A stretch of 64,000 nucleotides of DNA from positions 24,001-88,000 of IMG/VR virus record IMGVR_UViG_3300005253_000487; one strand, given 5' to 3'. Each line of letters begins with the position of its first letter. The stretch's first letter is position 1. The stretch is from a virus. Position numbers and translations under genes: made by a program. Shown here in pieces: positions 1 through 64,000 of the stretch. A model generated the notes under the pieces. The model was not told the origin of the DNA and did no database searches. It saw only the letters and a list, made by a program, of their open reading frames with translations.

Positions 1-1
1 A

Positions 2-178
2 GTGGCCGATGCTACAGCTAGTGTGCCTGCGGAGATTACAGGTCCCGCATTATTGGTGATGGATGTAATAACGCAGATGCAAACGGCGGGCGTGATGGCG
101 TTGCCGGTGCTAGATGAGATGCGGAACGTGGTAGGAATGATCCACTTGCATGATGCATTGAAGGCGAGGGTGATATGA
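2..178 (+). CDS. KdsD-like protein, C-terminal CBS domain (5'-truncated by window edge)
   Basis: Only the last 58 codons are inside the window. The fragment reads as the end of a CBS domain: a hydrophobic strand and helix (ALLVMDVITQMQTAGV), then LPVLDE and GMIHLHDALKARVI at the very end. This ending is typical of arabinose-5-phosphate isomerases (KdsD/GutQ family), which make the precursor of Kdo for lipopolysaccharide and carry two CBS domains after a SIS domain. The SIS part would lie upstream, so the enzyme assignment is inferred from the tail alone. It heads a cluster of glycosyltransferases and methyltransferases, which fits a role in sugar metabolism. Another CBS-domain protein is possible. 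Confidence 0.6.
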   Translation: MADATASVPAEITGPALLVMDVITQMQTAGVMALPVLDEMRNVVGMIHLHDALKARVI

Positions 179-258
179 GGTATTTTATTGGGGTAGTGTT
201 TGTTCTATTGTGGAAATGGTGGGTGGGCTTGGTAGCGTTATTTGGCATGGTGCTGTGA
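175..258 (+). CDS. tiny hydrophobic peptide (27 aa)
   Basis: An ATG overlaps the stop of the CBS gene (ATGA) and its TGA overlaps the GTG of the following glycosyltransferase (GTGA). The product is almost wholly hydrophobic and Trp/Phe/Leu/Val-rich (starts MRYFIGVVFVLLWKWW), long enough for one membrane span. The double overlap with good genes is the main support. Function unknown; it may be a small membrane peptide or only a translational coupler. Confidence 0.4.
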   Translation: MRYFIGVVFVLLWKWWVGLVALFGMVL

Positions 259-1019
259 GGTTACGTGATTTAGATCCAGGCGTCACTGTGGTATGCGTGC
301 TGCGAAGCGGCAAGGACTTTAAGCCTGCCCATGTCCGCCAGCTCTATGATGGCCTAGTAAGGTGGTGGCCGTTTCGCACCATGCCCTTCCGCTTCGAAGT
401 GCTATCTGACGTGCGCGAGGCGGACAACGACGTGCCCTTAGTCACCCCCATCCCGTTGAAGCATAATTGGCCGGGATGGTGGAGTAAGTTGGAACTCTTC
501 CGTCCGGACTTGGACTACCTTGGGGACATCCTCTACTTCGATCTCGACACGGTGGTGGTGGGTGACTTGACAGACATCGTGTTGGTCAATCAATTGACTA
601 TGCTCGATGACTTCTACAACCCAGGAATGTTGGGCAGTGGGCTGATGTATCTACCCATGGACGTGCGCCACGTGGTGTGGGACAAATGGATTAGAGACCC
701 ACGGACGCCGATGATGCGCGTGCGGGGGGACCAAGAGTTTATAGGCGGGGCGTTTGGGTATGACCGTCCGCGTCGGTGGCAGCGCTTACTCCCTGGGCAG
801 GTGATCAGTTACAAGGCAGACATACGTGAGCCCAAAGAGAAGACCATGCCCCAGGATGCCCGCGTCGTGTGCTTCCATGGACGTCCGCGTCCGTGGCAAG
901 TTACATTACCTAGAGGAGGGGGACAGCATGAAGCACATACCCAACGTCCCTCGCGCAGGTCTGCTTGTAAGACATCCGCCGTAAAGGGAAGTGGGTGCCT
1001 GCGTGAAACACAAGACTGA
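255..1019 (+). CDS. glycosyltransferase, GT8-like
   Basis: This 254-residue protein would transfer a sugar from a nucleotide sugar in the cytoplasm. The key motif is YFDLDTVVVGDL at about residues 95-106, a DxD metal/nucleotide-sugar site as in GT8 (glycogenin-like) enzymes. It is preceded by a beta strand (VTVVCVLRSG) at the N-terminus and followed by a GDQEFIGGAF segment and the terminal VCFHGRPRPW motif. The GTG at 255 is chosen because it overlaps the upstream TGA and starts just before the first beta strand. The last ~35 residues after HGRPRPWQV are Arg/Gln-rich and look unlike the rest, so a small frameshift near the end is possible. Target sugar unknown. Confidence 0.75.
   Translation: MRLRDLDPGVTVVCVLRSGKDFKPAHVRQLYDGLVRWWPFRTMPFRFEVLSDVREADNDVPLVTPIPLKHNWPGWWSKLELFRPDLDYLGDILYFDLDTVVVGDLTDIVLVNQLTMLDDFYNPGMLGSGLMYLPMDVRHVVWDKWIRDPRTPMMRVRGDQEFIGGAFGYDRPRRWQRLLPGQVISYKADIREPKEKTMPQDARVVCFHGRPRPWQVTLPRGGGQHEAHTQRPSRRSACKTSAVKGSGCLRETQD
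928..984 (+). CDS. possible 18-residue peptide
   Basis: An ATG follows a strong ribosome binding site (GAGGAGG at about 912-918) and opens an 18-codon frame ending at TAA, inside the 3' end of the glycosyltransferase. The strong site suggests ribosomes load here. It could instead mark a frame-shifted ending of the upstream gene. No known family. Confidence 0.25.
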   Translation: MKHIPNVPRAGLLVRHPP

Positions 1020-1437
1020 AGGGTGGGACGGCAACCCGGCGCGGATATTGCGGAGCTGGTTGAAGGAACAAGGCTTCACTATAGACCAGGCCCTTGCAGA
1101 GTACTTCGATGAGATGGAACGTTACTGCGATGAGCTGGTGGACATACCTGTGGAGACATACTGGAATGGGGAGAGGACGGAGTGTACGAAGGTAAGGGTG
1201 GTGGTTGGGAAGTCTGGAGCACCAACGTGGTGGTGTGCGGAGCTGGAAGGGCAAGAGCGTAATGCGGTCAAGGTGCGCTACAATAATCAGACGTTCTACT
1301 TGGACGATGATGCGTTTCCGGAAGATGCTTTCACACAAGAACATAAGGCGGGGGCGGGTTGGCGGAAGGTAACGGAGGGGCATGGGTGCCCGGACTACTA
1401 CCACGCAGAGTTACCTGTGAAGTGGGAAGTGCACTAG
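991..1437 (+). CDS. hypothetical protein (148 aa)
   Basis: I do not recognise this protein. It is acidic, with an N-terminal helical part (about residues 12-50, rich in Glu/Asp) and a beta-rich middle (TKVRVVVGKSG, AVKVRYNNQTFYLDDD) that could be a small barrel such as an SH3-like fold. GTG codons at 991 and 1003 are both possible starts; AAAGGGAA just upstream favours 991. Its TAG overlaps the GTG of the next methyltransferase, so the two are likely translated together. Confidence 0.65.
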   Translation: MGACVKHKTEGWDGNPARILRSWLKEQGFTIDQALAEYFDEMERYCDELVDIPVETYWNGERTECTKVRVVVGKSGAPTWWCAELEGQERNAVKVRYNNQTFYLDDDAFPEDAFTQEHKAGAGWRKVTEGHGCPDYYHAELPVKWEVH

Positions 1438-2036
1438 TGAGTAACCGAACGGCAGTGCTTCGTACGGACGCCGTGCTTAATCGCATCCGCTCGCGCCCCA
1501 GCCCAGTGGGTGTAGAGGTGGGAGTGTTCCAGGGTAGGATGTCTGCTGTGCTGCTTCGTGGTCATCCAGGGTTGCGACTCTACATGGTAGACAATTGGTT
1601 GCCAATGACTGCGCAACCTGTGGCATACGTAGCGTCCAAGGACTATCATGCTAGGCTAGATGAGAGTAGGCAGTATGGAAACAAGACACAGGCGCTTAAG
1701 GTGGTGCAACGGTACCGAGGACGTGCTATCCTATTGCATCAGACCTCGGTGCAAGCGGCGATGGGTTTCGAGGATGGACAATGTGACTTCGTGTTCCTGG
1801 ATGCAGACCACAGTTATGAAGGCGTGAAGGCGGACCTCGAAGCGTGGTGGCCTAAGGTAGCTTTTGGTGGGTGGTTATGTGGGCATGATTATTACAATGC
1901 GGAGCAAGAGGCGCGGAGTAGGGGTGCGGGGCAATGCTTCGGCGTGCGTGTTGCGGTGGATGAAGCGGCAGTGAGTATGGGTTGGGCAGTACAGAAGGAC
2001 GCAGACGGCACGTGGTTTGTGCAGAAAGAAGAGTGA
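1437..2036 (+). CDS. class I SAM-dependent methyltransferase (Methyltransf_24 type)
   Basis: This 199-residue protein has the order of a class I methyltransferase: motif I GVEVGVFQGRMSAVLL (about residues 22-37), an acidic post-motif in LYMVDNW, and DFVFLDADHSYEGVKADL (about 120-137) followed by a GGWLCGHDYY segment. The FLDADH and GHDY pair is typical of Methyltransf_24 proteins, many of which act on sugars or small molecules in surface polysaccharide clusters. The GTG at 1437 overlaps the upstream TAG. Neighbouring glycosyltransferases suggest a sugar or surface substrate, but this is inference. Confidence 0.8.
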   Translation: MSNRTAVLRTDAVLNRIRSRPSPVGVEVGVFQGRMSAVLLRGHPGLRLYMVDNWLPMTAQPVAYVASKDYHARLDESRQYGNKTQALKVVQRYRGRAILLHQTSVQAAMGFEDGQCDFVFLDADHSYEGVKADLEAWWPKVAFGGWLCGHDYYNAEQEARSRGAGQCFGVRVAVDEAAVSMGWAVQKDADGTWFVQKEE

Positions 2037-2073
2037 TGCGGGAGACCGCGCAATGAAGAAAGTAAAAGTGTAA

Positions 2074-2136
2074 ATGACCATTCACCTGGCTCATGACTCA
2101 TCTAACCGCGCGCCGGAAAGGAGTACAGAGTCATGA
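2074..2136 (+). CDS. possible 20-residue leader peptide
   Basis: A 20-codon frame in the 96-base gap ends with TGA overlapping the ATG of the next gene (ATGA at 2133). The product is polar and has no recognisable motif. Its own ribosome binding site is weak. It may only couple translation to the next gene. Confidence 0.2.
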   Translation: MTIHLAHDSSNRAPERSTES

Positions 2137-2423
2137 AGACGTACCGTAAGACATACGTGGTCCTTGAGAAAGGGGATCACCTGGAGGTGGGTTGTGGTGA
2201 CGTCACGTTGCAAATTGAGATGGACCAGTTGGGAGCACTTGTGGAAGTGAGAGCCCAGCGTCCAGCAACGGACGGGCGTTTCATGTTGGCATCCTGTAGC
2301 ATATTGGACAGTGGTGGAGAAACGCGGAATCATTTGGTTCGTGTCAATGGCGTTCTAAGTCTCTCTCCCATTGCGGATTCGTGTAAGCTTGGTGCCGAGG
2401 TTGTAGGTTCAACTCGTCGTTAA
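2133..2423 (+). CDS. hypothetical protein (96 aa)
   Basis: Not recognised. It is a small, probably beta-rich protein (KTYVVLEKGDHLEVGCGDVT at the start). A good ribosome binding site (AAAGGAG at about 2116-2122) supports the ATG at 2133. No membrane span or metal motif is evident. It sits between two methyltransferase genes. Confidence 0.6.
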   Translation: MKTYRKTYVVLEKGDHLEVGCGDVTLQIEMDQLGALVEVRAQRPATDGRFMLASCSILDSGGETRNHLVRVNGVLSLSPIADSCKLGAEVVGSTRR

Positions 2424-2493
2424 CTTAGACTCGGGCGTGAGCGGTTAAGTAGATCATGAGACCAGGTGAATGGTTATTTGGAAAGAGGGGTAG

Positions 2494-3039
2494 ATGAAGA
2501 AGCCTAAGAAGAAGACTGGACTGCTCCGCCATACCCTACCACGTCCGAAGGGTGTTATCGAGTGTGACGTGGTGATGGATGTAGGTGCAGGCATCCGTCC
2601 GTTCAATTGGTATAAACCGAAGCACCACGTTTGCATTGAGCCTTATGAGCCGTACTGCGAACTCCTCGAGGCGGCCCAGTTTGAGGTGTATCAGATGACG
2701 GCTGTGGAAGCATTGGACCTGCTTATGTTTGATCGCATCGACGCTGTGTACCTCTTGGATGTGATCGAGCACATGGAGAAGGAGCCTGCACTCCATGTCC
2801 TCGAGCAGGCGAAGGCGATGGCAAGGGTGCAAGTGGTCATCTATACGCCTTGGGGCTTCATGGAGCAGACGAAAGATGGTTGGGGGTTGGGTGGGCATAG
2901 CTGGCAGACGCATCGCAGTGGTTGGCTGCCCGAGGAGTTCACAGCAGCGGATGGATGGACCACGCAATCGTTCCGTCCGGATCGTCATCCACATCCACAA
3001 GGATTGTATGCCATATGGGACAATACTACTCAGAACTAA
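2494..3039 (+). CDS. class I SAM-dependent methyltransferase
   Basis: This 181-residue protein carries VVMDVGAGIRPFNWY (motif I, about residues 26-40), an acidic residue after HHVCIEPYEPY (motif II) and the strand YLLDVIEHMEKEPAL (about 85-99), the LLDVIEH form being a hallmark of the Methyltransf_11/23 group. A PWGFMEQ and HRSGW segment may hold the substrate. The last 25 bases overlap the start of the radical SAM gene, so the two are probably coupled. Confidence 0.8.
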   Translation: MKKPKKKTGLLRHTLPRPKGVIECDVVMDVGAGIRPFNWYKPKHHVCIEPYEPYCELLEAAQFEVYQMTAVEALDLLMFDRIDAVYLLDVIEHMEKEPALHVLEQAKAMARVQVVIYTPWGFMEQTKDGWGLGGHSWQTHRSGWLPEEFTAADGWTTQSFRPDRHPHPQGLYAIWDNTTQN

Positions 3040-4091
3040 AAGCGGCATGGCACATTGATCGCATCGCACAGCTACGCGCAGGGGAGCAGATCGCCCCGGT
3101 GGAGCTTCAATTCATTCTCTCTGATCTATGTAACCAGGCCTGTCACTTCTGTGCCTACCGTGCGGAAGCTGGTCTCTCCTCTGAAGGTTTCGTGGAGTGG
3201 GAAGATGGGAAGCGCAACCATAATCCTAACCGCATGATTGGGCGGGACAAGGCCTTGGAGATTTTGGACGATGCGGCGCGTATGGGGGTTCGGAGTATTA
3301 TCTTTACCGGCGGTGGTGAACCAACAGTGCATCCAAACCATTTGGAGATCTTCCAACATGCACTTGACTTGGGTCTCGAGTGCTCACTCAATACCAATGG
3401 TATTCTGTTGCGAAAGGGATGGGAAGAGGTGTTGAGCAGATTTACGTATGTGCGTTTCTCAATTGATGCGGGTACGGCGGATGAGTACGCTGCTATACGG
3501 CGTGTGCCTTCCGAACAATACCAGTGTGCTCTTACTAACCTGGCGCAGGTTGTGGAGGTGTGTGCTCTGCGGAGTTGTGTGGTAGGGGCGGGATATGTTG
3601 TAACACCGGAGAATTATAAGAATCTAGTGGAAGGGGTGCGTGCTATTCGTGCAACTCAGGCGCAGTACGTGAGGCTCGCTTCCATGCAATCTACCGCCCA
3701 GGGCGCGCCGTTTGCTCATGTGCTTTCCGAGGTACATCACTACTTGCATCTGGCGAAGGGGGAGGCGACGTCGGATTTTGAGGTTATTGATTTATTCGAT
3801 TTGGTCTTGGGACGTACACCCGCTGAATCCTTGTGCGGGATGCAGCATTTTGTGCTCTATATTGGTGGTAACCTCAGGGTCTATCGCTGTTGTTATACAG
3901 CGTATACGCAGCTTGGTGAGATTGGGGATCTACGTGAGCAATCCTTTGGTGATTGGTTCAAGAGCACTGCGAAGAAAGAAGCTATAGCAACGTTTGACGC
4001 AAGGGCGTGTGCGGTATGCCCACTTGAGCATAAGAACGAGACAATCAGATACATGGTTAATCAAAATCCTTCACACGTCAACTTCGTTTAA
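3015..4091 (+). CDS. radical SAM/SPASM domain protein
   Basis: The 358-residue product has the radical SAM cluster motif CNQACHFCAY (CX3CX2C, about residues 37-46), the GGGEPTVHP glycine-rich SAM motif (about 99-107), and a C-terminal SPASM-like region (CGMQHFVLYIGGN, YRCC, GDLREQSFGDWF, RACAVCP). Such enzymes make radical changes to peptides, sugars or small molecules using auxiliary iron-sulphur clusters. I chose ATG 3015 because it lies just before the conserved part; upstream codons overlap the methyltransferase. Adjacent glycosyltransferases and methyltransferases suggest work on a glycan or glycosylated molecule; no precursor peptide gene is obvious. Substrate unknown. Confidence 0.85.
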   Translation: MGQYYSELKAAWHIDRIAQLRAGEQIAPVELQFILSDLCNQACHFCAYRAEAGLSSEGFVEWEDGKRNHNPNRMIGRDKALEILDDAARMGVRSIIFTGGGEPTVHPNHLEIFQHALDLGLECSLNTNGILLRKGWEEVLSRFTYVRFSIDAGTADEYAAIRRVPSEQYQCALTNLAQVVEVCALRSCVVGAGYVVTPENYKNLVEGVRAIRATQAQYVRLASMQSTAQGAPFAHVLSEVHHYLHLAKGEATSDFEVIDLFDLVLGRTPAESLCGMQHFVLYIGGNLRVYRCCYTAYTQLGEIGDLREQSFGDWFKSTAKKEAIATFDARACAVCPLEHKNETIRYMVNQNPSHVNFV

Positions 4092-4105
4092 GGAAGGGAG
4101 CCTTT

Positions 4106-4435
4106 ATGTATCGTCGAACATGGTTAGGAAACATACTATTGGCATTGGTGGGTTGGTGGACAGGCCTTACCATTCGTCCACCATCGGCACCCGTTGTGAA
4201 GAAGCAGACAGTGCACGTAACAATACAGGCCCTAGGGGCAGAGAAGCTCCAGGCGACGTTGGAAGCTGCGGCCTCTACTAGCATCCGCGTGGCCATAGGT
4301 AGGTATCCGACAGCGGCAGAGATGACGATGGAGGAAGTAGACCTCAGCGGCAAGTCAATCTATTGGGGCAGCAAGCTCCCGCTGCCGATCGGTCCGGGGG
4401 AAACGGTATACGCGAGAGCGCAGGCCTACAAGTGA
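4106..4435 (+). CDS. small membrane-anchored hypothetical protein (109 aa)
   Basis: Residues about 6-22 (WLGNILLALVGWWTGLT) form one membrane span or uncleaved signal anchor, with an Arg-rich start that places the remaining ~85 residues outside the cytoplasm. The rest is Ala/Thr-rich with likely beta structure. A good AAGGAAGGGAG site precedes it. The stop overlaps the GTG of the GT2 gene. Not recognised. Confidence 0.6.
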   Translation: MYRRTWLGNILLALVGWWTGLTIRPPSAPVVKKQTVHVTIQALGAEKLQATLEAAASTSIRVAIGRYPTAAEMTMEEVDLSGKSIYWGSKLPLPIGPGETVYARAQAYK

Positions 4436-5148
4436 AATATTCCGTCTGTGTGCCTTACTGGAAGCGCCAAGGGGCGCTGGATAAGATGGTGGAACAGTAC
4501 GACCGCCTGTATTCGGACTTTGACCTCGAGTACTCGATTTGCGATGATGGATCACCTAAGCCTGCAATAGTGCCACGCATGACGCGGAGTGGACGACTGT
4601 GTGTTATGACAAGACTTTCGGAGAAGAAGCACGCGTTGAACCCGTGCGTGCCCATCAACAAGGCGGTGGAGAAGTCGACGGGGGACATCATCATCCTAAC
4701 GAATGCGGAGGTGGTACACCTAGAGGCCATCTTGCCTGAGATGCGTGGGTTGTTGACAGACGCCACGTCCTATGTGATAGCACGGTGTTGGGACACGCGG
4801 GGGAAGTGGATAGCAGGTCCGGAGACGGACTACTCCATACATGGTCCGCGGGAGCCCTGTCCACCTGGCGGACACATGCACTTCTTGACCATGCTGCGGC
4901 GGGAATTGTGGGAGGCGGCGGGTGGGTTCGATGAGGAGTATCGTAACGGGCAGGGCTGTGATGACAACGATTGGTTGTGGCGTCTATACGCTGTGGGCGC
5001 CCAATTCAAGACAACGCTTGGGCATGTGCAGCACGCTCCGAGTAAAAGTGTCCGGTGGGGCCTTCCGCACAACCGCGCTCTCTTCCATCGCAAGTGGCCC
5101 TCGGAGATGCGTACTCATCTCATTGCAGCAGGTGGAGGTTTGAGGTGA
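4432..5148 (+). CDS. family 2 glycosyltransferase
   Basis: The 238-residue protein is a GT-A fold transferase: start VKYSVCVPYWKRQG, first acidic motif SICDDGSP (about residues 38-45), ILTNAEVVHLEA in the DxD region (here N-A-E rather than D-x-D), and the C-terminal AAGGFDEEY with CDDNDWLWRLY (about 160-185), the Glyco_transf_7C-like acceptor part with the ED/DD base. The GTG at 4432 overlaps the stop of the membrane protein. Probably cytoplasmic, adding one sugar; donor and acceptor unknown. Confidence 0.85.
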   Translation: MKYSVCVPYWKRQGALDKMVEQYDRLYSDFDLEYSICDDGSPKPAIVPRMTRSGRLCVMTRLSEKKHALNPCVPINKAVEKSTGDIIILTNAEVVHLEAILPEMRGLLTDATSYVIARCWDTRGKWIAGPETDYSIHGPREPCPPGGHMHFLTMLRRELWEAAGGFDEEYRNGQGCDDNDWLWRLYAVGAQFKTTLGHVQHAPSKSVRWGLPHNRALFHRKWPSEMRTHLIAAGGGLR

Positions 5149-5152
5149 AGGG

Positions 5153-5365
5153 ATGACGTTTATACGCGTGGGTTACGTGGGGTTTTCATATTGCCGCTGG
5201 TATCAGCCGGCGCTCGGCCTCACGAGATGGTGGCTCCCGACCTTCCGGATCTACCGATCGCTGTGGCTGGGAAAACTGGAGATCAGACTGTACCGTCCCA
5301 CCGCCCTGCGTGCGATTGGAGCTGTAATGAGCGTGCGGAATATATGGGAGACGACAGAACAATGA
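5153..5365 (+). CDS. hypothetical aromatic-rich protein (70 aa)
   Basis: ATG lies 5 bases after the GT2 stop, with GTGAAGGG as ribosome binding site, and its TGA overlaps the ATG of the methyltransferase (ATGA at 5362). The product is rich in Trp, Tyr and Arg (RWYQPALGLTRWWLP) and basic. No family recognised; the gene spacing is the main support. Confidence 0.5.
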   Translation: MTFIRVGYVGFSYCRWYQPALGLTRWWLPTFRIYRSLWLGKLEIRLYRPTALRAIGAVMSVRNIWETTEQ

Positions 5366-6906
5366 CATTACTGGGTGGGGACTACCAGACCGCCGTGCGG
5401 ATGTCTGCAAAACTTGCAGCGATACCCTTGCCGAAGGACATGACAGGGATGCGTGTACTTGATGTTGGGTGTGATTTTGGTGCATTTTGTAAGTTGGCCA
5501 GTGACCGGGGGGCACGGGAGGTAGTAGGTGTAGACCGTGGACGCATTGTACGTGGTAAGGGTTTCGTAGACTTGGTTGCACATAACACAGCGCAAGGCTG
5601 GGAGCGGTGTACGTTTGTAGAAGCAGACTTGGGGGTGGAGTGGCCTGACTTGGGCAGTTTCGAACTGGTGCTGTGCTTCTCCCTGTATCATCACTGGTAT
5701 GGACAGTGCGCGGACCACTATCTTATTTGGCAATGGCTTGCACAACATACGGCGGCGGACGGACTATTACTGTGGGAGGGTCCGTTTAGCAGTCTGGACG
5801 GAACGGCGCGGCAGGTGACGCAACGCGTTGGTGATTACAATCGCAATGCCATCCTTGCCGCAGCCGAACAATTCTTCGACATCGAGGTGGTGGGACCAGC
5901 ACAGCATAGGGCTAATCGAGAAGTGTGGCGTGGGTTTCTGCGGAGGATGGATGTTATTACGAGTATGCGGGACGTTGAGGAGCGGCGCCGGGAAAGCCTC
6001 GGCCGCGTTCAGCGAACAGCGGATGCGCGAGGTGTACGAGATGATGGGGTGGTGGCCGTTCGCCGGCACACTGAACTTGCAGCCGAGGTGGCCAGAAGGG
6101 ACGAGGCCGAGCAACTTCGGGGAGCTGAAGCTCTTACTCGGACCCCCGCTGCGGGAAACGGAACACGACACCAAAATAGGACCGCTTCAGTGGTGGCCAG
6201 GAAAGTTAGAACTGCCGGAAGGCGACACAAGAAACGCCCTCCTGGTGCGGGGTGTACACACCGCAACCAACTACTTGGAATTAGTGACGCAGTTAGCAGT
6301 GAGATACTCGACAGACAACGGGATAAGGAACGGCGACAGGATTTGCTTTACCCATACCACGCTCTAATCTTAGGGGGTGGTCAGGGTGTGTGGGATGAAG
6401 TGTTGGCGTGGGAAGAGATGTACGGCGGGAGGTGGGACGGCCTTGTTGTAGCGGCGAATGATGTAGGCAGTCATTGGCCCCGGGCATTGGACCACTGGGT
6501 TACTCTCCATCCAAATAGACTTATCAGCTGGATAGCAATTCGCAAGAGCTACGGCTTCGTCGATGGGTTTGAGACGTGGGGTCGGCGCAAGTTGAATGCG
6601 ATTGACCATTACATCCAACCGTGGGCGGGTGGATCGAGTGGTATGCTCGCCGTCCAAGTTGCACGTCAGCTGGGATGTACGCGAGGGATATTGTGTGGGA
6701 TACCGATGACACCCTCGCCTCACTTCATAGAAAGTACGGTGCACCCGGGCACGAAGAACTGGAACGAGGTGGCGGGACATTGGCGCTCGTGGGCCCGGCA
6801 CATGAATCGTATGACGGGATGGGTGCGCTCGATGAGTGGGCGGACGGCGGACGTGTTGGGCGTACCTGACGTAGATTGGTTGTTGAGTGAAGAGGAGTGT
6901 GTGTGA
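5362..6906 (+). CDS. long frame: SAM methyltransferase domain, Arg-rich stretch, C-terminal phage domain
   Basis: One frame stays open for 514 codons. Residues 1-~200 are a methyltransferase: MRVLDVGCDFGAFCKLA (motif I), VVGVDRG (motif II), FELVLCFSLYHHWY (motif IV). Residues ~200-330 are Arg-rich and low in structure, and a DUF120 gene reads through the same DNA in another frame, so this stretch is probably not real protein. From about residue 328 (LLYPYHALILGGGQGVWDE) a plausible domain resumes in the same frame. Most likely two genes are joined because the methyltransferase lost its stop: a one-base shift near 5950 would end it at a TGA at 5976-5978. A true fusion cannot be excluded. Start ATG 5362 overlaps the upstream TGA. 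Confidence 0.6.
   Translation: MTLLGGDYQTAVRMSAKLAAIPLPKDMTGMRVLDVGCDFGAFCKLASDRGAREVVGVDRGRIVRGKGFVDLVAHNTAQGWERCTFVEADLGVEWPDLGSFELVLCFSLYHHWYGQCADHYLIWQWLAQHTAADGLLLWEGPFSSLDGTARQVTQRVGDYNRNAILAAAEQFFDIEVVGPAQHRANREVWRGFLRRMDVITSMRDVEERRRESLGRVQRTADARGVRDDGVVAVRRHTELAAEVARRDEAEQLRGAEALTRTPAAGNGTRHQNRTASVVARKVRTAGRRHKKRPPGAGCTHRNQLLGISDAVSSEILDRQRDKERRQDLLYPYHALILGGGQGVWDEVLAWEEMYGGRWDGLVVAANDVGSHWPRALDHWVTLHPNRLISWIAIRKSYGFVDGFETWGRRKLNAIDHYIQPWAGGSSGMLAVQVARQLGCTRGILCGIPMTPSPHFIESTVHPGTKNWNEVAGHWRSWARHMNRMTGWVRSMSGRTADVLGVPDVDWLLSEEECV
5951..6367 (+). CDS. DUF120 protein, CTP-dependent riboflavin kinase-like, nested in another frame
   Basis: The 138-residue product matches archaeal RibK (about 136 residues) along its length: a first strand ending RVCGTLRSGAGKASA (RibK: GxVxSGxGxG), GWWPFAGTLNLQP (the PYxGTLN motif that holds nucleotide and metal), WWPGKLELP, VHTATNYLELV (RibK TYHSSEIIEII) and GIRNGDRICF (LKDGDVIKI). 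A strong GGAGG lies 5' of ATG 5951. Archaeal RibK makes FMN from riboflavin using CTP; here the substrate could be another small polyol or sugar, since the neighbours are glycan enzymes. The gene lies wholly inside the longer open frame 5362-6906. Presence in a phage is unusual. Confidence 0.75.
   Translation: MLLRVCGTLRSGAGKASAAFSEQRMREVYEMMGWWPFAGTLNLQPRWPEGTRPSNFGELKLLLGPPLRETEHDTKIGPLQWWPGKLELPEGDTRNALLVRGVHTATNYLELVTQLAVRYSTDNGIRNGDRICFTHTTL
6343..6906 (+). CDS. probable separate gene for the C-terminal phage domain (187 aa)
   Basis: Alternative call for the last third of the frame 5362-6906. A TTG at 6343, with ACAGGA just upstream, overlaps the end of the DUF120 gene and opens a self-contained protein: ALILGGGQGVWDE (a Rossmann-like glycine turn), VVAANDVGSHWP, LDHWVTLHPNRL and GTRGILCGIPM-like segments. 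I associate this pattern with uncharacterised phage proteins found near glycosyltransferases (somewhat like DUF115), but I cannot name a function. The stop at 6906 overlaps the next GTG. Confidence 0.5.
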   Translation: MLYPYHALILGGGQGVWDEVLAWEEMYGGRWDGLVVAANDVGSHWPRALDHWVTLHPNRLISWIAIRKSYGFVDGFETWGRRKLNAIDHYIQPWAGGSSGMLAVQVARQLGCTRGILCGIPMTPSPHFIESTVHPGTKNWNEVAGHWRSWARHMNRMTGWVRSMSGRTADVLGVPDVDWLLSEEECV

Positions 6907-7085
6907 ACGACCTGGGTCTGCAATCCCTGGCATTTGCCAAGCGGTACGTGTCGTTGACAGACGCATTGATGTCCCAGGGTGTTGCCGAGGCCAAGGCGCG
7001 GGAGGAAGCGCGAGCTACGGCATTGATAATGATGTATCATGAGAATCCAGATAACCCTTGTCCTTTGTGTGGTGGTGATGCTTAG
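6903..7085 (+). CDS. small protein with C-terminal CxxC motif (60 aa)
   Basis: GTG 6903 overlaps the upstream TGA. The product is mostly helical (Ala/Glu/Arg-rich, about residues 10-45) and ends NPCPLCGGDA, a CPLCGG knuckle that may bind zinc, perhaps as a dimer since only two cysteines are present. It precedes the head protein gene and overlaps its start. Function unknown. Confidence 0.55.
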   Translation: MNDLGLQSLAFAKRYVSLTDALMSQGVAEAKAREEARATALIMMYHENPDNPCPLCGGDA

Positions 7086-8070
7086 CCTCGCGGATGCGAT
7101 TGTTGTTAATCAAGGCGACAGCGAACACCTAATGTTCCGCTTCCACAATACGGCGCGCCGGATCGCGGATCAGTTTGGTCCGCAGACAGCGAGGGCGTGG
7201 GCGCGTGCAGTAGCCAATGTGCAGGACGCTATTGATGAGAAGGCCTTGCGCGCCGCGTTGGCTGCAAAGGATCTCGCGCAAGTGGACGCCGCTGTGAGTG
7301 CCTCCCGTTTCGGGAAGGCGTTGCAAGCACTGGAGGACCCATTTGCCCGCACGGCTGGTGCGACAGGGACAGCGAGTGCCGAGACGTTGGAGGAGGCGGG
7401 CTTCATCATGCAATTCAACGCCACGCATCCCAACGTGATTCTGTTTGCACGTGACCAGGCGGCGGCGCTAGTAGTGGACGTGACGGCAGATGTACGTGAA
7501 GCGATACGCACGGTGGTGGCGTTGGGGGCGCAAGAAGGGCTAACCATAGTAAAGCAAGCGCAGGCCATACGGCAGGTCGTAGGGCTACCCCCTCCCTGGG
7601 CTGAGGCACCCTTGCGCTTAGGTAAGGAGCTTAGGGAGGGACGGGCGGCAGCGGCCACAGGAAGGCGCTTATCTGCTACCACTAAGCAAGAGATCCGCCG
7701 TCGCATCTCTCGCGGGACAGTCACGGAGGCCTTCATCGAGCGGATGCAAGAGCGGTACAGTAAATCCCTTATCAATAGACGGGGTTTGAACATTGCGCGG
7801 ACCGAGAGTCTGCGTGCGGCCAATTTTGGACAGCAAGACAGTTGGGTGCAGGCGATGAGGCAGAAGGTCTTGCCACGGGACAGTAGGCGCTTCTGGATCG
7901 TTACCCCGGACGAGAAGCTCTCCGAAACACATGCACGCATTCCTGGTATGAATCCAAACGGGCGAAGTATGACCGAACCATTTCAAACAACTGAAGGTCC
8001 TTTTATGTTTCCACCTTCAAGGCCAAACTGCCGTTGCGGTATTGGCTTGGGGATAGGGCAGGGGCGATGA
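7078..8070 (+). CDS. minor head protein, Mu gpF-like (head morphogenesis)
   Basis: A 330-residue protein of the SPP1 gp7/Mu gpF family, which sits in the procapsid and helps assembly or DNA ejection. The diagnostic part is the C-terminal 60 residues: FWIVTPDEKLSETHARIPG, then GPFMFPPSRPNCRCGIGLGIG, where the conserved His and the P-x-C-R-C motif occur. The N-terminal 200 residues are helical and Ala-rich, as is usual. ATG 7078 is favoured over ATG 7039, whose extra codons overlap the small CPLCGG gene in another frame. Portal and terminase genes, which usually precede it, are not in the window. Confidence 0.8.
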   Translation: MLSLADAIVVNQGDSEHLMFRFHNTARRIADQFGPQTARAWARAVANVQDAIDEKALRAALAAKDLAQVDAAVSASRFGKALQALEDPFARTAGATGTASAETLEEAGFIMQFNATHPNVILFARDQAAALVVDVTADVREAIRTVVALGAQEGLTIVKQAQAIRQVVGLPPPWAEAPLRLGKELREGRAAAATGRRLSATTKQEIRRRISRGTVTEAFIERMQERYSKSLINRRGLNIARTESLRAANFGQQDSWVQAMRQKVLPRDSRRFWIVTPDEKLSETHARIPGMNPNGRSMTEPFQTTEGPFMFPPSRPNCRCGIGLGIGQGR

Positions 8071-8315
8071 AGAAGAAGGAGACGGCGGCGGAGTTGGTGA
8101 CGAGACACATGAGTACCCTTACACGGTTGACGGACTTGTGGCCAAGTCTCTCGGTCTCGGCACAACAGATGTTGTTGAAGCAGGTGCAATTGTTGGTGGG
8201 TGAGAAGTATAATGGCGTTATGGAATTGCATTGTACGATGGGTGGTGTGCGCCTGTTGCGTGCACCACGGGACTTCCGTCCTACCAATGGCGAGGGGTCA
8301 AGCAAAGAAAGGTAG
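8067..8315 (+). CDS. hypothetical protein (82 aa)
   Basis: ATG overlaps the stop of the head protein (ATGA). The first half is helical and basic (MKKKETAAELVTRHMSTL), with no metal or membrane motif. Not recognised; its place suggests a small virion or assembly protein. Confidence 0.55.
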   Translation: MKKKETAAELVTRHMSTLTRLTDLWPSLSVSAQQMLLKQVQLLVGEKYNGVMELHCTMGGVRLLRAPRDFRPTNGEGSSKER

Positions 8316-8318
8316 GTC

Positions 8319-8393
8319 TTGTTCTCAGTGCAAGATGCTACTATTGTTCGTTTGAATGGAGCCGCAGTTTTCATCACAGAAGGGGAGAAGTAG
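8319..8393 (+). CDS. possible 24-residue peptide
   Basis: A TTG preceded by AAAGGTAGG opens a 24-codon frame that exactly fills the gap between two genes and ends 3 bases before the next ATG. The product reads VQDATIVRLNGAAVF and ends EGEK. It may be real or a remnant. Confidence 0.3.
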   Translation: MFSVQDATIVRLNGAAVFITEGEK

Positions 8394-8396
8394 ACC

Positions 8397-8909
8397 ATGA
8401 CTACACAGACAAGGACGCTGGGTGTTGGGGAACCAGTGCTCCGCAATGGAGAGATGCATTTGGTTACTGACATGGTGAAGCGGTTTTCCCAGGAGGACGG
8501 GACACCCTTCATGCTGGTCGTGTATGAGAACACGGCCCACAAGGTCACAGCGCTTGCGAGCGATCAACGGTGGGACGATGAGCTGGGTTGTTGGTACTCG
8601 TGGGGTGTGGTGATTAGTAAAGCGGATCGTGCAATCGTGGCAGAGTTGCGCGATCGGGGTTTGTTACCTTGTCGTAAAACGCGCACACCAGGTAACCCAC
8701 CCGCCGGTGGAGAGCACCTCAATTTGTTCAAGGCGTTGTTCCACTTGAAGCCCGCGCAGTTTTGGAACGCTGCGATGGCGGAAGTGCGGAAGGGTGGCGA
8801 CCTCCCGGTTGAAGCACAGGCGGCCGTTGCGGCCTATACTGAACGTTACAAGCAACCTCTCAGCGAAGGTTACGCTGATCCAGATGCCGACGACTCGGTG
8901 GGGGAGTAA
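8397..8909 (+). CDS. hypothetical protein (170 aa)
   Basis: Not recognised. Acidic C-terminus (DPDADDSVGE) and a mixed alpha/beta N-terminal part. GGGGAG precedes the ATG. Position between the gpF-like protein and structural genes suggests a virion or scaffold-associated protein. Confidence 0.6.
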   Translation: MTTQTRTLGVGEPVLRNGEMHLVTDMVKRFSQEDGTPFMLVVYENTAHKVTALASDQRWDDELGCWYSWGVVISKADRAIVAELRDRGLLPCRKTRTPGNPPAGGEHLNLFKALFHLKPAQFWNAAMAEVRKGGDLPVEAQAAVAAYTERYKQPLSEGYADPDADDSVGE

Positions 8910-8912
8910 ACC

Positions 8913-9380
8913 ATGGCAGACTTTCATTACAACGAAGCGGCGAAGAAGGTTTACGACCAGACGTTGGATATGGTTGCCGACGCTGCGGTCAAGGTAGGCC
9001 TGTCTACGTCTGTACACGTTCCTATCAGGGACGACGACTTCCTGGACGAAGTGGGCGCCGATGATTTCATCGACGGCGAACTCACCGGTACGGGGTACAC
9101 CTCCGGTTTTGGTAACTCGGGGCGTAAGGCGTTGGCTTCTCGCGCCATTGTTGTTGACAAGCCCAACAACCGCGCCGAGTTTGATGCCGCTGATGTTACA
9201 TGGACTGGTATCGACGCAGGTACGGCAGCGCAAGCAACGATCATGAAAGAGATTACGAACGACGCTGCAAGTATAACGATTGCGAACATTGATTCGGGAG
9301 GCTTCCCAATTGTGACCAACGGCGGTGACCTCACGATTCAATGGAACGCGGAAGGCATCATTCAATTGCGGACCACTTAA
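8913..9380 (+). CDS. putative virion structural protein (155 aa)
   Basis: The middle and end are rich in Thr, Asp, Gly and beta strands (FDAADVTWTGIDAGTAAQAT, GGDLTIQWNAEGII), a pattern common in capsid-accessory and tail proteins that carry a jelly-roll or Ig-like fold. The N-terminal 30 residues are helical. It starts 4 bases after the upstream gene in a run of structural genes. No specific family assigned. Confidence 0.6.
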   Translation: MADFHYNEAAKKVYDQTLDMVADAAVKVGLSTSVHVPIRDDDFLDEVGADDFIDGELTGTGYTSGFGNSGRKALASRAIVVDKPNNRAEFDAADVTWTGIDAGTAAQATIMKEITNDAASITIANIDSGGFPIVTNGGDLTIQWNAEGIIQLRTT

Positions 9381-9400
9381 AAAGGCTAGATTGCCGAGGA

Positions 9401-10024
9401 ATGAAAATCTTCGTACAGTGGGCCAAGGCAACACGTCGGGCTTATCGGCAGATGGATTCTGCCGATTGGCCTAGCCTCCCCCGTAAGGCGGAACCCAAGG
9501 CGACTCGCACCCCGGTCTTTGATGAGGCTGGGCGTGTGGTGGACTTCAGCGGCGGTAAGGAAACCCTAGACGACGCGGACGGGTGGATTGATGGTGTGTG
9601 CGTCATGGGACGGCGGTGTTGGGGGGACCACGTTGCTGTTGAGGAAGTCGGGGATACGTTGCGGGTTATTATGTGGAACAACGATCCCGGCGACTACGCT
9701 CAGGATGAGATGACGGCGATGGTCTGGACATTTTATCCCGAGATCGTGGATTGGACTGTACGCTCAGGTGACGGAACGCTCCGCAACGTGGGGCCGCGTG
9801 AGGACCTCGATTGGTACATGAGTCCCACACGCAAGGCTGAGTTGGCAGCCGCAGGAACCTTGCCACTGCTAGTTGGTAGTGGTGAGTTTGCTCGCGTCCT
9901 TCCCTATGTTGATTTCGTGCCGCCTCCTCCTGCAAAAACACTTCACGGTATTTGGCTCCTTCAAGACGTGAGTGACGCTTTGGCGGCAGTACCGACTCCA
10001 GGTTATCGGGAGTGGTTCAAGTGA
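9401..10024 (+). CDS. hypothetical structural-module protein (207 aa)
   Basis: ATG 9401 follows GCCGAGGA; upstream codons in frame lie in the previous gene. The protein has a mixed fold with Trp-rich stretches (MVWTFYPEIVDWTVRSGDG) and a proline run near the end (FVPPPP). No known domain is seen. The stop overlaps the next GTG, so the two are probably coupled. Confidence 0.6.
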   Translation: MKIFVQWAKATRRAYRQMDSADWPSLPRKAEPKATRTPVFDEAGRVVDFSGGKETLDDADGWIDGVCVMGRRCWGDHVAVEEVGDTLRVIMWNNDPGDYAQDEMTAMVWTFYPEIVDWTVRSGDGTLRNVGPREDLDWYMSPTRKAELAAAGTLPLLVGSGEFARVLPYVDFVPPPPAKTLHGIWLLQDVSDALAAVPTPGYREWFK

Positions 10025-10569
10025 CCATTACTTATGAGTTTGATGGTGCTACTGGTTTTGATAGTGGTTGTACACCGGCAACAGCTTTTAACAAAAATGC
10101 GCGCCTGGGGCGAATTGACTCGACCTTTTTAAGCCGACTCATTCCCCCGGCCACAACAGATGAAATCAGTATGTCTTGGACGACACCTGGGGGCGAGCCC
10201 GGCTTTGCCGACTGGCCTCTTGGTGCTTATGTCGCGCGCATTAATATCAATGCTATTGACTCCGTCGCCAGTATTAAGTTTCAGCTTTTACGCGTGCAGT
10301 CTGGGTGTACAGTAGACGAGACGTTGGGAACGTCCGGCTCTGTCTCTACAACAGGCAATAAGACTTTTACTGTTAACACGGACCCCACGTCTGGGGCGGC
10401 GGGTGATAGATTTCAGTGCCGGATCCTTGGTTCTAACAGCGACCTACACATGACCCAAAATTTCACTATTAACCCAGATATTTCGACCCGATCTGTGATC
10501 GAAGGGCCTTGGTCAGTCGGGGGCATTGCTATTCCTATTGTTTATCACCACCGCCAGAGGAATTTTTAG
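10021..10569 (+). CDS. beta-rich virion protein (182 aa)
   Basis: GTG 10021 overlaps the upstream TGA. The chain is rich in Thr/Ser/Gly with regular strands (VTITYEFDGATGF, NKTFTVNTDPTSG) and ends basic and aromatic (HHRQRNF), as in head or tail decoration proteins. No exact family recognised. Confidence 0.55.
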   Translation: MTITYEFDGATGFDSGCTPATAFNKNARLGRIDSTFLSRLIPPATTDEISMSWTTPGGEPGFADWPLGAYVARININAIDSVASIKFQLLRVQSGCTVDETLGTSGSVSTTGNKTFTVNTDPTSGAAGDRFQCRILGSNSDLHMTQNFTINPDISTRSVIEGPWSVGGIAIPIVYHHRQRNF

Positions 10570-12168
10570 ATGAGCTTCCAGGGTTTTCTAAGACAATCCA
10601 CAGCCGTAGATGTGAAGATTGGGCCGTTCGTTGATAGTGGTGACGGCGATGCGGAGGAAACTGGACTGACAATAGCTCAGGCCGATGTGCTTCTTAGTAA
10701 GAACGGGCAGACTGGGGCGCAAAAGAATGATGCGACTTCCTGTGCGCATGCCGAAGACGGGATGTATAACTGTGAGTTAGATGCGACTGACACGGACACC
10801 GTAGGGCAACTCACGCTGGGAGTTCATGTGGCAGGTGCTCTCTTCGTCCGTCACGATTGGCAGGTTGTTGAGGAGGCCGTGTATGGTCGGGATTACGCTT
10901 CTGGAGCAACTGGGGTTGATCCCGATTGGACAAACGCCGGTCGGTTGGATGCGATCTTGGACATTATCGCCGCCGATGTGGTCAATATCGACGGCGCGGC
11001 AATGCGGGGCACGGACGGTGCCAACACCACAACACCACCGACAGCCGGTACGATAGCCGACGCGGTACAGGATGAGCCTATTGAGGGTCATGTTGTACAA
11101 GGTACTACGGGTTGGGCAACGGCACTTGCTGTCTACGCCGGTCCCGATGGTCCAGGTATTTACATTGATAGCGGCGCGGGCAATACAAATACCGTTGTTG
11201 GTACAGACGGTACTGAGATCAATCCCGTCTCGACGTTTGCAGCAGCCCGCACACTGGCTAACGCATTGGGCTTGAAGATTTACTACCTGGAGGGTAATTC
11301 CGATATTACTCTCGCGGCCACACATGTTGACTGGGAATTTATAGGCATCGGTAGTGTGTCTGATAACGTTGTCAATCTCGGAAGCCAGGACGTGAGTCGG
11401 TCCTTGTTCCGAAACCTGACACTCGAAGGCATACAAGGCGGCACGGGTAGGATCACCGCCCGTGACTGCGCACTCCAAGACCCCGGTGCGGGTGCTACAA
11501 CACTACATATGTTCGCTGAGCGGTGTGGATTTGTTGACCGTATCGAAGTGGATACGAGTAACGACAACGTGTTCGATCAATGCTTTTCATTGGTCGCAGG
11601 CACCGCTGCTCCCGTGATTGTTGCGACGGGTGCAGCGGGTACAATATCGGTGAGACACTACAGCGGTGGACTAGAGTTTGAGTCGTTATCCGCCTCACAT
11701 AACGTCACGTGGGAGGGCATTGGTCAGATCATCTTCAACGCCAACTGCAACGTTAATGCAAATGTCAGTGTTCGTGGTGTTGGCGCGATTATCGACAACA
11801 CGGCCGGAATGGCTGCGCTGACCGAGACGTCATTGGTTAACATGACCAAGATCAACACCGAGTGTGATACAGCCCTCAGTGACATGGGGTTCTCTTCGCC
11901 TAGGAAGAACGTCGCGCTGGCGGACATCTCTGTCTTCATGGTGGCCTCAAGCGACCATGTTACGCCAAAGACGGGGCTAACCCTCACGGTAACCCGATCG
12001 CTCGACGGGGGTGCGTTTGGCGCGGGCACAGGGTCTGCTGCCGAGATCGCCAATGGCATGTACCAGTACGACGCCAGCCAGGCCGATATGAATGCCGATG
12101 TGGTGATCTTCCGGTTCACCGGCACTGACGCGGACGATACCTTCCTCACCATTCATACGCGCTCGTGA
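10570..12168 (+). CDS. large beta-rich structural protein with beta-helix-like core (532 aa)
   Basis: Residues 1-~100 (FLRQSTAVDVKIGPFVDSG onward) and the last ~85 (LADISVFMVASSDHVTPKTG onward) are two copies of a similar domain that resembles the N-terminal domain of BppU-type baseplate proteins. Between them, about 200-420, lies a region of short repeating strands (SLFRNLTLEGIQGGTGRI, NVTWEGIGQIIFNANCN) that suggests a right-handed beta-helix as in tail spikes. No lyase residues can be named. The TAG/ATG junction with the upstream gene is tight. It may be a fibre, spike or capsid fibre given its place before the protease. Confidence 0.6.
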   Translation: MSFQGFLRQSTAVDVKIGPFVDSGDGDAEETGLTIAQADVLLSKNGQTGAQKNDATSCAHAEDGMYNCELDATDTDTVGQLTLGVHVAGALFVRHDWQVVEEAVYGRDYASGATGVDPDWTNAGRLDAILDIIAADVVNIDGAAMRGTDGANTTTPPTAGTIADAVQDEPIEGHVVQGTTGWATALAVYAGPDGPGIYIDSGAGNTNTVVGTDGTEINPVSTFAAARTLANALGLKIYYLEGNSDITLAATHVDWEFIGIGSVSDNVVNLGSQDVSRSLFRNLTLEGIQGGTGRITARDCALQDPGAGATTLHMFAERCGFVDRIEVDTSNDNVFDQCFSLVAGTAAPVIVATGAAGTISVRHYSGGLEFESLSASHNVTWEGIGQIIFNANCNVNANVSVRGVGAIIDNTAGMAALTETSLVNMTKINTECDTALSDMGFSSPRKNVALADISVFMVASSDHVTPKTGLTLTVTRSLDGGAFGAGTGSAAEIANGMYQYDASQADMNADVVIFRFTGTDADDTFLTIHTRS

Positions 12169-13658
12169 TCCTTTACTGGCAGAACCACGTCGCGGCTTTT
12201 GTAGGTGCTCACCGTTACCTGACGGTGGGCATTTTCACACAACCCTTGCAACATGCTTCCGCGCTTGCAGCGACCACCGTTACACCTTCACCAGTGGTCC
12301 TGACGTTGGTGCCAGCAACTCCGACCTTGGTGGCGGGCGCTGTAACCGTTACGCCTAGTCCGGTTGTGGCTACCATCACCCCCGTCGCGCCCACGTTGGT
12401 CGCAGGGGAAGTAACGTTGCTACCTGATCCAGTCATTGCTTCGTTTGTTGTTGGTATACCCACGTTGGTGGCGGGGGAAGCAACACTCTTACCTAATGCC
12501 GTCGTGGCCGCATTTGTTGTTGCCTCGCCCATCGTTACCAACGCGCAGACGATTAATCCCAGCGCCGTCATCGCAACCTTTGCGATAGGAGCACCAACGT
12601 TGGTGGCGGGAGTAGCAACGCTGACGCCGAGTGCTGTCGTGACTACGTTTGTAATTGCGGCACCCATATTAGTAGCGGGAGTAGTAACGTTGACACCTGA
12701 TGCTCTGGTTGCTACGTTTGCAATCGCAGCACCTACGTTGACCCCAGGTGTAGTGACGTTGACGCCCGATGCTGTGATTGCGACATTCGTAGTCACTGTG
12801 CCCACGGCTGTCTTTATCCAGTCACCCAGTCCAGTGATAGCAACGTTTGTTGTGGTGACACCGGCTATACTCACAGGTGGTGCGCTAACACCTAATGTGG
12901 TGGTCGCGTCATTCGTAATTACTGCGCCCACGACTATCTTTATTCAGACGCCTAGTCCAATCATTGCCACGTTTGCGCTAGCAGCACCTACTCTTGTTCC
13001 TGGAGGCATTACAGTTACACCGGATGCAGTGATCATAACACTTGTGATAGGGGTGCCAACTCTTGTTGTGGGGACTGTAACAATGGCACCGAACGCCGTG
13101 GTGGCCACGTTTGCGTTTGTGCCGCCCACCGTCCTCCTAGGTCAAACTGTAACGCCAGGCACCGTAGTCACAACATTCGCGCTCGCTACTCCGACGATGG
13201 TGGCAGGTCCCGTAACAATGATGCCCGCTGCGGTGGCCACTACGTTTGCTGTTGCAGGGCCAACACTCGCTGTAGGAGCAGTGACGTTGACGCCAAGTGC
13301 CATTGTGACAACGTTTGTGGTGCTTGCGCCTACTACAATCTTCATCCAACAACCTAGTGCCATTGTAATGACGTTTGCTATTACAGCGCCAGCATTGATA
13401 GCAGGTGAAGCCACGCTGTTACCCGATGCTGTAATAGTCACATTCGTTATCGCTGTACCGCAGCTCCGGGAGACGGTGAAACCCAGCGTCGTTGTTGCGA
13501 CGTGGTTTGTTGCTGCACCTACTACAGTGCTTGGAACAGCACTTACCCCTTCCGTTGTGTCTGCCACACTTGCCATCACTGCTCCCGCTTTAGTGGCGGG
13601 AGCAGTGACGTTGACGCCCAATGCAGCGATTGCGCCTTTTCCCATTGTCACCCCATAA
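12165..13658 (+). CDS. Val/Thr/Ala/Pro repeat protein (497 aa), ends at in-frame TAA
   Basis: GTG overlaps the previous stop. After about 35 ordinary residues the protein is a tandem array of units of roughly 22 residues with the pattern T-L-x-P-x-A-V-[IV]-A-T-F-x-[IV]-x-x-P-T-L-V-x-G-x; some units carry an alternative linker with TxFIQxPSP. Strict alternation of hydrophobic residues suggests a beta-solenoid or fibre stalk. The TAA at 13656-13658 falls inside the array, and the same frame continues with more units to 14198, so the gene appears interrupted. Nothing enzymatic is seen. Confidence 0.7.
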   Translation: MILYWQNHVAAFVGAHRYLTVGIFTQPLQHASALAATTVTPSPVVLTLVPATPTLVAGAVTVTPSPVVATITPVAPTLVAGEVTLLPDPVIASFVVGIPTLVAGEATLLPNAVVAAFVVASPIVTNAQTINPSAVIATFAIGAPTLVAGVATLTPSAVVTTFVIAAPILVAGVVTLTPDALVATFAIAAPTLTPGVVTLTPDAVIATFVVTVPTAVFIQSPSPVIATFVVVTPAILTGGALTPNVVVASFVITAPTTIFIQTPSPIIATFALAAPTLVPGGITVTPDAVIITLVIGVPTLVVGTVTMAPNAVVATFAFVPPTVLLGQTVTPGTVVTTFALATPTMVAGPVTMMPAAVATTFAVAGPTLAVGAVTLTPSAIVTTFVVLAPTTIFIQQPSAIVMTFAITAPALIAGEATLLPDAVIVTFVIAVPQLRETVKPSVVVATWFVAAPTTVLGTALTPSVVSATLAITAPALVAGAVTLTPNAAIAPFPIVTP

Positions 13659-13985
13659 CCCTTTGTTGATTTTACCGCCACACCTTCGCCCGTGCTAGCG
13701 AGCTTCACTGTAGCATCCCCAACATTGGCGCTCGGTGCGGTAACACTCACACCCACACCCGTGTCAGCGGTATTTGCAGTCACCTCCCCCACGCCTAAAG
13801 TTACAACAACCCCGGGCACAGTGATTACGCGTTTTGTTGTCACAACACCAATTGCCCGTCTTACAGTAAAGCCCGCGGCGGTGGTAGCAACGTGGACGGT
13901 AGCAAGTCCGACATTGGTGCCCGGAGGGGCGACACTATCCCCGGGTGCTGTGGTCATGCGTCTTGTGGTCACGACGCCTACGTTA
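12270..13985 (+). repeat. tandem ~66-bp coding repeats
   Basis: About two dozen degenerate units of about 66 bases encode the 22-residue protein repeat. Recurrent blocks such as GTGACGTTGACGCC and GCGACGTTTG recur at regular spacing. The array runs through the TAA at 13656. Confidence 0.7.
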
Positions 13986-14198
13986 GTATATCATATCATT
14001 ATCTTTGGAGGTGTAGCTGCCGCTGTTCCTTGTTTCGGTGGGAGTGTGGCAGTATCGGCGGCCTGCTTTGGGGGTAATGTGTTAGAGGCGGTGGCCTGCT
14101 TCGGCGGTAGTGTGGCAGTATCGGCAGCCGTAGAGGGGGGTGGAGTGGCGGCATCTGCCGGCGTACAAGGTGGTGGTGTAGCGGTGCCAGAACCTTAG
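13659..14198 (+). pseudogene. downstream in-frame continuation of the repeat protein
   Basis: The 180 codons after the TAA stay in the frame of the upstream gene and continue the same repeats (ATPSPVLASFTVASPTLALG and further units) up to about 13990. They then change to a second repeat of about 11-14 residues built on CFGGSVAVSAA and end GGGVAVPEP. The only possible own start is a GTG at 13692 with no ribosome binding site. Either a nonsense mutation has split the gene, the stop is read through, or this is an assembly error. Confidence 0.55.
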
Positions 14199-14207
14199 GA
14201 GAGGTTG

Positions 14208-14522
14208 ATGACTATATATCGTACTAATGACACCAATTTAGTTACCGATGTGCTGACGGACCCGGCTGGCGATCCTATCACCGTTGGTACGGTGAACGCC
14301 GAAGTTTTCAATGAGGCGGGAACGGAGAGCTTGATTGCTAGTGCAGCGATGGTGCATGACGCGGGCGGGGTGTGGAAGAGGAAGTTGGAAGCGGACGTGG
14401 TTGATACCATACCCGTAGGCACCAAGCGTGTTCTTGTTCGGGTCACCGTTGGGAGCCCAGTAGACGCCACGTTTGAACGTATCGAACAGGTGCGTGACAG
14501 ACGTGCAGCAGAAGTGGTATAG
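14208..14522 (+). CDS. small beta-sandwich phage structural protein (104 aa)
   Basis: ATG 14208 follows AGGAGAGG. The start (MTIYRTNDTNLVTDVLTDPAG) and Ig-like pattern resemble the repeated terminal domains of the 10570-12168 protein and BppU N-terminal-like domains of other phages. Probably an adaptor or decoration component. It is followed by the largest non-coding gap of the + strand. Confidence 0.55.
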   Translation: MTIYRTNDTNLVTDVLTDPAGDPITVGTVNAEVFNEAGTESLIASAAMVHDAGGVWKRKLEADVVDTIPVGTKRVLVRVTVGSPVDATFERIEQVRDRRAAEVV

Positions 14523-16514
<1,992 letters not shown>

Positions 16515-16515
<1 letters not shown>

Positions 16516-17966
16516 TGCCGAACACCATCCTGGTGAAAGGCGATTTGGTTGCGAAGGAGGCGGAGGCGTCCAGCGCCATCACCCCGGGCGACCTTGTGGA
16601 GTACGGGGGCGTCAATGACCTGCAGACGCACGGCACAGCGGGTGGGCCGGCGCGTAAGGCATTCGCCCTCGAGAACGATCTTGTCGGTAAGGGCGTCGGC
16701 CTCACGGGCGACGACTATGCGGCCGGTGAGACCGTGCGGTACGGGATTCCTCAGCCTGGCGCGGAGGTCAACGCCATCCTGAACTACCCCGAGAATGTAA
16801 CCAAGGGTGATCCCTTGGTCAGTGGAGGCGACGGCGGACTGGTTGCCTTCATCGAGTCCACCCACGAAGCGGGTGTCATTGTGGCATACGCGGCGGAAGA
16901 CAAAGACAATTCGGCCGGTGGTGCGGCGGTTCGCATCATTGCTGAAGGAGCGGAGGCGGAAGGGGGATCTGTCATGGAACAACAGTTTAGACTAGTTGGC
17001 GCAGAGGATCTGCTCGCTCGAGGCGTAACTAACCTCGCACAGCTACGGCCGATCCTTGCAGCAAACGCCGATCCGCTTCAAGTCCATAACGCTACCCTGC
17101 GGAAGGACGAGTGGGAACAGATCGACGAGCGGGTCAATCAGGTGATGCGGGAACGCCTCACCGTCGCAGACGACCTGCGCGCCAAGGGGCTTGTGACGCC
17201 TGTTGGCTTGGGCACCACGTTGCGTGTAACGGAGCGGTTGGAAGACTTCGAAGACGCGGACGTTTCCTACGATGGCGACACAGCACCGACGAAGGACCGT
17301 CCCAGTTTCCTGCGGGACACCATCCCGGTGCCTGTTGTGTCGAAGGACTTCTCAGTCAGTTGGAGGCAACTCGAAGCGTCTCGCACGCGTGGAGAGCCTC
17401 TCGACACCACGGCCGCAGGTCTTGCGACCCGCAAGGTGCGGGATAAGTTGCAGGACTTGATCGTGAACGGGTTTGGACACGGACCGGACGGGTCCACCAT
17501 CCCCGGGCTTGCTAACGCGGCCAATAGGCAACAGGTGTCGTTGACCATCGATTGGGACGCGTCGGGCGCAACGATCATCGCCGATGTACTGCGGATGTTG
17601 GAAGCAGCATACGCGGTCAGCCTCTTCGGACCCTTCACCCTGTACGTACCCAAGAACTACTGGGCGACGTTGCAGGATGACTACAGTACGGACAAGGGTG
17701 AGAAGACGTTCATCCAGCGCATCCTGGCTTTCGAAGATATCGAAGCCGTGCGGCCGCTGGACACGTTGGCGGATGACAACGTGATCATGGTGCAGATGAC
17801 CGAGGACGTGATCGACTTGTCCGAGGCGCAGTCCATCACCACCGTGCAGTGGGAGAAGAACCCGTTCGTAACGATGTTCCGGGTTCTGATGGTTGGAGGT
17901 CCGCACATCAAGTCGATCGAGAACGAAGCGGGCACCACCATTCATGGAATTATACATCTTTCGTAA
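16515..17966 (+). CDS. major capsid protein with N-terminal decoration-like domain (483 aa)
   Basis: Residues ~1-150 (ILVKGDLVAKEAEASSAITP, VKGVGLT-type turns, HEAGVIVAYAAED) resemble head decoration/stabilising proteins of the DUF2190 type. From residue 154 (MEQQFRLVG) the chain is an HK97-fold capsid similar to encapsulin/linocin-like proteins: VVSKDFSVSWRQLEASR, LDTTAAGLATRKVRDKLQD, NGFGHGPDGSTIPGL, then AYAVSLFGPFTLYVPKNYW. ATG 16975, with AAGGGGG upstream, could start a separate 330-residue capsid protein, so the gene may give both a fusion and a short form. It would be the most abundant virion protein. Confidence 0.8.
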
Positions 17967-17977
17967 ACGGGCGGACG

Positions 17978-18322
17978 ATGCCGCGGTATAAGAACATTGG
18001 GCATTCCTTGTGGCGGCGGCCGACTGGTGAGGCGGTCCCGCCTGGGGGAACCTTTGAGGCAACACCCCGAGAGCACCAACGGATTAAACGCCGTGGGTAT
18101 CACGGGCGATTGCAGCGGGTGGAGGATGTACCCGCTGCCTCCTCAAGTGGTAGTGACAAGCCCACAGATCAATCACCTGCTACAAGCTCCGCTGCCAAAG
18201 AGTTGCGCGCCGAGTGGACGTTGCGTATGGAGCCCGCAAAGTATTTGAAGTTGCACGGCAGCGGAGGACATGCACCACTCGCCCGGCAGATCGTGGCCGC
18301 GGAGGAAGAGGGCGCCTCATGA
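17978..18322 (+). CDS. hypothetical head-module protein (114 aa), paralogue of the next gene
   Basis: ATG 17978 is the first in frame after the capsid stop. N-terminal half basic; middle is Ser/Ala/Asp-rich linker. The last 45 residues share a motif with the next gene: E-W-x-[LI]-x-M-x-P-x-x-Y-x-[RK]-L-H, then G-x-H-A-x-L-A-R-x-x-V-A-x-A-E-E. The function is unknown; such short proteins between capsid and connector often bind the head interior or act as Rho-N-like adaptors. Confidence 0.6.
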   Translation: MPRYKNIGHSLWRRPTGEAVPPGGTFEATPREHQRIKRRGYHGRLQRVEDVPAASSSGSDKPTDQSPATSSAAKELRAEWTLRMEPAKYLKLHGSGGHAPLARQIVAAEEEGAS

Positions 18323-18657
18323 CGCTATACCGGAATCGAGGCGCCCGCTTCCCGCGGGATGATGAACAAGGTCATTGGGAGACGGACGCTGTGCACGAGC
18401 CCACGGAACATGAGTTGCGGACGCGTGCGCACAAATTGGTTGCCGTCTCCGCACTGGACCCCGAGTATGTAGAATCAGTATCGGCAACACTCGCAGAGGA
18501 GGTTATTGATCCCTCAACGGGGCTTGCCGAATGGCCTATACAGATGCGCCCGGAGATGTATGTGCGTCTGCATCCTGAAGGCAAACATGCTGACCTTGCT
18601 CGTGCCCACGTGGCGCAGGCTGAGGAGGATGCAGACCCTGATGCCGAGGACATCTGA
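18319..18657 (+). CDS. hypothetical head-module protein (112 aa), paralogue of the previous gene
   Basis: ATG overlaps the upstream stop (ATGA). The C-terminal part repeats the E-W-x-I-x-M-x-P-x-x-Y-V-R-L-H-P-E-G-x-H-A-x-L-A-R motif of its neighbour, ending in an acidic tail (EDADPDAEDI). The pair seems to come from a tandem duplication that left the C-terminal motif and let the front diverge. Confidence 0.6.
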   Translation: MTLYRNRGARFPRDDEQGHWETDAVHEPTEHELRTRAHKLVAVSALDPEYVESVSATLAEEVIDPSTGLAEWPIQMRPEMYVRLHPEGKHADLARAHVAQAEEDADPDAEDI

Positions 18658-19042
18658 GACAGCCGTCAAGGCTGTAATATCCACGTCGTTGACCACGACG
18701 CAGGTTGAACAGTTTATCGGTGACGCCTCGTTGTGGGTGGATGAGGAGTTAACCTCCTCGGGCCTATCCGCAGGACGCCTGGAGTTGATTGAACGCTACT
18801 TGACCTGTGCGCTCATACGTCTACGTGACCTTGGGTTGACGCAAGCCAAGTTCGATGACATCACTGAGCACTATCAGGTGGACAAAGAAGTCACGGACTA
18901 CCTGTTACGTGCTGCGGCAATGGATCCTACAGGTACAGTGCGCCGCTACTTCATGGCGCCCGCAGATGTGCGCCCAGTGCAGTACCGCGTAGCCACACGC
19001 TTCGTGGACGACACGGCCACTAGCCCGGCAGATGATGTATGA
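18641..19042 (+). CDS. head-tail connector / head completion protein (133 aa)
   Basis: ATG 18641 with GAGGAGG upstream; it overlaps the previous gene by 17 bases. The helical pattern LTTTQVEQFIGDASLWVDEEL followed by LELIERYLTCALIRLRDLG is typical of HK97 gp6/SPP1 gp15-type adaptors that bind below the portal. Length and position between capsid and closure protein agree. Confidence 0.65.
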   Translation: MPRTSETAVKAVISTSLTTTQVEQFIGDASLWVDEELTSSGLSAGRLELIERYLTCALIRLRDLGLTQAKFDDITEHYQVDKEVTDYLLRAAAMDPTGTVRRYFMAPADVRPVQYRVATRFVDDTATSPADDV

Positions 19043-19368
19043 GTGTCCTACTCAGTCGGCACGCGACACTGGAAACAGTGGGTGTAGAAGCACGCTCCGG
19101 TGTTGATGGGGAAGGTGCGCCTAATTACGCTGCTTCCGTAGACATAAAGTCACGTGTCACTCGATCGGAGAAAGTAGTTCTTAACGAAGAGGGCACGGAG
19201 GTCCGCACGGTGTTGAATGTGTGGACGCCCTCAACGTCAGACACACTACCCGGACGTAAGGCTCGTCTAACGTTTGGTGGTGAGAAATTCATTGTCGTTG
19301 ACCTAAAGGATGTGAAGGGGCTTGATGCCACTGCTGAACACCGACGCGTGCGTTGTCGCCGCGAATAA
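19039..19368 (+). CDS. head closure protein, SPP1 gp16-like (109 aa)
   Basis: A small beta-barrel protein (VDIKSRVTRSEKVVLNEEG, TLPGRKARLTFGGEKFIVVD) with the size, fold pattern and position of head closure/stopper proteins. ATG overlaps the upstream stop. The assignment rests on order and pattern rather than a motif. Confidence 0.55.
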   Translation: MSVLLSRHATLETVGVEARSGVDGEGAPNYAASVDIKSRVTRSEKVVLNEEGTEVRTVLNVWTPSTSDTLPGRKARLTFGGEKFIVVDLKDVKGLDATAEHRRVRCRRE

Positions 19369-19382
19369 CCTTGGGGGTGTAG

Positions 19383-19619
19383 GTGGGCACAGAGCAATGG
19401 ATGGTGGTCGCGGTGCTTTTCGGTCCTTTGGTTGGGGCGGGCATAGGAACATTCTTTGGGTTACGTGGGGCCATTAACGGTCTTGCACAACGTTCGAAGC
19501 GGATGGAAGGGACGTTGGTTGAGGTGCGTGACTACACGCGCGACACGTCCAGGTTGCTGGAAGGAACACTTGGTAAGCAAGTCGGTGAAATCCATACGGA
19601 GGTCACGCGGGGTGACTAG
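19383..19619 (+). CDS. small membrane protein (78 aa)
   Basis: GTG 19383. Residues ~7-28 (MVVAVLFGPLVGAGIGTFFG) form one membrane span with small-residue packing; the remaining 45 residues form a charged helix likely to be a coiled coil. A membrane protein inside a head-tail module is unexpected. Its TAG overlaps the next GTG. Function unknown. Confidence 0.55.
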   Translation: MGTEQWMVVAVLFGPLVGAGIGTFFGLRGAINGLAQRSKRMEGTLVEVRDYTRDTSRLLEGTLGKQVGEIHTEVTRGD

Positions 19620-20092
19620 TGGCTAGAGGTGCCCAGAAGACGCGCAAGAGTTTTAAGGCTGCCGCAAAGCAGATTGAGAAACTGCGAAAGAACCTTGGGA
19701 AGAGAATGGCCTCGGGTCTTAGACTCATTGGTGAAGAGATCATGTTGGATGTGAAAGCTTCTCGGCCGGGCGCTGGAGTACCAGTGGACAAAGGACCATT
19801 GCGTGCAAGCGGTAGAGTGGAAGGTCCGGTGGCGGATCAAGTGTTCTTGGACTTTGGGGGCAGTGCGGCGCCTTACGCTGTGGTGCAGCATGAAGATACA
19901 ACGTTGCAGCATAGCGTTGGTGAACCGCGCTATTTGGTACGAGGCATTGAACGGTGGAAGAGAAATGGGGAGAGTGTGCGGCGGGCAATGGCTCATTTGA
20001 AAGTGGCCGTAGACCGGGTGGCTAAGGGGCAGCGTGCATCCACGCGTGGTGTGGGTATAGGAAGTGTGCGGCGAAGAGGAAGGGTGCGTTAA
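19619..20092 (+). CDS. tail completion / HK97 gp10-like protein (157 aa)
   Basis: The helical basic N-terminus (residues ~5-45) is followed by VPVDKGPLRASGRVEGPV and FGGSAAPYAVVQHEDTTLQH, the L-R-x-S and Y-A-x-x-Q-H-E pattern of the HK97 gp10 family that joins tail to head. The C-terminus is very basic. GTG overlaps the previous stop and TAATG links it to the next gene. Confidence 0.75.
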   Translation: MARGAQKTRKSFKAAAKQIEKLRKNLGKRMASGLRLIGEEIMLDVKASRPGAGVPVDKGPLRASGRVEGPVADQVFLDFGGSAAPYAVVQHEDTTLQHSVGEPRYLVRGIERWKRNGESVRRAMAHLKVAVDRVAKGQRASTRGVGIGSVRRRGRVR

Positions 20093-20511
20093 TGGGTGCC
20101 GTCGTTGATGTCTATCAACATCTCATCACCCAGGGACATGCGGAAGGTTCTACAGGCTGGGACATTGTGAAGCGGATGTTGTCGGATGTGGATGTCAATG
20201 ATCAATTGATCGTTGTGACAGATGATGGGGGGGCACTTCCGGAGATTAAAGAAATCTTAGGCATTGGTGACAGTGCCTTGCATGATATTGGTGTGTTGGT
20301 GTTGGTGCGTGGTGCACCCTTCAAGGGTGATGCAAATTTGACGAAAGCATTGGACATCTTTATTGAGTTACACGGTAAGCGCGACGTGACGTTGAACGGA
20401 ACGCAGTACATGCGGATTAAGGCCATGACGCCTGAGCCTATCTTTATTGGCTTTGACGATAAGAATCGTCCGCGCCATACGACAGGCTATATGCTATTGG
20501 TAGACGCATGA
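20092..20511 (+). CDS. tail terminator / minor capsid-type protein (139 aa)
   Basis: Alpha/beta protein whose pattern (DIGVLVLVRGAPFKGDANL, ALDIFIELHGKRDVTLNG, YMRIKAM) and position after the gp10-like gene match the tail terminator family that caps the tail tube. TAATG overlap with the upstream gene. Confidence 0.65.
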   Translation: MGAVVDVYQHLITQGHAEGSTGWDIVKRMLSDVDVNDQLIVVTDDGGALPEIKEILGIGDSALHDIGVLVLVRGAPFKGDANLTKALDIFIELHGKRDVTLNGTQYMRIKAMTPEPIFIGFDDKNRPRHTTGYMLLVDA

Positions 20512-20546
20512 GAAACCATTCAGGTAGGAGGAGGGGGTAAAGTAAA

Positions 20547-20975
20547 ATGCCAAAATATCTTCCGCACGGCACTACGTTCAGCATCGGGAGCAAGTTGGTG
20601 GGGGGCCTTATTTCCATCGGCGTTCCCGATCGCTCGCGCGGAGAGGCAGAAACAACGGACACCGATTCTGCAGGGGACCGGGAGTGGATAGCCGGTCTAA
20701 GAGAAGGCGGCGGTGTGGAGTTGACATTTCGGCACGATCCGGATGACGTTGGTCAGCTTCAATTGGAAACCAACTTCAATGCGTCTGTGGCTGCATCGAA
20801 GGAAGAGTGTATCATCACCCTACCGGAGGTGGCTACTGCGGCGTCGGGATCGCGCACGTACACCTTCGACGGTTTCGTAACCCAGCCGCCAACCGGTGAC
20901 TTGGGTCTAGCGGATGATGACGCGGCCGAGCAGACAGCGGTTATCAAGCTGTCTGATAAAGTCACCATCGCATAA
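20547..20975 (+). CDS. major tail (tube) protein (142 aa)
   Basis: A strong AGGAGGAGGGGG ribosome binding site precedes it, as expected for an abundant product. The chain is beta-rich (GGVELTFRHDPDDVGQLQLE, SRTYTFDGFVTQPP) and has the length and position of a siphovirus tube protein, just before the tail chaperones and tape measure. Confidence 0.75.
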   Translation: MPKYLPHGTTFSIGSKLVGGLISIGVPDRSRGEAETTDTDSAGDREWIAGLREGGGVELTFRHDPDDVGQLQLETNFNASVAASKEECIITLPEVATAASGSRTYTFDGFVTQPPTGDLGLADDDAAEQTAVIKLSDKVTIA

Positions 20976-21003
20976 GTGAAAGGGAAGAAAGGAAAGGCTT
21001 AGG

Positions 21004-21447
21004 ATGAGTAAGGTAACGCAGTCTACGCCAACCCCAACCCCAACCCCAACCCCAACCAGGGGTGTAGTGATCGTCCTTGATAAGGAGCGCAGGTTACGCT
21101 ACTCGTTGGGCACTATTAGAAAGATGCGCGAGGAGTTTGGCGATAACGTCCTCGAATCAGGTTTACCCCACGACGCTATAGGCAAGCTGTTGTGGTTTGG
21201 ACTTGTCCATGACGATGAGAACCTCACGCCTGGAGATGTAGAAGAGCTTGTGGATCTCGAACACCTGGATGAGATCATGAAGGCTGTGACTAAGGCGACG
21301 GGGGGGCGGTCTCGAATTGAATTGATCGAGGCGGGTACGAAGTTGAGTCCCGCCCCCCCTCCTCAGCAGCCCGTAGCCAAGACGACGGAGGCTACGGGCG
21401 AGGAGACGAAGGACGAGGAAGTGACAGTGTCGACGCCGCAGAGCTGA
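21004..21447 (+). CDS. tail assembly chaperone, short form (147 aa)
   Basis: Lies between tube protein and tape measure, the usual place for gpG-like chaperones. It has RGVVIVLDKERRLRYSLGTI near the start, a helical DDENLTPGDVEELVDLEHLD segment, and a disordered Pro/Thr/Glu C-terminus. The N-terminus contains a (Pro-Thr)5 tract encoded by five perfect CCAACC units (21028-21057). The end carries a run of seven C that could allow a -1 shift into the next frame. Confidence 0.65.
   Translation: MSKVTQSTPTPTPTPTPTRGVVIVLDKERRLRYSLGTIRKMREEFGDNVLESGLPHDAIGKLLWFGLVHDDENLTPGDVEELVDLEHLDEIMKAVTKATGGRSRIELIEAGTKLSPAPPPQQPVAKTTEATGEETKDEEVTVSTPQS
21353..21359 (+). other. candidate -1 frameshift site (C7)
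   Basis: Seven C in a row (GCC CCC CCT in the chaperone frame). From here the -1 frame is open without a stop to the ATG of the second chaperone at 21465 and through to 21758, so a slip would fuse the two proteins as in lambda gpG-GT. Confidence 0.4.
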
Positions 21448-21464
21448 AGTGGTGGGCCGGAGCA

Positions 21465-21758
21465 ATGGCTTGCGGCATTTCTGATGCATTGTATTGGAGT
21501 CTGACACGTGAAGAATTGGTGGCAGTGCTTAAGGTTCACGCGGCACGGGAAAGGTCTGCAAATCTGCGGGCGGGTTTGGTTGCGGCTACAATTTGTAATA
21601 CGAACCCGTATAGGAAGAAGGGTGCAAGGCGCATACAGCCTGGAGACTTCTTCCGTTCTGCAAAACGGGAACACATGTCTGTAGCAGAAGCACAGAAGTT
21701 CATGAATGGATGGGCTAGCACTATTAACAAAGACGCCGCTGCTCAAGGGGGCAAATGA
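21465..21758 (+). CDS. tail assembly chaperone, frameshift extension (97 aa if separate)
   Basis: Residues KWWAGAMACGISDALYWSLT, partly upstream of the ATG, match the W-x-x-A-x-x-x-G-[IL] and [FY]-W-x-[LM]-T motif of gpT-like chaperone extensions. No good ribosome binding site is seen before ATG 21465, which supports expression by frameshift from the upstream gene. The stop overlaps the tape measure ATG. Confidence 0.6.
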   Translation: MACGISDALYWSLTREELVAVLKVHAARERSANLRAGLVAATICNTNPYRKKGARRIQPGDFFRSAKREHMSVAEAQKFMNGWASTINKDAAAQGGK

Positions 21759-24412
21759 CTGTTCTTGCAGTAGCCCGTATCGTTCTTACGGGAGACACGA
21801 TTGCGTTAACCAAATCGCTCCATGGTGCGTCGGCAGCCATGGAGCAAGCTGGACGGCGCATGACGAAGATTGGCAAGAGCTTAACTACTAAAGTCACGCT
21901 GCCTATTATAGCGATCGGTGGCGTGAGTGTGAAGATGGCTGCAACCTTCGACGCCTCCATGCGAAAGATTGTAGGTCTGGTGGGTGTGCAAAGGGATGTT
22001 GTGGATGGGTGGCGCGATGACGTCCGAAAGTTGGCCGTGCAGTATGGCTCTTCTGCTAATGAAGCAGCGGAAGCGTTGTTCTTCATCACCTCCGCAGGCT
22101 TGCGTGGCTCCGATGCAATGGAAGCCCTCGAGGCGTCACTGAAGGGCACGGCGGCGGGCATGGGGCAGACGGCAACATTGGCGGATGCTGCCACCTCGGC
22201 AATGAACGCGTATGGTGCTGCCAACGTAAGCGCGGAACGGGCGGTGGAGATCCTCACCGCTGCCGTGCGGGCTGGTAAGCTAGAGACGGCCGCGTTGGCG
22301 CCTGTCATTGGTAGATTGTTGCCTACAGCATCTGCCATGAAGATTGGCTTCGCAGAGATTGCGGGCATTTTGGCCGTATTCTCCCGTACCGGTTTGCAGG
22401 CGGCGGAGGGTGCGACGTCTTTGAATAGTGTTATGACAACACTACTCAAACCTAGTCAGTTGGCGACGGAAGCGTTGGCGGAAGTTGGGCTTACGATGGC
22501 GCAACTCCGTGAGACGGCCGCAGGTCCGCAGGGTCTTATTGGAGTGATGCGGTTGTTGGCTGATACGTTTGCGGATGATGATGAGAAGTTGACTGCCATT
22601 ATTCCAAACATTCGTGCGTTCCGTGGCGTGATGAATGTGTTGGCGCAAGATGCAGACATCGTTGATCAAGTGATGTCTGATGTAGCAAACTCCCAGGGTA
22701 TCTTGTCAGAGGCGTTCATCGCATCCATGGGCCCACTCTTCCGGATGAGGCGGGCGTGGGAACAGTTTAAGGAACTCCTACTCAGTGTAGGCTTTGCAAT
22801 CATTCCCGTCATCGTGCCCATCTTTGTAAAGATGGGGAAGGCGTTTGATGTGGTGGCGCATGAGATAGGGAATATGTCTACGACCACCAAGACGGCCGGT
22901 GTGGCCTTAGTAGGGGCGGCTGCCGCCATAGGTCCCGTCCTTGTTGGTCTGGGGTCTGCCGTGTTGGTGATGAAAGCGTTGGGTGTTGCAACGTTGACAG
23001 TGACGACTAGGTTGTTTGGGCTTAGCGCGGTAATGGGAGCAGGTAGTATACTACTCGTTGCTCTTGGCTTGACGGCGGCGGCGATGCTGAAAGTTAAACT
23101 TGCTGCTATTGAAATGGAAGCGTCAACGTTGCGTGCCACTGATAGCATAAAAGCGGGTTTCGCTGATTTAGAACCGGAGGCTGCGGCGCGTAAGGTCGCA
23201 CGCCTTAACATGGTCATAAAGACGATGGAAGGCGATGTAGACAATCTACGCACCCAGGCTGTGATGGCGCAGGCTGCGATGGTGGGTGTAGCGGATGCAA
23301 CAGCAACACAGGCTACCCCGGCGTTTCGTGAGAGTGCAGACTCTTTGCTTGCGGAGGCGGATGCGATAGAAGAAACTATTGCTAGGACGAAAGCGTTTCG
23401 TACTGCATTGCAGGCGGTGGCAAACACAGCGGTTGAGACGGCGAAGGTAGTTGATAAAGGGGCAGGTGGTGGTACTGCACCCGCCGCTTGGATGGTGGCT
23501 GCGAAAGAAGCTATGGAGCTGTTGTCAGCCTCATTACGTGAAACGGTGGTGTTGAATGAGTTGATGGGTGAGAGTTTTGATCTACCCGCTGCACAGGCTG
23601 AGGCCTACGAAGCGGCTATCGTGTCTATGGTTGAGGCAGGTGTGGACCTTGACGTGGCGGTTGGCCAGAATGGAGAAAACCTCCGAGTACTGACTGAACG
23701 TTATTTGGTATTGGCGGCGGGCGTGGACGAGGCAGAAAAGAAGACGAACGCGTTGACGGCAGCACAGGAAGACGCGAAGCGTATTATTGAAGGCATCCGC
23801 ACGCCGACAGAACAGTACGATGCGACGGTAGCAAATCTGCAAAAACACTTGGATGCAACACTGCTCACGCAAGTAGAATTCGATCGGGCGGTAGGGTTGG
23901 CAAAGACTACGTTGGCGGAGGCAACGGCAAGTGGGCTTGAATGGGGTGAGACAATGGAGCGCGCGAGTGCGCATGCATTGGACAGCTTTATTCAGTTCGC
24001 AACGACAGCCGGTGGTGAGTTTAGCGACTTTGTGAACGGGGTTATCCGAGACCTTGTACGTATGGCTGCTAAGATGGCCATTACAGGCGCCTTCAAAAGC
24101 CTTACGGCGAGCCCAATACCCGAGCTGGCGCACGGTGGGTTCCTCCCTGGAGGTAGCCTAGGGTTGGTGGGGGAGCAGGGCCCGGAGTTGGTGCAAGCGG
24201 GGAGGCAAGGGGTGACGGTGCAACCGATGAGTGGCTTGGTGGCGGCAGGAGCGGCGGACACGGGCGGTAACATTCGATTGGCGGTGACAATCCAGGCCAA
24301 TGATGCTAAGAGCTTTAAGGAGATGGTTGAAGCGCATCCGGATGTTGTCACAGCGCCTGTGATGCAGGCGCTTGCGCGTGGCCAAAATCTACGAAGACGT
24401 CTACAAGGGTGA
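21755..24412 (+). CDS. tape measure protein (885 aa)
   Basis: A TP901-type tape measure protein: N-terminal region with KSLTTKVTLPIIAIGG and the conserved helical block AATFDASMRKIVGLVGV to EAAEALFFITSAGLRG (residues ~60-135), long Ala-rich helices, hydrophobic segments around residues 340-440 (VGFAIIPVIVPIFV, GVALVGAAAAIGPVLVGLG) and a C-terminal part with FSDFVNGVIRDLVRMAAKM and ELAHGGFLPGGSLGLVGEQG, the usual tail end. Tail length scales with this gene at about 1.5 angstrom per residue, so roughly 130 nm is expected (inferred). Confidence 0.9.
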   Translation: MTVLAVARIVLTGDTIALTKSLHGASAAMEQAGRRMTKIGKSLTTKVTLPIIAIGGVSVKMAATFDASMRKIVGLVGVQRDVVDGWRDDVRKLAVQYGSSANEAAEALFFITSAGLRGSDAMEALEASLKGTAAGMGQTATLADAATSAMNAYGAANVSAERAVEILTAAVRAGKLETAALAPVIGRLLPTASAMKIGFAEIAGILAVFSRTGLQAAEGATSLNSVMTTLLKPSQLATEALAEVGLTMAQLRETAAGPQGLIGVMRLLADTFADDDEKLTAIIPNIRAFRGVMNVLAQDADIVDQVMSDVANSQGILSEAFIASMGPLFRMRRAWEQFKELLLSVGFAIIPVIVPIFVKMGKAFDVVAHEIGNMSTTTKTAGVALVGAAAAIGPVLVGLGSAVLVMKALGVATLTVTTRLFGLSAVMGAGSILLVALGLTAAAMLKVKLAAIEMEASTLRATDSIKAGFADLEPEAAARKVARLNMVIKTMEGDVDNLRTQAVMAQAAMVGVADATATQATPAFRESADSLLAEADAIEETIARTKAFRTALQAVANTAVETAKVVDKGAGGGTAPAAWMVAAKEAMELLSASLRETVVLNELMGESFDLPAAQAEAYEAAIVSMVEAGVDLDVAVGQNGENLRVLTERYLVLAAGVDEAEKKTNALTAAQEDAKRIIEGIRTPTEQYDATVANLQKHLDATLLTQVEFDRAVGLAKTTLAEATASGLEWGETMERASAHALDSFIQFATTAGGEFSDFVNGVIRDLVRMAAKMAITGAFKSLTASPIPELAHGGFLPGGSLGLVGEQGPELVQAGRQGVTVQPMSGLVAAGAADTGGNIRLAVTIQANDAKSFKEMVEAHPDVVTAPVMQALARGQNLRRRLQG

Positions 24413-24419
24413 TGCTTAG

Positions 24420-25040
24420 ATGCCTGCCTTTCCGCGTGCGATAGCTTCGAGGCTTAGTACCCCGCCAGAATTCCCTGAAGGGTTTGCAAGTTGGGGACAG
24501 TCAGGGAAGGGACAGTTCCGCTCCTTCGAAAACGTGGGTAGGATTTGGACGGAGATTTATCCGTCCTGGAATTACCTGACGACGGAAGGACGAGCACTTA
24601 TTCGCGCCATCAATTTAGCGCGGCGTGAATTAACGATCTGGACCATTCAACATCCGCACCTTATTGCCAACTATGGTGCACAAGGCGGATCTCCTTTGGT
24701 GGACGGTGCAAGCCAGGCAGGAGACACTATTCTTATTGATGGTGCGCCTGCGAGCACCCTCAATTGGTTGCGGGATGGGGACATCATTCTCATTGCAGGT
24801 AGCACACTCATCCTCGATGTCAAGGCGGACGTGGACACAGATAGTGCGGGGGATGCAACCATTCCCATCCATCCGCCCATCTTCACTGGTGGTAGTCCTA
24901 GTAATAATGCCGTCGTTACTATTGACGCATCCGCCATCAACTTCACTGCCGTGTTAGTAGGCACACAGATGCCCGACATTGAGGCGCACGGGGTGGTGGC
25001 AGCAGGCATGACGCTAACGTGGCGAGAACAACCATCATGA
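24420..25040 (+). CDS. tail tip-proximal protein (206 aa), distal tail-like
   Basis: The protein lies between the tape measure and the tail tip genes. The pattern IWTEIYPSWNYLTTEGRALI near the start, then GGSPLVDGASQAGDTILIDG, NWLRDGDIILIAGSTLILDV and TIPIHPPIFTGG is one I associate with small tail proteins of siphoviruses with J-like tips. Mostly beta structure. The exact equivalent (distal tail or gpM-like) cannot be fixed. Confidence 0.6.
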   Translation: MPAFPRAIASRLSTPPEFPEGFASWGQSGKGQFRSFENVGRIWTEIYPSWNYLTTEGRALIRAINLARRELTIWTIQHPHLIANYGAQGGSPLVDGASQAGDTILIDGAPASTLNWLRDGDIILIAGSTLILDVKADVDTDSAGDATIPIHPPIFTGGSPSNNAVVTIDASAINFTAVLVGTQMPDIEAHGVVAAGMTLTWREQPS

Positions 25041-25050
25041 GGGTGTTAGC

Positions 25051-25704
25051 ATGAGTCCAGGTACACGCACACTCGGCTCAGGCATCGCTGCGGAGCTTAC
25101 CAGTCTCAATGCGGAAGCAGTGCACCTTGTGGAGATTGTATTCTCCAGCGGTACTGAGCGTCTCAGTACGGGCACACGTGATATTGATTGGGATGGGTTT
25201 ACGTGGAGTGCAGTAGGTGGGATACTGCAGATTGGTGCTGTTGAAGAGGCGCAGTCGCCGAAGAATGCAGGCATGGATATTGCGCTCGCAGGTATTGACC
25301 AAACGATTGTCAGTGCTCTGCTGAGTGCTCACTACCGGGGACGCTCCCTTAAGTTATGGCGGGCGTATCTTGACCAAGCGACTGGCCTCATTATTGTGGA
25401 CCCCGTTCCTTTGATAGACCACTTGCAACTTGAGGGCTATCGGATTGAGGAAAACATCAGTCGTGGGAGTCCGTTGACTGTTACGATTAAGACGCGGGTA
25501 TCCTTACGTGCAAGTATCCCGGAGCGGCGGGGTATCCAGTGCAATCTGATAAGTCATCAGAGTGTACACACGGATGAGACGTTCATGCAACACGTTGCAG
25601 GTCTTAAAGGGAAGTTAAACTATTGGGGCACGGAAGCGCCAACGCGCATTGGTGGTGGGGGTGGTGGTGGAAACCAAGACGATGGTCCGGATGAGAGGCT
25701 GTAA
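25051..25704 (+). CDS. tail assembly protein (gpL/DUF2163-like, 217 aa)
   Basis: The beta-rich core (HLVEIVFSSGTERLSTGTRD, DGFTWSAVGGILQIG, ISRGSPLTVTIKT) and the ending FMQHVAGLKGKLNYWG are typical of small tail-tip proteins in the cluster before NlpC/P60-like and J-like genes. The terminal Gly-rich tail is probably disordered. No cysteine ligands for an iron-sulphur cluster, as in lambda gpL, are seen. Confidence 0.6.
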   Translation: MSPGTRTLGSGIAAELTSLNAEAVHLVEIVFSSGTERLSTGTRDIDWDGFTWSAVGGILQIGAVEEAQSPKNAGMDIALAGIDQTIVSALLSAHYRGRSLKLWRAYLDQATGLIIVDPVPLIDHLQLEGYRIEENISRGSPLTVTIKTRVSLRASIPERRGIQCNLISHQSVHTDETFMQHVAGLKGKLNYWGTEAPTRIGGGGGGGNQDDGPDERL

Positions 25705-26154
25705 ATGATTCTTCCCCGCGTACTGGATTGGCGTAGCAGGCTTGTCCCTTGGGCGGAGGGGCTACGTGGGGAACCCTACGAATGGGGGCTTACGGACTGT
25801 GGTAAGATAGCGTGCGCCGCATTGGCTGAGATGTTTGGACAGGACATCGCAGCGCTGCCCCCGTACACTACGGCCGCGGAGGCTGTCCGTGTACTGTCCG
25901 CTGCCGGTGGCGCGGGAGGAATCATGCAACGCCTCGGTGCGGAGCCCGTCACATCCATGTTCCTACAGTCAGGTGCGATTGTAGTGGACCCCGACAAGGG
26001 TGATGAACATTTTCCAGGTATCTATGTCTACGTTGAACCAATATTGATAACAAGTCATCTAGAGACGGGTGTTGAGTGGTACGAACGGGAGGGCGTGCTG
26101 GGAGCTAACGCCGTCGTCTTCAATCTTTGGGAGGCACTACTCCCCGATGGGTAG
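25705..26154 (+). CDS. NlpC/P60-like tail tip protein (DUF6950-like, 149 aa)
   Basis: Starts directly after the previous stop. The motif GEPYEWGLTDCGKIACAALAE (quoted in part: YEWGLTDCGKIAC, residues ~29-41) carries the catalytic Cys context W-G-x-x-D-C of NlpC/P60 and DUF6950 proteins. A following His (DEHFPG) could be the second catalytic residue. Such proteins sit before J and may cut peptidoglycan stem peptides during entry. The stop overlaps the start of the J-like gene. Confidence 0.7.
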   Translation: MILPRVLDWRSRLVPWAEGLRGEPYEWGLTDCGKIACAALAEMFGQDIAALPPYTTAAEAVRVLSAAGGAGGIMQRLGAEPVTSMFLQSGAIVVDPDKGDEHFPGIYVYVEPILITSHLETGVEWYEREGVLGANAVVFNLWEALLPDG

Positions 26155-29100
26155 TAAAGTTGGAAGAATTGTTGCGGGCGTAATTCTCACGGCAGGAAGT
26201 GTCGTTGCTCTTGCGTTTGGGCAACCACAGCTTGCCTACGCGTTGGGTTCGATCGGCCTTGGGATGCTTTACAACGAGGCTTTTGGTGCACGTGGCCTCA
26301 ATGATCGTCAAGCTACGGTGATGGAAAACCGGACGGACGTGCGCGAACATATCCCGCTCATCTACGGAGAGACGCGTGTCGGCGCGAACATGATTGACAT
26401 CCGGGTGGATGATGCAAGCCCCGATAACAAGAGATTGGCACTCGTGGCAGCCTTTTGCTTGGGCTCTTCTGATGGTGGGGACATTGAAGGCGTCCAGACT
26501 ATCTACTTGGATGATAAGATTGCGTGGACAAAAGGCGCCGGTTTGGCGGGAGTGTACAACGGTTTCCTGCCAGTCAGTGATACCATTCAGTCAAAGTTCT
26601 TAAAGGTAACGGTGCACGAAGGTGCTACATCACAGACAGTAGATGCTGATTTAACTGCTCTATTCCCAACGGAGCATCCTAGCACGTCACGTGGGCGTAG
26701 TGTGTGCTATGTTACACTATTGGCGTGGGCAGATTCAGATGTCTATCCAAATGGTATTCCACGCATCAATGCCTTGATTCGCGGGCAACGGTGTTTCGAT
26801 CCACGCACATCCACAACGATCTATACGCAGAACCCTGCGGTCATTATTCGAGACTATCTTGTTTCCACGGTCTATGGGTTTGGAGTACCGACAGCTGACA
26901 TCATTGAGCAGACCTTCATAGACATGGCGAATTACTGTGACGAGATCGTCTCACTCCCTTCAGCTGGATCGCAGAAGCGTTTTGTGGCCAATGGTTGGGT
27001 TGACACGTCGAAGTCCTTGTCTAGTAACCTCGCAGACCTCGCCACATCTTGCCGCGCCCAGGTCTTTGAAACGGGCGGGAAGTGGCAAATCCATATTCGG
27101 CGCACGCTTGCTGTTAGCGGTCTCAAGTTGGACAAGGGCAACACGGTGGAGGGAAGCTGGAACTTCTTCCTCCCAGGTTCGCGGGATGTACCGAATGTCA
27201 TGCGTGCAACGTACCTGGATCCCGCGAGGGACTACCGCCCGGATACAGTGCAGTGGCCTGACCCAGGTGCAGCTAACCCCGCACTGACAAACGACAACGA
27301 TTTCGAGAGTCGGTTTGCAATAGACCTACCGTATACGGACAACCGACTGCGGGCGCAACAATTTTGCTTGACGTTGACGAAGGAAATGCGCGAAGGGATT
27401 ATGGTTACCCTGACCGCGAAAGGAGAATTGCTCCAAGGCAAGATTGGTGACATTGTCGAATTGACATACTTGACGCCAGGGTGGGTGGATAAGCCCTTCT
27501 GGATTATTGCAATGAACATCAAGTCTGATTTCAACATAGATATGGTTCTTGTTGAATATGAGTCTACGGTCTACGACTTGGATGCGCAGGTAGACCAACC
27601 TGCCATTCCCAATACTAATCTTCCTGATCCGCATGCCGCACCACCACCTACAAGCCTTGTGCTTACCGCTGATGCCTCAGTGGCGCAGGAAACAAATGCT
27701 GGTGTTTATATCCCACGCATCCGGGCGACCTGGGTTGATGCTGATCATAACTTTGTGGCCCAATACGACCTTGAAGCCAAGCCATCAAGCGTCAGTGAAC
27801 TGTGGGATTCTTTTGGTCCGGTTCCTGTAGGTGAGGAATACTTTCTAGTCTATCCTGTTGATGAACAATCGTGGGACGTTCGTATACGCACGGTGACAAA
27901 GAGTGGGGTTAAAAGCGACTGGGTAGAAGAAACTGTTTCTGTAGACCTTGGTCCACACGCGCAGATTGGGGCGCTTGGTACGACGGTTAAGCGTACAGAT
28001 GGGTCGGCGGTAGTTCGTGCAGAGCTTGATCCTGCTGTAAAGTCGGTTCGTTATGTCGCGATTGTAGGTGTCGCTCCCTCGTGGCCAAATGATGCTGCGG
28101 TTGAGGCTGGTACAATTATTACTCCAACAGCAACCTTTGTTGATATCGCTTTTGGCGCGGGCACCGTTCTTCCTGGCGAGCGGCTGCTCATTCGTATGGT
28201 GCCCTATGCTGCTATTAACGGCATTGGGCCCGATGGGTCTGCGGCGACACATGGATCTATTGTTGCTGACCTCGATGGGACGGATCAACCTGAAGTACGG
28301 TCGATTGCGTTTCGTGTGAGCGCTTTAGGTGTTGTTGATCTTATAATTCGGACGATGCAAGCGAAGTCAATTAAGTGGGCAGTATCAAACTCCTCTTTCC
28401 CAACACCTGTTACAAACGCTAATACGGACAGCGAAGGTGTTGTTGAACTCTTAGGTGTAGACACCCTCATTACTGGCGAGACTTTGTTTGTTGCAGTTCT
28501 CGCCTATGAGGCAATCAATCAGGGCGGTGTTGTTGGTACAGTGGAGGGGCGTGATAAGTATCTCTATGCACTCGAACCCACGGTCGAGAGCGTTGGGACG
28601 ACGGTTCACACCGCTGACGGATCGGCTACGGTCCGCATGGAACTCTCGCCGCTTGTGTTGTCGATTCGCTATGCAACGGCGGTTGGTGCGAACCCCAGCT
28701 TTCCAAACGATGCTGCGGTAGAAGCAGGCACGATCGTTAACACAACCGACACCGAGGAACTTACGTTTGCGCCGGGTACCGTAGCCCCAGGAGAGCGCCT
28801 CTTAATTCGAATCGCGCCTTATGCAGCAACTGGTGGTGTTGGGCCAGACTCTTCTGCAGCGACACACGGTAAGATAGTTGCCGACCTGGATGGCGAGGAT
28901 CAGCCAGAGGTATTCGGACTTGAGATAGAGATTGACGACAGCGGTGTTGCGGATCTCGCGGTTCGCACAAGCAAGACCGGTAGTGTTAAGTGGGTAGAAA
29001 ATACCACGGGTTTTGTGTCGAAGGCCACGGTACGGTCCTCCGGGACAACGAGTAACGTAGATGCTGATGGGCTGTTTGAGACGGCGGGGTATCGCACACT

Positions 29101-30958
29101 TACTGCAGCTCAGACAAGTTATATCTCGATGCTTGCCTTTGCCGCCTCGGGTGCGGGTGGCGTAGAAGGTCCAGTTCTAACGAAGCGGAAGCGGGCGTAT
29201 GAGGGTGGCGGTGGAGGATCAAGTATCAATGCGCCGCGGGCGACGGCCGAGGTTACGTCGCAAACGACTACTGACGAGACCTTCACGCTGAAAGCGATCG
29301 CCGGCCCCGGGGGATCTTCCAACCTCCAAGTGAAGCACCGGACCCAAGTATCGGGTTCAGCCTTTGGGGGCTTTAGTGCGTGGTTCACCGCACCGAGAAC
29401 CAACGTCACCATTACCCGGCACGCCCGGTTGACGACTATCCTTGAAGTTGTGGCACGCGATGTTAACCGCGGCAACATCGAGTCATTCCCCTATCAATAT
29501 CAGGTGCGTGGGGCAGAACAGCATGTCTTAGACACCGGCAAGAAAAAGCGTGATTGGCAGTTCGACGACAATGAATATGCCGTTATGGCGAGTGCCTCAG
29601 ACGGGAAGACCGCCAACGCGGCTGTCAAGGAGTCCGGTGGTAGGGCCGTCAACCTCCTTTACGCGAAGGCCCTCATCGGCGACCCCGACACGGCCGACGC
29701 AATTGCTAACGGTGCAGTAGCTAGGGTTACTACGAATAATGAAGCGACGGGCGGAGGTCGGGGATTCACTGGGTTAGACTCGTCCGCCAGGTTGGTGACG
29801 GGAACGGTTGTAAAAACGGTGGCGGAGATTGATGACGGTGTCGGTCGTTCTGTAACAGGGCTCTCGGTCTCAGGTGAGGTTACGGTAGGCACCGTTGCAA
29901 AGTCAGTATCTGAAATAGATGATGCTGTTGTTCGGGCAACAGATGGGCTTGATAATGTTGGGCAAGTTAGAAAAGGCTTTCAGTTTGATGAGCGTGTAAT
30001 GGCGCTTACGGTGGAGAACAACGACGATGTGGCAACAGGTACCGTTACGCTTCAGCGCCTCACGACAGTCCACCCCGACACTAAAATTAGCGGCTTCGCG
30101 GGTGGTGCTGCTGGACGCGTGATTGTCATATACCATGCGTCAGGGCCTCCCGCAATACTTCTGAATCTTACAACTTCTGCGGCTGCCAATCAACTACGAC
30201 TCCCGGACAGCCTGCACCACCACATAGAACCGAACACGGCGGCCTGGCTCCACTACGACACCTCCGATTCCAAGTGGCATGTTCTGGGCGTGAGAACACA
30301 CGTCTTCACCGATGACATCCGAGCGGGACAATTTGGTGGCGGAGCCTATTCGTTTGCAGGCGCCTTAACCGTTAATGGAGACTTATTCGCTGGTGCATTC
30401 TTAGACGTTGTTAACGACATAACTGGGGATAGAGTCTTTGCTCTGTCCGACGGTTCCGTGCTCAAAGACACGACTGTTGACCGACTTACTGCTGAAAGTA
30501 TTGTTAAGGTCACAGTTCCGAAAGCTAGTTCTGGTGGTCCACAGGCTGATCTAAGTTGGCATCGGTTCTTTCGGTTTGAGAAAACCGGTCTTGCTGAAAA
30601 TGCCACCCACAACATCTTCAAGATTACTCTTGGAGGTATTAGAAGATCCGTTCATGTCAGAGCTGTAGCTGTCTGGCGATCTCCTGGAGGGTTTGTTTTC
30701 GGTCGTGAGTCTGGTGTTCAAGAGGGAACCATCTGGACCAATGACGGCCCAACCGCAGCCTTTATCCAACTGTCGAATCTTAACTCTGGTACGGGCTCGG
30801 GTGACTCCTACTGGGCAACGCCATCTATTTTCGGGGCAGTGTGTACGTTCAAATTCCATATTAGAGACAACGGTGGGAGCACCACAAACAGCGTAGTAGG
30901 TGCCTATGTCGAGATATGGGACGACGATGTAGACCAGGCAACCGTAGCAATAGTATAG
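26147..30958 (+). CDS. J-like tail tip / host specificity protein (1603 aa)
   Basis: The largest gene of the + strand. It starts with hydrophobic segments (residues ~6-45), then a tail-hub part (RTDVREHIPLIYGETRVG, AFCLGSSDGGDIEGVQTIYL, NPAVIIRDYL, ARDYRPDTVQWPDPG) as in lambda gpJ-type proteins. Fibronectin-like modules follow, with two tandem ~206-residue copies. The last ~350 residues are beta-rich and probably bind the receptor. ATG 26147 is chosen as upstream codons overlap the NlpC gene. Codon use is even, with no sign of a broken frame. Confidence 0.8.
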   Translation: MGSKVGRIVAGVILTAGSVVALAFGQPQLAYALGSIGLGMLYNEAFGARGLNDRQATVMENRTDVREHIPLIYGETRVGANMIDIRVDDASPDNKRLALVAAFCLGSSDGGDIEGVQTIYLDDKIAWTKGAGLAGVYNGFLPVSDTIQSKFLKVTVHEGATSQTVDADLTALFPTEHPSTSRGRSVCYVTLLAWADSDVYPNGIPRINALIRGQRCFDPRTSTTIYTQNPAVIIRDYLVSTVYGFGVPTADIIEQTFIDMANYCDEIVSLPSAGSQKRFVANGWVDTSKSLSSNLADLATSCRAQVFETGGKWQIHIRRTLAVSGLKLDKGNTVEGSWNFFLPGSRDVPNVMRATYLDPARDYRPDTVQWPDPGAANPALTNDNDFESRFAIDLPYTDNRLRAQQFCLTLTKEMREGIMVTLTAKGELLQGKIGDIVELTYLTPGWVDKPFWIIAMNIKSDFNIDMVLVEYESTVYDLDAQVDQPAIPNTNLPDPHAAPPPTSLVLTADASVAQETNAGVYIPRIRATWVDADHNFVAQYDLEAKPSSVSELWDSFGPVPVGEEYFLVYPVDEQSWDVRIRTVTKSGVKSDWVEETVSVDLGPHAQIGALGTTVKRTDGSAVVRAELDPAVKSVRYVAIVGVAPSWPNDAAVEAGTIITPTATFVDIAFGAGTVLPGERLLIRMVPYAAINGIGPDGSAATHGSIVADLDGTDQPEVRSIAFRVSALGVVDLIIRTMQAKSIKWAVSNSSFPTPVTNANTDSEGVVELLGVDTLITGETLFVAVLAYEAINQGGVVGTVEGRDKYLYALEPTVESVGTTVHTADGSATVRMELSPLVLSIRYATAVGANPSFPNDAAVEAGTIVNTTDTEELTFAPGTVAPGERLLIRIAPYAATGGVGPDSSAATHGKIVADLDGEDQPEVFGLEIEIDDSGVADLAVRTSKTGSVKWVENTTGFVSKATVRSSGTTSNVDADGLFETAGYRTLTAAQTSYISMLAFAASGAGGVEGPVLTKRKRAYEGGGGGSSINAPRATAEVTSQTTTDETFTLKAIAGPGGSSNLQVKHRTQVSGSAFGGFSAWFTAPRTNVTITRHARLTTILEVVARDVNRGNIESFPYQYQVRGAEQHVLDTGKKKRDWQFDDNEYAVMASASDGKTANAAVKESGGRAVNLLYAKALIGDPDTADAIANGAVARVTTNNEATGGGRGFTGLDSSARLVTGTVVKTVAEIDDGVGRSVTGLSVSGEVTVGTVAKSVSEIDDAVVRATDGLDNVGQVRKGFQFDERVMALTVENNDDVATGTVTLQRLTTVHPDTKISGFAGGAAGRVIVIYHASGPPAILLNLTTSAAANQLRLPDSLHHHIEPNTAAWLHYDTSDSKWHVLGVRTHVFTDDIRAGQFGGGAYSFAGALTVNGDLFAGAFLDVVNDITGDRVFALSDGSVLKDTTVDRLTAESIVKVTVPKASSGGPQADLSWHRFFRFEKTGLAENATHNIFKITLGGIRRSVHVRAVAVWRSPGGFVFGRESGVQEGTIWTNDGPTAAFIQLSNLNSGTGSGDSYWATPSIFGAVCTFKFHIRDNGGSTTNSVVGAYVEIWDDDVDQATVAIV
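27970..29199 (+). repeat. two tandem ~206-residue modules in the J-like protein
   Basis: The segment starting GTTVKRTDGSAVVRAELDP (27973) is repeated from about 28591 as GTTVHTADGSATVRMELSP. Shared landmarks are PNDAAVEAGTI, GERLLIR, PYAA, GPD, SAATHG and VADLDG, in the same order and spacing, about 618 bases apart. DNA identity is moderate, so the duplication is old. Confidence 0.75.
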
Positions 30959-30970
30959 GGGGGGATTTTA

Positions 30971-31231
30971 ATGAGTCTCAGAGAAGAACTTCTCAGTGAA
31001 CCCGTCAATATCGTACGGGATAAAGAAAGATTGGTTGATGTAACCATTCGGAGTTTACCGGATGGTGACTCTTTGGTGGGTAGTTGGGAGGCACCCGACG
31101 TCCACGGCCAGATGCTGCGCTATAACCGCACGGTAGACGAAGTGTTGGCCGCGGATCTCATACGACGATTCGACACACTTACAGTGACAGCATTGATAGA
31201 CGCGGTGGCAGAGGACACTAAACAAAAGTAG
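30971..31231 (+). CDS. hypothetical protein (86 aa)
   Basis: Follows the tail tip gene after a GGGGGG site. Mixed alpha/beta chain (VTIRSLPDGDSLVGSWEAPD) without known motifs. It could be a small tail-associated or chaperone protein. Not recognised. Confidence 0.55.
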   Translation: MSLREELLSEPVNIVRDKERLVDVTIRSLPDGDSLVGSWEAPDVHGQMLRYNRTVDEVLAADLIRRFDTLTVTALIDAVAEDTKQK

Positions 31232-31238
31232 GGGTGTT

Positions 31239-31787
31239 ATGGCTGATCGAATTGGGAAACTGTGCGACGATTGTCAGAAATGCGGCGAGGAGAAGGTGAT
31301 CGGACTTTGCAGTTGCCCGGTGATGTATATGGTGGTTGGGACGTTCGAGAGCGGCTATATCGAGGATGATGTTGTACTGCCGCGGTTTGGCTGGGAAATC
31401 TTTGCCGACTACCACGAAGATACCGATCGCCTGGTGCAGCTGAATTTGACCCGTGTGGAATTGTGTGGGTGCTGTTGGGTCAAACGGCTCTCGCGACCCA
31501 AGGCGCTCGAGGAGGTCACGGGGGCACAATACTGTGTGGAGCGGAGGGCGGCTTACTGGAAAGCGAATCCGGCGGCGGCGAAAGCAAAGGCGGAGAGAGA
31601 AGCGGCGGCGGAGGCGGAGGTGGAGAGGGTGGAGGCGCATAGGGTGGCAGTGGCGAGGGCGGCAGCAATGGCAGAGTTGGAAAAAGAGGCGTACGCCGAA
31701 GCACGCGAGCGGGTGGCGCTGGAGGCAGCGACAGAGGAGTCTACAGAGGGAGGAGACGATGGCACGGAAGATCAAGGCGACGGTTGA
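31239..31787 (+). CDS. Cys-rich protein with long charged coiled coil (182 aa)
   Basis: The N-terminal 90 residues hold clustered cysteines (CDDCQKCGEE, GLCSCPV, ELCGCCWVK) fit for one or two zinc sites. Residues ~105-165 form an uninterrupted Ala/Glu/Lys/Arg helix that should make a coiled coil, and the end is acidic (GGDDGTEDQGDG). Function unknown. Confidence 0.6.
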   Translation: MADRIGKLCDDCQKCGEEKVIGLCSCPVMYMVVGTFESGYIEDDVVLPRFGWEIFADYHEDTDRLVQLNLTRVELCGCCWVKRLSRPKALEEVTGAQYCVERRAAYWKANPAAAKAKAEREAAAEAEVERVEAHRVAVARAAAMAELEKEAYAEARERVALEAATEESTEGGDDGTEDQGDG

Positions 31788-32022
31788 GACGAACGACGGC
31801 GCCGGCCCGCGCGATGTCGTACACTGCGAGGCGTGTGGTCGGGATGTTGTTATAGATGTTGATGGAAGCCCTGTTGGTTGTGAAATAGACCGCCGCACAA
31901 AGCTACGTGCTCTAGTGGACCGTGGTAAGTATCATCTGCAAAAGGATCTCACTTGCCTAGAATCTGCACTACCTGCGCATTGTGAAACGTGTGATTTTAA
32001 AGAAGGCGAAGAAGAGGGATAA
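31759..32022 (+). CDS. small zinc-binding-type protein (87 aa)
   Basis: ATG 31759 follows GGAGG inside the end of the previous gene (29-base overlap). Two cysteine pairs, CEACG at about residue 23 and CETC at about 75, could hold one zinc. It looks related in style to its neighbour. Function unknown. Confidence 0.55.
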   Translation: MARKIKATVETNDGAGPRDVVHCEACGRDVVIDVDGSPVGCEIDRRTKLRALVDRGKYHLQKDLTCLESALPAHCETCDFKEGEEEG

Positions 32023-32075
32023 CTATTCCGTGGGGGGTCCTTAATGCGCCTGCACAGTCTGGGGGGAAGTGAAAA

Positions 32076-32420
32076 ATGAGCACAGCAAACGAACAGTGGT
32101 GGGAACGCCTCGGTCGTATGATAGGTGGCTGGGCACTCGCGCTTCTTGTGATTTGGAAGTATCCTGTGCCACCTGATGGTATTGAGTTCATGGAAGCCAC
32201 GGTGCGGTGGGGCTTCCTTGCCTCACTCATCGCCTTGGGTGTCGGCATGGCGCACAGTACTGTCTTTGGTATTGTGTTGGGTTATATGGGCCGTTGGTAT
32301 TCTTTCTTGCGCCGGGGTAAGCGTAACGGTGGACCCGTGGCGCCCACATCTGTAGAGGAAGGCACGCGTGTCCAATCTGCTGTTACAGGCAGTGACAAGA
32401 AACAACGAGGGAGCAAATGA
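32076..32420 (+). CDS. putative holin (114 aa, two membrane spans)
   Basis: Two hydrophobic segments, residues ~16-28 (GGWALALLVIWKY) and ~47-68 (GFLASLIALGVGMAHSTVFGIV), then a basic, polar tail (RRGKRNGG, DKKQRGSK): the layout of a small holin. It directly precedes and overlaps the endolysin gene by an ATGA, which is the main support. An 11-codon frame at 32044-32079 overlaps its start the same way and may couple translation. Confidence 0.6.
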   Translation: MSTANEQWWERLGRMIGGWALALLVIWKYPVPPDGIEFMEATVRWGFLASLIALGVGMAHSTVFGIVLGYMGRWYSFLRRGKRNGGPVAPTSVEEGTRVQSAVTGSDKKQRGSK

Positions 32421-32995
32421 CACCTCCGACAATCATAGAGCAGCTGGTCGAGTGGCATGGTATTCGTCATCGCAACGTCGAAGGCATTGTGACGCACGCG
32501 ATGGGTGAGTATATCGTCGTGCCAGGTAAAGGGACCTTCCATGCTACGGAATTCCTCGAACGCTCCCCGGAGCTGGTTGGGAAGACGCTATCGGCACATT
32601 GTCTTGGGCAGCCCAACGGTGAGATTGTTCGCCTGGTGCCTGATGATAGACTTGCCTGGCACGCAGGTGAGTCGCGCTTGGGTGACTTGATTGGGTTGAA
32701 CAAAACATTCCTTGGGTACGAGTGGTTGGTGCCCGGAGAGTGGCACATTACAGCGTTCAACGACGCCATGCGAACAGGGAAGGCGCAGTTTACGCCCGAG
32801 CAGTATGAGAGTGGTGGATGGCAATACGCTCAGTGGATGAACGCCTACGATTTTGGGAGGCACCGTGTAGTAACGCACGCGCAGGTCGCCGGTGATGATG
32901 TGCGTGGACCTGGTCGGGGGAAGCTAGACCCCGGCGTTGGTTTCAACCAAGGGCGCTTGTCCATTGCCATTGACCGTATACGTGCAAACGATTAG
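32417..32995 (+). CDS. endolysin, N-acetylmuramoyl-L-alanine amidase (Amidase_2-like)
   Basis: The 192-residue protein has the amidase_2/PGRP order: GIVTHAMGEYIV (first zinc His, residues ~24-35), SAHCLGQPNGEIVRLVPDD, LAWHAGES, and VVTHAQVAG followed by GKLDPG, whose His and Asp complete the zinc site. It would cut the bond between muramic acid and L-Ala at the end of infection. There is no signal peptide, so it needs the holin to reach the wall. Confidence 0.85.
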   Translation: MTPPTIIEQLVEWHGIRHRNVEGIVTHAMGEYIVVPGKGTFHATEFLERSPELVGKTLSAHCLGQPNGEIVRLVPDDRLAWHAGESRLGDLIGLNKTFLGYEWLVPGEWHITAFNDAMRTGKAQFTPEQYESGGWQYAQWMNAYDFGRHRVVTHAQVAGDDVRGPGRGKLDPGVGFNQGRLSIAIDRIRAND

Positions 32996-33003
32996 GAGGT
33001 AAC

Positions 33004-33747
33004 ATGACAGGGCAACAAAAGGTCATCGTTGGGTTCACTATCGTGCTCGTGCTTCTAAGCACAGTGCTGGGTCTCGCGCTTCGTGCCAAGCAACGTGCAG
33101 AACGTGACCTGGATGTTGCTGTAGCTAACACCGCGGCGGCCCAGACGGCACAGCTACGCATGGAGGAGGAGGGTCGGGCAACGGTCCTTCGGTTGCAGCT
33201 ACAGCACGACTCGGACAGCATTGCACAATTGGCGCTCGCTAATGTATCGGCAGCACTCCTGCGGATGAATGATTCCTTGGGTGTGCAGGTCAAGGCGTTG
33301 ACGGAGGTGAAGGTAACGTTCGAAGCGCGGATGCAAGAGTTTGATGAAGCGTTAGTAGAGATGGCGGACGCGGTAACGCCGCAAGGGGATACGGTGCGGA
33401 TAGCAGCCTTCGTAGAAGAGGGGCCGCCCGTGGAAGGTGAGATCGTGGTCGAGGTACCCAAGAACCCCGCCGCTCCCATCATGTTGACGACAGTGCTGCG
33501 GCCCACGCCATGGGACGCCACGCTTCAGTTAGGCTGTACGAAAGACAACGTAGCCAGCTTTGCATTAGACTCCCCGGACTGGGTCCCGTTAACAATTGAG
33601 TTAGGTGTAGTAGACCAGGAAGTGTGCCTGCCCCTCGCCAACACTACCTTCGCGGGCAAGTTGTTCAGCCTGGACGTGTCGAAGGTAGTGTGGGCAGGCG
33701 CCGGAGGGTTAGTGGCCCTATTACTCCTTGGCACGTTGGGTAATTAG
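33004..33747 (+). CDS. membrane-anchored coiled-coil protein, possible spanin (247 aa)
   Basis: Residues ~8-27 form an N-terminal membrane anchor (VIVGFTIVLVLLSTVLGLAL). A charged coiled coil follows to about residue 115, then a beta-rich domain with two Cys (GCTKDNV and EVCLP), and a second hydrophobic stretch near the end (VVWAGAGGLVALLLLGTLG). An anchored coiled coil after the endolysin suits an inner-membrane or unimolecular spanin, but it is longer than usual. Last gene of the + block. Confidence 0.5.
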   Translation: MTGQQKVIVGFTIVLVLLSTVLGLALRAKQRAERDLDVAVANTAAAQTAQLRMEEEGRATVLRLQLQHDSDSIAQLALANVSAALLRMNDSLGVQVKALTEVKVTFEARMQEFDEALVEMADAVTPQGDTVRIAAFVEEGPPVEGEIVVEVPKNPAAPIMLTTVLRPTPWDATLQLGCTKDNVASFALDSPDWVPLTIELGVVDQEVCLPLANTTFAGKLFSLDVSKVVWAGAGGLVALLLLGTLGN

Positions 33748-33751
33748 AGCG

Positions 33752-34177
33752 CTACCGGTGGGTGCTAACAATGGACCGGCCCATACGCGTAGTGGTTGCT
33801 CCACGGGGTATGGGCGTGTCGTCCGTGCCCGCCACCATCAACTTACCATTAAGGAAGAACACCGCGCATTTATAACGCGGGTGTCTGTCTGATAGTAATG
33901 CGTACCAATACAAGCCAGGCTTCGTTGGCGGTGTTGCTGTCCATCTGGGTGTCCTAGTCCTAGCTGGCGGTATTGCTGCCTCACTTGTGTAACCATCTAA
34001 GCGTAAGGCTTCCTCGAGGTCGTCTGAGAATTCTGCGTCCACGGGTCGACGCCACACAGCATAGGTGGCTAGAATATCCTGGGCCATGGGATCCTTAGTA
34101 CTCAGTGGTACCTTACCCGCGGGACATCCTGGATACTTGTCACTCTTAAACTCGCCGTTGACTAAATGTGCGCCCAT
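33752..34177 (-). CDS. hypothetical protein (141 aa)
   Basis: Last gene of the - block, only 4 bases from the + strand stop. The chain has an N-terminal PGCPAGKVPLSTKDPMAQDI segment, a helical middle and a beta-rich end with TKPGLYWYALL. Not recognised. Position far downstream in the operon suggests an accessory role. Confidence 0.55.
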   Translation of the reverse strand: MGAHLVNGEFKSDKYPGCPAGKVPLSTKDPMAQDILATYAVWRRPVDAEFSDDLEEALRLDGYTSEAAIPPARTRTPRWTATPPTKPGLYWYALLSDRHPRYKCAVFFLNGKLMVAGTDDTPIPRGATTTRMGRSIVSTHR

Positions 34178-34180
34178 GAA

Positions 34181-34432
34181 TTACTCTCCAGGCTTATGGT
34201 CAATACAGTAACAACAATACTTCCCAATCTGTGCCACGGATACGTCACACACGATACACCAACGCTTTCCTATGCGTGCTACCTCACGCGTGTGATAGAC
34301 CTTACCTTCAGGTAGCCTACGGTGACAGAATTTGCACAGGGTATAGAGTGTGGGGTTGTCTGGTAGCTCTACTGCATTGCTCTCCTCCAGCTTGCACCTT
34401 GCACAGATCACCGAGGCGCCCCCGCGGACCAT
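34181..34432 (-). CDS. zinc-ribbon-type protein (83 aa)
   Basis: Three to four cysteine pairs, CARC, CKFCHRR, CIVC and CCYC, suggest two zinc fingers of the HNH-associated or ribbon type. The His-x-x-Arg after the second pair is like HNH-less McrA remnants, but no catalytic HNH residues are present. It may bind nucleic acid. Confidence 0.6.
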   Translation of the reverse strand: MVRGGASVICARCKLEESNAVELPDNPTLYTLCKFCHRRLPEGKVYHTREVARIGKRWCIVCDVSVAQIGKYCCYCIDHKPGE

Positions 34433-34498
34433 AGCTTAAATCCAAGGAACCCCCCATATAGCGCGGCATTGGACGCGGGTGGGGGGAACACACTGTAG

Positions 34499-34537
34499 AT
34501 GTACTGTACATGGGAAGCGCATGGGTTCACGCTTCCC
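34499..34537. promoter_or_regulatory. adjacent palindrome and hairpin in a gene gap
   Basis: ATGTAC-T-GTACAT (34499-34511) is a perfect inverted repeat around one base. It abuts GGGAAGCG / CGCTTCCC (34512-34519 and 34530-34537), an 8-pair hairpin with a 10-base loop. They lie in the 94-base space upstream of the 34181-34432 gene, the hairpin spanning the stop codon of the 51-residue gene. No T-run follows on the - strand, so it is more an operator or RNA processing site than a terminator. Confidence 0.4.
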
Positions 34538-34682
34538 AACCGTACCAGAACGTTCGGCCGAACAATGCAAACCAACGTTCCCATTGACGAGCATGACGAG
34601 TGAACCCAACCCCAAAGAACTTGCCCCAACCATTGGTCCTTTCAACCTCATTGTGGAAACGAGACCCGGCGTAGAAACCCAT
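34527..34682 (-). CDS. small aromatic basic protein (51 aa)
   Basis: ATG lies 2 bases after the queD stop. The product starts MGFYAGSRFHNEVERTNGWG and ends with a Trp/Phe/Arg-rich part (HARQWERWFALFGRTFWYGW). The tight spacing and even composition favour a real gene. It may interact with a membrane or DNA; no family recognised. Confidence 0.5.
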   Translation of the reverse strand: MGFYAGSRFHNEVERTNGWGKFFGVGFTRHARQWERWFALFGRTFWYGWEA

Positions 34683-34684
34683 TG

Positions 34685-35188
34685 CTACTCCGCGGGGATC
34701 AAATACGTGGCTGTGCAATTGGGCGTTTCCCACACCTCGACAGACGTGAGGCGTGCGCCCTTGATGGTTGTGTTGAGCGCCGTGTGCAAGGGGCCGGCGA
34801 TCAGACCTGCCCAATACTTCGCCAACTCCTCGGCGGTCGGGATGCATGGGACGGGTACAATACTGTTTCCTAGAAGGGCAACCCTCCTGTCGAGGTAGCT
34901 CACCAGTCGGTCTTCAGGATGTCTTGCCATTACTAATGGGTCAAGCTCCCATAGCATGAAGCAGTGATCAAACTTGGCATGAATGTGTTCCATCATTACG
35001 CGTTTGATGGCGCCGAAGTCTATTATCATACCACTGTCAGGTGCGTTGGTGCTGGGCGACACAAGACTGAGTGCGGACACGCTGGCGATGATCTTGTAGC
35101 GATGCCCATGTAGGTGTCGGCACCGGGAGTCGTGGAAAGGAACGCGGTGCCCAGCGTCGATCTCAATTGTGCGACGGACGACGTACAT
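34685..35188 (-). CDS. queD: 6-carboxy-5,6,7,8-tetrahydropterin synthase (QueD)
   Basis: QueD turns dihydroneopterin triphosphate into carboxytetrahydropterin, the second step to preQ0. The 167-residue chain shows DAGHRVPFHDSRCRHLHGHRY (in parts: DAGHRVP, then CRHLHGHRY), giving the zinc ligands and catalytic Cys in the C-x-x-x-H-G-H motif, FDHCFML with another catalytic His, and VWETPNCTATY with the pterin-binding Glu. ATG 35188 is preceded by AAAGGAG; the longer frame upstream is not conserved. It lies apart from queE/folE but on the same strand. Confidence 0.9.
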   Translation of the reverse strand: MYVVRRTIEIDAGHRVPFHDSRCRHLHGHRYKIIASVSALSLVSPSTNAPDSGMIIDFGAIKRVMMEHIHAKFDHCFMLWELDPLVMARHPEDRLVSYLDRRVALLGNSIVPVPCIPTAEELAKYWAGLIAGPLHTALNTTIKGARLTSVEVWETPNCTATYLIPAE

Positions 35189-35204
35189 GAATGCTCCTTT
35201 TGTG

Positions 35205-35768
35205 TTATGTGACATCAAACATGTCTGGGACACTAGGTAGTCTGTCAAACAATTCATCTGGTGTGTAGTACTCCAGTAACAAGTCGAGGCGGATGATACC
35301 GAAACCCATCGTCTCATCACGATACGTAATGAGGCGGCCTAGTGTTGGACGGTATGCCCACAATGCTTCTGCCAGCCACGTGGGCATGATTGCTAGAACG
35401 GGGCGCACGTTTTGTCTGCAGATGAGGAGTGGGATAAACGTGTTGGAAAGCTTCGCTGCTTCCGCCTCCAACTTGCGCCACCAACCACGGATGTTCTGTG
35501 CGGGTTTCATGGTGTAGAGTTCCCACAGCAGATCGCCCTTTCGATGTTTGCATTCCACAATGAAGCGTCGACGGAACTTCTCCCCCTCAGGTCCATTAGG
35601 CGCAAGGTCTCCAGCTTGTCTCCACTCCTCACCTGCCGCCCACCCTCCACTTAGTCTTGTTGGGATGAGTTGCTTGGCATCCTCCCCATAGGTAAGCCAC
35701 TTGGATAGCTGACGCCCAATGAAATTCTCGAAGCGATTGCCTTTAGACTTGCCCCGTCCTGGTTTCAT
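35205..35768 (-). CDS. PD-(D/E)xK-type nuclease (187 aa)
   Basis: The N-terminus KGNRFENFIGRQLSKWL is followed by RLSGGWAAGE, AGDLAPN (likely catalytic Asp, residue ~53) and FIVECKHRKG (E-x-K, residues ~71-75), the D...ExK layout of restriction-type and resolvase-like nucleases; similar phage proteins are called Holliday junction resolvase or VRR-like. It probably acts on DNA during recombination or packaging. Start ATG overlaps a small upstream frame. Confidence 0.65.
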   Translation of the reverse strand: MKPGRGKSKGNRFENFIGRQLSKWLTYGEDAKQLIPTRLSGGWAAGEEWRQAGDLAPNGPEGEKFRRRFIVECKHRKGDLLWELYTMKPAQNIRGWWRKLEAEAAKLSNTFIPLLICRQNVRPVLAIMPTWLAEALWAYRPTLGRLITYRDETMGFGIIRLDLLLEYYTPDELFDRLPSVPDMFDVT

Positions 35769-35893
35769 ATCGTGTCCTTGTAACCACAGTCACAGAAGTC
35801 ACGGCCGCTTCCATTGTTCACGCCCATCAACTTCTCCCGCGTACCAGCGTGCCGTACACCAACGATGGGGCGGGTCGGCAAAGCATTCGCCAT
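35765..35893 (-). CDS. possible 42-residue protein
   Basis: A 42-codon frame in the 156-base space between the Nudix and nuclease genes ends with TGA overlapping the nuclease ATG (ATGA). It has a FCDCGYKDT C-x-C element near the end. Another frame of the same stretch also lacks stops (HRWCTARWYAGEV) but has no start codon, so the true coding frame is uncertain. Confidence 0.35.
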   Translation of the reverse strand: MANALPTRPIVGVRHAGTREKLMGVNNGSGRDFCDCGYKDTI

Positions 35894-35924
35894 AAACAAT
35901 GCCACCAAATCTTAATAATGGTTT

Positions 35925-36380
35925 TCACACTACCCCATCACTTTCACGTACGACGTAAGGCCACACGTTGCCAACAAGACCGTCTGGGCCTTGCAGCGCC
36001 ATGGGGATGAGCCAGCGGAGGTTGGGCATGATGGGCCAATTGTGCAGCACCTTGATAGGCGTCCAGAGTACCTGTTCGTCCGTCATGCTACGAATGTTGA
36101 CCTGAGCAAATGAACGGTAGAAGTGGACTACTCCTTGCGTCTCATGTCCTGTATCATGGATGGTGCAGAAATGTTCCCAGTCTATAACGTCTGCCTCGGC
36201 TTCCTCGCGGAACTCTCGGCGCATGGCTTCGAGTCCAGACTCCCCGGGTTCTATCTTCCCGCCTATACCGTTACGATGCCCTGCCTGCCACTCGGGATGG
36301 TTTTTGGTAATGAGAACAACCCGTGCGTCGTGTAACGGGCTGTCGAATAGGAAGCCGACGACGTACTCGATAGTCTTCAT
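35925..36380 (-). CDS. Nudix hydrolase (151 aa)
   Basis: A complete Nudix box, GGKIEPGESGLEAMRREFREE (given as GGKIEPGES and REFREEAEA, residues ~41-65), fits G-x5-E-x7-R-E-U-x-E-E-x-G-U except for Ala/Asp at the end. The enzyme would hydrolyse a nucleoside diphosphate linked to another group, such as dNTPs or modified nucleotides. Next to thyA and the modification genes it may clean the nucleotide pool. Stop and start overlap neighbours. Confidence 0.85.
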   Translation of the reverse strand: MKTIEYVVGFLFDSPLHDARVVLITKNHPEWQAGHRNGIGGKIEPGESGLEAMRREFREEAEADVIDWEHFCTIHDTGHETQGVVHFYRSFAQVNIRSMTDEQVLWTPIKVLHNWPIMPNLRWLIPMALQGPDGLVGNVWPYVVRESDGVV

Positions 36381-37285
36381 ACAGCAATGTCTGCCTTGAT
36401 GGGTGGGTGTGGATTGTAATTGTGCAGGATGATGTCCGTGGCTGTGAAGTCGTCAATCTGTTCCACGTTCACGTTCAGGGACACCTTGGGCAATTGCCTA
36501 CTTCCGCGCTCGATTTGTGTCTCCGCTTGTTCAAAATGATTGTGGTAGAGATGCACATCTCCGAATGAGATGGTCAATGTGTTAGCCTTCAGCCCTGTCA
36601 CACGCGCCACCATCATTGTTAGCAGTGCATAGCTGGCAATGTTGAAGGGGACACCGAGGAATACGTCGGCGCTCCGCATATACATATGGCAATTGAGGTA
36701 GACGGGGTGTGGTCCGCCAGCCTGATACGCGTCCGCGGCCTCTGGTGACACTAGCACTGCGGCCCTCATGCGTTCCTCTTCGTGTGCAACTCCAGGGGTT
36801 ACTTGGAATTGGAAGAGTAGATGGCAGGGTGGTAGACCCATCCGTGGGATGAGTGGAACGTTCCATGCATTGACAATGAGTCTGCGGGACCATGGATTGT
36901 TTTTGATCTCATCGATTACTTGTGCAAGTTGGTCAATGCCTTCTTGCCTCCCCACGGTGTAGTCAGGCCAATGCCTCCATTGATAACCGTAGACTGGTCC
37001 AACATTGCCAACATTGTCTGCCCACTCATCCCAAATACGGACGCCCTTGTCTTGTAGGGATGTGATGTTCTGCTCCCCGCGGATGAACCACAGCAACTCC
37101 TCGACGACGCCCTTCCACCAAACCTTCTTGGTGGTGAGGAGTGGGAAGTTGTTGCCAATGTGGGTGAGGTTTAACTGTTCGCCGAAGAGGGATCGGCGCC
37201 CGGTACCCGTGCGGTCGGGCATGTCGTAACCGCGACTCATGATCCGGCGGATAAGATAGAGGTATCCTTGGTCAGCATAATTCAT
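36377..37285 (-). CDS. thyA: thymidylate synthase (ThyA)
   Basis: The 302-residue protein makes dTMP from dUMP with methylene-tetrahydrofolate. Features: DRTGTGRRSLFG at the N-terminus (phosphate Arg), VEELLWFIRG with catalytic Glu, GPVYGYQWRHW, the active-site Cys in GLPPCHLLFQFQV, and VPFNIASYALL with the Asn that selects dUMP rather than dCMP, so a hydroxymethylase is less likely. There is a short insertion after the Cys loop (GVAHEEERMRAAV). It overlaps both neighbours by 4 bases. Confidence 0.92.
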   Translation of the reverse strand: MNYADQGYLYLIRRIMSRGYDMPDRTGTGRRSLFGEQLNLTHIGNNFPLLTTKKVWWKGVVEELLWFIRGEQNITSLQDKGVRIWDEWADNVGNVGPVYGYQWRHWPDYTVGRQEGIDQLAQVIDEIKNNPWSRRLIVNAWNVPLIPRMGLPPCHLLFQFQVTPGVAHEEERMRAAVLVSPEAADAYQAGGPHPVYLNCHMYMRSADVFLGVPFNIASYALLTMMVARVTGLKANTLTISFGDVHLYHNHFEQAETQIERGSRQLPKVSLNVNVEQIDDFTATDIILHNYNPHPPIKADIAV

Positions 37286-38439
37286 GATACGTCTTCCTTG
37301 AAATGTTGTCGTGTAGGATTAAATGTGCGTTTGAGGCGGGAGGTGCCGAAACGGGTTAGCACGTCATCCACTACTGTACCTCCCCATGTTGCAAACTCAT
37401 TTACCGTAATCTCTTCTTGACCTTGTTTGCCAAGTAATGTGGCATGGTGACCTGTAGTTGTCTCTTCATGTCCTTCCGTAGCAACAGCGATGATAGTAAA
37501 GTCTTGTGCCACGCTAAGGATGGGCTGCCTCTTGCCATGTAGTAGTACGTAGCCTTGCTCAGGGTCATGTAAGTGATCCCGCCGCCGCCCAAGTCTTTGT
37601 GGCACACCGTCTGCATATCCAATCCCAAGGACGGCGATGCGGACGCGTTGTTGTAGGTAGGGTGCGTGGTTGTAATAGCCTACCCACTCCCCCCCTTCTG
37701 CTTCGTGCACACTAACGACGCGAGCGTTGACAGACATAACAGGCCACGGTTTTGGAATCTCAGGGCTGGGCCGTCCGCCGTATAAAAACGAACCTGGGCG
37801 TACAAGGTTGCATTCCCGTAGCGCTGGAGCACGCCATACGCCCGCGCTGTTGGCGATGTGGAGGTAGTGGGGCAGTGGCTTGAGATGTTCTAGCGCTAAC
37901 TCGAAGTAAGAGGCTTGGTGTGTTGTGATGCCGTGGTTGCAATCCGCCGCCGCAAGATGAGTGAATGCCCCATCACAGTGTTGGGCAGCGCACACGGCCA
38001 ACTTCCGCTTGTCTTTCCAGTGGATGCCGTTGCGGTTAAGTCCGGTGTCAATCTCGATGTGGAACGGCAGTCCTTTGTGCCACACCATAGCAACCGCAGG
38101 GTCGTCTATTACAGCCCGGAGCTTCCAGTGTGCGTAGGTGTCTAGGTTGGCAGGGACGGCGGGTGTTAGGACGAGGATGGGATCGTGGACGTAATGCCGC
38201 AGTACAATCCCTTCGTCTAACGTTGCTACACCATAACCCCATACTGGGCCGAAGCTGTTGGAGAGTGCTCTGGCAACCTCCTGCGCGCCGCAGCCGTAGG
38301 CATCTGCTTTGACCATAACAAGGAGTTGTATGTCAACCTTCCCGCGCTCTTCTGCTACCGCGTGGAGTATCTTGGCGTTGGCAACAACGTTGCCTATGTC
38401 GATGGACACCCACGCCTGTGGCCATGCTTGGTGCATCAT
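37282..38439 (-). CDS. alr: alanine racemase-like PLP enzyme (385 aa)
   Basis: Fold type III racemase. The PLP lysine lies in VMVKADAYGCG (residues ~41-51); IEIDTGLNRNGI and LHIANSAG follow; WVGYYNHAPY has the position of the second catalytic Tyr; LGIGYADGVPQRLG is the conserved GYADG block. The usual R-x-C-M-D-Q segment reads SVAQDFT, with the Asp kept. Alr converts L- and D-Ala for peptidoglycan; relatives act on Ser, Lys or other amino acids. It is cotranslated with the sbnB-like gene (ATGA), so diaminopropionate is a possible substrate, by inference only. Confidence 0.8.
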   Translation of the reverse strand: MMHQAWPQAWVSIDIGNVVANAKILHAVAEERGKVDIQLLVMVKADAYGCGAQEVARALSNSFGPVWGYGVATLDEGIVLRHYVHDPILVLTPAVPANLDTYAHWKLRAVIDDPAVAMVWHKGLPFHIEIDTGLNRNGIHWKDKRKLAVCAAQHCDGAFTHLAAADCNHGITTHQASYFELALEHLKPLPHYLHIANSAGVWRAPALRECNLVRPGSFLYGGRPSPEIPKPWPVMSVNARVVSVHEAEGGEWVGYYNHAPYLQQRVRIAVLGIGYADGVPQRLGRRRDHLHDPEQGYVLLHGKRQPILSVAQDFTIIAVATEGHEETTTGHHATLLGKQGQEEITVNEFATWGGTVVDDVLTRFGTSRLKRTFNPTRQHFKEDVS

Positions 38440-39425
38440 AATCCGTGTCCGTGCAACAGTGCCTCCCGCTGTTCACGGAACTCTTGTTGGAACAAAGCAT
38501 ACCCAAGCCCAACATCCCACAGTGCTAGGCCCATGGGGTTCACGATGATGGGATATTTATACTGGAGCTTGGGGTTGACGTCAGAGAACTGTGTGACGTT
38601 GGGCGTGAGTGTTGTTTGCGCTTGCCACGCGTCGTGGTAAGGTGTGTGCTGCGACGCGGCGAATTCCAAATCGTCTACCACGATCCACTTGAACCGATTG
38701 AAGAACCCAGGCGTTACGTCCCGCAAGGATGTATTGATCCATAGGAAGGCATCGAACTTGACATCTGTGGGTACCCACTGTCCTGCGCCCGCAGTGGCAA
38801 GGGAAACAATGTTCGCTACATCTACAACCTCCTGCCACGTATCGAAACAATTGGCCTGTTGGCATTGTTCTACGAAGCGTTGCGCCCGTTCCTTATCGGG
38901 ATCGTAGACAAAGAGTTGCGTGTTAGGCCAAAGTTGGTTGATGTAATGTGCCTGCCACTCATGTACGCGCCCAGCTCCAATGAGTGCGATAGCCGGGGGA
39001 GGGACGCCTCGGCAGAATTCCAAGATGGTCATGATAGCAAAGCCCGCCGTGCGTGCATTGCTCAGGTCCGTGCCGTCGAAGACCAGCAGAGGTAATCCTG
39101 TGTGGGCGCAATTCAAAATCGTTATCGCTTGTCCACGGGGTAACCCACGGGAAGTGTTTGGTGGATGGGACGAAACCCACTTCGCACCGAACACTCCTTC
39201 GGGTTCATCTGGATGCCCAACCCACGCGGACATAGTGATGGCGCGTGAGAAGCCAAAGCCCCCGGTCGTTTCCGGGTGACTAAGGTAACCCTCTTCGCCG
39301 AGGCGCGCCTCACCCGTTCGCTGTAAGGCGAGGAGGAGTTCCATCTGCTTCACCATCCAATGGGCATCCCGCAGGTTGACATACTCCGGCGTCCCTGGGG
39401 CCATCGAAACCCATTTGACGTTCAT
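38436..39425 (-). CDS. SbnB-like dehydrogenase (ornithine cyclodeaminase family)
   Basis: The 329-residue protein belongs to the OCD/mu-crystallin family: FGAKWVSSHPPN with the substrate Lys, TGLPLLVFDGTDLSNARTAG (in parts: DGTDLSNARTAG), and the NAD-binding turn ALIGAGRVHEW (about residues 150-160) with VYDPD after it. Pairing with an SbnA-like synthase on the same operon points to N-(2-amino-2-carboxyethyl)-L-glutamate dehydrogenase, which releases L-2,3-diaminopropionate and 2-oxoglutarate. Ornithine cyclodeaminase itself is the main alternative. The stop overlaps alr. Confidence 0.75.
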   Translation of the reverse strand: MNVKWVSMAPGTPEYVNLRDAHWMVKQMELLLALQRTGEARLGEEGYLSHPETTGGFGFSRAITMSAWVGHPDEPEGVFGAKWVSSHPPNTSRGLPRGQAITILNCAHTGLPLLVFDGTDLSNARTAGFAIMTILEFCRGVPPPAIALIGAGRVHEWQAHYINQLWPNTQLFVYDPDKERAQRFVEQCQQANCFDTWQEVVDVANIVSLATAGAGQWVPTDVKFDAFLWINTSLRDVTPGFFNRFKWIVVDDLEFAASQHTPYHDAWQAQTTLTPNVTQFSDVNPKLQYKYPIIVNPMGLALWDVGLGYALFQQEFREQREALLHGHGL

Positions 39426-39442
39426 GGTCTATGCTCCGTGCG

Positions 39443-39661
39443 TCAATCCACCATTGCTGTGGCACACGCACGGGCTTCATCAATCTTCCCGCCGTCCATA
39501 TCATCCTCAGGCCTTCCGTGCAACTGACGCAGGTTGGCCCACAACTCAACTAAGGCTGGGGCATGTGGGTCGCGCGCGAGTAAGATGAACATGGGTTCAT
39601 CTGGTTCTGCTTTGTCGTAGCAGTCGTTTGGTGTGGGGTTATTCTTCGTTCCCATTATCAC
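39443..39661 (-). CDS. conserved small phage protein (72 aa)
   Basis: The pattern NPTPNDCYDKAEPDEPMFIL, ARDPHAPALVELWA and DEARACATAM is one I recall from many phage genomes, without function. It is acidic and probably helical at the end. It sits between sbnB-like and sbnA-like genes. Confidence 0.7.
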   Translation of the reverse strand: MIMGTKNNPTPNDCYDKAEPDEPMFILLARDPHAPALVELWANLRQLHGRPEDDMDGGKIDEARACATAMVD

Positions 39662-39867
39662 TGCCCCCAGGCAGTGGCATTTGCTGCAGAGCCACGTTCT
39701 GTATCATACCAGTCAGTGACAGCGCTTTGGGCAGCGTTGAGTGCGTTAAGTGCATCTGTCTGACGAGACCGTGCAAGGCTTGCCGTCTGCGCCGCTGCCT
39801 CATAGTCGCTCTGCGCGTCAACCAATTCGGCGGCGAGTGTGGCGATGGACTTCTTATCATCTGTCAT
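39658..39867 (-). CDS. small helical protein (69 aa)
   Basis: ATG 39867 overlaps the sbnA-like stop (ATGA). The product is one long Ala/Asp/Glu helix with a heptad pattern (IATLAAELVDAQSDYEAA), probably a coiled coil. Its TGA overlaps the next ATG. Function unknown. Confidence 0.6.
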   Translation of the reverse strand: MTDDKKSIATLAAELVDAQSDYEAAAQTASLARSRQTDALNALNAAQSAVTDWYDTERGSAANATAWGQ

Positions 39868-40874
39868 GGTGTTAACTCTGGAAAGCCTTTCTGCCGTAAC
39901 CAGGCAGGAGAATAGATAGTCTCCTCGTACATGCGTCCACCGTCTGGGAATAGTGCAATTACAATGTCTTGGGCAACGAAGTGGTGGGCCTTCTTGTGAA
40001 TGGCTGCCCACACGGCGCCACTAGATCCGCCCACGTAAAAATCTGCATGACGAAGACCGTAGCAGGCAGCAAACGCTTCGGCGTCTGACACAATCACGAC
40101 ATCATCGATGAGGGAGCGTTGTAGGTTGGGTGGTTGGTTGAGGCTGGAGCCGATGCCATTAAGGTTGCGTAGGCGGGCGGGGCGGCCAAAGATGGCGGAC
40201 CCTTCCGCGTCTACTGCCACGATGCGGAGTTCCTTAATAGGCAGTCTGCGGCAAAGGCGCCGCAATGCCCGGGCCGAGCCGGAGAGTGATCCACCTGTAG
40301 ATACGGAAGCGAAGTACCACAGTGTCGTATTGCTATGCAGATGCACATTCTTGTTAAGGTCCCGTACGATTTCAATTGCAATGGATTCGAAGGCTAGCGG
40401 GTTGAGGGGATTGCTATATTGATTAACCCAAAACCAATCCGGGTGCTCTTCACACAACGTTTCTACTTTCTTTAGGCGTGTTAGAAGATAGCCTCCCGTC
40501 TTGTCTATGGTTGTTACTTGTATAGTTGTAGCGCCCAACTGACGCATTTCAATACCATGACTTGGCGAGAGTTTTGGATCTGTCACTAAGATTACCCTGA
40601 GACCTAGTTGCCTTCCTACATACGCAAGCGCCACACCCATGTTACCCGATGTGGATTCTATCACCGTGCTTCCCACTCGGAGTTGTGCTTCGGTTAGGAT
40701 CTTGTAGGCGGAGCGTAGCTTCATGGACCCCATTTCATTATGCGATTCCAATTTAGCATACCAACGTCCTGTACCTGTTGCGGAACGTGGCATTGCAACG
40801 AGTGGGGTGTTGCCGACGCCTAAGCATTCCTCCGTACTGGCGCCGTCCTTGATGGTAACAGGGTGTAAGATCAT
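39864..40874 (-). CDS. SbnA-like PLP synthase (cysteine synthase family)
   Basis: The 336-residue fold type II PLP enzyme has the Schiff-base Lys in NEMGSMKLRSAYKI (residue ~52), the substrate loop ESTSGNMGVALA, the phosphate cup SVSTGGSLSG and the SbnA-like ending ALFPDGGRMYEETIYS. SbnA joins O-phospho-L-serine and L-glutamate to give ACEGA; SbnB then frees L-2,3-diaminopropionate. The neighbour on the same operon is SbnB-like, which supports this over plain cysteine synthase. It abuts the queC stop with no space. Confidence 0.75.
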   Translation of the reverse strand: MILHPVTIKDGASTEECLGVGNTPLVAMPRSATGTGRWYAKLESHNEMGSMKLRSAYKILTEAQLRVGSTVIESTSGNMGVALAYVGRQLGLRVILVTDPKLSPSHGIEMRQLGATTIQVTTIDKTGGYLLTRLKKVETLCEEHPDWFWVNQYSNPLNPLAFESIAIEIVRDLNKNVHLHSNTTLWYFASVSTGGSLSGSARALRRLCRRLPIKELRIVAVDAEGSAIFGRPARLRNLNGIGSSLNQPPNLQRSLIDDVVIVSDAEAFAACYGLRHADFYVGGSSGAVWAAIHKKAHHFVAQDIVIALFPDGGRMYEETIYSPAWLRQKGFPELTP

Positions 40875-41720
40875 TTAGCTAAGACCGCCTGTACGATAAT
40901 GAATACGACGTACATCGGGTGGGTTTAGGTACGGCGTCGGGTCAGGTATTTCTGCGAGGCGGTAAGCTAGCTGCCGCTCGTCGCAGTTATGACATACCCC
41001 ACACTGCTCTTCCAGCGCGTCGTGGCAGGACCAGGACAGGTGCAGTGGCAGCCCCAGGCGCGTGCCTTCCTTTACCACCTCGTCCTTGCCTAAGTGGCCG
41101 ATGGGAGACCACACAAGCCACGGGTCCGTTTTCCGTTCCATGGAGAAGCCCCAGTGGAATGCCTGTGTGATGGCCTCACGGAACTCAGGCAAGCAATCGC
41201 CCGCGTGGACCCACTTGTGGGGGGAGTAGGCAATCTCACGGCACCCGTGGCCGTAGCCTAGGATGGCCGCGTAGAGTAGGAAGATGATGTTACGCCCGGG
41301 TACGAAGTACCCTTCGGGGTCTTCGTCCTTGGTGGGAATGTGCCCGCCGCCTACAATGGACACACCCTTCACGTACTCTTTGTAGTCCGTGAGACGTCGA
41401 CGGATGAGAGTGATACGTTCCGGCGGGAAGTGGGCGATGCACTGTTGCGATCGTTTCCATTCAATCTCTGCCGTGTGTTGGTCGTAGTCGAAGAACACAC
41501 ACGTCACCACCTTCTCCGGGGACTTTTCCAGGAGTAGTCCTGCACTGACGAGTGAGTCCATGCCACCTGAGAATAACAGTATCGTGTCCATGCGCCTTAA
41601 TATCTCCTGGTGATGGTAGAGTTTCCACTTCGCTTCCATGTATTCGAAAAGCTCTTCGAGGCTGTCTTCGTTTACTTCATCTTCATACGATATGGGATAT
41701 TCCGTCTGCGCCTTGTTCAA
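40875..41720 (-). CDS. queC: 7-cyano-7-deazaguanine (preQ0) synthase QueC
   Basis: QueC uses ATP and ammonia to turn carboxy-deazaguanine into preQ0. The N-type PP-loop is LLFSGGMDSLV (residues ~48-58), followed by FVPGRNIIFLLYAA and the zinc site SWSCHDALEEQCGVCHNCDE (four Cys). The TTG at 41720 gives a 43-residue acidic extension that overlaps the Mre11-Rad50 end; ATG codons at 41639 and 41591 (AGGAGA upstream) are alternatives giving the usual length of about 237. It is not fused to a Gat domain, so conversion to an archaeosine-like base is not implied. Confidence 0.9.
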   Translation of the reverse strand: MNKAQTEYPISYEDEVNEDSLEELFEYMEAKWKLYHHQEILRRMDTILLFSGGMDSLVSAGLLLEKSPEKVVTCVFFDYDQHTAEIEWKRSQQCIAHFPPERITLIRRRLTDYKEYVKGVSIVGGGHIPTKDEDPEGYFVPGRNIIFLLYAAILGYGHGCREIAYSPHKWVHAGDCLPEFREAITQAFHWGFSMERKTDPWLVWSPIGHLGKDEVVKEGTRLGLPLHLSWSCHDALEEQCGVCHNCDERQLAYRLAEIPDPTPYLNPPDVRRIHYRTGGLS

Positions 41721-44700
41721 CTTGAATGATCTCTGGCACCATGGCCTGTAAATGTGTGTCGTGTGTTATTACAAAGATAGTCGGGATCTGTTCCACTACC
41801 TGGCCTAGTGCAGCAACTAATCCTTCTGCCCCACTCGCATCGAGGAAGCTGAACACCTCATCCAGAATAAGTAGACCCAACACCCCGCGCACGCCCATCC
41901 ACTGTGCAACGGACTGGGTGAGGACAAGCATGATGCCTATGTCAACGCGTCTACGCTGTCCGCCGGACAGAGAGTTGTAGGGTACAGGCTTGCCATGCGC
42001 ATACACAACGAACTTGGTCTTCTCACGTAGCTCTCCACCCCGTGTCGTAGAGAGGGTGCTGAACTGAACGTCGTAGATGCCCTGTGTTAGCAGCGGGAAA
42101 ATATCTGCACGGCTGGCATTGAAACGCGTTGCGACTTCTTCGACCAGGAGCGACTGGAGTCCTTGCTTGGAGAAGCCCACGCGCCAGTACTCGTACATCG
42201 CAATCGTAACTTCGATCTCTTCTAAGGCAACGGCGGCGAGTGCGATTTCTTGTGCCGCGGTGCCCGCCGCTTGGCGTGTTGCTTGCATGAGGGCAGTGTG
42301 GGGATTCTGTTCTGCGTGATAACGATTCAGTGTTGCTTGTGCTTCATCAATAGCTACAGCTCTTGCCGCGTGCCGTTCTTCTATTGCTTGTCGTACAAGG
42401 TCTACGCGTGCAAGCTGCTTCTGTTGGAAGGCGCGCAACTCCAATTCTTGTTGGTAGTCCACACGCTCTGCCAACAAGCTCTTTGGAATAGTGGCGTCCG
42501 TAGTGTGGGTAATCTCCGCGGAAGTGATTGCTACTTCTTGCACGAGTTCCGCTGTACGATGTAGGCGCGCAAGGAGTGTCCGGCGTTCTTGGAGCGCGGT
42601 CGCTGACTTAGCGAATGTCTCTTCTGCTACTTGGTGACGTGCGGACACGCCATCTAACTCAGCTTCGTGTGCTGCACACTGCGCCTTAGCTTCGTCCAAT
42701 TGCTTACGTAAGGGTGCGAGGCATTGTTCGCGGTGTGCGTCCGTTACAGGTTGTTGGCACGTTGGACACACCCCTGCTAGCAATGCTGCTTCCGCTTCCG
42801 CAAGCTGCCCTGATAAGTTGAGCGTCGTTGGCCTCCAATGCCCGAGCGTGGATTCGAGTGTGGATTGCGCAACGCGTAAGTCTGTACGGTCTTGATTGTC
42901 CTGGGTGTGTTGTTCCTCTAGCCCTGTGAGGCGTTGTTGGTGTTGTGGGAGTTTGGTGACCGCCTGTTGCGCAGAGGTTAAGGAAGGGAAACCCGCGCCC
43001 GCTGAAATGCTTTGGGTGTGCAACTTACTTACCAACGCCTCAAGCTTCTGTTGGTGTTCCGCTAACAAGGCTGTCCGCACGCGTTCCGTTATTGCATCAC
43101 GCTCCGTTGCCTGTCGAGTGGTGTAATGGTCTACAAGAGCTGCGGCGCTAGCGCCAATGTGGATGTGGCGTGCCGCTTCGTGTTCAGACACTAGGATGTT
43201 GGTAGCGAGCAGATCCTCCAGCTGAACTTCGCTGTGTTTAATCCACTGCGCTAACGTCTGTTCCCAAGCGTCTGATGCTCTTTGGTGTGCTTCCGTCTCA
43301 CGTTCTGCTTCGTCTTGCTGCTTCACTAACATCTCGGCACGCGTGTCCCACCGCACGCGCTCCATGTCCTGCTTAGACACCTCAGCTTGTGCAGCACTAG
43401 ACGCGTCTTGGTAACCGTTGAGTCCAATCAAGTCCGACAGCACATCCTTACGCTGCCCATCCGTGGCGGAAGAGAAGAGCAAGAGTTTCTCTTGTGAGAA
43501 GTAGGCAAGGTTCTGGAAGATCTCCGGGGTGATGCCTAAGTAATGGCCCAACAAAGTTGTCATCTCCGTAACGGATGTTGCTTCCCATGCTACGCCCGCA
43601 GAGGTAACTTCGAGGGTGTGTCCATCGGGCCCACGCCGTCTCCACACATGTAATAAGTCTTCGCCATCTGTGAAGTCTGCGGACACTTCACACGTCTTCG
43701 TACCCCAACGAATGACATCTTCAGCTGCTAGGTCTTTGGTAGTGCGCCCAAAGAGTAACCAGTACAGCGGCTCTCCGATAAGGGAACTCTTGCCCGCACC
43801 ATTGGATGTGAAGTCTCGCCCGCGTCCTTGGATGAGGCGGACGCCCTGATGGATTGTAATGTTCTCTCGTTCAAAGCAACAAAAGTTATAGAGGCGGAGT
43901 TGCGTGAGGCGGACGTCTCGTAACTGTGTTGGGTCCTGCATTACCAACAACTCACGGCCTGCGGTAAGGTAGACAGCGTTGTCTGCGCCCTTCGGAGGCG
44001 CTTGCGTAGACAACCACACCTGCAAGATCTGATCTACCTCTGTCACGCCCCGCAACAGGTCACGGTGCTTAACGGTTGTGGGTGTGGGTGCAACAGCGAT
44101 GACCCCATCCGGGAGCACTGCGCCCTTGGGCATGGAACGGATGCGATAGAAGTGTCCGTCGTTCTTGCCAATATCTGCAGGTGTGTCCACGGTGAGGAAC
44201 TGTGGAGAGCCTCCGGACACAAACTCCAGGTCTGGATCTATAGCAGCACCGCAGTCACAACCCCCGCCTAGTCCCATTGCACAGTCGTCCGAATGATCTT
44301 CCTCAGGTAGTGTTATGACCCACCACCCGTGGTCTCCGGTGTCTCCAAAGTTATGATGCTCCGGGGATCCTGGAATGAGAATGCCTTGCCCTAACGGTGC
44401 GTCAATTTCTTGTAGGTGGTGGACGTGTCCAACAATGGACAGCCTGTGCCTAGCGAGAAGTTCTTGTGGATCCAAATCACCTTCGAGTTCAAAGTTAGTG
44501 GCGGTTGTGGAACCGCGGACCGTTTGGTGATAGATGCCCACATCTGCTGGAGGTGGGAATATTAGTGACTTGGTATGGGGTTGATAACCCGCACCTGCAA
44601 ATGTTAGTCCACCTGCTTCTACTTTGGGTATGACAGTAGGATCCAATACCGTCATGGGAACAGCGTGCGCGAGGGCAGCGAAGACGGTCTGGTCGATTGT

Positions 44701-45003
44701 AATGAGACCACCAATGCCCCGCGCATCGTGGTTGCCCCACACAACAATCTTCCGCACGTCTTTGTAGTCGTGGAGCACTTGCGTAACACCGGAGAGCACA
44801 GTGTTCAACGCATAACCTGCGGTGTGGACAAGGTCGCCGGCGAACACCCAGGGGATGTCCTCGTCCCTCGCACGCTGGAGGGAGGCGCCCAGGATGTTGA
44901 GGGAGCGGCGGAGGCGCGTGTTCTGTAGTCCTGTGTGCTGTGCGAAGGCGCTCCAGGGGTGGGCGTGCAGATCGGAGAGAAGTACGAAGCGTGGGTCACT
45001 CAT
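41683..45003 (-). CDS. single-chain Mre11-Rad50 (SbcD-SbcC) fusion (1106 aa)
   Basis: Residues 1-~330 are an Mre11/SbcD phosphoesterase: SDLHAH (10-15), AGDLVH (55-60), WGNHDARG (89-96), YHQT (158-161), GHVHH (192-196), PGSPEHHNFG. From ~365 a Rad50/SbcC ATPase begins: TQLRLYNFCCFERENI, Walker A FTSNGAGKSSL (~398-408), Q-loop YFSQEK, coiled coils with the zinc hook CPTC (746-749), signature SLSGGQRRRVDIG (~1013) and Walker B LLILDEVFSFLD (~1044), then ITHDTH. The two proteins are normally separate; here one frame encodes both. The complex opens and trims DNA ends. ATG 45003 overlaps the HAD gene stop. Confidence 0.9.
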   Translation of the reverse strand: MSDPRFVLLSDLHAHPWSAFAQHTGLQNTRLRRSLNILGASLQRARDEDIPWVFAGDLVHTAGYALNTVLSGVTQVLHDYKDVRKIVVWGNHDARGIGGLITIDQTVFAALAHAVPMTVLDPTVIPKVEAGGLTFAGAGYQPHTKSLIFPPPADVGIYHQTVRGSTTATNFELEGDLDPQELLARHRLSIVGHVHHLQEIDAPLGQGILIPGSPEHHNFGDTGDHGWWVITLPEEDHSDDCAMGLGGGCDCGAAIDPDLEFVSGGSPQFLTVDTPADIGKNDGHFYRIRSMPKGAVLPDGVIAVAPTPTTVKHRDLLRGVTEVDQILQVWLSTQAPPKGADNAVYLTAGRELLVMQDPTQLRDVRLTQLRLYNFCCFERENITIHQGVRLIQGRGRDFTSNGAGKSSLIGEPLYWLLFGRTTKDLAAEDVIRWGTKTCEVSADFTDGEDLLHVWRRRGPDGHTLEVTSAGVAWEATSVTEMTTLLGHYLGITPEIFQNLAYFSQEKLLLFSSATDGQRKDVLSDLIGLNGYQDASSAAQAEVSKQDMERVRWDTRAEMLVKQQDEAERETEAHQRASDAWEQTLAQWIKHSEVQLEDLLATNILVSEHEAARHIHIGASAAALVDHYTTRQATERDAITERVRTALLAEHQQKLEALVSKLHTQSISAGAGFPSLTSAQQAVTKLPQHQQRLTGLEEQHTQDNQDRTDLRVAQSTLESTLGHWRPTTLNLSGQLAEAEAALLAGVCPTCQQPVTDAHREQCLAPLRKQLDEAKAQCAAHEAELDGVSARHQVAEETFAKSATALQERRTLLARLHRTAELVQEVAITSAEITHTTDATIPKSLLAERVDYQQELELRAFQQKQLARVDLVRQAIEERHAARAVAIDEAQATLNRYHAEQNPHTALMQATRQAAGTAAQEIALAAVALEEIEVTIAMYEYWRVGFSKQGLQSLLVEEVATRFNASRADIFPLLTQGIYDVQFSTLSTTRGGELREKTKFVVYAHGKPVPYNSLSGGQRRRVDIGIMLVLTQSVAQWMGVRGVLGLLILDEVFSFLDASGAEGLVAALGQVVEQIPTIFVITHDTHLQAMVPEIIQVEQGADGISHIV

Positions 45004-45380
45004 GTAAGGAACGTGGGCTCCACGCCCAAGATCTTGCCCGTGTTCTCCTCTACCTGCACGCACCGGTCATCGTAGAGGACAAGCATGCTTAAATCCTTCT
45101 CAGCCACAATAGGTAATGTGTGTTTGAGATGCTCACGGCACCATGCGTTAATGAGACCAACGTGAGCCATAACTGTAGAGTGGCCACAGGGTGCAGCAAC
45201 ACGGGCGGTTACTATCTTGATACGGACGCCCGCTGCTAGCCAACGGCGCACGCGCTTGACCATGGGCATAATTGGGGCACCCACTTCCCAGGCACCATCA
45301 TCACGTTGTATACTGGACCACTCCCCCTCCGGAGCCATCACAGCAAGTGTGCCGTCGAGGTCAACTCCTATCCATTCCAT
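45000..45380 (-). CDS. HAD-like phosphatase (126 aa)
   Basis: N-terminal GVDLDGTLAV has the two catalytic Asp of HAD motif I; KIVTARVA gives motif II (Thr); KDLSMLVLYDDRCVQVE holds the Lys and the acidic motif III/IV. The short cap-less form is common in phages and may act on nucleotides, sugars or 5'-ends of DNA. It overlaps both neighbours. Substrate unknown. Confidence 0.75.
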   Translation of the reverse strand: MEWIGVDLDGTLAVMAPEGEWSSIQRDDGAWEVGAPIMPMVKRVRRWLAAGVRIKIVTARVAAPCGHSTVMAHVGLINAWCREHLKHTLPIVAEKDLSMLVLYDDRCVQVEENTGKILGVEPTFLT

Positions 45381-45631
45381 ATCACCTTCTTTCGCTTTCG
45401 CTTTACTGTAACTGGTTCTCGGTTGCGGTAAGTGCCATCCTCCAACGCAAAAGGCGCCCGACGTTTGATGGGGGAGAAGTTGCCACAGTTATCGCACCGG
45501 ACGCCTGCTCGTCCCATACCGTCTGTACTCGCCACGCCTGTTGCCCTGCACTTAGGACAGGAGAGCTTCCAAGCGCTGCCTGCACTACCGTAAGGCCATC
45601 CGACTACGCGGATGGAGTATTCGGTGGGCAC
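45368..45631 (-). CDS. zinc-ribbon protein (87 aa)
   Basis: GTG 45631 lies 4 bases after the recA-like stop. The middle has CPKC and CDNC pairs 17-20 residues apart (KLSCPKCRATG, VRCDNCGNFSP), a classic zinc ribbon; the end is highly basic (TVKRKRKKVIWNG). Probably binds DNA or RNA. The end overlaps the HAD gene by 13 bases. Confidence 0.65.
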   Translation of the reverse strand: MPTEYSIRVVGWPYGSAGSAWKLSCPKCRATGVASTDGMGRAGVRCDNCGNFSPIKRRAPFALEDGTYRNREPVTVKRKRKKVIWNG

Positions 45632-45635
45632 AGCG

Positions 45636-46706
45636 TTACTCGTCCTCGCCCTCTGAACCTTCAGGGATGCTCCCCTGGATGGTGGGTGTGTATTCTTCCA
45701 AGTACTCATCCGCCTCATCAAGGACCTCTGGTATCATATCCAACAGGCGCTCCGCTTCCTCGTCTTGGCGAAGGACGGATTGCTTGGACTTGAAAGTACG
45801 GAGTTGTGTTTTCTTGCCCTTGTAGCGGAGGAACTGTCCTGCCTCTTCTAGAATGCCCAAGTCAAGTAGGCAGGGAATGAGACCTGAGGCAGGAGAGATT
45901 GTCTGGTGGAAGGGGATGGCGAGGCGTACTTCTTTCCATGGAGCAGCGATGCGGTTCTTGTCTACGACGGCACGGCACAGCACACCGACATAACCTACGT
46001 CGTCCTTTTTGAGGCGTATGACGCTCCGGAGGTCAATACGGACTGAGGCTTGAAACTTGGGTCCACCCCCGCCGGGTGTCGTGCGCTTTTGAAAACCTGG
46101 ACCGATGTTGGCAATGGTATGGTTGGCGGAGAGGTGCACGACAGGCAATTTGTTAATGTCCCCGCCAACCATACGGAAGAACGCTTTGAGTTCCGCCGCC
46201 TTGCTCATGTCCTTCTTCTCCAACCGTACTTCTAACTCGTGTGTGGTGGACAACAAGGCGAGTGAGTCACAGCACAACAACCCAGGCCCTTTCACCTTGC
46301 CAGCAGCGGCAAGGCTGCTATAAGCGTTGAGGAAGGCGGTTGCGACCTCGAGATGATCTTTCACCGTACGGCTTTGGTAGTAGGCAAGGTGGTCTGGGTT
46401 GACGCCTAATGATGCCATCCATTCCACGTTGTATGCACCTTCTGTGTCATCCAGAAGCGCTACACCCTTCATCGCTTGCACCATTGCCATTGCGCGAGCG
46501 AGAAGGAAGCTCTTACCGGTGGACGGATCCCCAAACACTTCTACCGTGTGCCCGAGTGGGTACCCACGGCCGAAGCGCCCAGAGATGGCCCAGTTGAGTG
46601 CGTAGTTACCTGTGTCCAACCAACCTACTACCTCAGCCGCATCGCGTGCCGTGCGAACCGCTAGCTTTTCCTTCTCGAGGGCTTTGAACCAAAGCGTTTG
46701 TCCCAT
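45636..46706 (-). CDS. RecA/UvsX-like recombinase (356 aa)
   Basis: ATP-dependent strand exchange protein. Walker A is EVFGDPSTGKSFLL (residues ~56-69), the Walker A-to-B region has ALLDDTEGAYN, Walker B is GLLCCDSLALLS, and loop L1/L2 lies around VVHLSANHTIANIGPGFQKR. No C-terminal intein. The acidic C-terminus (EEYTPTIQGSIPEGSEGEDE) is like that of RecA/UvsX. Its neighbours are the SSB and the Mre11-Rad50 fusion, a recombination unit. Confidence 0.85.
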   Translation of the reverse strand: MGQTLWFKALEKEKLAVRTARDAAEVVGWLDTGNYALNWAISGRFGRGYPLGHTVEVFGDPSTGKSFLLARAMAMVQAMKGVALLDDTEGAYNVEWMASLGVNPDHLAYYQSRTVKDHLEVATAFLNAYSSLAAAGKVKGPGLLCCDSLALLSTTHELEVRLEKKDMSKAAELKAFFRMVGGDINKLPVVHLSANHTIANIGPGFQKRTTPGGGGPKFQASVRIDLRSVIRLKKDDVGYVGVLCRAVVDKNRIAAPWKEVRLAIPFHQTISPASGLIPCLLDLGILEEAGQFLRYKGKKTQLRTFKSKQSVLRQDEEAERLLDMIPEVLDEADEYLEEYTPTIQGSIPEGSEGEDE

Positions 46707-46707
46707 G

Positions 46708-48030
46708 CTAGTCTGCCACGCCTACCATTAACATCTGGCAGCCCGCAATCACTGGGCACGGGGCACACCTGTGCGTCTGTGGCAAGTAATCCCCGTAACA
46801 CCTAGGCACACCCGCCGGGCGCTTGTCATCAGCGAACTTGGGCGTGTACTCTGCACCCGGATCATAGTGCAACGTACCTGGGGGTGCCGTAGTGGGCGCC
46901 ACTGCCGCAGGTGCGACGGGTGCTACTGCGACGGGAGCGGGTGCCACTGTCGCTGGAGCGGGTGTCGCGGGTGCTGTTATTGGCATCGGCCCTGGTGGTG
47001 CCGTTACAGCAACCGCAGGGGCGGGGGCGGGTGCCACTGGTGCTGCTGCCACTGGTGCCGCAGCGACGGGCGCTACGGCAGCGGGTAACGCTACGGGTGC
47101 CGCTGCCATGGGAGCAGCCACAGGCGCTACTGCCCCGGGTACCACAACGGGCGTCGCTACAGGCGGTGGCGCTACTGGAGCAGCGGGGGGTAGAGCAACC
47201 GCAGGTGGTGCGATTGCTGCCGCTATCGGTGCAACGGGTGCGGCGACTGCTGGTGCGGCGACTGCTGGTGCAACGGCAGCGACGAGTGCGTTTGGAGCTG
47301 GCGCACCCGCCGGGGTCAGCGGTGTGGCAGGTGCAATGGTAGCGGGTGTGTAGCCCGGGAAGCCCATGTCGCCCAAGAGACCTTTGATCTCTTCCGCTTC
47401 CTTGGGCTCTGCCTTCTGTTCCGGTAGCAGATCGAGTGACGCTTGCCATCCTTCGATCTGGTCTAGGATTGCCATCACCGTTGTGCGTTGCCCACCATTG
47501 GGTACGACATTGTAAGCGTTGTATCCACTACGAGATTGCCCCTTGGGCGTCATGATGACATTGAAGTCAATACCGTTTGCGGGGTCAACAACATTCCCCC
47601 ACGCAGGGTTGGACGCAATGTCCATGATCTTATCCCAACTGGTCCAGTTCGCGCCCCACCGCTGGATGCCTGTGGAGACATTGCCAAGGTCGATGATGTT
47701 CATGAGGTACGAGTCGGCGGGTGCGATTTGCTTTGCCATCTCCTTCAGTCCAAGGTCTTCGGACTTGTGGTGTATCCGCCACGCTTCGCACGCCGGACAG
47801 CGTTGCTTGTTCTCTTCCAAACACAAGCTCACTTCCGTCGGGCGCCCCTCGATGCGGAAGTAATGCAACTTGTAAGCTAGCGCGAGGTTTTCCAGCTCTT
47901 CCCAGTTCTGCAGGACAGCTGAGTTGGGTGGCAGGATGCGAATGATGTTGTCCCCGGCCTTAGGCTTCCATCCACTGCCGGCGCGTGCTCCTGCCTTTGC
48001 TTGTTTCAGTTTTCCATGATCCAGTCCCAT
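46708..48030 (-). CDS. gp32-like ssDNA-binding protein with long Ala/Pro/Val linker (440 aa)
   Basis: The first ~210 residues resemble phage gp32-type SSBs: MGLDHGKLKQAKAG start, IRILPP, and a zinc site CLEENKQRCPACEAW, then SYLMNIIDLGN and GIDFNVIMTPKGQSRSGY. A stretch of ~170 residues follows that is almost only Ala, Pro and Val, then a small C-terminal Cys cluster (CYGDYLPQTHRCAPCPVIAGC) in place of the usual acidic tip. ATG 48030 with AGGAG upstream is preferred; ATG 48111 adds 27 residues and overlaps the HNH gene. The low-complexity linker is far longer than in T4 gp32. Confidence 0.75.
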   Translation of the reverse strand: MGLDHGKLKQAKAGARAGSGWKPKAGDNIIRILPPNSAVLQNWEELENLALAYKLHYFRIEGRPTEVSLCLEENKQRCPACEAWRIHHKSEDLGLKEMAKQIAPADSYLMNIIDLGNVSTGIQRWGANWTSWDKIMDIASNPAWGNVVDPANGIDFNVIMTPKGQSRSGYNAYNVVPNGGQRTTVMAILDQIEGWQASLDLLPEQKAEPKEAEEIKGLLGDMGFPGYTPATIAPATPLTPAGAPAPNALVAAVAPAVAAPAVAAPVAPIAAAIAPPAVALPPAAPVAPPPVATPVVVPGAVAPVAAPMAAAPVALPAAVAPVAAAPVAAAPVAPAPAPAVAVTAPPGPMPITAPATPAPATVAPAPVAVAPVAPAAVAPTTAPPGTLHYDPGAEYTPKFADDKRPAGVPRCYGDYLPQTHRCAPCPVIAGCQMLMVGVAD

Positions 48031-48088
48031 TGTCTTCTTAGCTCCTGTTCCGGTTCCGATTCCAATTCCGTTACTGCTGGTAGTTGGT

Positions 48089-48589
48089 CTAGCTCTTTTT
48101 CTTTCTTCCATATTTTAATCCATTCGCACGAGCTAGATTTGGATGATATTTGTGTACAGCCTTGCCACCTTTCCGCCCGGTTATTGATAATTGCATGGGT
48201 GTTGATGCTGCTATACGTGCGCGTCCTCCTAAACGTCCCGCCCGGGCTCTGGCCTCATGGCTTACTTTTTTAGCAGCAGCCTGTATCTTTTCACGGGGCC
48301 ACAATGCAAATCCAACCTTACCTTTAGCCTTGGGTCCACCCCGTAATCCGCCTAATCTACAGGCAACGGTTAGCAAAGAGGCTTGCCCGTCGCCTCCATG
48401 TTCAAGTACGTGGCAATCTGAGCATCGTGGTATGACATTACCCACGACATATTGTCCCCCATCACAACCTGGAATAATGCGGTGTGGATGACATCTACTA
48501 CCGTCGGGGAAAGGCGGTCGATTACCACAACGCCCGCAAGGTGATTCACGGATGGTGTTAAGTTCCTTATGACTTAATCGACGTGTCAA
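48089..48589 (-). CDS. HNH homing-type endonuclease (166 aa)
   Basis: Residues ~18-65 hold the HNH module: CGRCGNRPPFPDG, CHPHRIIPGCDGGQY (catalytic His pair) and NVIPRCSDCHVLEHGG, with four Cys for zinc. The C-terminal part has repeated G-[LR]-x-G-G motifs (AGRLGGRARIAAS, TGRKGGKAVHK) of the kind found in DNA-binding tails of homing endonucleases. It stands free between the SSB and an upstream gene. It likely spreads itself by cutting related phages lacking it. Confidence 0.8.
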   Translation of the reverse strand: MTRRLSHKELNTIRESPCGRCGNRPPFPDGSRCHPHRIIPGCDGGQYVVGNVIPRCSDCHVLEHGGDGQASLLTVACRLGGLRGGPKAKGKVGFALWPREKIQAAAKKVSHEARARAGRLGGRARIAASTPMQLSITGRKGGKAVHKYHPNLARANGLKYGRKKKS

Positions 48590-49059
48590 CGATAATCCTC
48601 TATTTCTCGCCGTTGCTTCGCCGCAATTTGAATCAACATGTCCTTGCGGTCCTCCAGCCCCTTAGTCATTGCGCCCAGGGCGGCACGCATTTCACCTTGT
48701 GTGTGCAGGCGCTTTGTTACGTTTTCCACTAATGGGTCATTGTCTACCTCCGCGTTTAAGACGGCTATGGTTTTGGGTTTGTCTGTTACTGGGTCGTTGA
48801 CACGACTAGCGCTGTAGGTAAGGGAGGCGCGTGTCTTTGTTAATTCCCACTTGAGCTTCTCTTCCCCAATGCGGGCAACCTCGTATGATGCGTTGACCCA
48901 TGCACGAAGGGAAGCGTGTTGCTGGAGTGTTGTGTCGAGATCTACTAAATCAATTGCACATATCTGGGCAGCGAGCGCGGCAGGTTCTTTCGTTAACCGT
49001 GTCCAGAACGCCGCCGTTCCTAGCTCCAGTGGTGCATGGGTAGTCTTTGCCTTTGCCAT
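48586..49059 (-). CDS. helical recombination-module protein (157 aa), possible mediator
   Basis: ATG 49059 directly follows the upstream TAA; the GTG at 49071 is an alternative. The chain is helical and charged (ASYEVARIGEEKLKWELTKT, IQIAAKQRREIED at the end). Size, fold and place beside SSB and RecA-like genes recall UvsY-type mediators, but no specific motif proves it. Confidence 0.6.
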   Translation of the reverse strand: MAKAKTTHAPLELGTAAFWTRLTKEPAALAAQICAIDLVDLDTTLQQHASLRAWVNASYEVARIGEEKLKWELTKTRASLTYSASRVNDPVTDKPKTIAVLNAEVDNDPLVENVTKRLHTQGEMRAALGAMTKGLEDRKDMLIQIAAKQRREIEDYR

Positions 49060-49060
49060 T

Positions 49061-49261
49061 TTACATCTCACCTTCTACTGTCCTACCTCGCTCGTTTGTC
49101 ATTAGGTCCCAGTACGCATACGTGGTTGGACGTGCACCGTCACCCTCCCGTCCGGGGACATATAGCCACACACGGCCTTGGGCGTCGAGTGCACATAGAC
49201 CGGCAGTGCCTGATGTGATTTGAATAAACTGTTCGCCTGGTTTTGGATTATCTGTGCTCAC
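49061..49261 (-). CDS. small beta protein (66 aa)
   Basis: GTG 49261 is chosen as it starts before the folded part (GEQFIQITSGTAGLCALDAQ, GRVWLYVPGREG), whose YVPG and WxL pattern recalls small phage WD/kelch-like fragments of unknown function. It overlaps the end of the Cys gene upstream by 14 bases. The longer frame to 49318 is less likely. Confidence 0.5.
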   Translation of the reverse strand: MSTDNPKPGEQFIQITSGTAGLCALDAQGRVWLYVPGREGDGARPTTYAYWDLMTNERGRTVEGEM

Positions 49262-49427
49262 GTTGCTCCGCTTCCCGTATGTAAGTCTGCAGACTGCGAG
49301 GCTCCGGGCAGTCCTCATGCCACACGCCTACGTTTTTTACCCACCACACACTGTCGTCAACTTCAATACCCTCATCACAGGACAAGCATGAAGTTGCGTA
49401 CTGGGTTGTGATTAGTAGTGCGCTCAT
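49248..49427 (-). CDS. small zinc-finger-type protein (59 aa)
   Basis: The ATG overlaps the DNA polymerase stop (ATGA). The product has CLSC near residue 14 and HEDC near residue 37-40, giving a C-x2-C...H-x2-C ligand set for one zinc, with VDDSVWWVKN between. Overlaps on both sides support a real gene. Confidence 0.6.
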   Translation of the reverse strand: MSALLITTQYATSCLSCDEGIEVDDSVWWVKNVGVWHEDCPEPRSLQTYIREAEQREHR

Positions 49428-51781
49428 AGTTTATACTCTTCCAGGCTGCCCCACGATTCACCCACACTGTACTCCACTTCTAAGGGTACAACGAACCAAG
49501 GCTTTACCCACTCAAACACAATCGCCCTTGCCTGTTCCATAATGTGCACCACCTCCGGAACGAGCTTTGGATCGGGCGCTTCGATGAGCACGGAGTCATG
49601 GACAGTGTTGATGAAGCGCACACGTTGTAAGTTGCGGTCGTTTAACAGGCGGCGTGCGTGCACCATAATTGCAAACATTATCTGGGCGCAGGGTCCTTGG
49701 GCATGACTGTTGAGATAAGAGCGGAACGCGTGTTCTTGTCTGCCTCGGTTTGGATTGTCCCAATCACGATAGTGATAGATGTGCCCCAAGATGCTTTCGA
49801 ACCACCCACGGTTCTGGATGAATGCAACTTGGCATTCTGTGTGGTATTGGGGCAGGCGTTGGTATGTGTCGAAGAAGATAGTGGTAAAGCCCTCACACAT
49901 CGTTTGCGACCAGTCTAAGTCATACTCATTACGCGCCTGTCGTTGCACGTTCTCCCAACCCCCGCCGTACAAGAGTGCGAAGTTGATGGGCTTGGCGCGC
50001 GTGCGTTGCTCCTTCGTGGGGGTCGGTGCAAAGTTCCTGGCCGTTATTGTGTGCGCGTCGTCCCCGTTTATGTAACCTTGGATGCCTGTGGGATCCTTTG
50101 CAAGGCAGACCATGATGCGAAATTCCATCTGACTAAGATCTGCTTCAATCATTACACTGCCAGGGGGGACGCCAAATAGATCTCGTATCGCTGGTACCCG
50201 GGCGATGTTTTGCATGTTGGGCTTACGGGAGGAGGAGCGCCCAGTGTCTGTCCACGTCATTGGGTATTGGGAATGGATGCGGTTGTTAGGTTCGACTAGC
50301 TTGTCATACGCTTCAAGGTAGGTTGATAGCAGCTTGTCTACTTCCCGCACGTCCAAGAGGTGTGTTAGGAAGCCCGCACCGTCTCGAATCCATTTCTTTA
50401 TCGTCGACTTATCAGTTGAGGGTTCTCCCTTGTCTGTTGTGCCCATCGACTCGAGACGATGAATTGTGAATAGATATTCTTTAAGACCATTACCTGATTC
50501 GTGTACAGTGGGAATGAATGCAGGGTCCGCCGCCTGCCACGCTATGATGGAGGCCTTGCGTCTAGCCTTGTGCTCTTCAATTTGTGCCGCACGATACTCT
50601 TGACGTAAGTAGATGCCGGTGGTTTGGATGTGGCGAAGGACGAGGCTGCTAGGCCCGAGGACGCGGAGACAGAGGTCGCGTGTCCGGGGTTTGAGTAACT
50701 TGATGCCCTTGTAGAAAAGAAGGAGAGCCTGTACGACGTCCTCTCCGTTGTAAAGCGTATTGAGATTAGCGTCGGTATTCTTATGGGGCTGGTAGACGAG
50801 GTAGCGGTAGCCATCCAGTTCGTTTGCCGACAGCTCCTTGAGTGAGGGCATTTTGTACTGTCCGGCGTGGTACCAGATGACACCGATGTCGTAGACACCT
50901 GTGCAGCGTACATCAAAATCCAATTCGTACTCGTGCCAATCAAGATCGAAGCCTATGTTATTACTCACCACCGCCTTCTCAGGCTTACGCAGATAATCTT
51001 TGATCCGGTCAAGGAATGCAACGAACCAACTATCCTCTTCGCTTGCTGCAATGACAGTCTTGGCGTCTGCTGTAAGTGCGACACTCTTCATCTGTGCATG
51101 TGGATCCCATGAACGTAAGGTTGGTGTTTCAACGTCCAGGGAAATCAGTGGAGCAGCAAGCGCCTTGTCCAACGCTGCCCACATCTCAGCGCCCCCACCT
51201 TGCAGCACCTTCCACGGGAGCGGAGGTTCCCCGGCAGCGATGCGCGCCAATCGTTCGATGTGCTGCCTGAAGCGGGGCTCCAGGTCTGGACGCCGGAGCA
51301 TGTAGGCGGGGTGATAGATGTGATAGAAAACTTGACCGGGGAAGTCTGGGTGGTGGGCAACGTTACCACGGAAGCGATTGCTCTTTGCTCCGGGGAACAG
51401 GGCCGTGAGGGGCACGTTCCCAGCGAGCACTACAATGGGGTAGCCTCGTATCTCGTCGAGGACGAACTGCGACAGGCAGCACGCTACAGCCTTGGGCTTG
51501 GGTGTGGCATTGTTAGGTGGACGGCAGTGTAGGACATTGGAGTACGCGAACTCTGTAATGCCTACAGCGGCAAAGTGTGTGCGGAGTTTCTCACCCGCTC
51601 TGCCTGCCCAACCATAACCCTTCTCAACTTCCGTTGCACCTGGTGCTTCTCCTAAGACTAAGATGCGGGCGGTTGGCAGAGTAGCGGGTACAAAGTCCAC
51701 TAGCTTCATTGGACAATTGTGGCAACCCCCGGAAGGGTTGAGCAACTTGCTCTGGACGCCGATCTCTTCTAGTAGCGTCAT
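49424..51781 (-). CDS. family 4 uracil-DNA glycosylase fused to family A DNA polymerase (785 aa)
   Basis: Residues 1-~190 match family 4 UDGs: cysteines at 20, 23, 86 and 102 in the spacing of the iron-sulphur site, GEAPGATEVEKG (44-55), WAGRAGEKL, and IYHPAYML (155-162) in the place of the H-P-S motif. Residues ~205-370 are a 3'-5' exonuclease (SLDVET with D216 and E218, SNNIGFDLDW, YNGEDVV). The polymerase has motif A IEADLSQMEFR, motif B RTRAKPINFALLYGG and motif C FINTVHDSVLIEA. It replicates the phage genome; the fused UDG may remove or sense uracil. Confidence 0.9.
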   Translation of the reverse strand: MTLLEEIGVQSKLLNPSGGCHNCPMKLVDFVPATLPTARILVLGEAPGATEVEKGYGWAGRAGEKLRTHFAAVGITEFAYSNVLHCRPPNNATPKPKAVACCLSQFVLDEIRGYPIVVLAGNVPLTALFPGAKSNRFRGNVAHHPDFPGQVFYHIYHPAYMLRRPDLEPRFRQHIERLARIAAGEPPLPWKVLQGGGAEMWAALDKALAAPLISLDVETPTLRSWDPHAQMKSVALTADAKTVIAASEEDSWFVAFLDRIKDYLRKPEKAVVSNNIGFDLDWHEYELDFDVRCTGVYDIGVIWYHAGQYKMPSLKELSANELDGYRYLVYQPHKNTDANLNTLYNGEDVVQALLLFYKGIKLLKPRTRDLCLRVLGPSSLVLRHIQTTGIYLRQEYRAAQIEEHKARRKASIIAWQAADPAFIPTVHESGNGLKEYLFTIHRLESMGTTDKGEPSTDKSTIKKWIRDGAGFLTHLLDVREVDKLLSTYLEAYDKLVEPNNRIHSQYPMTWTDTGRSSSRKPNMQNIARVPAIRDLFGVPPGSVMIEADLSQMEFRIMVCLAKDPTGIQGYINGDDAHTITARNFAPTPTKEQRTRAKPINFALLYGGGWENVQRQARNEYDLDWSQTMCEGFTTIFFDTYQRLPQYHTECQVAFIQNRGWFESILGHIYHYRDWDNPNRGRQEHAFRSYLNSHAQGPCAQIMFAIMVHARRLLNDRNLQRVRFINTVHDSVLIEAPDPKLVPEVVHIMEQARAIVFEWVKPWFVVPLEVEYSVGESWGSLEEYKL

Positions 51782-51785
51782 TGGT

Positions 51786-53015
51786 CTATATAAAATCTAA
51801 AAGGGAACGTTCCATTCCTTCTGGGTGATCTTGTTGGGGGTGTCCATCAAAGGCGCGCAGCACTGGTCCATAATCAGTGCCCAGCACCTCGTGGAGTAAC
51901 GCGTCTGGGTTGGTGTCCGCTTCGTGTTGGAGTCGTGCAATGAGGCGGAAGAGCATGATGTGATTGTGAAAAACGAAGCGGTGGGTCCAATACTCACTAT
52001 ACTTCCCGCTCACAAGGTCAGGGTACTTCTCTTCGTCTTCTAAGATCTGGGTGCATGAATAGCAATCGCATTGCCGCAGGAACATGCGTCCTACATTGTT
52101 GTCCCCACGCTCCTCCAAGGGTTTTGTAGCTAGTCCGTCCTGCACGGTTTGGATGACATGCCGATTGCGTGCTGCGATGTCTGCCGTCTGCGCGTCAGAC
52201 GTAAGGAACTCTAAGCTCGTCTGTGGACCGAGAACCATCAGTGTGGCGGCCGCTTGTGGTGCGACCGCGGCAAGGAAGTGCGCCCGCTTCATGTTGTGTT
52301 GCTTGATAAAGTGAAGGCAGTAGGCTACCGCTTTAGCATTAGAGGATGGGTCACGAGCCTTGAATGCCCAACCTTCTCCCTCGTCCTCGAACGGATAGAT
52401 CCTGGCCATGTCACTCCACCAACGCTCCATGTGCTTCGCGGTCCACCCATGCACTGCACCCCACCAACGGAAAGCGGTATCACCTTTACGAAGGCGGAGG
52501 TACGCGGGAAGCGCCCGCTTCGTGTTCGCCAGTGTAGTCTCAAGCGCAAACTCCCAGATGCGCTTGCCCTCCATGTCCACGGGTGGGATGTCCAACACAA
52601 CGCCCACAGTGCAGAGCGCCTCTTGCCATTTTAACACGTCCACGGGGTCCAGCTTTTGTTGGTGCGGTGCACCAGCGAAGCCCTTGAGCAGGGAGCAAGA
52701 CACTCCGCCCACTTCGTAGAAGGGCACGGAGTTGGACATACCATAGCGCATGGCAGAGAAGCCCCCGGAGTCTCCAAACACATACGCATCCTTTGGTAGC
52801 GCTATCGCCTTGTCACGGAAGTAGTAATACGTGATAAGAGTATGGGGATAGTAGGCGTCTGTTCCCTTCACCTCGTCATCCATCCAATTGACGAAGCTGA
52901 GATCCTGCAATGGGTTACGCGAGGTTGTCTTGCCAAGGAATTGCCGTGAGGCTTTCCCCCCAGGGATCCAACGCGTCGTCCCATCTGCTAGCGCCGGGAG
53001 GTACAAGAACTTCAT
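51786..53015 (-). CDS. dpdA: DpdA-like 7-deazaguanine DNA transglycosylase (TGT family, 409 aa)
   Basis: TGT-fold enzyme that swaps guanine in DNA for a 7-deazaguanine. Seen: VFGDSGGFSAMRYG with the D-S-G-G acid/base (D82), GVVLDIPPVD (D142, base binding), WWGAVHG (184-190) in the place of the Q/G-G loop, FLTSDAQTAD with a possible nucleophile (D274), and the zinc site CDCYSC with His about 29 residues later. tRNA-specific PUA-type domains are absent. It overlaps folE by an ATGA and sits with queE, and queC and queD are elsewhere in the block, which supports DNA rather than tRNA as target. Confidence 0.85.
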   Translation of the reverse strand: MKFLYLPALADGTTRWIPGGKASRQFLGKTTSRNPLQDLSFVNWMDDEVKGTDAYYPHTLITYYYFRDKAIALPKDAYVFGDSGGFSAMRYGMSNSVPFYEVGGVSCSLLKGFAGAPHQQKLDPVDVLKWQEALCTVGVVLDIPPVDMEGKRIWEFALETTLANTKRALPAYLRLRKGDTAFRWWGAVHGWTAKHMERWWSDMARIYPFEDEGEGWAFKARDPSSNAKAVAYCLHFIKQHNMKRAHFLAAVAPQAAATLMVLGPQTSLEFLTSDAQTADIAARNRHVIQTVQDGLATKPLEERGDNNVGRMFLRQCDCYSCTQILEDEEKYPDLVSGKYSEYWTHRFVFHNHIMLFRLIARLQHEADTNPDALLHEVLGTDYGPVLRAFDGHPQQDHPEGMERSLLDFI

Positions 53016-53656
53016 AGTGGATGCTCCGTGCGGACCAATTGTAGGAACTCCGCACGCGCCTCAGGCTTCGTTAGGAACACCCCGCGGAGTGCTGAAGTGG
53101 AGAGATCGCCTTTGTGTTCCACCCCACGTAGTTCCATGCACATGTGGCGGGCGTGGATAACGACGCCTACTCCCCCCCGTGGCCCAAGATTGCGTGCCCG
53201 CTTACGCCACCCAGGGCCGCCTTTGTCCTCTTCCTTACCGGGGTCCTTGTCCACTACAAGGCTGGCGACGTAGTCTGCGATCTGTGCCGTCAGCTCCTCT
53301 TGCACCTGAGGGCGTCTTGCAAACCAATCTGTAATGCGTGAGAGTTTGGACAGTCCCACCAACTTGCCTGTACCTGGAACGTAACCAATTGTAGCTTCTC
53401 CGAGGAAGGGTAGTAGGTGGTGGGCACACATAGAGCGTATGGGAATGTGACGTAGCACTATCATCTCATCTACGTCCGTATCGAACGTCGTGACCTTTGG
53501 ACCGTGCTCATTTAGTCCACGGCACAGTTCGTGCGTCCATGCTTTGGCGGCCCGCTTTGGTGTATCCTCCAGATGCCCCTCTAGCTTTTCGTAGCCAAGG
53601 CAGCGTAAAACCTCGGCGAAGGCAGTTGCCAATCCTTCCTCGTCTATCTTGTGCAT
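53012..53656 (-). CDS. folE: GTP cyclohydrolase I (FolE)
   Basis: FolE opens GTP to dihydroneopterin triphosphate, the first step to preQ0. The 214-residue chain has EDTPKRAAKAW, RSMCAHHLLPFLGEA with zinc Cys and His, GKLVGLSKLSRI, QVQEELTAQI and HMCMELRGVEHKG with the second zinc Cys. A charged loop (DPGKEEDKGGPGWRKRARN) is inserted before the last strand. The TAATG overlap with queE fixes the start at 53656. Confidence 0.92.
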   Translation of the reverse strand: MHKIDEEGLATAFAEVLRCLGYEKLEGHLEDTPKRAAKAWTHELCRGLNEHGPKVTTFDTDVDEMIVLRHIPIRSMCAHHLLPFLGEATIGYVPGTGKLVGLSKLSRITDWFARRPQVQEELTAQIADYVASLVVDKDPGKEEDKGGPGWRKRARNLGPRGGVGVVIHARHMCMELRGVEHKGDLSTSALRGVFLTKPEARAEFLQLVRTEHPL

Positions 53657-54462
53657 TAACGTACTCCTATCACCTTGTGGATTTGAACGCTGATGCGCCA
53701 ACGTGGATCATTACGTGTGATTTCCAGACAGCGGTCCACGGCGCCTGGAGCGAAGCCCGGGAAGCCTTTGCGCCACTCTTCGCCACTGCCGTCACTAAGC
53801 ACGGCGGGACTGACGTAGTGCTTGGGTGCCGCGTAGTAGATTGGGTGTCCGGTATTCTCGTCTGCGATAACGTAACGATACTCTCCACCACGCCCGTGGG
53901 TCATTGCACGTTTTGATAGTAGTGTTATGACTTCGCGTGAGAGCTTAGACGATTGTGGATTGTGATTGTGGGCAAGTGCGGTTGATGTTTGGGCAATCTG
54001 GTCCTTAGGACTTACGGTAATCCAATCCACGGTCTCGAGCGTCTCCCGGTACGTCGTACCGTTTGTTTCAACAGCGACGTAGAAAGTGGGAGTATGTTGC
54101 ATGGCGCGTAACACGACGGCGTCGAACTGCGGAGAGGCGGTGGGTTCCCCCCCGGTAAGGATGAGCATGGGTGCATCCTCCAAGCGTGCTCTGCCAAATG
54201 TGCGTACCTTGGGTATGAGTGGTGCAATCATGTCGTCAAACAATGCGTCGAGTGTTACTTTATGCCTAGCTTTCATGTAAGGGGTGTCGCACACGACACC
54301 GGGTGCAAACTCGCACGCGAGTGGACAGCCGGCAAAGCGCACAAAGATGGCCCAACGCCCAGCATTACGTCCCTCACCTTGTGGAGCAGCAAAGACTTCG
54401 ACCAGTGAGACTGTTGGTTCCAGTTTAGGGGCCCCTCCACGGTCTCGAGCGTCTCTCGGCAC
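53656..54462 (-). CDS. queE: 7-carboxy-7-deazaguanine synthase (QueE)
   Basis: A radical SAM enzyme that contracts carboxytetrahydropterin to carboxy-deazaguanine. Features: VEVFAAPQGEGRNAGR, FVRFAGCPLACEF with a third Cys in GVVCDTPYM (cluster ligands), LILTGGEPTASP, VAVETNGTTY and the QueE ending RWRISVQIHKVIGVR. The GTG start at 54462 gives an Arg/Asp-rich 20-residue front not found in the family; it is encoded by a 32-base copy of an internal queE segment. It is coupled to folE. Confidence 0.9.
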   Translation of the reverse strand: MPRDARDRGGAPKLEPTVSLVEVFAAPQGEGRNAGRWAIFVRFAGCPLACEFAPGVVCDTPYMKARHKVTLDALFDDMIAPLIPKVRTFGRARLEDAPMLILTGGEPTASPQFDAVVLRAMQHTPTFYVAVETNGTTYRETLETVDWITVSPKDQIAQTSTALAHNHNPQSSKLSREVITLLSKRAMTHGRGGEYRYVIADENTGHPIYYAAPKHYVSPAVLSDGSGEEWRKGFPGFAPGAVDRCLEITRNDPRWRISVQIHKVIGVR

Positions 54463-54467
54463 GTCGT
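54026..54467. repeat. 32-base direct repeat within and at the 5' end of queE
   Basis: 54026-54057 and 54436-54467 are the same 32-base sequence with two mismatches (core GGTCTCGAGCGTCTC). In the first copy it encodes YRETLETV in queE; in the second it is read in other frames by the queE start and the small membrane protein gene. Confidence 0.75.
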
Positions 54468-54592
54468 GTGTTCTGCGGTCTCTTTACGCCTCGCGCCTTG
54501 TCCTCTTTCTTCCAATGAGTATCTTGACGCTCGAACAGTAGCACTACGAAGAGTACGAAGAGAATACCTCCTCCAATGATTGCAGGTACCAT
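54425..54592 (-). CDS. small membrane protein (55 aa)
   Basis: ATG 54592 follows AAAGGA. Residues 3-20 (PAIIGGGILFVLFVVLLF) form a membrane span with no positive charge ahead of it, followed by a strongly basic, Arg-rich tail. Its end overlaps the queE start by 38 bases and includes the 32-base repeat. Function unknown; part of the tail may be a product of the duplication. Confidence 0.55.
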   Translation of the reverse strand: MVPAIIGGGILFVLFVVLLFERQDTHWKKEDKARGVKRPQNTRRAERRSRPWRGP

Positions 54593-54627
54593 AGAGTAAT
54601 TCCTTTCCTCAATACAATAGTCGGATG

Positions 54628-55119
54628 TTAGATGTTGTCGAGCAGTCCACCTGTGGGTTTTGCAGCTTCCACCTTTGCTGGTGCTGGAGGTTCAACACCG
54701 AAATGGATGTACAACGCATCCGTGCCACCTGCAAGGTCGATGATCTCTTGCATCTCTTCTACCACGTGTCGGGGTTCTCCCAACACCTTCACCATCCGTT
54801 CTGTTAATGCTTCTGCCGCCTTGGGCTTTTTGGGCGCCACATAGGGTAGACGGGGTGCACCAGCGCCCTTGGGCAGTAACGCTTGCCAGGTACCGACGAT
54901 GAGTGCAGGTTCCCGCCGGAGATCCATTTGCAGATAGCGTGCGGCAATGGCGTAGTGCTTATTCCCCGCCAGGAAACGGTGCATCATGTACGTGGGTGCA
55001 GTACCCGAGAGCTTTGTCTTGGTCCATAGGCTATCTAGCCACGCGAATAAATTAGATGCCATAATATCCTTATCTCGTATGAAGGCGTTGAAATCTATCA
55101 CCCGTCCTTGTTCTACCAC
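54628..55119 (-). CDS. clamp loader small subunit, gp62-like (163 aa)
   Basis: The pattern NLFAWLDSLWTKTKLSG, then PTYMMHRFLAGN, ALLPKG and LPYVAPKK (F-x-W-[LI]...TK...P-x-[YF]-M-x-x-R-[FG]-L) resembles T4-type gp62 clamp loader subunits in many phages. It stands near a gp44-like ATPase and a clamp. The GTG at 55119 sits beside the upstream stop; ATG 55062 with AAGGAT is an equally good start. The C-terminal 50 residues are Pro/Ala/Glu-rich. Confidence 0.6.
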   Translation of the reverse strand: MVEQGRVIDFNAFIRDKDIMASNLFAWLDSLWTKTKLSGTAPTYMMHRFLAGNKHYAIAARYLQMDLRREPALIVGTWQALLPKGAGAPRLPYVAPKKPKAAEALTERMVKVLGEPRHVVEEMQEIIDLAGGTDALYIHFGVEPPAPAKVEAAKPTGGLLDNI

Positions 55120-55607
55120 CCTTCGGGTAGATGTTCTAGGAAGTGATAGATTATTTTAGCAGCACAATCCAAAGTGACTGTATTCTGATCATCGCCCGAG
55201 AATGTGATTGATGCAATGACACGTCGATCATTGTAACGACCATATAGTAAATCGATTCTGTCTATGGCAGCGTCTTCAACCAAACGGGTTGCGTGCTGGA
55301 CAAACATATTAAATTTGTGTTGGCCAAACCATAGCCATAGATTTGCAGGAGCGCTCCAATGCTGCTCGTCGCTACGTTGGTGCCCGGCGCAAGACTGTAG
55401 AGTGCATATTCCCTTCAGATCATTTATCGCAGCGCATAAAGGGATAATGCGGTCATCTGGGTAGCCCATACCACCTGGTCCACGTGGTCCCTTTATCTTC
55501 CCGTGCCACAAATGTAGCTCACGCGTCTTGTCCTTGCGTGTCATGTGTGTAATATGGTTTGGCGTGTGAAGCATGTTGTCCAGTAACGCCATCAATGCGT
55601 TGGGCAT
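55113..55607 (-). CDS. hypothetical protein with CAGH motif (164 aa)
   Basis: The segment IIPLCAAINDLKGICTLQSC followed by AGHQ is the clearest feature; the Cys/His pattern may hold a metal. The second half alternates helix and strand (HATRLVEDAAIDRID, RRVIASITFSGD). I recall similar segments in uncharacterised phage proteins. Start abuts the phosphoribosyltransferase stop. Confidence 0.6.
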   Translation of the reverse strand: MPNALMALLDNMLHTPNHITHMTRKDKTRELHLWHGKIKGPRGPGGMGYPDDRIIPLCAAINDLKGICTLQSCAGHQRSDEQHWSAPANLWLWFGQHKFNMFVQHATRLVEDAAIDRIDLLYGRYNDRRVIASITFSGDDQNTVTLDCAAKIIYHFLEHLPEGW

Positions 55608-56189
55608 TTATACGGGTTCCCCGCTAATGCCGCGGGGCTTTGTTTCGTCGATGCGCGTAATGTAAGGGAGGTGTCGATATCCTTCCGCGTGGTCCATACC
55701 GTATCCCACAACGAAGGCGGGTTGGGACATACAGAAGCCTGTGAAACGCGGATGGTTGAGTCGTCCCGCCTTCGTGTTCTTGTTCAATAGCACGCACGCC
55801 TCCACACTCTTGGGTTCTTGTGCTTTGATAATATCGAACACGCGCCGGAGCGTAGTACCGCTGTCCAGTATGTCGTCCACCACCAAGACGTGCTTCCCGC
55901 GGTAAATGGTGTCTGGTGGTACGTAACCAAGCTTCACCCAACCTGGCGACTCCATCCCCGATCCATACGATGCGACAATCATAAAGTCTACCGTGTGGGG
56001 TAGTGTGATGTGCCGCATCAAGTCTGCCAAGAAGATAAAGCTGCCTTTGAGCAGTCCGATGAGTAGTAGTGGCGCATACTCCGCTTGCTTGTAATGCTCC
56101 TCGATGTCAGAACCTAGCTGCACTACACGCTCATGTAGCAGACTTTGGCTTATGAATTGTGCGTCGGGGGTGTAGGGCACGTCTGTCAT
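55608..56189 (-). CDS. hypoxanthine phosphoribosyltransferase-like (193 aa)
   Basis: A type I phosphoribosyltransferase with LLLIGLLKGSFIFLADL (PPi loop), DFMIVASYGSGM and the PRPP motif VLVVDDILDSGTTL (residues ~98-111), then ACVLLNKNTKAGR and VVGYGMDHAEGYRHLPYI, the hypoxanthine/guanine type ending. It makes IMP or GMP from free bases. In this phage it could supply GTP for the preQ0 pathway or recover guanine released by DpdA (inference). Confidence 0.9.
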   Translation of the reverse strand: MTDVPYTPDAQFISQSLLHERVVQLGSDIEEHYKQAEYAPLLLIGLLKGSFIFLADLMRHITLPHTVDFMIVASYGSGMESPGWVKLGYVPPDTIYRGKHVLVVDDILDSGTTLRRVFDIIKAQEPKSVEACVLLNKNTKAGRLNHPRFTGFCMSQPAFVVGYGMDHAEGYRHLPYITRIDETKPRGISGEPV

Positions 56190-56497
56190 TCTTGGTCTCC
56201 TCGCAGGAGTTGAAGCTCTGCTGCCTGGTCTGCTATTCGTGTCTCTAGAACTATAATCCGCTGCCGCTCCTTGTGGAGTGTCTCGCGGTAGGCTTGATTG
56301 GTGGCGTAAACGATTTGGTAGGCGAGTTTCATGGACATGGGAAGTCCATCTAGTATCACGGTGAATGCTATGTTCGTGTTAAGGTCTTCGAAGTCATGGC
56401 GGTTACCTTCGAAGACGATGTGGTCAGGATAGATCTCAATTTTGATCGCAGGATCGCCGTCCGGTCCGGTGGGTAGAATGTTTTGTGGAGGAGTCAT
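56186..56497 (-). CDS. hypothetical protein with C-terminal coiled coil (103 aa)
   Basis: Two parts: a beta-rich front (AIKIEIYPDHIVFEGNRHDF) and a helical end (QAYRETLHKERQRIIVLETR) with heptads. Overlaps both neighbours by 4 bases. Not recognised. Confidence 0.55.
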   Translation of the reverse strand: MTPPQNILPTGPDGDPAIKIEIYPDHIVFEGNRHDFEDLNTNIAFTVILDGLPMSMKLAYQIVYATNQAYRETLHKERQRIIVLETRIADQAAELQLLRGDQE

Positions 56498-57045
56498 GCG
56501 TAGTATCTCTTAAGTCTGTCTTGCACGTCCATTTGACGACGGATCCTTTCCATGGCGATGAGGAGTGTGTCGTGCCCGCCGCCCGTGGGTGTTCCAACAA
56601 CTCTGCACAGTTCGGCGTTGTCTACAGCGAACTCGAATGTCTCACCGTCTACCCCGTGGTTGATGAGGCCTTTGCCTATACACTCGAAGAACTTATTCCA
56701 ACCAGCGACGGTTATAATCCAACCGTCGCTTAAGATCTGCTGCCGTGGATGCGTGAGTGACTTTTTACGAAGACGTACAAGACCCGCACGTACAAGACCC
56801 GTACGCGCAAGAGCTGTGAGTGCGAAGCGTCCGTTCGTAAAGCTGCTGTGCTTCTGCACTTCCGCTTCACGCCCCGCAGGCACCCTCCACCACATCATAC
56901 ACACATCTTCTATCTGATGCATGGTGATGGGTGTTGCGTAGTCATCTGCCAGTATTAAGCAGTACGCTAACGCCCGGAAGCGCCATCCGGGTTGTTCCTT
57001 GCGCTGGTTTGGTATCCAGAGTCCGATGCTTGGTTGTCCCCCCAT
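56494..57045 (-). CDS. hypothetical protein (183 aa)
   Basis: Helical protein with several Cys and Trp residues (GWRFRALAYCLILADDYATP, EDVCMMWWRVPAG). The segment ARTGLVRAGLVRLRKKS holds a short internal repeat. It ends basic (RRQMDVQDRLKRYYA). It may be a DNA-binding winged-helix protein but no clear motif exists. Lies next to the clamp loader ATPase. Confidence 0.55.
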   Translation of the reverse strand: MGGQPSIGLWIPNQRKEQPGWRFRALAYCLILADDYATPITMHQIEDVCMMWWRVPAGREAEVQKHSSFTNGRFALTALARTGLVRAGLVRLRKKSLTHPRQQILSDGWIITVAGWNKFFECIGKGLINHGVDGETFEFAVDNAELCRVVGTPTGGGHDTLLIAMERIRRQMDVQDRLKRYYA

Positions 57046-57048
57046 GGT

Positions 57049-57978
57049 TTATAACCCCTCCATTGCTTCAGAGCAGACGCCGAGGAAGTGCACAATGGGG
57101 TCCGGTGTGAATCCGCTTTCGTGTACACCCTTGCCGAGGATGTGCCGCAAGAAGCCTGCGCGTGCGTGTGTGTCTGGTACGGCCCAAAACAATTCGACCA
57201 GTCCGTCGAGGACGTCGAAGGTGTCTTGGGTGGTGAGCTGGCGTAGTCCCGTAAAGTTCTTCCCCTCCAGCAAGGCGAATAATGCCACACCATCGACGGT
57301 GTTGGCTTCGGTGGCAGGCGCAAGTTCCCCCCTCGCAAGATACATACGTTGGGCCTGCCAGAGCATCCGCCTCATGTCTGGGTAGCGCTCTGCGTAGGTA
57401 AGGATGGCGGGGACTTCTGCTGTGATACCCTCGCGCTCCAGCACACTTGCAAGAATACGGTATCGTTCTTTGAACGGTGGGGGTCCGAGCGTTAACAACT
57501 GGCAGCGGCTTTGGATGGCGCCGATGATGCGGAACAGCTTGTTGGCGGTGAGGATAAAGCGCGCCCGGTCTGCATACGCCTCGATGAGATTGCGTAACCC
57601 CGTCTGTGCGTCTGAGGTCATTGCGTCAGCCTCATCCAGGAACACAATGTTGAAGCGTGCATCTGTCATCGCTGTGACGAAGGTACCAATCTTGCCACGC
57701 ACAACGTCGATGCCCCGCTCCACGCTGGCATTCAGTACCAGGTAACGACAGTCTAGAGCGCGGTATAGAATGCGTGCGATCGTTGTCTTGCCCGCACCAG
57801 GTGGACCCGCCATGAGGAGGTGAGGTATTTCCCCGGCCGCGAGGTAGGCGCTAAGAACGGCGCGGTTGTCGCTTTCGAGTGCCAGTTCTTCGAGCTTTGT
57901 TGGCCGGTACTTTTCGGTCCACAGTATGTCTGTTAGGACGTCTGGAGCCTTTGCCTTTGCCGCCTTTCCTTTTGCCAT
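57049..57978 (-). CDS. clamp loader ATPase, gp44/RFC small subunit-like (309 aa)
   Basis: AAA+ ATPase with ILWTEKYRPTKLEELAL at the front, Walker A MAGPPGAGKTTIARIL (residues ~57-72), Walker B NIVFLDEADAMTSD, sensor 1 ILTANKL and the SRC motif AIQSRCQLLTLGP with the Arg finger. This is the RFC/gp44 family that loads the ring clamp using ATP. ATG 57978 follows GGAGAAG. The N-terminus overlaps the gene upstream by 128 bases. Confidence 0.9.
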   Translation of the reverse strand: MAKGKAAKAKAPDVLTDILWTEKYRPTKLEELALESDNRAVLSAYLAAGEIPHLLMAGPPGAGKTTIARILYRALDCRYLVLNASVERGIDVVRGKIGTFVTAMTDARFNIVFLDEADAMTSDAQTGLRNLIEAYADRARFILTANKLFRIIGAIQSRCQLLTLGPPPFKERYRILASVLEREGITAEVPAILTYAERYPDMRRMLWQAQRMYLARGELAPATEANTVDGVALFALLEGKNFTGLRQLTTQDTFDVLDGLVELFWAVPDTHARAGFLRHILGKGVHESGFTPDPIVHFLGVCSEAMEGL

Positions 57979-58165
57979 CAGTCTTCTCCGCTTGTTCCGT
58001 TGCTATATGATCTAGGAGTGTGTCGTTCTGCAGGTACGTCAACAAGCCTGCGTCCGGACGGTGAAGCCCGTGGTGCTCGCCGCCGCACGCACACCTACAA
58101 CTCTTGGCGGGCGACGCTGCACGCCGGCAACGGCGAGCATGGCCACGGGAACAGACTTCAGGCAT
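57851..58165 (-). CDS. zinc-finger-type basic protein (104 aa), overlaps clamp loader
   Basis: ATG 58165 overlaps the clamp stop by 8 bases. The front holds CSRGHARRCRRAASPAKSCR (part) and CACGGEHHG, a Cys/His cluster I recall from small phage zinc proteins (C-x3-H-x3-C...C-x-C-x-C-G-G-x-x-H-G). A helical part (TYLQNDTLLDHIATEQAEK) follows. The last ~42 residues are Arg/Lys-rich and are read over the start of the clamp loader gene in another frame; the real end may be shorter if a frameshift exists. Confidence 0.6.
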   Translation of the reverse strand: MPEVCSRGHARRCRRAASPAKSCRCACGGEHHGLHRPDAGLLTYLQNDTLLDHIATEQAEKTDGKRKGGKGKGSRRPNRHTVDRKVPANKARRTGTRKRQPRRS

Positions 58166-58901
58166 CTGCGCCTGGACTACGTGGGCTGAGCAGGTATTGA
58201 TACCCATCGTCGTCGATGAGGACCATCTTCTTGGGTCCGCCCAAGACCAACACCGCTTCGCTGTAGTTGGTAATGATGCTCAGCACGTCGACAAACGCTT
58301 CGCCGAACAGCAACGAGTAGTCTGTCTTCGCCGTCAATTCTGCAGATTCAAACACTGCCATGTCGGAGTTGTCATTACCCACGCGCACCTTCCCACCCCT
58401 TGGGCCCACGGTTAGTTCCAACTCCGAGGCCTTGTAGAGTGCAAAGGTGGAGCGGATGCCCTCGACGAGGGCACGCGTAAGAGGCAGACCGCCGCTATCA
58501 GCCTTTGGTCCCTTGGCTAGTAACTTCGCAACGGACTCCGCCTCAAGATTGGAGCCGATGGTCTTGGGCGCCGCTGTCAGCAGGCTCAAGACCCCGCGTG
58601 CGCCCTCGTCTATAACCAGGCGGTTGTCGACGAGCTTTATTTCTACGTCGACGGCCTCGTTGCCTGTACCAGCAAGCACGCCGAGAGACTTCATCAGCTT
58701 GGTCAACTCGGAGACGCCCACCTCCTCCCCTTTCTTGACCAGCACTCCACGCGTCTTGATCGCAGGTGCAACAACCAGCAGGAGGTGGTCCGGTGTCAAT
58801 GCCGCAGTGGCAAAGGCGCCGGTGAACACTACTTCCGTTACTTGCCCGTTGCATGCTATCCGTTGGAGGTGCTGAATCAACGTGTCGCGTTTGATCTTCA
58901 C
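58158..58901 (-). CDS. sliding clamp-like protein (247 aa)
   Basis: The chain alternates helix and strands in the pattern of two clamp domains: MKIKRDTLIQHLQRIA, VTEVVFTGAFATAALTPDHL, then KASELELTVGPRGGKVRVGN and NYSEAVLVLGGPKKMVLI. At about 247 residues it has the size of PCNA/gp45 trimeric clamps rather than DnaN. Its place directly upstream of clamp loader genes supports the call. It would tether the polymerase. Confidence 0.75.
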   Translation of the reverse strand: MKIKRDTLIQHLQRIACNGQVTEVVFTGAFATAALTPDHLLLVVAPAIKTRGVLVKKGEEVGVSELTKLMKSLGVLAGTGNEAVDVEIKLVDNRLVIDEGARGVLSLLTAAPKTIGSNLEAESVAKLLAKGPKADSGGLPLTRALVEGIRSTFALYKASELELTVGPRGGKVRVGNDNSDMAVFESAELTAKTDYSLLFGEAFVDVLSIITNYSEAVLVLGGPKKMVLIDDDGYQYLLSPRSPGADA

Positions 58902-58920
58902 AGTCCGCCCTTTCGGTCCC

Positions 58921-59640
58921 TTACTTCTTGGACGGTGAGGGTGAGGTGGACGGAGTATACCACTTCACTCCGCCGGTGTCGTTGCGGATGGCGTCGAGTG
59001 CCGCCGCGTGCGACTTGGCGTACACTTCGCCCCACTTCTTGGCCCGCTTGGCACCCAACTTCTTGGCGCGTGCCGGCGCGAAGTGTCCCGTGCGGCTGAC
59101 CCAGATACCACTCACTTTGCCCTTCGTGCCCTTGATGAGGGCGAATCGGAACAGTGTCTTGCCATCGCTACGCCGTGCCGTGGCCTTCCTCGTGGCCTTC
59201 TTCTTCGTGGTCTTTTTGGCTACGACCTTCTTCTTCGCAACCTTCTTCTTCGCGGCCTTTTTGGCTACGACCTTCTTCTTCGCGGCCTTTTTGGCTACGA
59301 CCTTCTTCTTCGCGGCCTTCTTCTTCGTGGCCTTGTCTGGCATGGAGGTGCTCCCTTCCTTGGGTGATGCCTCTTCCGGGAATGGACGTGACATCGGATC
59401 TGTGGTTGGTGTTGACGGGGCCTCCGCCTCCTCTTCTTTTTCTGGGGCGGGCGCGGCGTCGGGTTGAGGTGGTTCTGCTACCTGTTTACTGCGGCACGAC
59501 TTTCGATGGTCTTTGTAAGACCGTCGTGCCGTTTCCCGCCCATCCTTGCCGAAGTTCTCTTCCGACTCAGTCTCGCATACATAACAATGCCAAGCCCAGC
59601 CTTCGGCGTTGAGGTACACTCCAGATTTCTGCATCGGCAC
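58921..59640 (-). CDS. histone H1-like Lys/Ala repeat protein with zinc-finger-like front (239 aa)
   Basis: Residues ~15-50 contain WHCYVCETESEENFG and a later H-x-x-x-C (DHRKSC), a C2HC-type finger of the kind in phage DNA-binding proteins. An acidic Pro/Glu/Ala linker (~53-95) leads to repeats of KKVVAKKAAKK and TKKKA (~105-155) as in H1-like/HC1 chromatin proteins, then a folded end (FALIKGTKGKVSGIWVSRTG, AKKLGAKRAKKWG). The C-terminal part would bind DNA without sequence choice. GTG 59640 or ATG 59634 may be the start. Confidence 0.65.
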   Translation of the reverse strand: MPMQKSGVYLNAEGWAWHCYVCETESEENFGKDGRETARRSYKDHRKSCRSKQVAEPPQPDAAPAPEKEEEAEAPSTPTTDPMSRPFPEEASPKEGSTSMPDKATKKKAAKKKVVAKKAAKKKVVAKKAAKKKVAKKKVVAKKTTKKKATRKATARRSDGKTLFRFALIKGTKGKVSGIWVSRTGHFAPARAKKLGAKRAKKWGEVYAKSHAAALDAIRNDTGGVKWYTPSTSPSPSKK

Positions 59641-59691
59641 ATCCTTGATATTGTGGTCACACTAATAGTCTGCTGGCACCAGTTACTGAAC

Positions 59692-60549
59692 CTAGAGCAC
59701 ACACCGCTGCTCTATTAAGCGGGTGAGTACTATGGGGATGAACGTTGCAGGGTCATGCCCTACCGGCAGCGTAATCAAGTGGACAGGCGTGGTGCGGACT
59801 GTCTGTAACATCCAGTGTAGGCGCGTAGCTTCTTCCAGTGCTGCTCCGTCAAGTAGGATGACGATGGGTGTGTCAGGATTGAGGCGTGCTGCCCAATCCT
59901 TTGCCCATGGCGCCGCTGTGCCCAGGAGCACGGCCGTTTGAAAACCTGCGCGGTGGACTGCGATACCATCGAGTATCCCTTCTACCAAGATACAAGGCGT
60001 AGTTAATTTACGCACACGGTACCCGGAGGCAACGTGACGGGAGGGTAGAGTATGCAGGTACTTTGGGTAGCCGTTAGTGTAGGTGCGCCCAACGTGCCCT
60101 ATCAACTCTCCGGTCCAAAAGTCTCGCACGGGTAGTACGATGCGGCTGAATAATAAATGGTCATGTTCTGTGCAGACGACGAGACCATAATGCGCGGACG
60201 TCCTTGTATCAATGCCACGTTTTGCTAAGAAGTGTGCAGCCGAGGGGACGTCCACAATCGCTTCGGATGCGAACTCCGTAGGCTTGGGTACGACGTGAGG
60301 TTTGCGTGCGCCCCCGGACATGACTGGGATGTATAACGTGGGATCATTTAACCAGTCCCGCAGTAATGTGTCTAATCTACCACCCACTCCGCACGACCAA
60401 CAATGATATAACCCGCGAATGGGATTGAGTTCTAGGTTCCACCTAGGATTGGCACACTCGCGGCAGATTTCCACCACCACTTCATCGCGTGCAATGCGGC
60501 AGGAGACGCCCATGACGGCAAGCTGCTGGCGGAGATCTTCAGGCGTCAT
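59692..60549 (-). CDS. DNA primase, zinc finger and TOPRIM (285 aa)
   Basis: DnaG-like primase in short form: zinc site CRECANPRWNLELN with CWSCG (residues ~29-52), a middle part with LLFSRIVLPVRDFWTGELIG and YTNGYPKYL (RNA polymerase-like basic region), and TOPRIM motifs CILVEGILDGIAVH and IVILLDGAAL. The last motif has a single Asp where D-x-D is usual. It makes primers for lagging-strand synthesis. ATG 60549 overlaps the upstream stop. Confidence 0.8.
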   Translation of the reverse strand: MTPEDLRQQLAVMGVSCRIARDEVVVEICRECANPRWNLELNPIRGLYHCWSCGVGGRLDTLLRDWLNDPTLYIPVMSGGARKPHVVPKPTEFASEAIVDVPSAAHFLAKRGIDTRTSAHYGLVVCTEHDHLLFSRIVLPVRDFWTGELIGHVGRTYTNGYPKYLHTLPSRHVASGYRVRKLTTPCILVEGILDGIAVHRAGFQTAVLLGTAAPWAKDWAARLNPDTPIVILLDGAALEEATRLHWMLQTVRTTPVHLITLPVGHDPATFIPIVLTRLIEQRCVL

Positions 60550-60731
60550 TTCTTCTGGTGAGGCCAACGCCCATGAAGGGCAGCAACTTTTTGGTGAGAT
60601 GTCATTATAGATAGTGGGATGGGTGGTGGCAATAACCAATAGGAATGACCACTATAATTTAAATCTGTCGTTGCCCAATGACGGATCATTTCTGCATCAG
60701 TTGGTCGGCGTAACCGCTTCTGCTTTTTCAT
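60546..60731 (-). CDS. small basic protein (61 aa)
   Basis: Bound by ATGA overlaps to helicase (60728-60731) and primase (60546-60549). The product is basic (MKKQKRLRRPTDAEMIRHWA), with a proline run in the middle. It could be a primase-helicase linker peptide; not recognised. Confidence 0.55.
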   Translation of the reverse strand: MKKQKRLRRPTDAEMIRHWATTDLNYSGHSYWLLPPPIPLSIMTSHQKVAALHGRWPHQKK

Positions 60732-62062
60732 TTAGTGGTAGCGGTGTTGAGTTTACGATCGTCCTTGGTGGGGACGGGTTGCATGTGTCCAAGCCGTTGC
60801 CGCAGTTCCAGGGTGTTAACAGTATCAAGTTCTTGGATGATGGCAAGCTCTCGGTTAACGTAGACTTGGATCTCTTGCCCACGCCCGCCGGAATCTCGTA
60901 GCTTGAGTAATCCAATCCGTCCTTGGTGCACTTCTGCTTCCTCTGGAAGTTGGTTAAGGGACAGTAGACCATCCACCCCACGGACCTTTTGGTAGCTGTC
61001 TCCCATGTCTCGCGTTGTCAAGTGTCCCGCACGTTCTGGGCGTTTCACGGCCTGTGATGCAGTGAGTACGGTTATGTCGAACGCCGGGCATAGAGCACGC
61101 ACCTCATGGGTGATGCGGCCGAGGTCTGTGTAACCATGCTTTGCTGATGCGCGGTCGGAGAGTGTAAGTAGATCGAGATAGTCTAATGTCAGTACATCAA
61201 TCTCTCCCATGCTACGGGAAAGCCTTTCTATAATGCGCTTCAGTTCGTCAGGTTCTAGACTGTAGGCAGGAAGCTCCAAAAGGATGACTTCCCCTTGCGC
61301 TAATCTAAACCAATGCTTCAGGCGTCGTGTCACTTCAGCGATGCCTGTGTTGAACTCAGCGCGTTCCGCTTGGGCAATTGCGCGGTAGTACCTTTGGATT
61401 TGCGGGCGCACACCCAGCTCAAGGCTGAGGTGTAGACAACGGGCACCACGCCGCGCAAGGTTGGTGGTGGCGTTTTGAAGCCACATGGATTTGCCTATAC
61501 CTGTATCAGCAAACATCATCCACAACTCATTCCCCCATCCACCAATGTGTCTGTCTAGGGTGGGGTAGCCTGTCGTTAACAACTCATCTTCCCGCGCCGG
61601 TTTCACCCACGACTTTAGGTCGTTGAGGTACGCGAGCCCTTTGATGCCCGCACTCTGCACACTGCCTACTTGTTCTGCTAGGCTGACGAAGGTGTCTACA
61701 GATACATCCCCCGCCTCGTTTAGTCTTGCGCGTGCTACTTGGACGGCAGCCTGTTGAAGCTGCTTCAATGCCTCTGCGCCGAAGTAGGCGGGGGTGAACG
61801 TTGACAAGTCCATTGCGAGCAGACGTCCTAAGTTCTCACGCGTGCCGTCATGCAGTCCTTTCTCCAATGAGGACAACCACATGTCCCAGTCTCCGGGCGC
61901 CGGAAGCTTGCGGTGCTGGAGTACAAAGTCATCTGCGAAGGTAGCGATGCGCCGGAAGTATGGGTTGGCGAGAACAAGGTCGCTCCGGAGTGCTTCACCC
62001 AACTCGTCCAGCACACCCATGTCTCGTATGGCCATTGCGACAACGTGCTCGACAGTGATCAT
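60728..62062 (-). CDS. replicative DNA helicase, DnaB-like (444 aa)
   Basis: RecA-fold hexameric helicase. An N-terminal helical domain (residues ~1-150) is followed by LTTGYPTLDRHIGGWGNE, Walker A MFADTGIGKSMWLQ (~196-209), CLHLSLEL with the DnaB Glu, Walker B VLTLDYLDLLT and the arginine region LTASQAVKRPERAG with GDSYQKVRGVDGLLSL. ATG 62062 is chosen since the longer frame is Thr/Asn-rich and overlaps another gene. It unwinds DNA at the fork. Confidence 0.9.
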   Translation of the reverse strand: MITVEHVVAMAIRDMGVLDELGEALRSDLVLANPYFRRIATFADDFVLQHRKLPAPGDWDMWLSSLEKGLHDGTRENLGRLLAMDLSTFTPAYFGAEALKQLQQAAVQVARARLNEAGDVSVDTFVSLAEQVGSVQSAGIKGLAYLNDLKSWVKPAREDELLTTGYPTLDRHIGGWGNELWMMFADTGIGKSMWLQNATTNLARRGARCLHLSLELGVRPQIQRYYRAIAQAERAEFNTGIAEVTRRLKHWFRLAQGEVILLELPAYSLEPDELKRIIERLSRSMGEIDVLTLDYLDLLTLSDRASAKHGYTDLGRITHEVRALCPAFDITVLTASQAVKRPERAGHLTTRDMGDSYQKVRGVDGLLSLNQLPEEAEVHQGRIGLLKLRDSGGRGQEIQVYVNRELAIIQELDTVNTLELRQRLGHMQPVPTKDDRKLNTATTK

Positions 62063-62382
62063 ATTTTTATTAGTGGTAGATGTGCTACAGGACCACCAAT
62101 ACGCCTTATTAAACTTCGTCTCGCTGTGGCAAAAAGTTGTGGTGTTGTGTTGTGCATCTTTTTTTGTATTGATGTGATGGCAAGTTGGCGTGTTTTGTAT
62201 GCACCGCAAACGCGTCCCCCGCTTACTTCTTCAGAGATTGTCCACACACTATGTTTCCAAGGTACACGGTGTACAAAAAGATTAGCATCTGGTAAGTGTG
62301 CAATAATTACTGGGTAACATTGGGTCGTTACACTTAGTCGAAAGAATTTTTGGTTTCTGCGGTAATGGATAAAGCGCGGCAT
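62059..62382 (-). CDS. hypothetical protein between helicase and loader (107 aa)
   Basis: ATG follows the loader stop (TAAATG) with GGAGG about 10 bases upstream, and its TGA overlaps the helicase ATG. The first half is strand-rich (FFRLSVTTQCYPVIIAHLPD, VPWKHSVWTISEEVSGGRV), of the small W-x-I-S-E type common in phages, and the end is basic. Not recognised; base composition is a little AT-richer than its neighbours. Confidence 0.6.
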   Translation of the reverse strand: MPRFIHYRRNQKFFRLSVTTQCYPVIIAHLPDANLFVHRVPWKHSVWTISEEVSGGRVCGAYKTRQLAITSIQKKMHNTTPQLFATARRSLIRRIGGPVAHLPLIKI

Positions 62383-63000
62383 TTATCTTCGCCTCCAATC
62401 TTGTTCTGCTTCCATGGGCACGATGCTTGCTCCCGCTAACACCCTGGACAGTTCGTGGGGTGGTAGTGCGGCAGTAAGTTCTTGGGGTGATTGATTCATC
62501 GTGATGAGCATACCGGCGCCGTTTTGATATGCAATGTCTATGAGGCGGTACACGATTTGTTGGCCCTCGTGGGTTGTAAGGACGCGTCCAAACAAATCGT
62601 CCAGCACTACAAGGCGGCGGGCTTCCTCGTAATCTTGCATGGGGTTATACGTGTTGTCCCCATAAGACGCCTTCACTTTGTCACAGAAGTCTGGAACGTT
62701 TAGCCACAGCGCCTGCACTGTGCCCACCCGTCGCACCATCCACCGATACGCTGCCACGCTTAAGTGGGACTTACCAACCCCCGGGCGTCCTGTGAGGAGT
62801 AGATGAGGTGCTCCGCCCGCTTCGCAGTCCTTAAGAAACTGTTCGAAGTGCTGACGTGTGGCTTTGGGACGCACGGTGTTCCAGTCGAAGTTGTCCGGGG
62901 CACAGTGCCAATGTGACCGTGGAAGGCCAAAGACGGTACTGCTATAATCAATGTCCAAGGCGTTTGAGCATTTCTTTTCTTGGTTGCCAACTAACGACAC
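62383..63000 (-). CDS. DnaC-like helicase loader ATPase (205 aa)
   Basis: AAA+ protein of the DnaC/IstB group: APDNFDWNTVRPKATRQHFE, Walker A LLTGRPGVGKSHLSVAAY (residues ~68-85), Walker B RRLVVLDDLFGR, sensor 1 MLITMNQSPQEL. It would load the DnaB-like helicase encoded downstream. The first ~17 codons overlap RNase H; a TTG at 62958 is an alternative start. Confidence 0.8.
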   Translation of the reverse strand: MSLVGNQEKKCSNALDIDYSSTVFGLPRSHWHCAPDNFDWNTVRPKATRQHFEQFLKDCEAGGAPHLLLTGRPGVGKSHLSVAAYRWMVRRVGTVQALWLNVPDFCDKVKASYGDNTYNPMQDYEEARRLVVLDDLFGRVLTTHEGQQIVYRLIDIAYQNGAGMLITMNQSPQELTAALPPHELSRVLAGASIVPMEAEQDWRRR

Positions 63001-63520
63001 ATTGTGGGAAGTGCGGAGCGATGTCCCAGCATTGGTGGGCGAAGCGGATTAGGCGTGGGTTTTGACAACGCCACCTCCCATTGAACTGATTGACAATGAG
63101 TTGAGAGTCTGAGTAGATTTGAATGTGTTCTTGTGGATGGAACTGTCGTGCGAAGCGTAACGTGGCGCGTAGTGCTAACCACTCCGCTTCGTTGTTGGTA
63201 AAGTGTTCGCGGCTCTTTTCACGTACGATAACCAATCCAGATACACCGGACGGAAGGGCGCGGAATGTGGACCAGTATACTCCCTCCGTGCTAGGGTTCT
63301 TCCCGCCCAGCATACCCCCGTCTGTCCAGAAGCGTATGGGTGGGTTAGGGCTTACGGCATTGGCTAAGAGGTCATCAGCGCGTTGTTGTGCACATACAAC
63401 GGCCTGTCCAACCGCAGGACCTTTTATTTTGTCCTGCAATTCCAAGCGCACCGTGCCCAGTACGTCCGTAATCAGTTCACGCACCTGTGCCACAGGCAAG
63501 TGTGTATGGTCCTTAGTCAT
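62948..63520 (-). CDS. ribonuclease H-like protein (190 aa)
   Basis: RNase HI fold in residues ~60-190: FWTDGGMLGG (first Asp), TNNEAEWLALRATLR (Glu), IQIYSDSQLIVNQFNG (second Asp) and the end SWQPRKEMLKRLGH, where the final acidic residue is missing or replaced by His. The N-terminal 60 residues form a helical extension. It would remove RNA primers. Confidence 0.8.
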   Translation of the reverse strand: MTKDHTHLPVAQVRELITDVLGTVRLELQDKIKGPAVGQAVVCAQQRADDLLANAVSPNPPIRFWTDGGMLGGKNPSTEGVYWSTFRALPSGVSGLVIVREKSREHFTNNEAEWLALRATLRFARQFHPQEHIQIYSDSQLIVNQFNGRWRCQNPRLIRFAHQCWDIAPHFPQCVVSWQPRKEMLKRLGH

Positions 63521-63756
63521 TTATCCATCGCGCACCATTCTTCGATGGTGGGTAGCGGACCGAACAATACCTTTTCGAGGTCATCAAGTTCCTTACGCGC
63601 CTGTTCCAACGCAAGAGCACGACGCTTCAGGGAGTTCGTGTCCGTTGCACGTAATGCGTTGCGTATACGCTCCAACCTCCACCTGACAGGAGAAGCCTCA
63701 GCAAAGGTTATTGGTTGGTCGCGTATCAGTTGGCGGAGTAGACCCTTAGCCTTCAT
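63517..63756 (-). CDS. hypothetical helical protein (79 aa)
   Basis: GAGGAGG lies just upstream of ATG codons at 63759 and 63756. The product is helical and charged (VRWRLERIRNALRATDTNSL, LALEQARKELDDLEKVLFG), possibly a coiled coil. Overlaps RNase H by 4 bases. Not recognised. Confidence 0.6.
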   Translation of the reverse strand: MKAKGLLRQLIRDQPITFAEASPVRWRLERIRNALRATDTNSLKRRALALEQARKELDDLEKVLFGPLPTIEEWCAMDK

Positions 63757-64000
63757 CATCAACCTCCTCGGCTGCGAAAGTATCGCGGTGGGCAATAACG
63801 GCCTCCGCTGCTTTCTTTACTTCGGATGGGTCCTTTTGCAACGACAACATCATGTCTATTACGAGTCGTTCGTGTTCTGCTAGCCCACTTGGCGTCCCAC
63901 CCTCCAGTAATTCAGTCACACCAAGGATGTTTTTTAGAGCATCCTGCGTTGGCGGCTCTCCAGTAGGGGCGGGCTGTGGGAGCAACCTACGTCCATGCAC
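63746..64000 (-). CDS. hypothetical protein, 5' end at or beyond the window edge (84 aa visible)
   Basis: The frame is open to the edge; a GTG at 64000 may be the start or lie inside the gene. Visible features: a Pro-rich front and an acidic helical end (VKKAAEAVIAHRDTFAAEEV). Function unknown. Confidence 0.5.
   Translation of the reverse strand: MHGRRLLPQPAPTGEPPTQDALKNILGVTELLEGGTPSGLAEHERLVIDMMLSLQKDPSEVKKAAEAVIAHRDTFAAEEVDDEG

Follow-up and report, generated by a model that had tools for sequence, protein, structure and literature searches.

The virus contig analyzed here carries genes for a predicted two-enzyme pathway, known from bacteria, to the unusual amino acid L-2,3-diaminopropionate (Dap) directly beside an altered queC, an arrangement which suggests that guanine in the phage DNA is decorated with an amino acid in an undescribed way. 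The window, meaning the whole stretch of DNA that was analyzed, comprises 64,000 nucleotides (positions 24,001 to 88,000 of IMG/VR record IMGVR_UViG_3300005253_000487). The Dap pair, the enzymes for 7-carboxy-7-deazaguanine (CDG) and the loss from QueC of two residues essential for preQ0 formation are strongly supported by the sequence, while we infer which amine is accepted, that the product enters DNA and that it is protective. New here is the non-canonical phage QueC.

Organization of the queC-sbnA locus

Open reading frames and profile searches located queC, sbnA, sbnB, alr, thyA and nudix on the minus strand between positions 35925 and 41720, which confirmed the gene cassette on the phage contig. 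The preliminary description had reported SbnA-, SbnB- and Alr-like genes together with thyA and a Nudix gene as one coupled run between queC and queD, and all of them were found there. Its placement of the Dap pair within a 7-deazaguanine gene set also held, with a complete phage preQ0-type gene set surrounding sbnA and sbnB. The features are as follows.

34685..35188, minus strand, queD (PTPS 7.7e-25; TIGR03367)
35205-35768, PDDEXK gene, between nudix and queD
35925..36380, minus strand, Nudix hydrolase (Pfam NUDIX 8.6e-08)
36377..37285, minus strand, thyA, ordinary thymidylate synthase (NF002497 347.9 bits; Pfam 9.9e-105)
37282..38439, minus strand, alanine racemase family, fold-type III PLP (TIGR00492 176.5 bits; 4ecl 1.1e-36)
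38436..39425, minus strand, sbnB-like NAD-dependent dehydrogenase, predicted to convert ACEGA to L-Dap and 2-oxoglutarate (TIGR03944 1.5e-41; 4m54 1.4e-14; CmnK)
39443..39655, minus strand, small ORF of 70 aa with the N-terminus Met-Gly-Thr (no PHROG match)
39658..39867, minus strand, small ORF of 69 aa with a 4 bp overlap with the sbnA stop (weak match to phrog_653, unknown function)
39864..40874, minus strand, sbnA-like PLP synthase, predicted to form ACEGA from O-phosphoserine and Glu (TIGR03945 9.6e-82; 5d84 1.7e-44)
40875..41720 (open frame), minus strand, queC family (Pfam QueC 1.1e-28)
51786..53015, minus strand, TGT-superfamily transglycosylase, DpdA-like (by motifs; overlaps folE)
53012..53656, minus strand, folE, GTP cyclohydrolase I (Pfam 4.8e-51)
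53656..54462, minus strand, queE, CDG synthase, radical SAM (TIGR04508 3.5e-24; phrog_2076)

The sbnA gene abuts queC with a gap of 0 bp, and overlaps of 4 bp (ATGA type) connect alr with sbnB, thyA with alr and nudix with thyA. The genes for the TGT/DpdA-like protein, FolE and QueE belong to this leftward run as well and are located 10 kb upstream of the queC-sbnA cassette. Two small ORFs (39658-39867 and 39443-39655), which were absent from the preliminary description, separate sbnA from sbnB, and an SbcCD-like nuclease frame lies on the side of queC that faces away from sbnA. A block of sugar and methyltransferase genes is present elsewhere in the record. Promoter scans of the sequence remained at chance level and terminator-like sites were below chance.

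Neither the other viral contigs examined nor the 80 bacterial SbnA loci used for comparison showed the combination of queC, sbnA, sbnB and alr. SbnA, SbnB or Alr was near queC in 0 of 156 viral loci that carry queC, and neither alr nor queC occurred within 6 kb of sbnA in the bacterial loci (0/80). SbnA, SbnB, RecA and the TGT-like protein had no close relatives among the viral contigs, and the searches returned no phage relative whatsoever for the cassette genes. The single profile matches to SbnA and SbnB in viral contigs (L010 and L011, one each) were read from their genes as host-side DNA beside prophages, and matches to SbnA, SbnB and Alr in the phage collection were apparently bacterial contaminants or ordinary cysteine synthases. 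Similarity to known phages at the DNA level was limited to short patches in thyA, no phage record with its own SbnA/SbnB pair was found, and a literature search returned no work linking Dap to phage DNA modification.

Predicted diaminopropionate synthesis and the adjacent metabolic genes

The matches of the two Dap proteins to their families are, on the evidence of the profile scores, not due to chance. TIGR03945 (SbnA; E 9.6e-82, 274.5 bits) exceeded all other NCBIfam models by 123 bits, and TIGR03944 (SbnB; E 1.5e-41, 142.5 bits) did so by 91 bits, with the next family at 51 bits. The closest solved structures were S. aureus SbnA (5d84) and SbnB (4m54), the latter along with CmnK. Residues K52, S76, R133, Q152, Y153 and S192 of the phage protein correspond to K47, S75, R132, Q151, Y152 and S185 of SbnA, and among these all three that select O-phosphoserine (Arg133, Tyr153 and Ser192) are kept. 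E. coli CysK, CysM and a phage cysteine synthase read A/F/G at these R/Y/S positions, which contradicts the possibility that the SbnA-like protein has cysteine synthase activity only. Across six SbnB-like proteins 28 columns were invariant, and sbnB is encoded with sbnA, on the same strand and two small ORFs apart. Because the SbnA-like protein retains all of its O-phosphoserine-selecting residues, synthesis of L-Dap by the phage SbnA and SbnB is very likely. The Dap pathway that the preliminary description had assigned to the two proteins is thus borne out, as a predicted activity, by specificity residues, pairing and best-matching families.

A different product, such as another beta-substituted alanine, or the use of an amine donor other than Glu, with no Dap being formed, appears improbable. 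Both proteins fall below the NCBI curated equivalog cut-offs (274.5 vs 349.95 bits for TIGR03945 and 142.5 vs 326.9 bits for TIGR03944), SbnB shares only 21-26% identity with other SbnBs, and the phage SbnA occupied a long branch (1.26) and could not be placed in its tree, all of which would fit such a product. The conserved O-phosphoserine-selecting residues argue against it, as does the pairing of SbnA with SbnB, which is also seen at 51 of the 80 SbnA loci from bacteria.

The racemase scored above the NCBI cut-off for alanine racemase (TIGR00492, 176.5 vs 168 bits). Its best solved relative was the serine racemase VanT-G (4ecl, 1.1e-36), the motifs with the PLP lysine and the catalytic Tyr (VKADAYG and GYADG) are present, and the substrate-side CMD motif reads AQD. 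The proposal that both stereoisomers of Dap are made is unsupported since, by its score, the enzyme is an ordinary alanine racemase. Attachment of Dap to a thymine derivative, proposed as well, was dropped because thyA encodes an ordinary thymidylate synthase, which clears the NF002497 cut-off for the plain enzyme and not the hydroxymethylase (347.9 vs 327 bits).

These neighbors bear on whether Dap is tied to DNA at all. It could instead be a toxic or cell wall metabolite made together with the alanine racemase, or a decoration of virion glycans, with the proximity to queC reflecting shared regulation and QueC having drifted. The coupling to sbnB of a true Alr family racemase that has no role in the DNA scheme points in this direction, as do thyA and nudix, two general metabolic genes of this run, and the sugar and methyltransferase block. 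We nevertheless consider this reading somewhat unlikely, since no gap separates sbnA from queC, the genes scanned contained no recognizable NRPS, siderophore synthetase or amino acid ligase, and the changes in QueC fall on otherwise almost invariant positions.

Divergence of QueC and the TGT/DpdA-like protein

FolE, QueD and QueE of the deazaguanine set were clear, while QueC was divergent and DpdA was recognized by motifs only. The queC frame from its TTG encodes 281 aa; a start at ATG 41591, preceded by AGGAG/AAGG, is likelier and yields 238 aa, and the N-terminal extension was not retained, as it probably stems from a wrongly placed start. With 81.7 bits the protein is below the TIGR00364 cut-off (150.3 bits). 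It retains SGGxDS, VPxRN, DC and the four zinc cysteines, and differs (E. coli numbering) in Gly36, which is Asp, and in Tyr131 (YPDC) and Tyr189, whose positions are occupied by a gap/Ala and His. Alanine mutants of Tyr131 and Tyr189 in E. coli QueC are dead for preQ0 (PMC13329287). Tyr189 was kept in 89/89 and 84/85 QueCs of two comparison sets, and Tyr131 in 84/85, this set not having been selected for Tyr131. The sole exception (L246) lacks both and has Asp36 in common with the phage protein. By these residues the phage QueC is not a canonical one, as two that are essential for preQ0 are gone. Alternatively, the phage protein could simply have drifted while a QueC of the host supplies preQ0.

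The structure model of QueC (pLDDT 87.7) matched QueC (2pg3/3bl5) and Cap9 (9nto) in the PDB and superposed on Cap9 at 2.9 A rmsd. A tree grouping with a Cap9 fragment was flagged as long-branch attraction and set aside. Where Cap9 has its base-stacking Tyr115 (YxDC), the phage protein reads AGDC; the base specificity of the phage QueC may differ because this Tyr is lost, though Cap9 keeps it. The loss of Tyr189 common to both proteins and their superposition would also fit a QueC that joins CDG to a protein N-terminus like Cap9, with the TGT-like protein being Cap10-like. The small ORF 39443-39655 starts with Met-Gly-Thr, comparable to the MGTS of QatB (PMC13279940), and could be such a substrate. 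Many proteins have Gly at position 2, the neighbors include neither a CD-NTase nor a QatB-like partner, and the Dap genes would be left unexplained, which makes this reading highly improbable.

A further alternative is that QueC still makes preQ0 and that an ArcS-like enzyme, or one of unknown type, later adds Dap, a 1,2-diamine, to the nitrile of preQ0, either in its free state or in DNA. The product would be an amidine, or a cyclic imidazoline once ammonia has left. Ring closure between a vicinal diamine and a nitrile to an imidazoline is general chemistry, and the Dap genes lie within the pathway run. In phages and archaea, the preQ0 nitrile is a target of amidotransferases (PMC6884629). 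On the other hand, the QueC residues required for preQ0 are lost and the genes scanned showed no recognizable ArcS, QueF-L or glutamine-amidotransferase domain; we regard this route as improbable.

The TGT-like protein matched no profile in PF01702, PADLOC, PHROGs or NCBIfam. Its motifs DSGGF, D-x7-ARNxH, CDCYSC and HN are collinear with E. coli TGT, against which 5 of 300 shuffles reached its score, and its DSGxFSA matches phage DpdA. An AlphaFold model made without relatives was set aside (pLDDT 33.5). The protein could act on tRNA.

Proposed pathway and comparison with known systems

In the scheme that we put forward, SbnA and SbnB would convert O-phospho-L-serine and L-Glu via ACEGA to L-Dap and 2-oxoglutarate, and FolE, QueD and QueE would provide CDG. 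The divergent QueC would adenylate the CDG carboxylate and join it to an amino group of Dap rather than adding ammonia twice, so that a CDG-Dap amide results. The TGT/DpdA-like enzyme would then swap guanine in phage DNA for the CDG-Dap base, and this amino-acid-bearing 7-deazaguanine would shield the DNA. The preliminary description had seen the cassette without an obvious ligase; the candidate it overlooked may be the divergent QueC itself, as a proposed ligase of CDG and an amine (Dap). In favor of the scheme are the abutting sbnA and queC, the coupling of all genes and the presence of FolE, QueD, QueE and the TGT-like protein; against it count the racemase, which has no role in it, the loss from QueC of the base-stacking Tyr that Cap9 keeps, the scores of SbnA and SbnB below their equivalog cut-offs, and the TGT-like protein, which matched no family and could act on tRNA. 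We infer the tie between Dap and QueC, and another ligase may be missing because the record is incomplete (88 kb, with one gene running off the end). As a whole, the scheme is offered tentatively, as possible and still short of an even chance. That it represents a new class of DNA hypermodification, with QueC repurposed from nitrile synthase to amide ligase and L-Dap-CDG inserted by a TGT-like enzyme in place of guanine, is somewhat unlikely on present evidence.

Should Dap indeed be linked to phage DNA modification, the amino acid and the ligase behind a new DNA base, an amino-acid-bearing deazapurine, would both be named, the QueC fold would gain amide ligation to a small molecule, and exact masses would be predicted for searching. 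Should there be no such link, a viral Dap pathway together with a QueC that no longer has its preQ0 residues is still unexpected and testable.

The staphyloferrin B proteins SbnA/SbnB, the Pantoea dapdiamide-type cluster, the Streptomyces plasmid cluster and CmnB/CmnK share with the phage the same coupled enzyme families and the same O-phosphoserine-selecting residues in SbnA. In contrast to these bacterial pairs, which are found beside siderophore or NRPS genes, the phage pair lies beside queC and alr. Phages with 7-deazaguanine DNA modification (9g, Rosebush, Dp-1 and CAjan; FolE-QueD-QueE-QueC-DpdA) have the same full set and a TGT-superfamily gene on one strand, whereas here QueC lacks the two preQ0-essential residues, the TGT-like gene is very divergent and Dap genes are added. 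Cap9 uses an amine rather than NH3 as the partner to which CDG is joined (PMC13279940). This ligase of type IV CBASS, which links CDG to a protein N-terminal Gly, has the QueC fold and the ATP and zinc motifs in common with the phage QueC, and both are without Tyr189, which neighbors the zinc cysteine. Cap9 keeps the base-stacking Tyr115, which the phage protein does not, and works with a CD-NTase partner, none of which is adjacent to the phage queC. CmoX/CmoY of Synechococcus phage S-B43 form a carboxymethylcytosine-glycine amide, in which an amino acid is attached to a carboxylated base, the handle, by an amide ligation that depends on ATP (PMC12783734). The proposed phage pathway would share this concept, while CmoX/CmoY differ in using a cytosine base, an asparagine-synthetase-like ligase and ordinary glycine, which requires no special phage pathway.

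Genomic setting of the cassette

The virus record is 88,000 bases long, and the window covers its bases 24001-88000. One gene is cut by the right end of the record, which is therefore probably not complete. The presence of terminase, DNA polymerase and tape-measure genes identifies it as a tailed phage. Between 33.7 kb and the right end of the window nearly every gene is oriented leftward, and this run includes:

40875-41720 down to 35925, minus strand: queC, sbnA, two small ORFs, sbnB, alr, thyA and nudix
35205-35768, minus strand: a PDDEXK_15 phage endonuclease, with queD on one side and nudix on the other

Four-base overlaps were found at nudix/thyA, thyA/alr, alr/sbnB and sbnA/small ORF, while queC and sbnA are joined with zero gap; after nudix the run continues with the PDDEXK gene and queD. 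The cassette genes had GC3 values close to those of the remaining leftward genes, sbnA alone being lower (0.53 vs 0.63 +/- 0.05), and recent joint arrival was therefore not evident. The genes folE, queE and a transglycosylase-like gene (51786-53015) form a single overlapping trio 10 kb upstream of the cassette, and share their run with the first of two neighbors:

55608-56189, minus strand: hypoxanthine phosphoribosyltransferase family gene (exceeds the NCBI cut-off), possibly base salvage tied to the deazaguanine pathway
55113-55607, minus strand: adjoining TYW3-like protein (weak matches only, Pfam E 8e-4)

Two further groups were observed elsewhere in the record:

record 22076-24178 (L003:3077-5179, a piece of the same record) and window 210-6906, plus strand: sugar/modification block among structural genes, encoding a CMP-sugar cytidylyltransferase (KdsB-like), a SIS+CBS arabinose-5-phosphate isomerase-like protein, glycosyltransferase-like proteins, two or three methyltransferases and a radical SAM/SPASM protein, perhaps for virion glycan or tail modification
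record 8670-12514 (piece L002), minus strand: grouped genes for a DUF2201/VWA metallopeptidase-like protein, a DUF3150 protein and an AAA ATPase, which make up a phage-borne module of the MoxR/VWA type

Predicted diaminopropionate enzymes

The top NCBIfam models were TIGR03945 (SbnA) and TIGR03944 (SbnB) by wide margins, with both scores under the curated cut-offs and low identity to aligned family members (31-37% for SbnA, 21-26% for SbnB). In S. aureus SbnA, O-phosphoserine is reported to be selected by Arg132, Tyr152 and Ser185 (PMC12414870). The phage protein carries Arg133, Tyr153 and Ser192 at these positions, which are Arg in 79/80, Tyr in 79/80 and Ser in 74/80 of a bacterial SbnA set; the corresponding residues are Ala, Phe and Gly in E. 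coli CysK and CysM and in a cysteine synthase from a Lactococcus phage. Judged by these residues, the sharpest available test, the phage enzyme would be an SbnA and not the mere cysteine synthase that would have undercut the preliminary description. SbnB lay within 6 kb in 51 of the 80 bacterial SbnA loci and Alr or QueC in none; the SbnA/SbnB pairing is thus natural and the gene company new. Synthesis of L-2,3-diaminopropionate (Dap) by the phage is likely.

The racemase exceeded the NCBI cut-off for alanine racemase, its nearest solved structure being serine racemase VanT-G, and gave no indication of the Dap substrate implied by the earlier suggestion of both stereoisomers. Similarly, thyA passed the thymidylate synthase cut-off, so that a nucleotide-level thymine handle for Dap found no support.

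Divergence of QueC and the transglycosylase-like gene

Canonical QueC depends on two tyrosines, Tyr131 within the YPDC box and Tyr189 adjacent to the first zinc cysteine, and an alanine mutant of either is dead in E. coli (PMC13329287). Tyr189 was present in all 89 comparison QueCs (nine references and 80 viral), a set picked by the YPDC box and hence uninformative on Tyr131. The second set joined 76 viral QueCs, found by other boxes, to the same references (n=85), and 84 of its members had both tyrosines. In the window QueC, position 131 is a gap or Ala, 189 is His and 36 is Asp; SGGxDS, VPGRN, Asp133-Cys134 and the zinc cysteines are retained. A confident structure model built with 35 viral relatives (pLDDT 87.7) matched QueC 2pg3 and 3bl5 as well as Cap9 9nto, the type IV CBASS enzyme. 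Given the lost tyrosines, the kept motifs and the likeness to Cap9, the phage QueC appears to have kept activation of the deazaguanine carboxylate and to be no longer built for two-step nitrile synthesis.

The sole exception in the second set, a viral QueC at L246:632-1312 (record G001, 17.7-18.4 kb), has Ile at 131, His at 189 and YDQ, and is the only comparison QueC sharing Asp36. It is 28% identical to the window QueC and suggests that such proteins form a small QueC subclass so far unrecognised; in the 19-kb L246 fragment no further Que or Dap gene was matched.

None of the profile libraries searched recognised the 51786-53015 protein, and its pairwise score against E. coli TGT was equalled by 5/300 shuffles; the case for the TGT superfamily therefore rests on motifs. 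DSGGF, Asp plus ARNxH, CDCYSC and a later HN occur in the E. coli TGT order, the Asp lies eight residues before ARNxH, by our reading the spacing of the TGT nucleophile, and a DSGxFSA box is common to this protein and phage DpdA proteins. By these motifs it is a superfamily member, and the phage context favours DNA over tRNA as its target.

A possible link between Dap and deazaguanine

The preliminary description had named Dap joined to a DNA base as one option and had seen no obvious ligase. Because QueC has lost its nitrile-synthesis residues and abuts a gene predicted to make a diamino acid, it may itself be the Dap ligase: it would activate the deazaguanine carboxylate and take the diamino acid from the abutting-gene pathway. 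This role is inferred from position and residue loss. Attachment of Dap to 7-deazaguanine by some route has nearly even prospects, and QueC as ligase with insertion into DNA is more tentative, at about one in three.

SbnA, SbnB or Alr was beside viral queC in none of 156 loci (some on the same contigs; flanks of at most 6-8 kb, as far as the contig extended). SbnA and SbnB profile scans of 2.9 million viral contigs, which require an exact short conserved peptide match that distant relatives could escape, returned host-side DNA only, and our literature search found no paper linking Dap with phage DNA.

Several phages, among them phage 9g, are known to have 7-deazaguanine pathways (PMC6884629), and for cytosine there is a known case in which a carboxylated DNA base is joined to an amino acid by an amide bond: phage S-B43 uses CmoX/CmoY to form a glycine amide (PMC12783734). 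Cap9, like the window QueC, is without Tyr189, reading SCES there; its substrate is 7-carboxy-7-deazaguanine, and an N-terminal amine replaces ammonia (PMC13279940).
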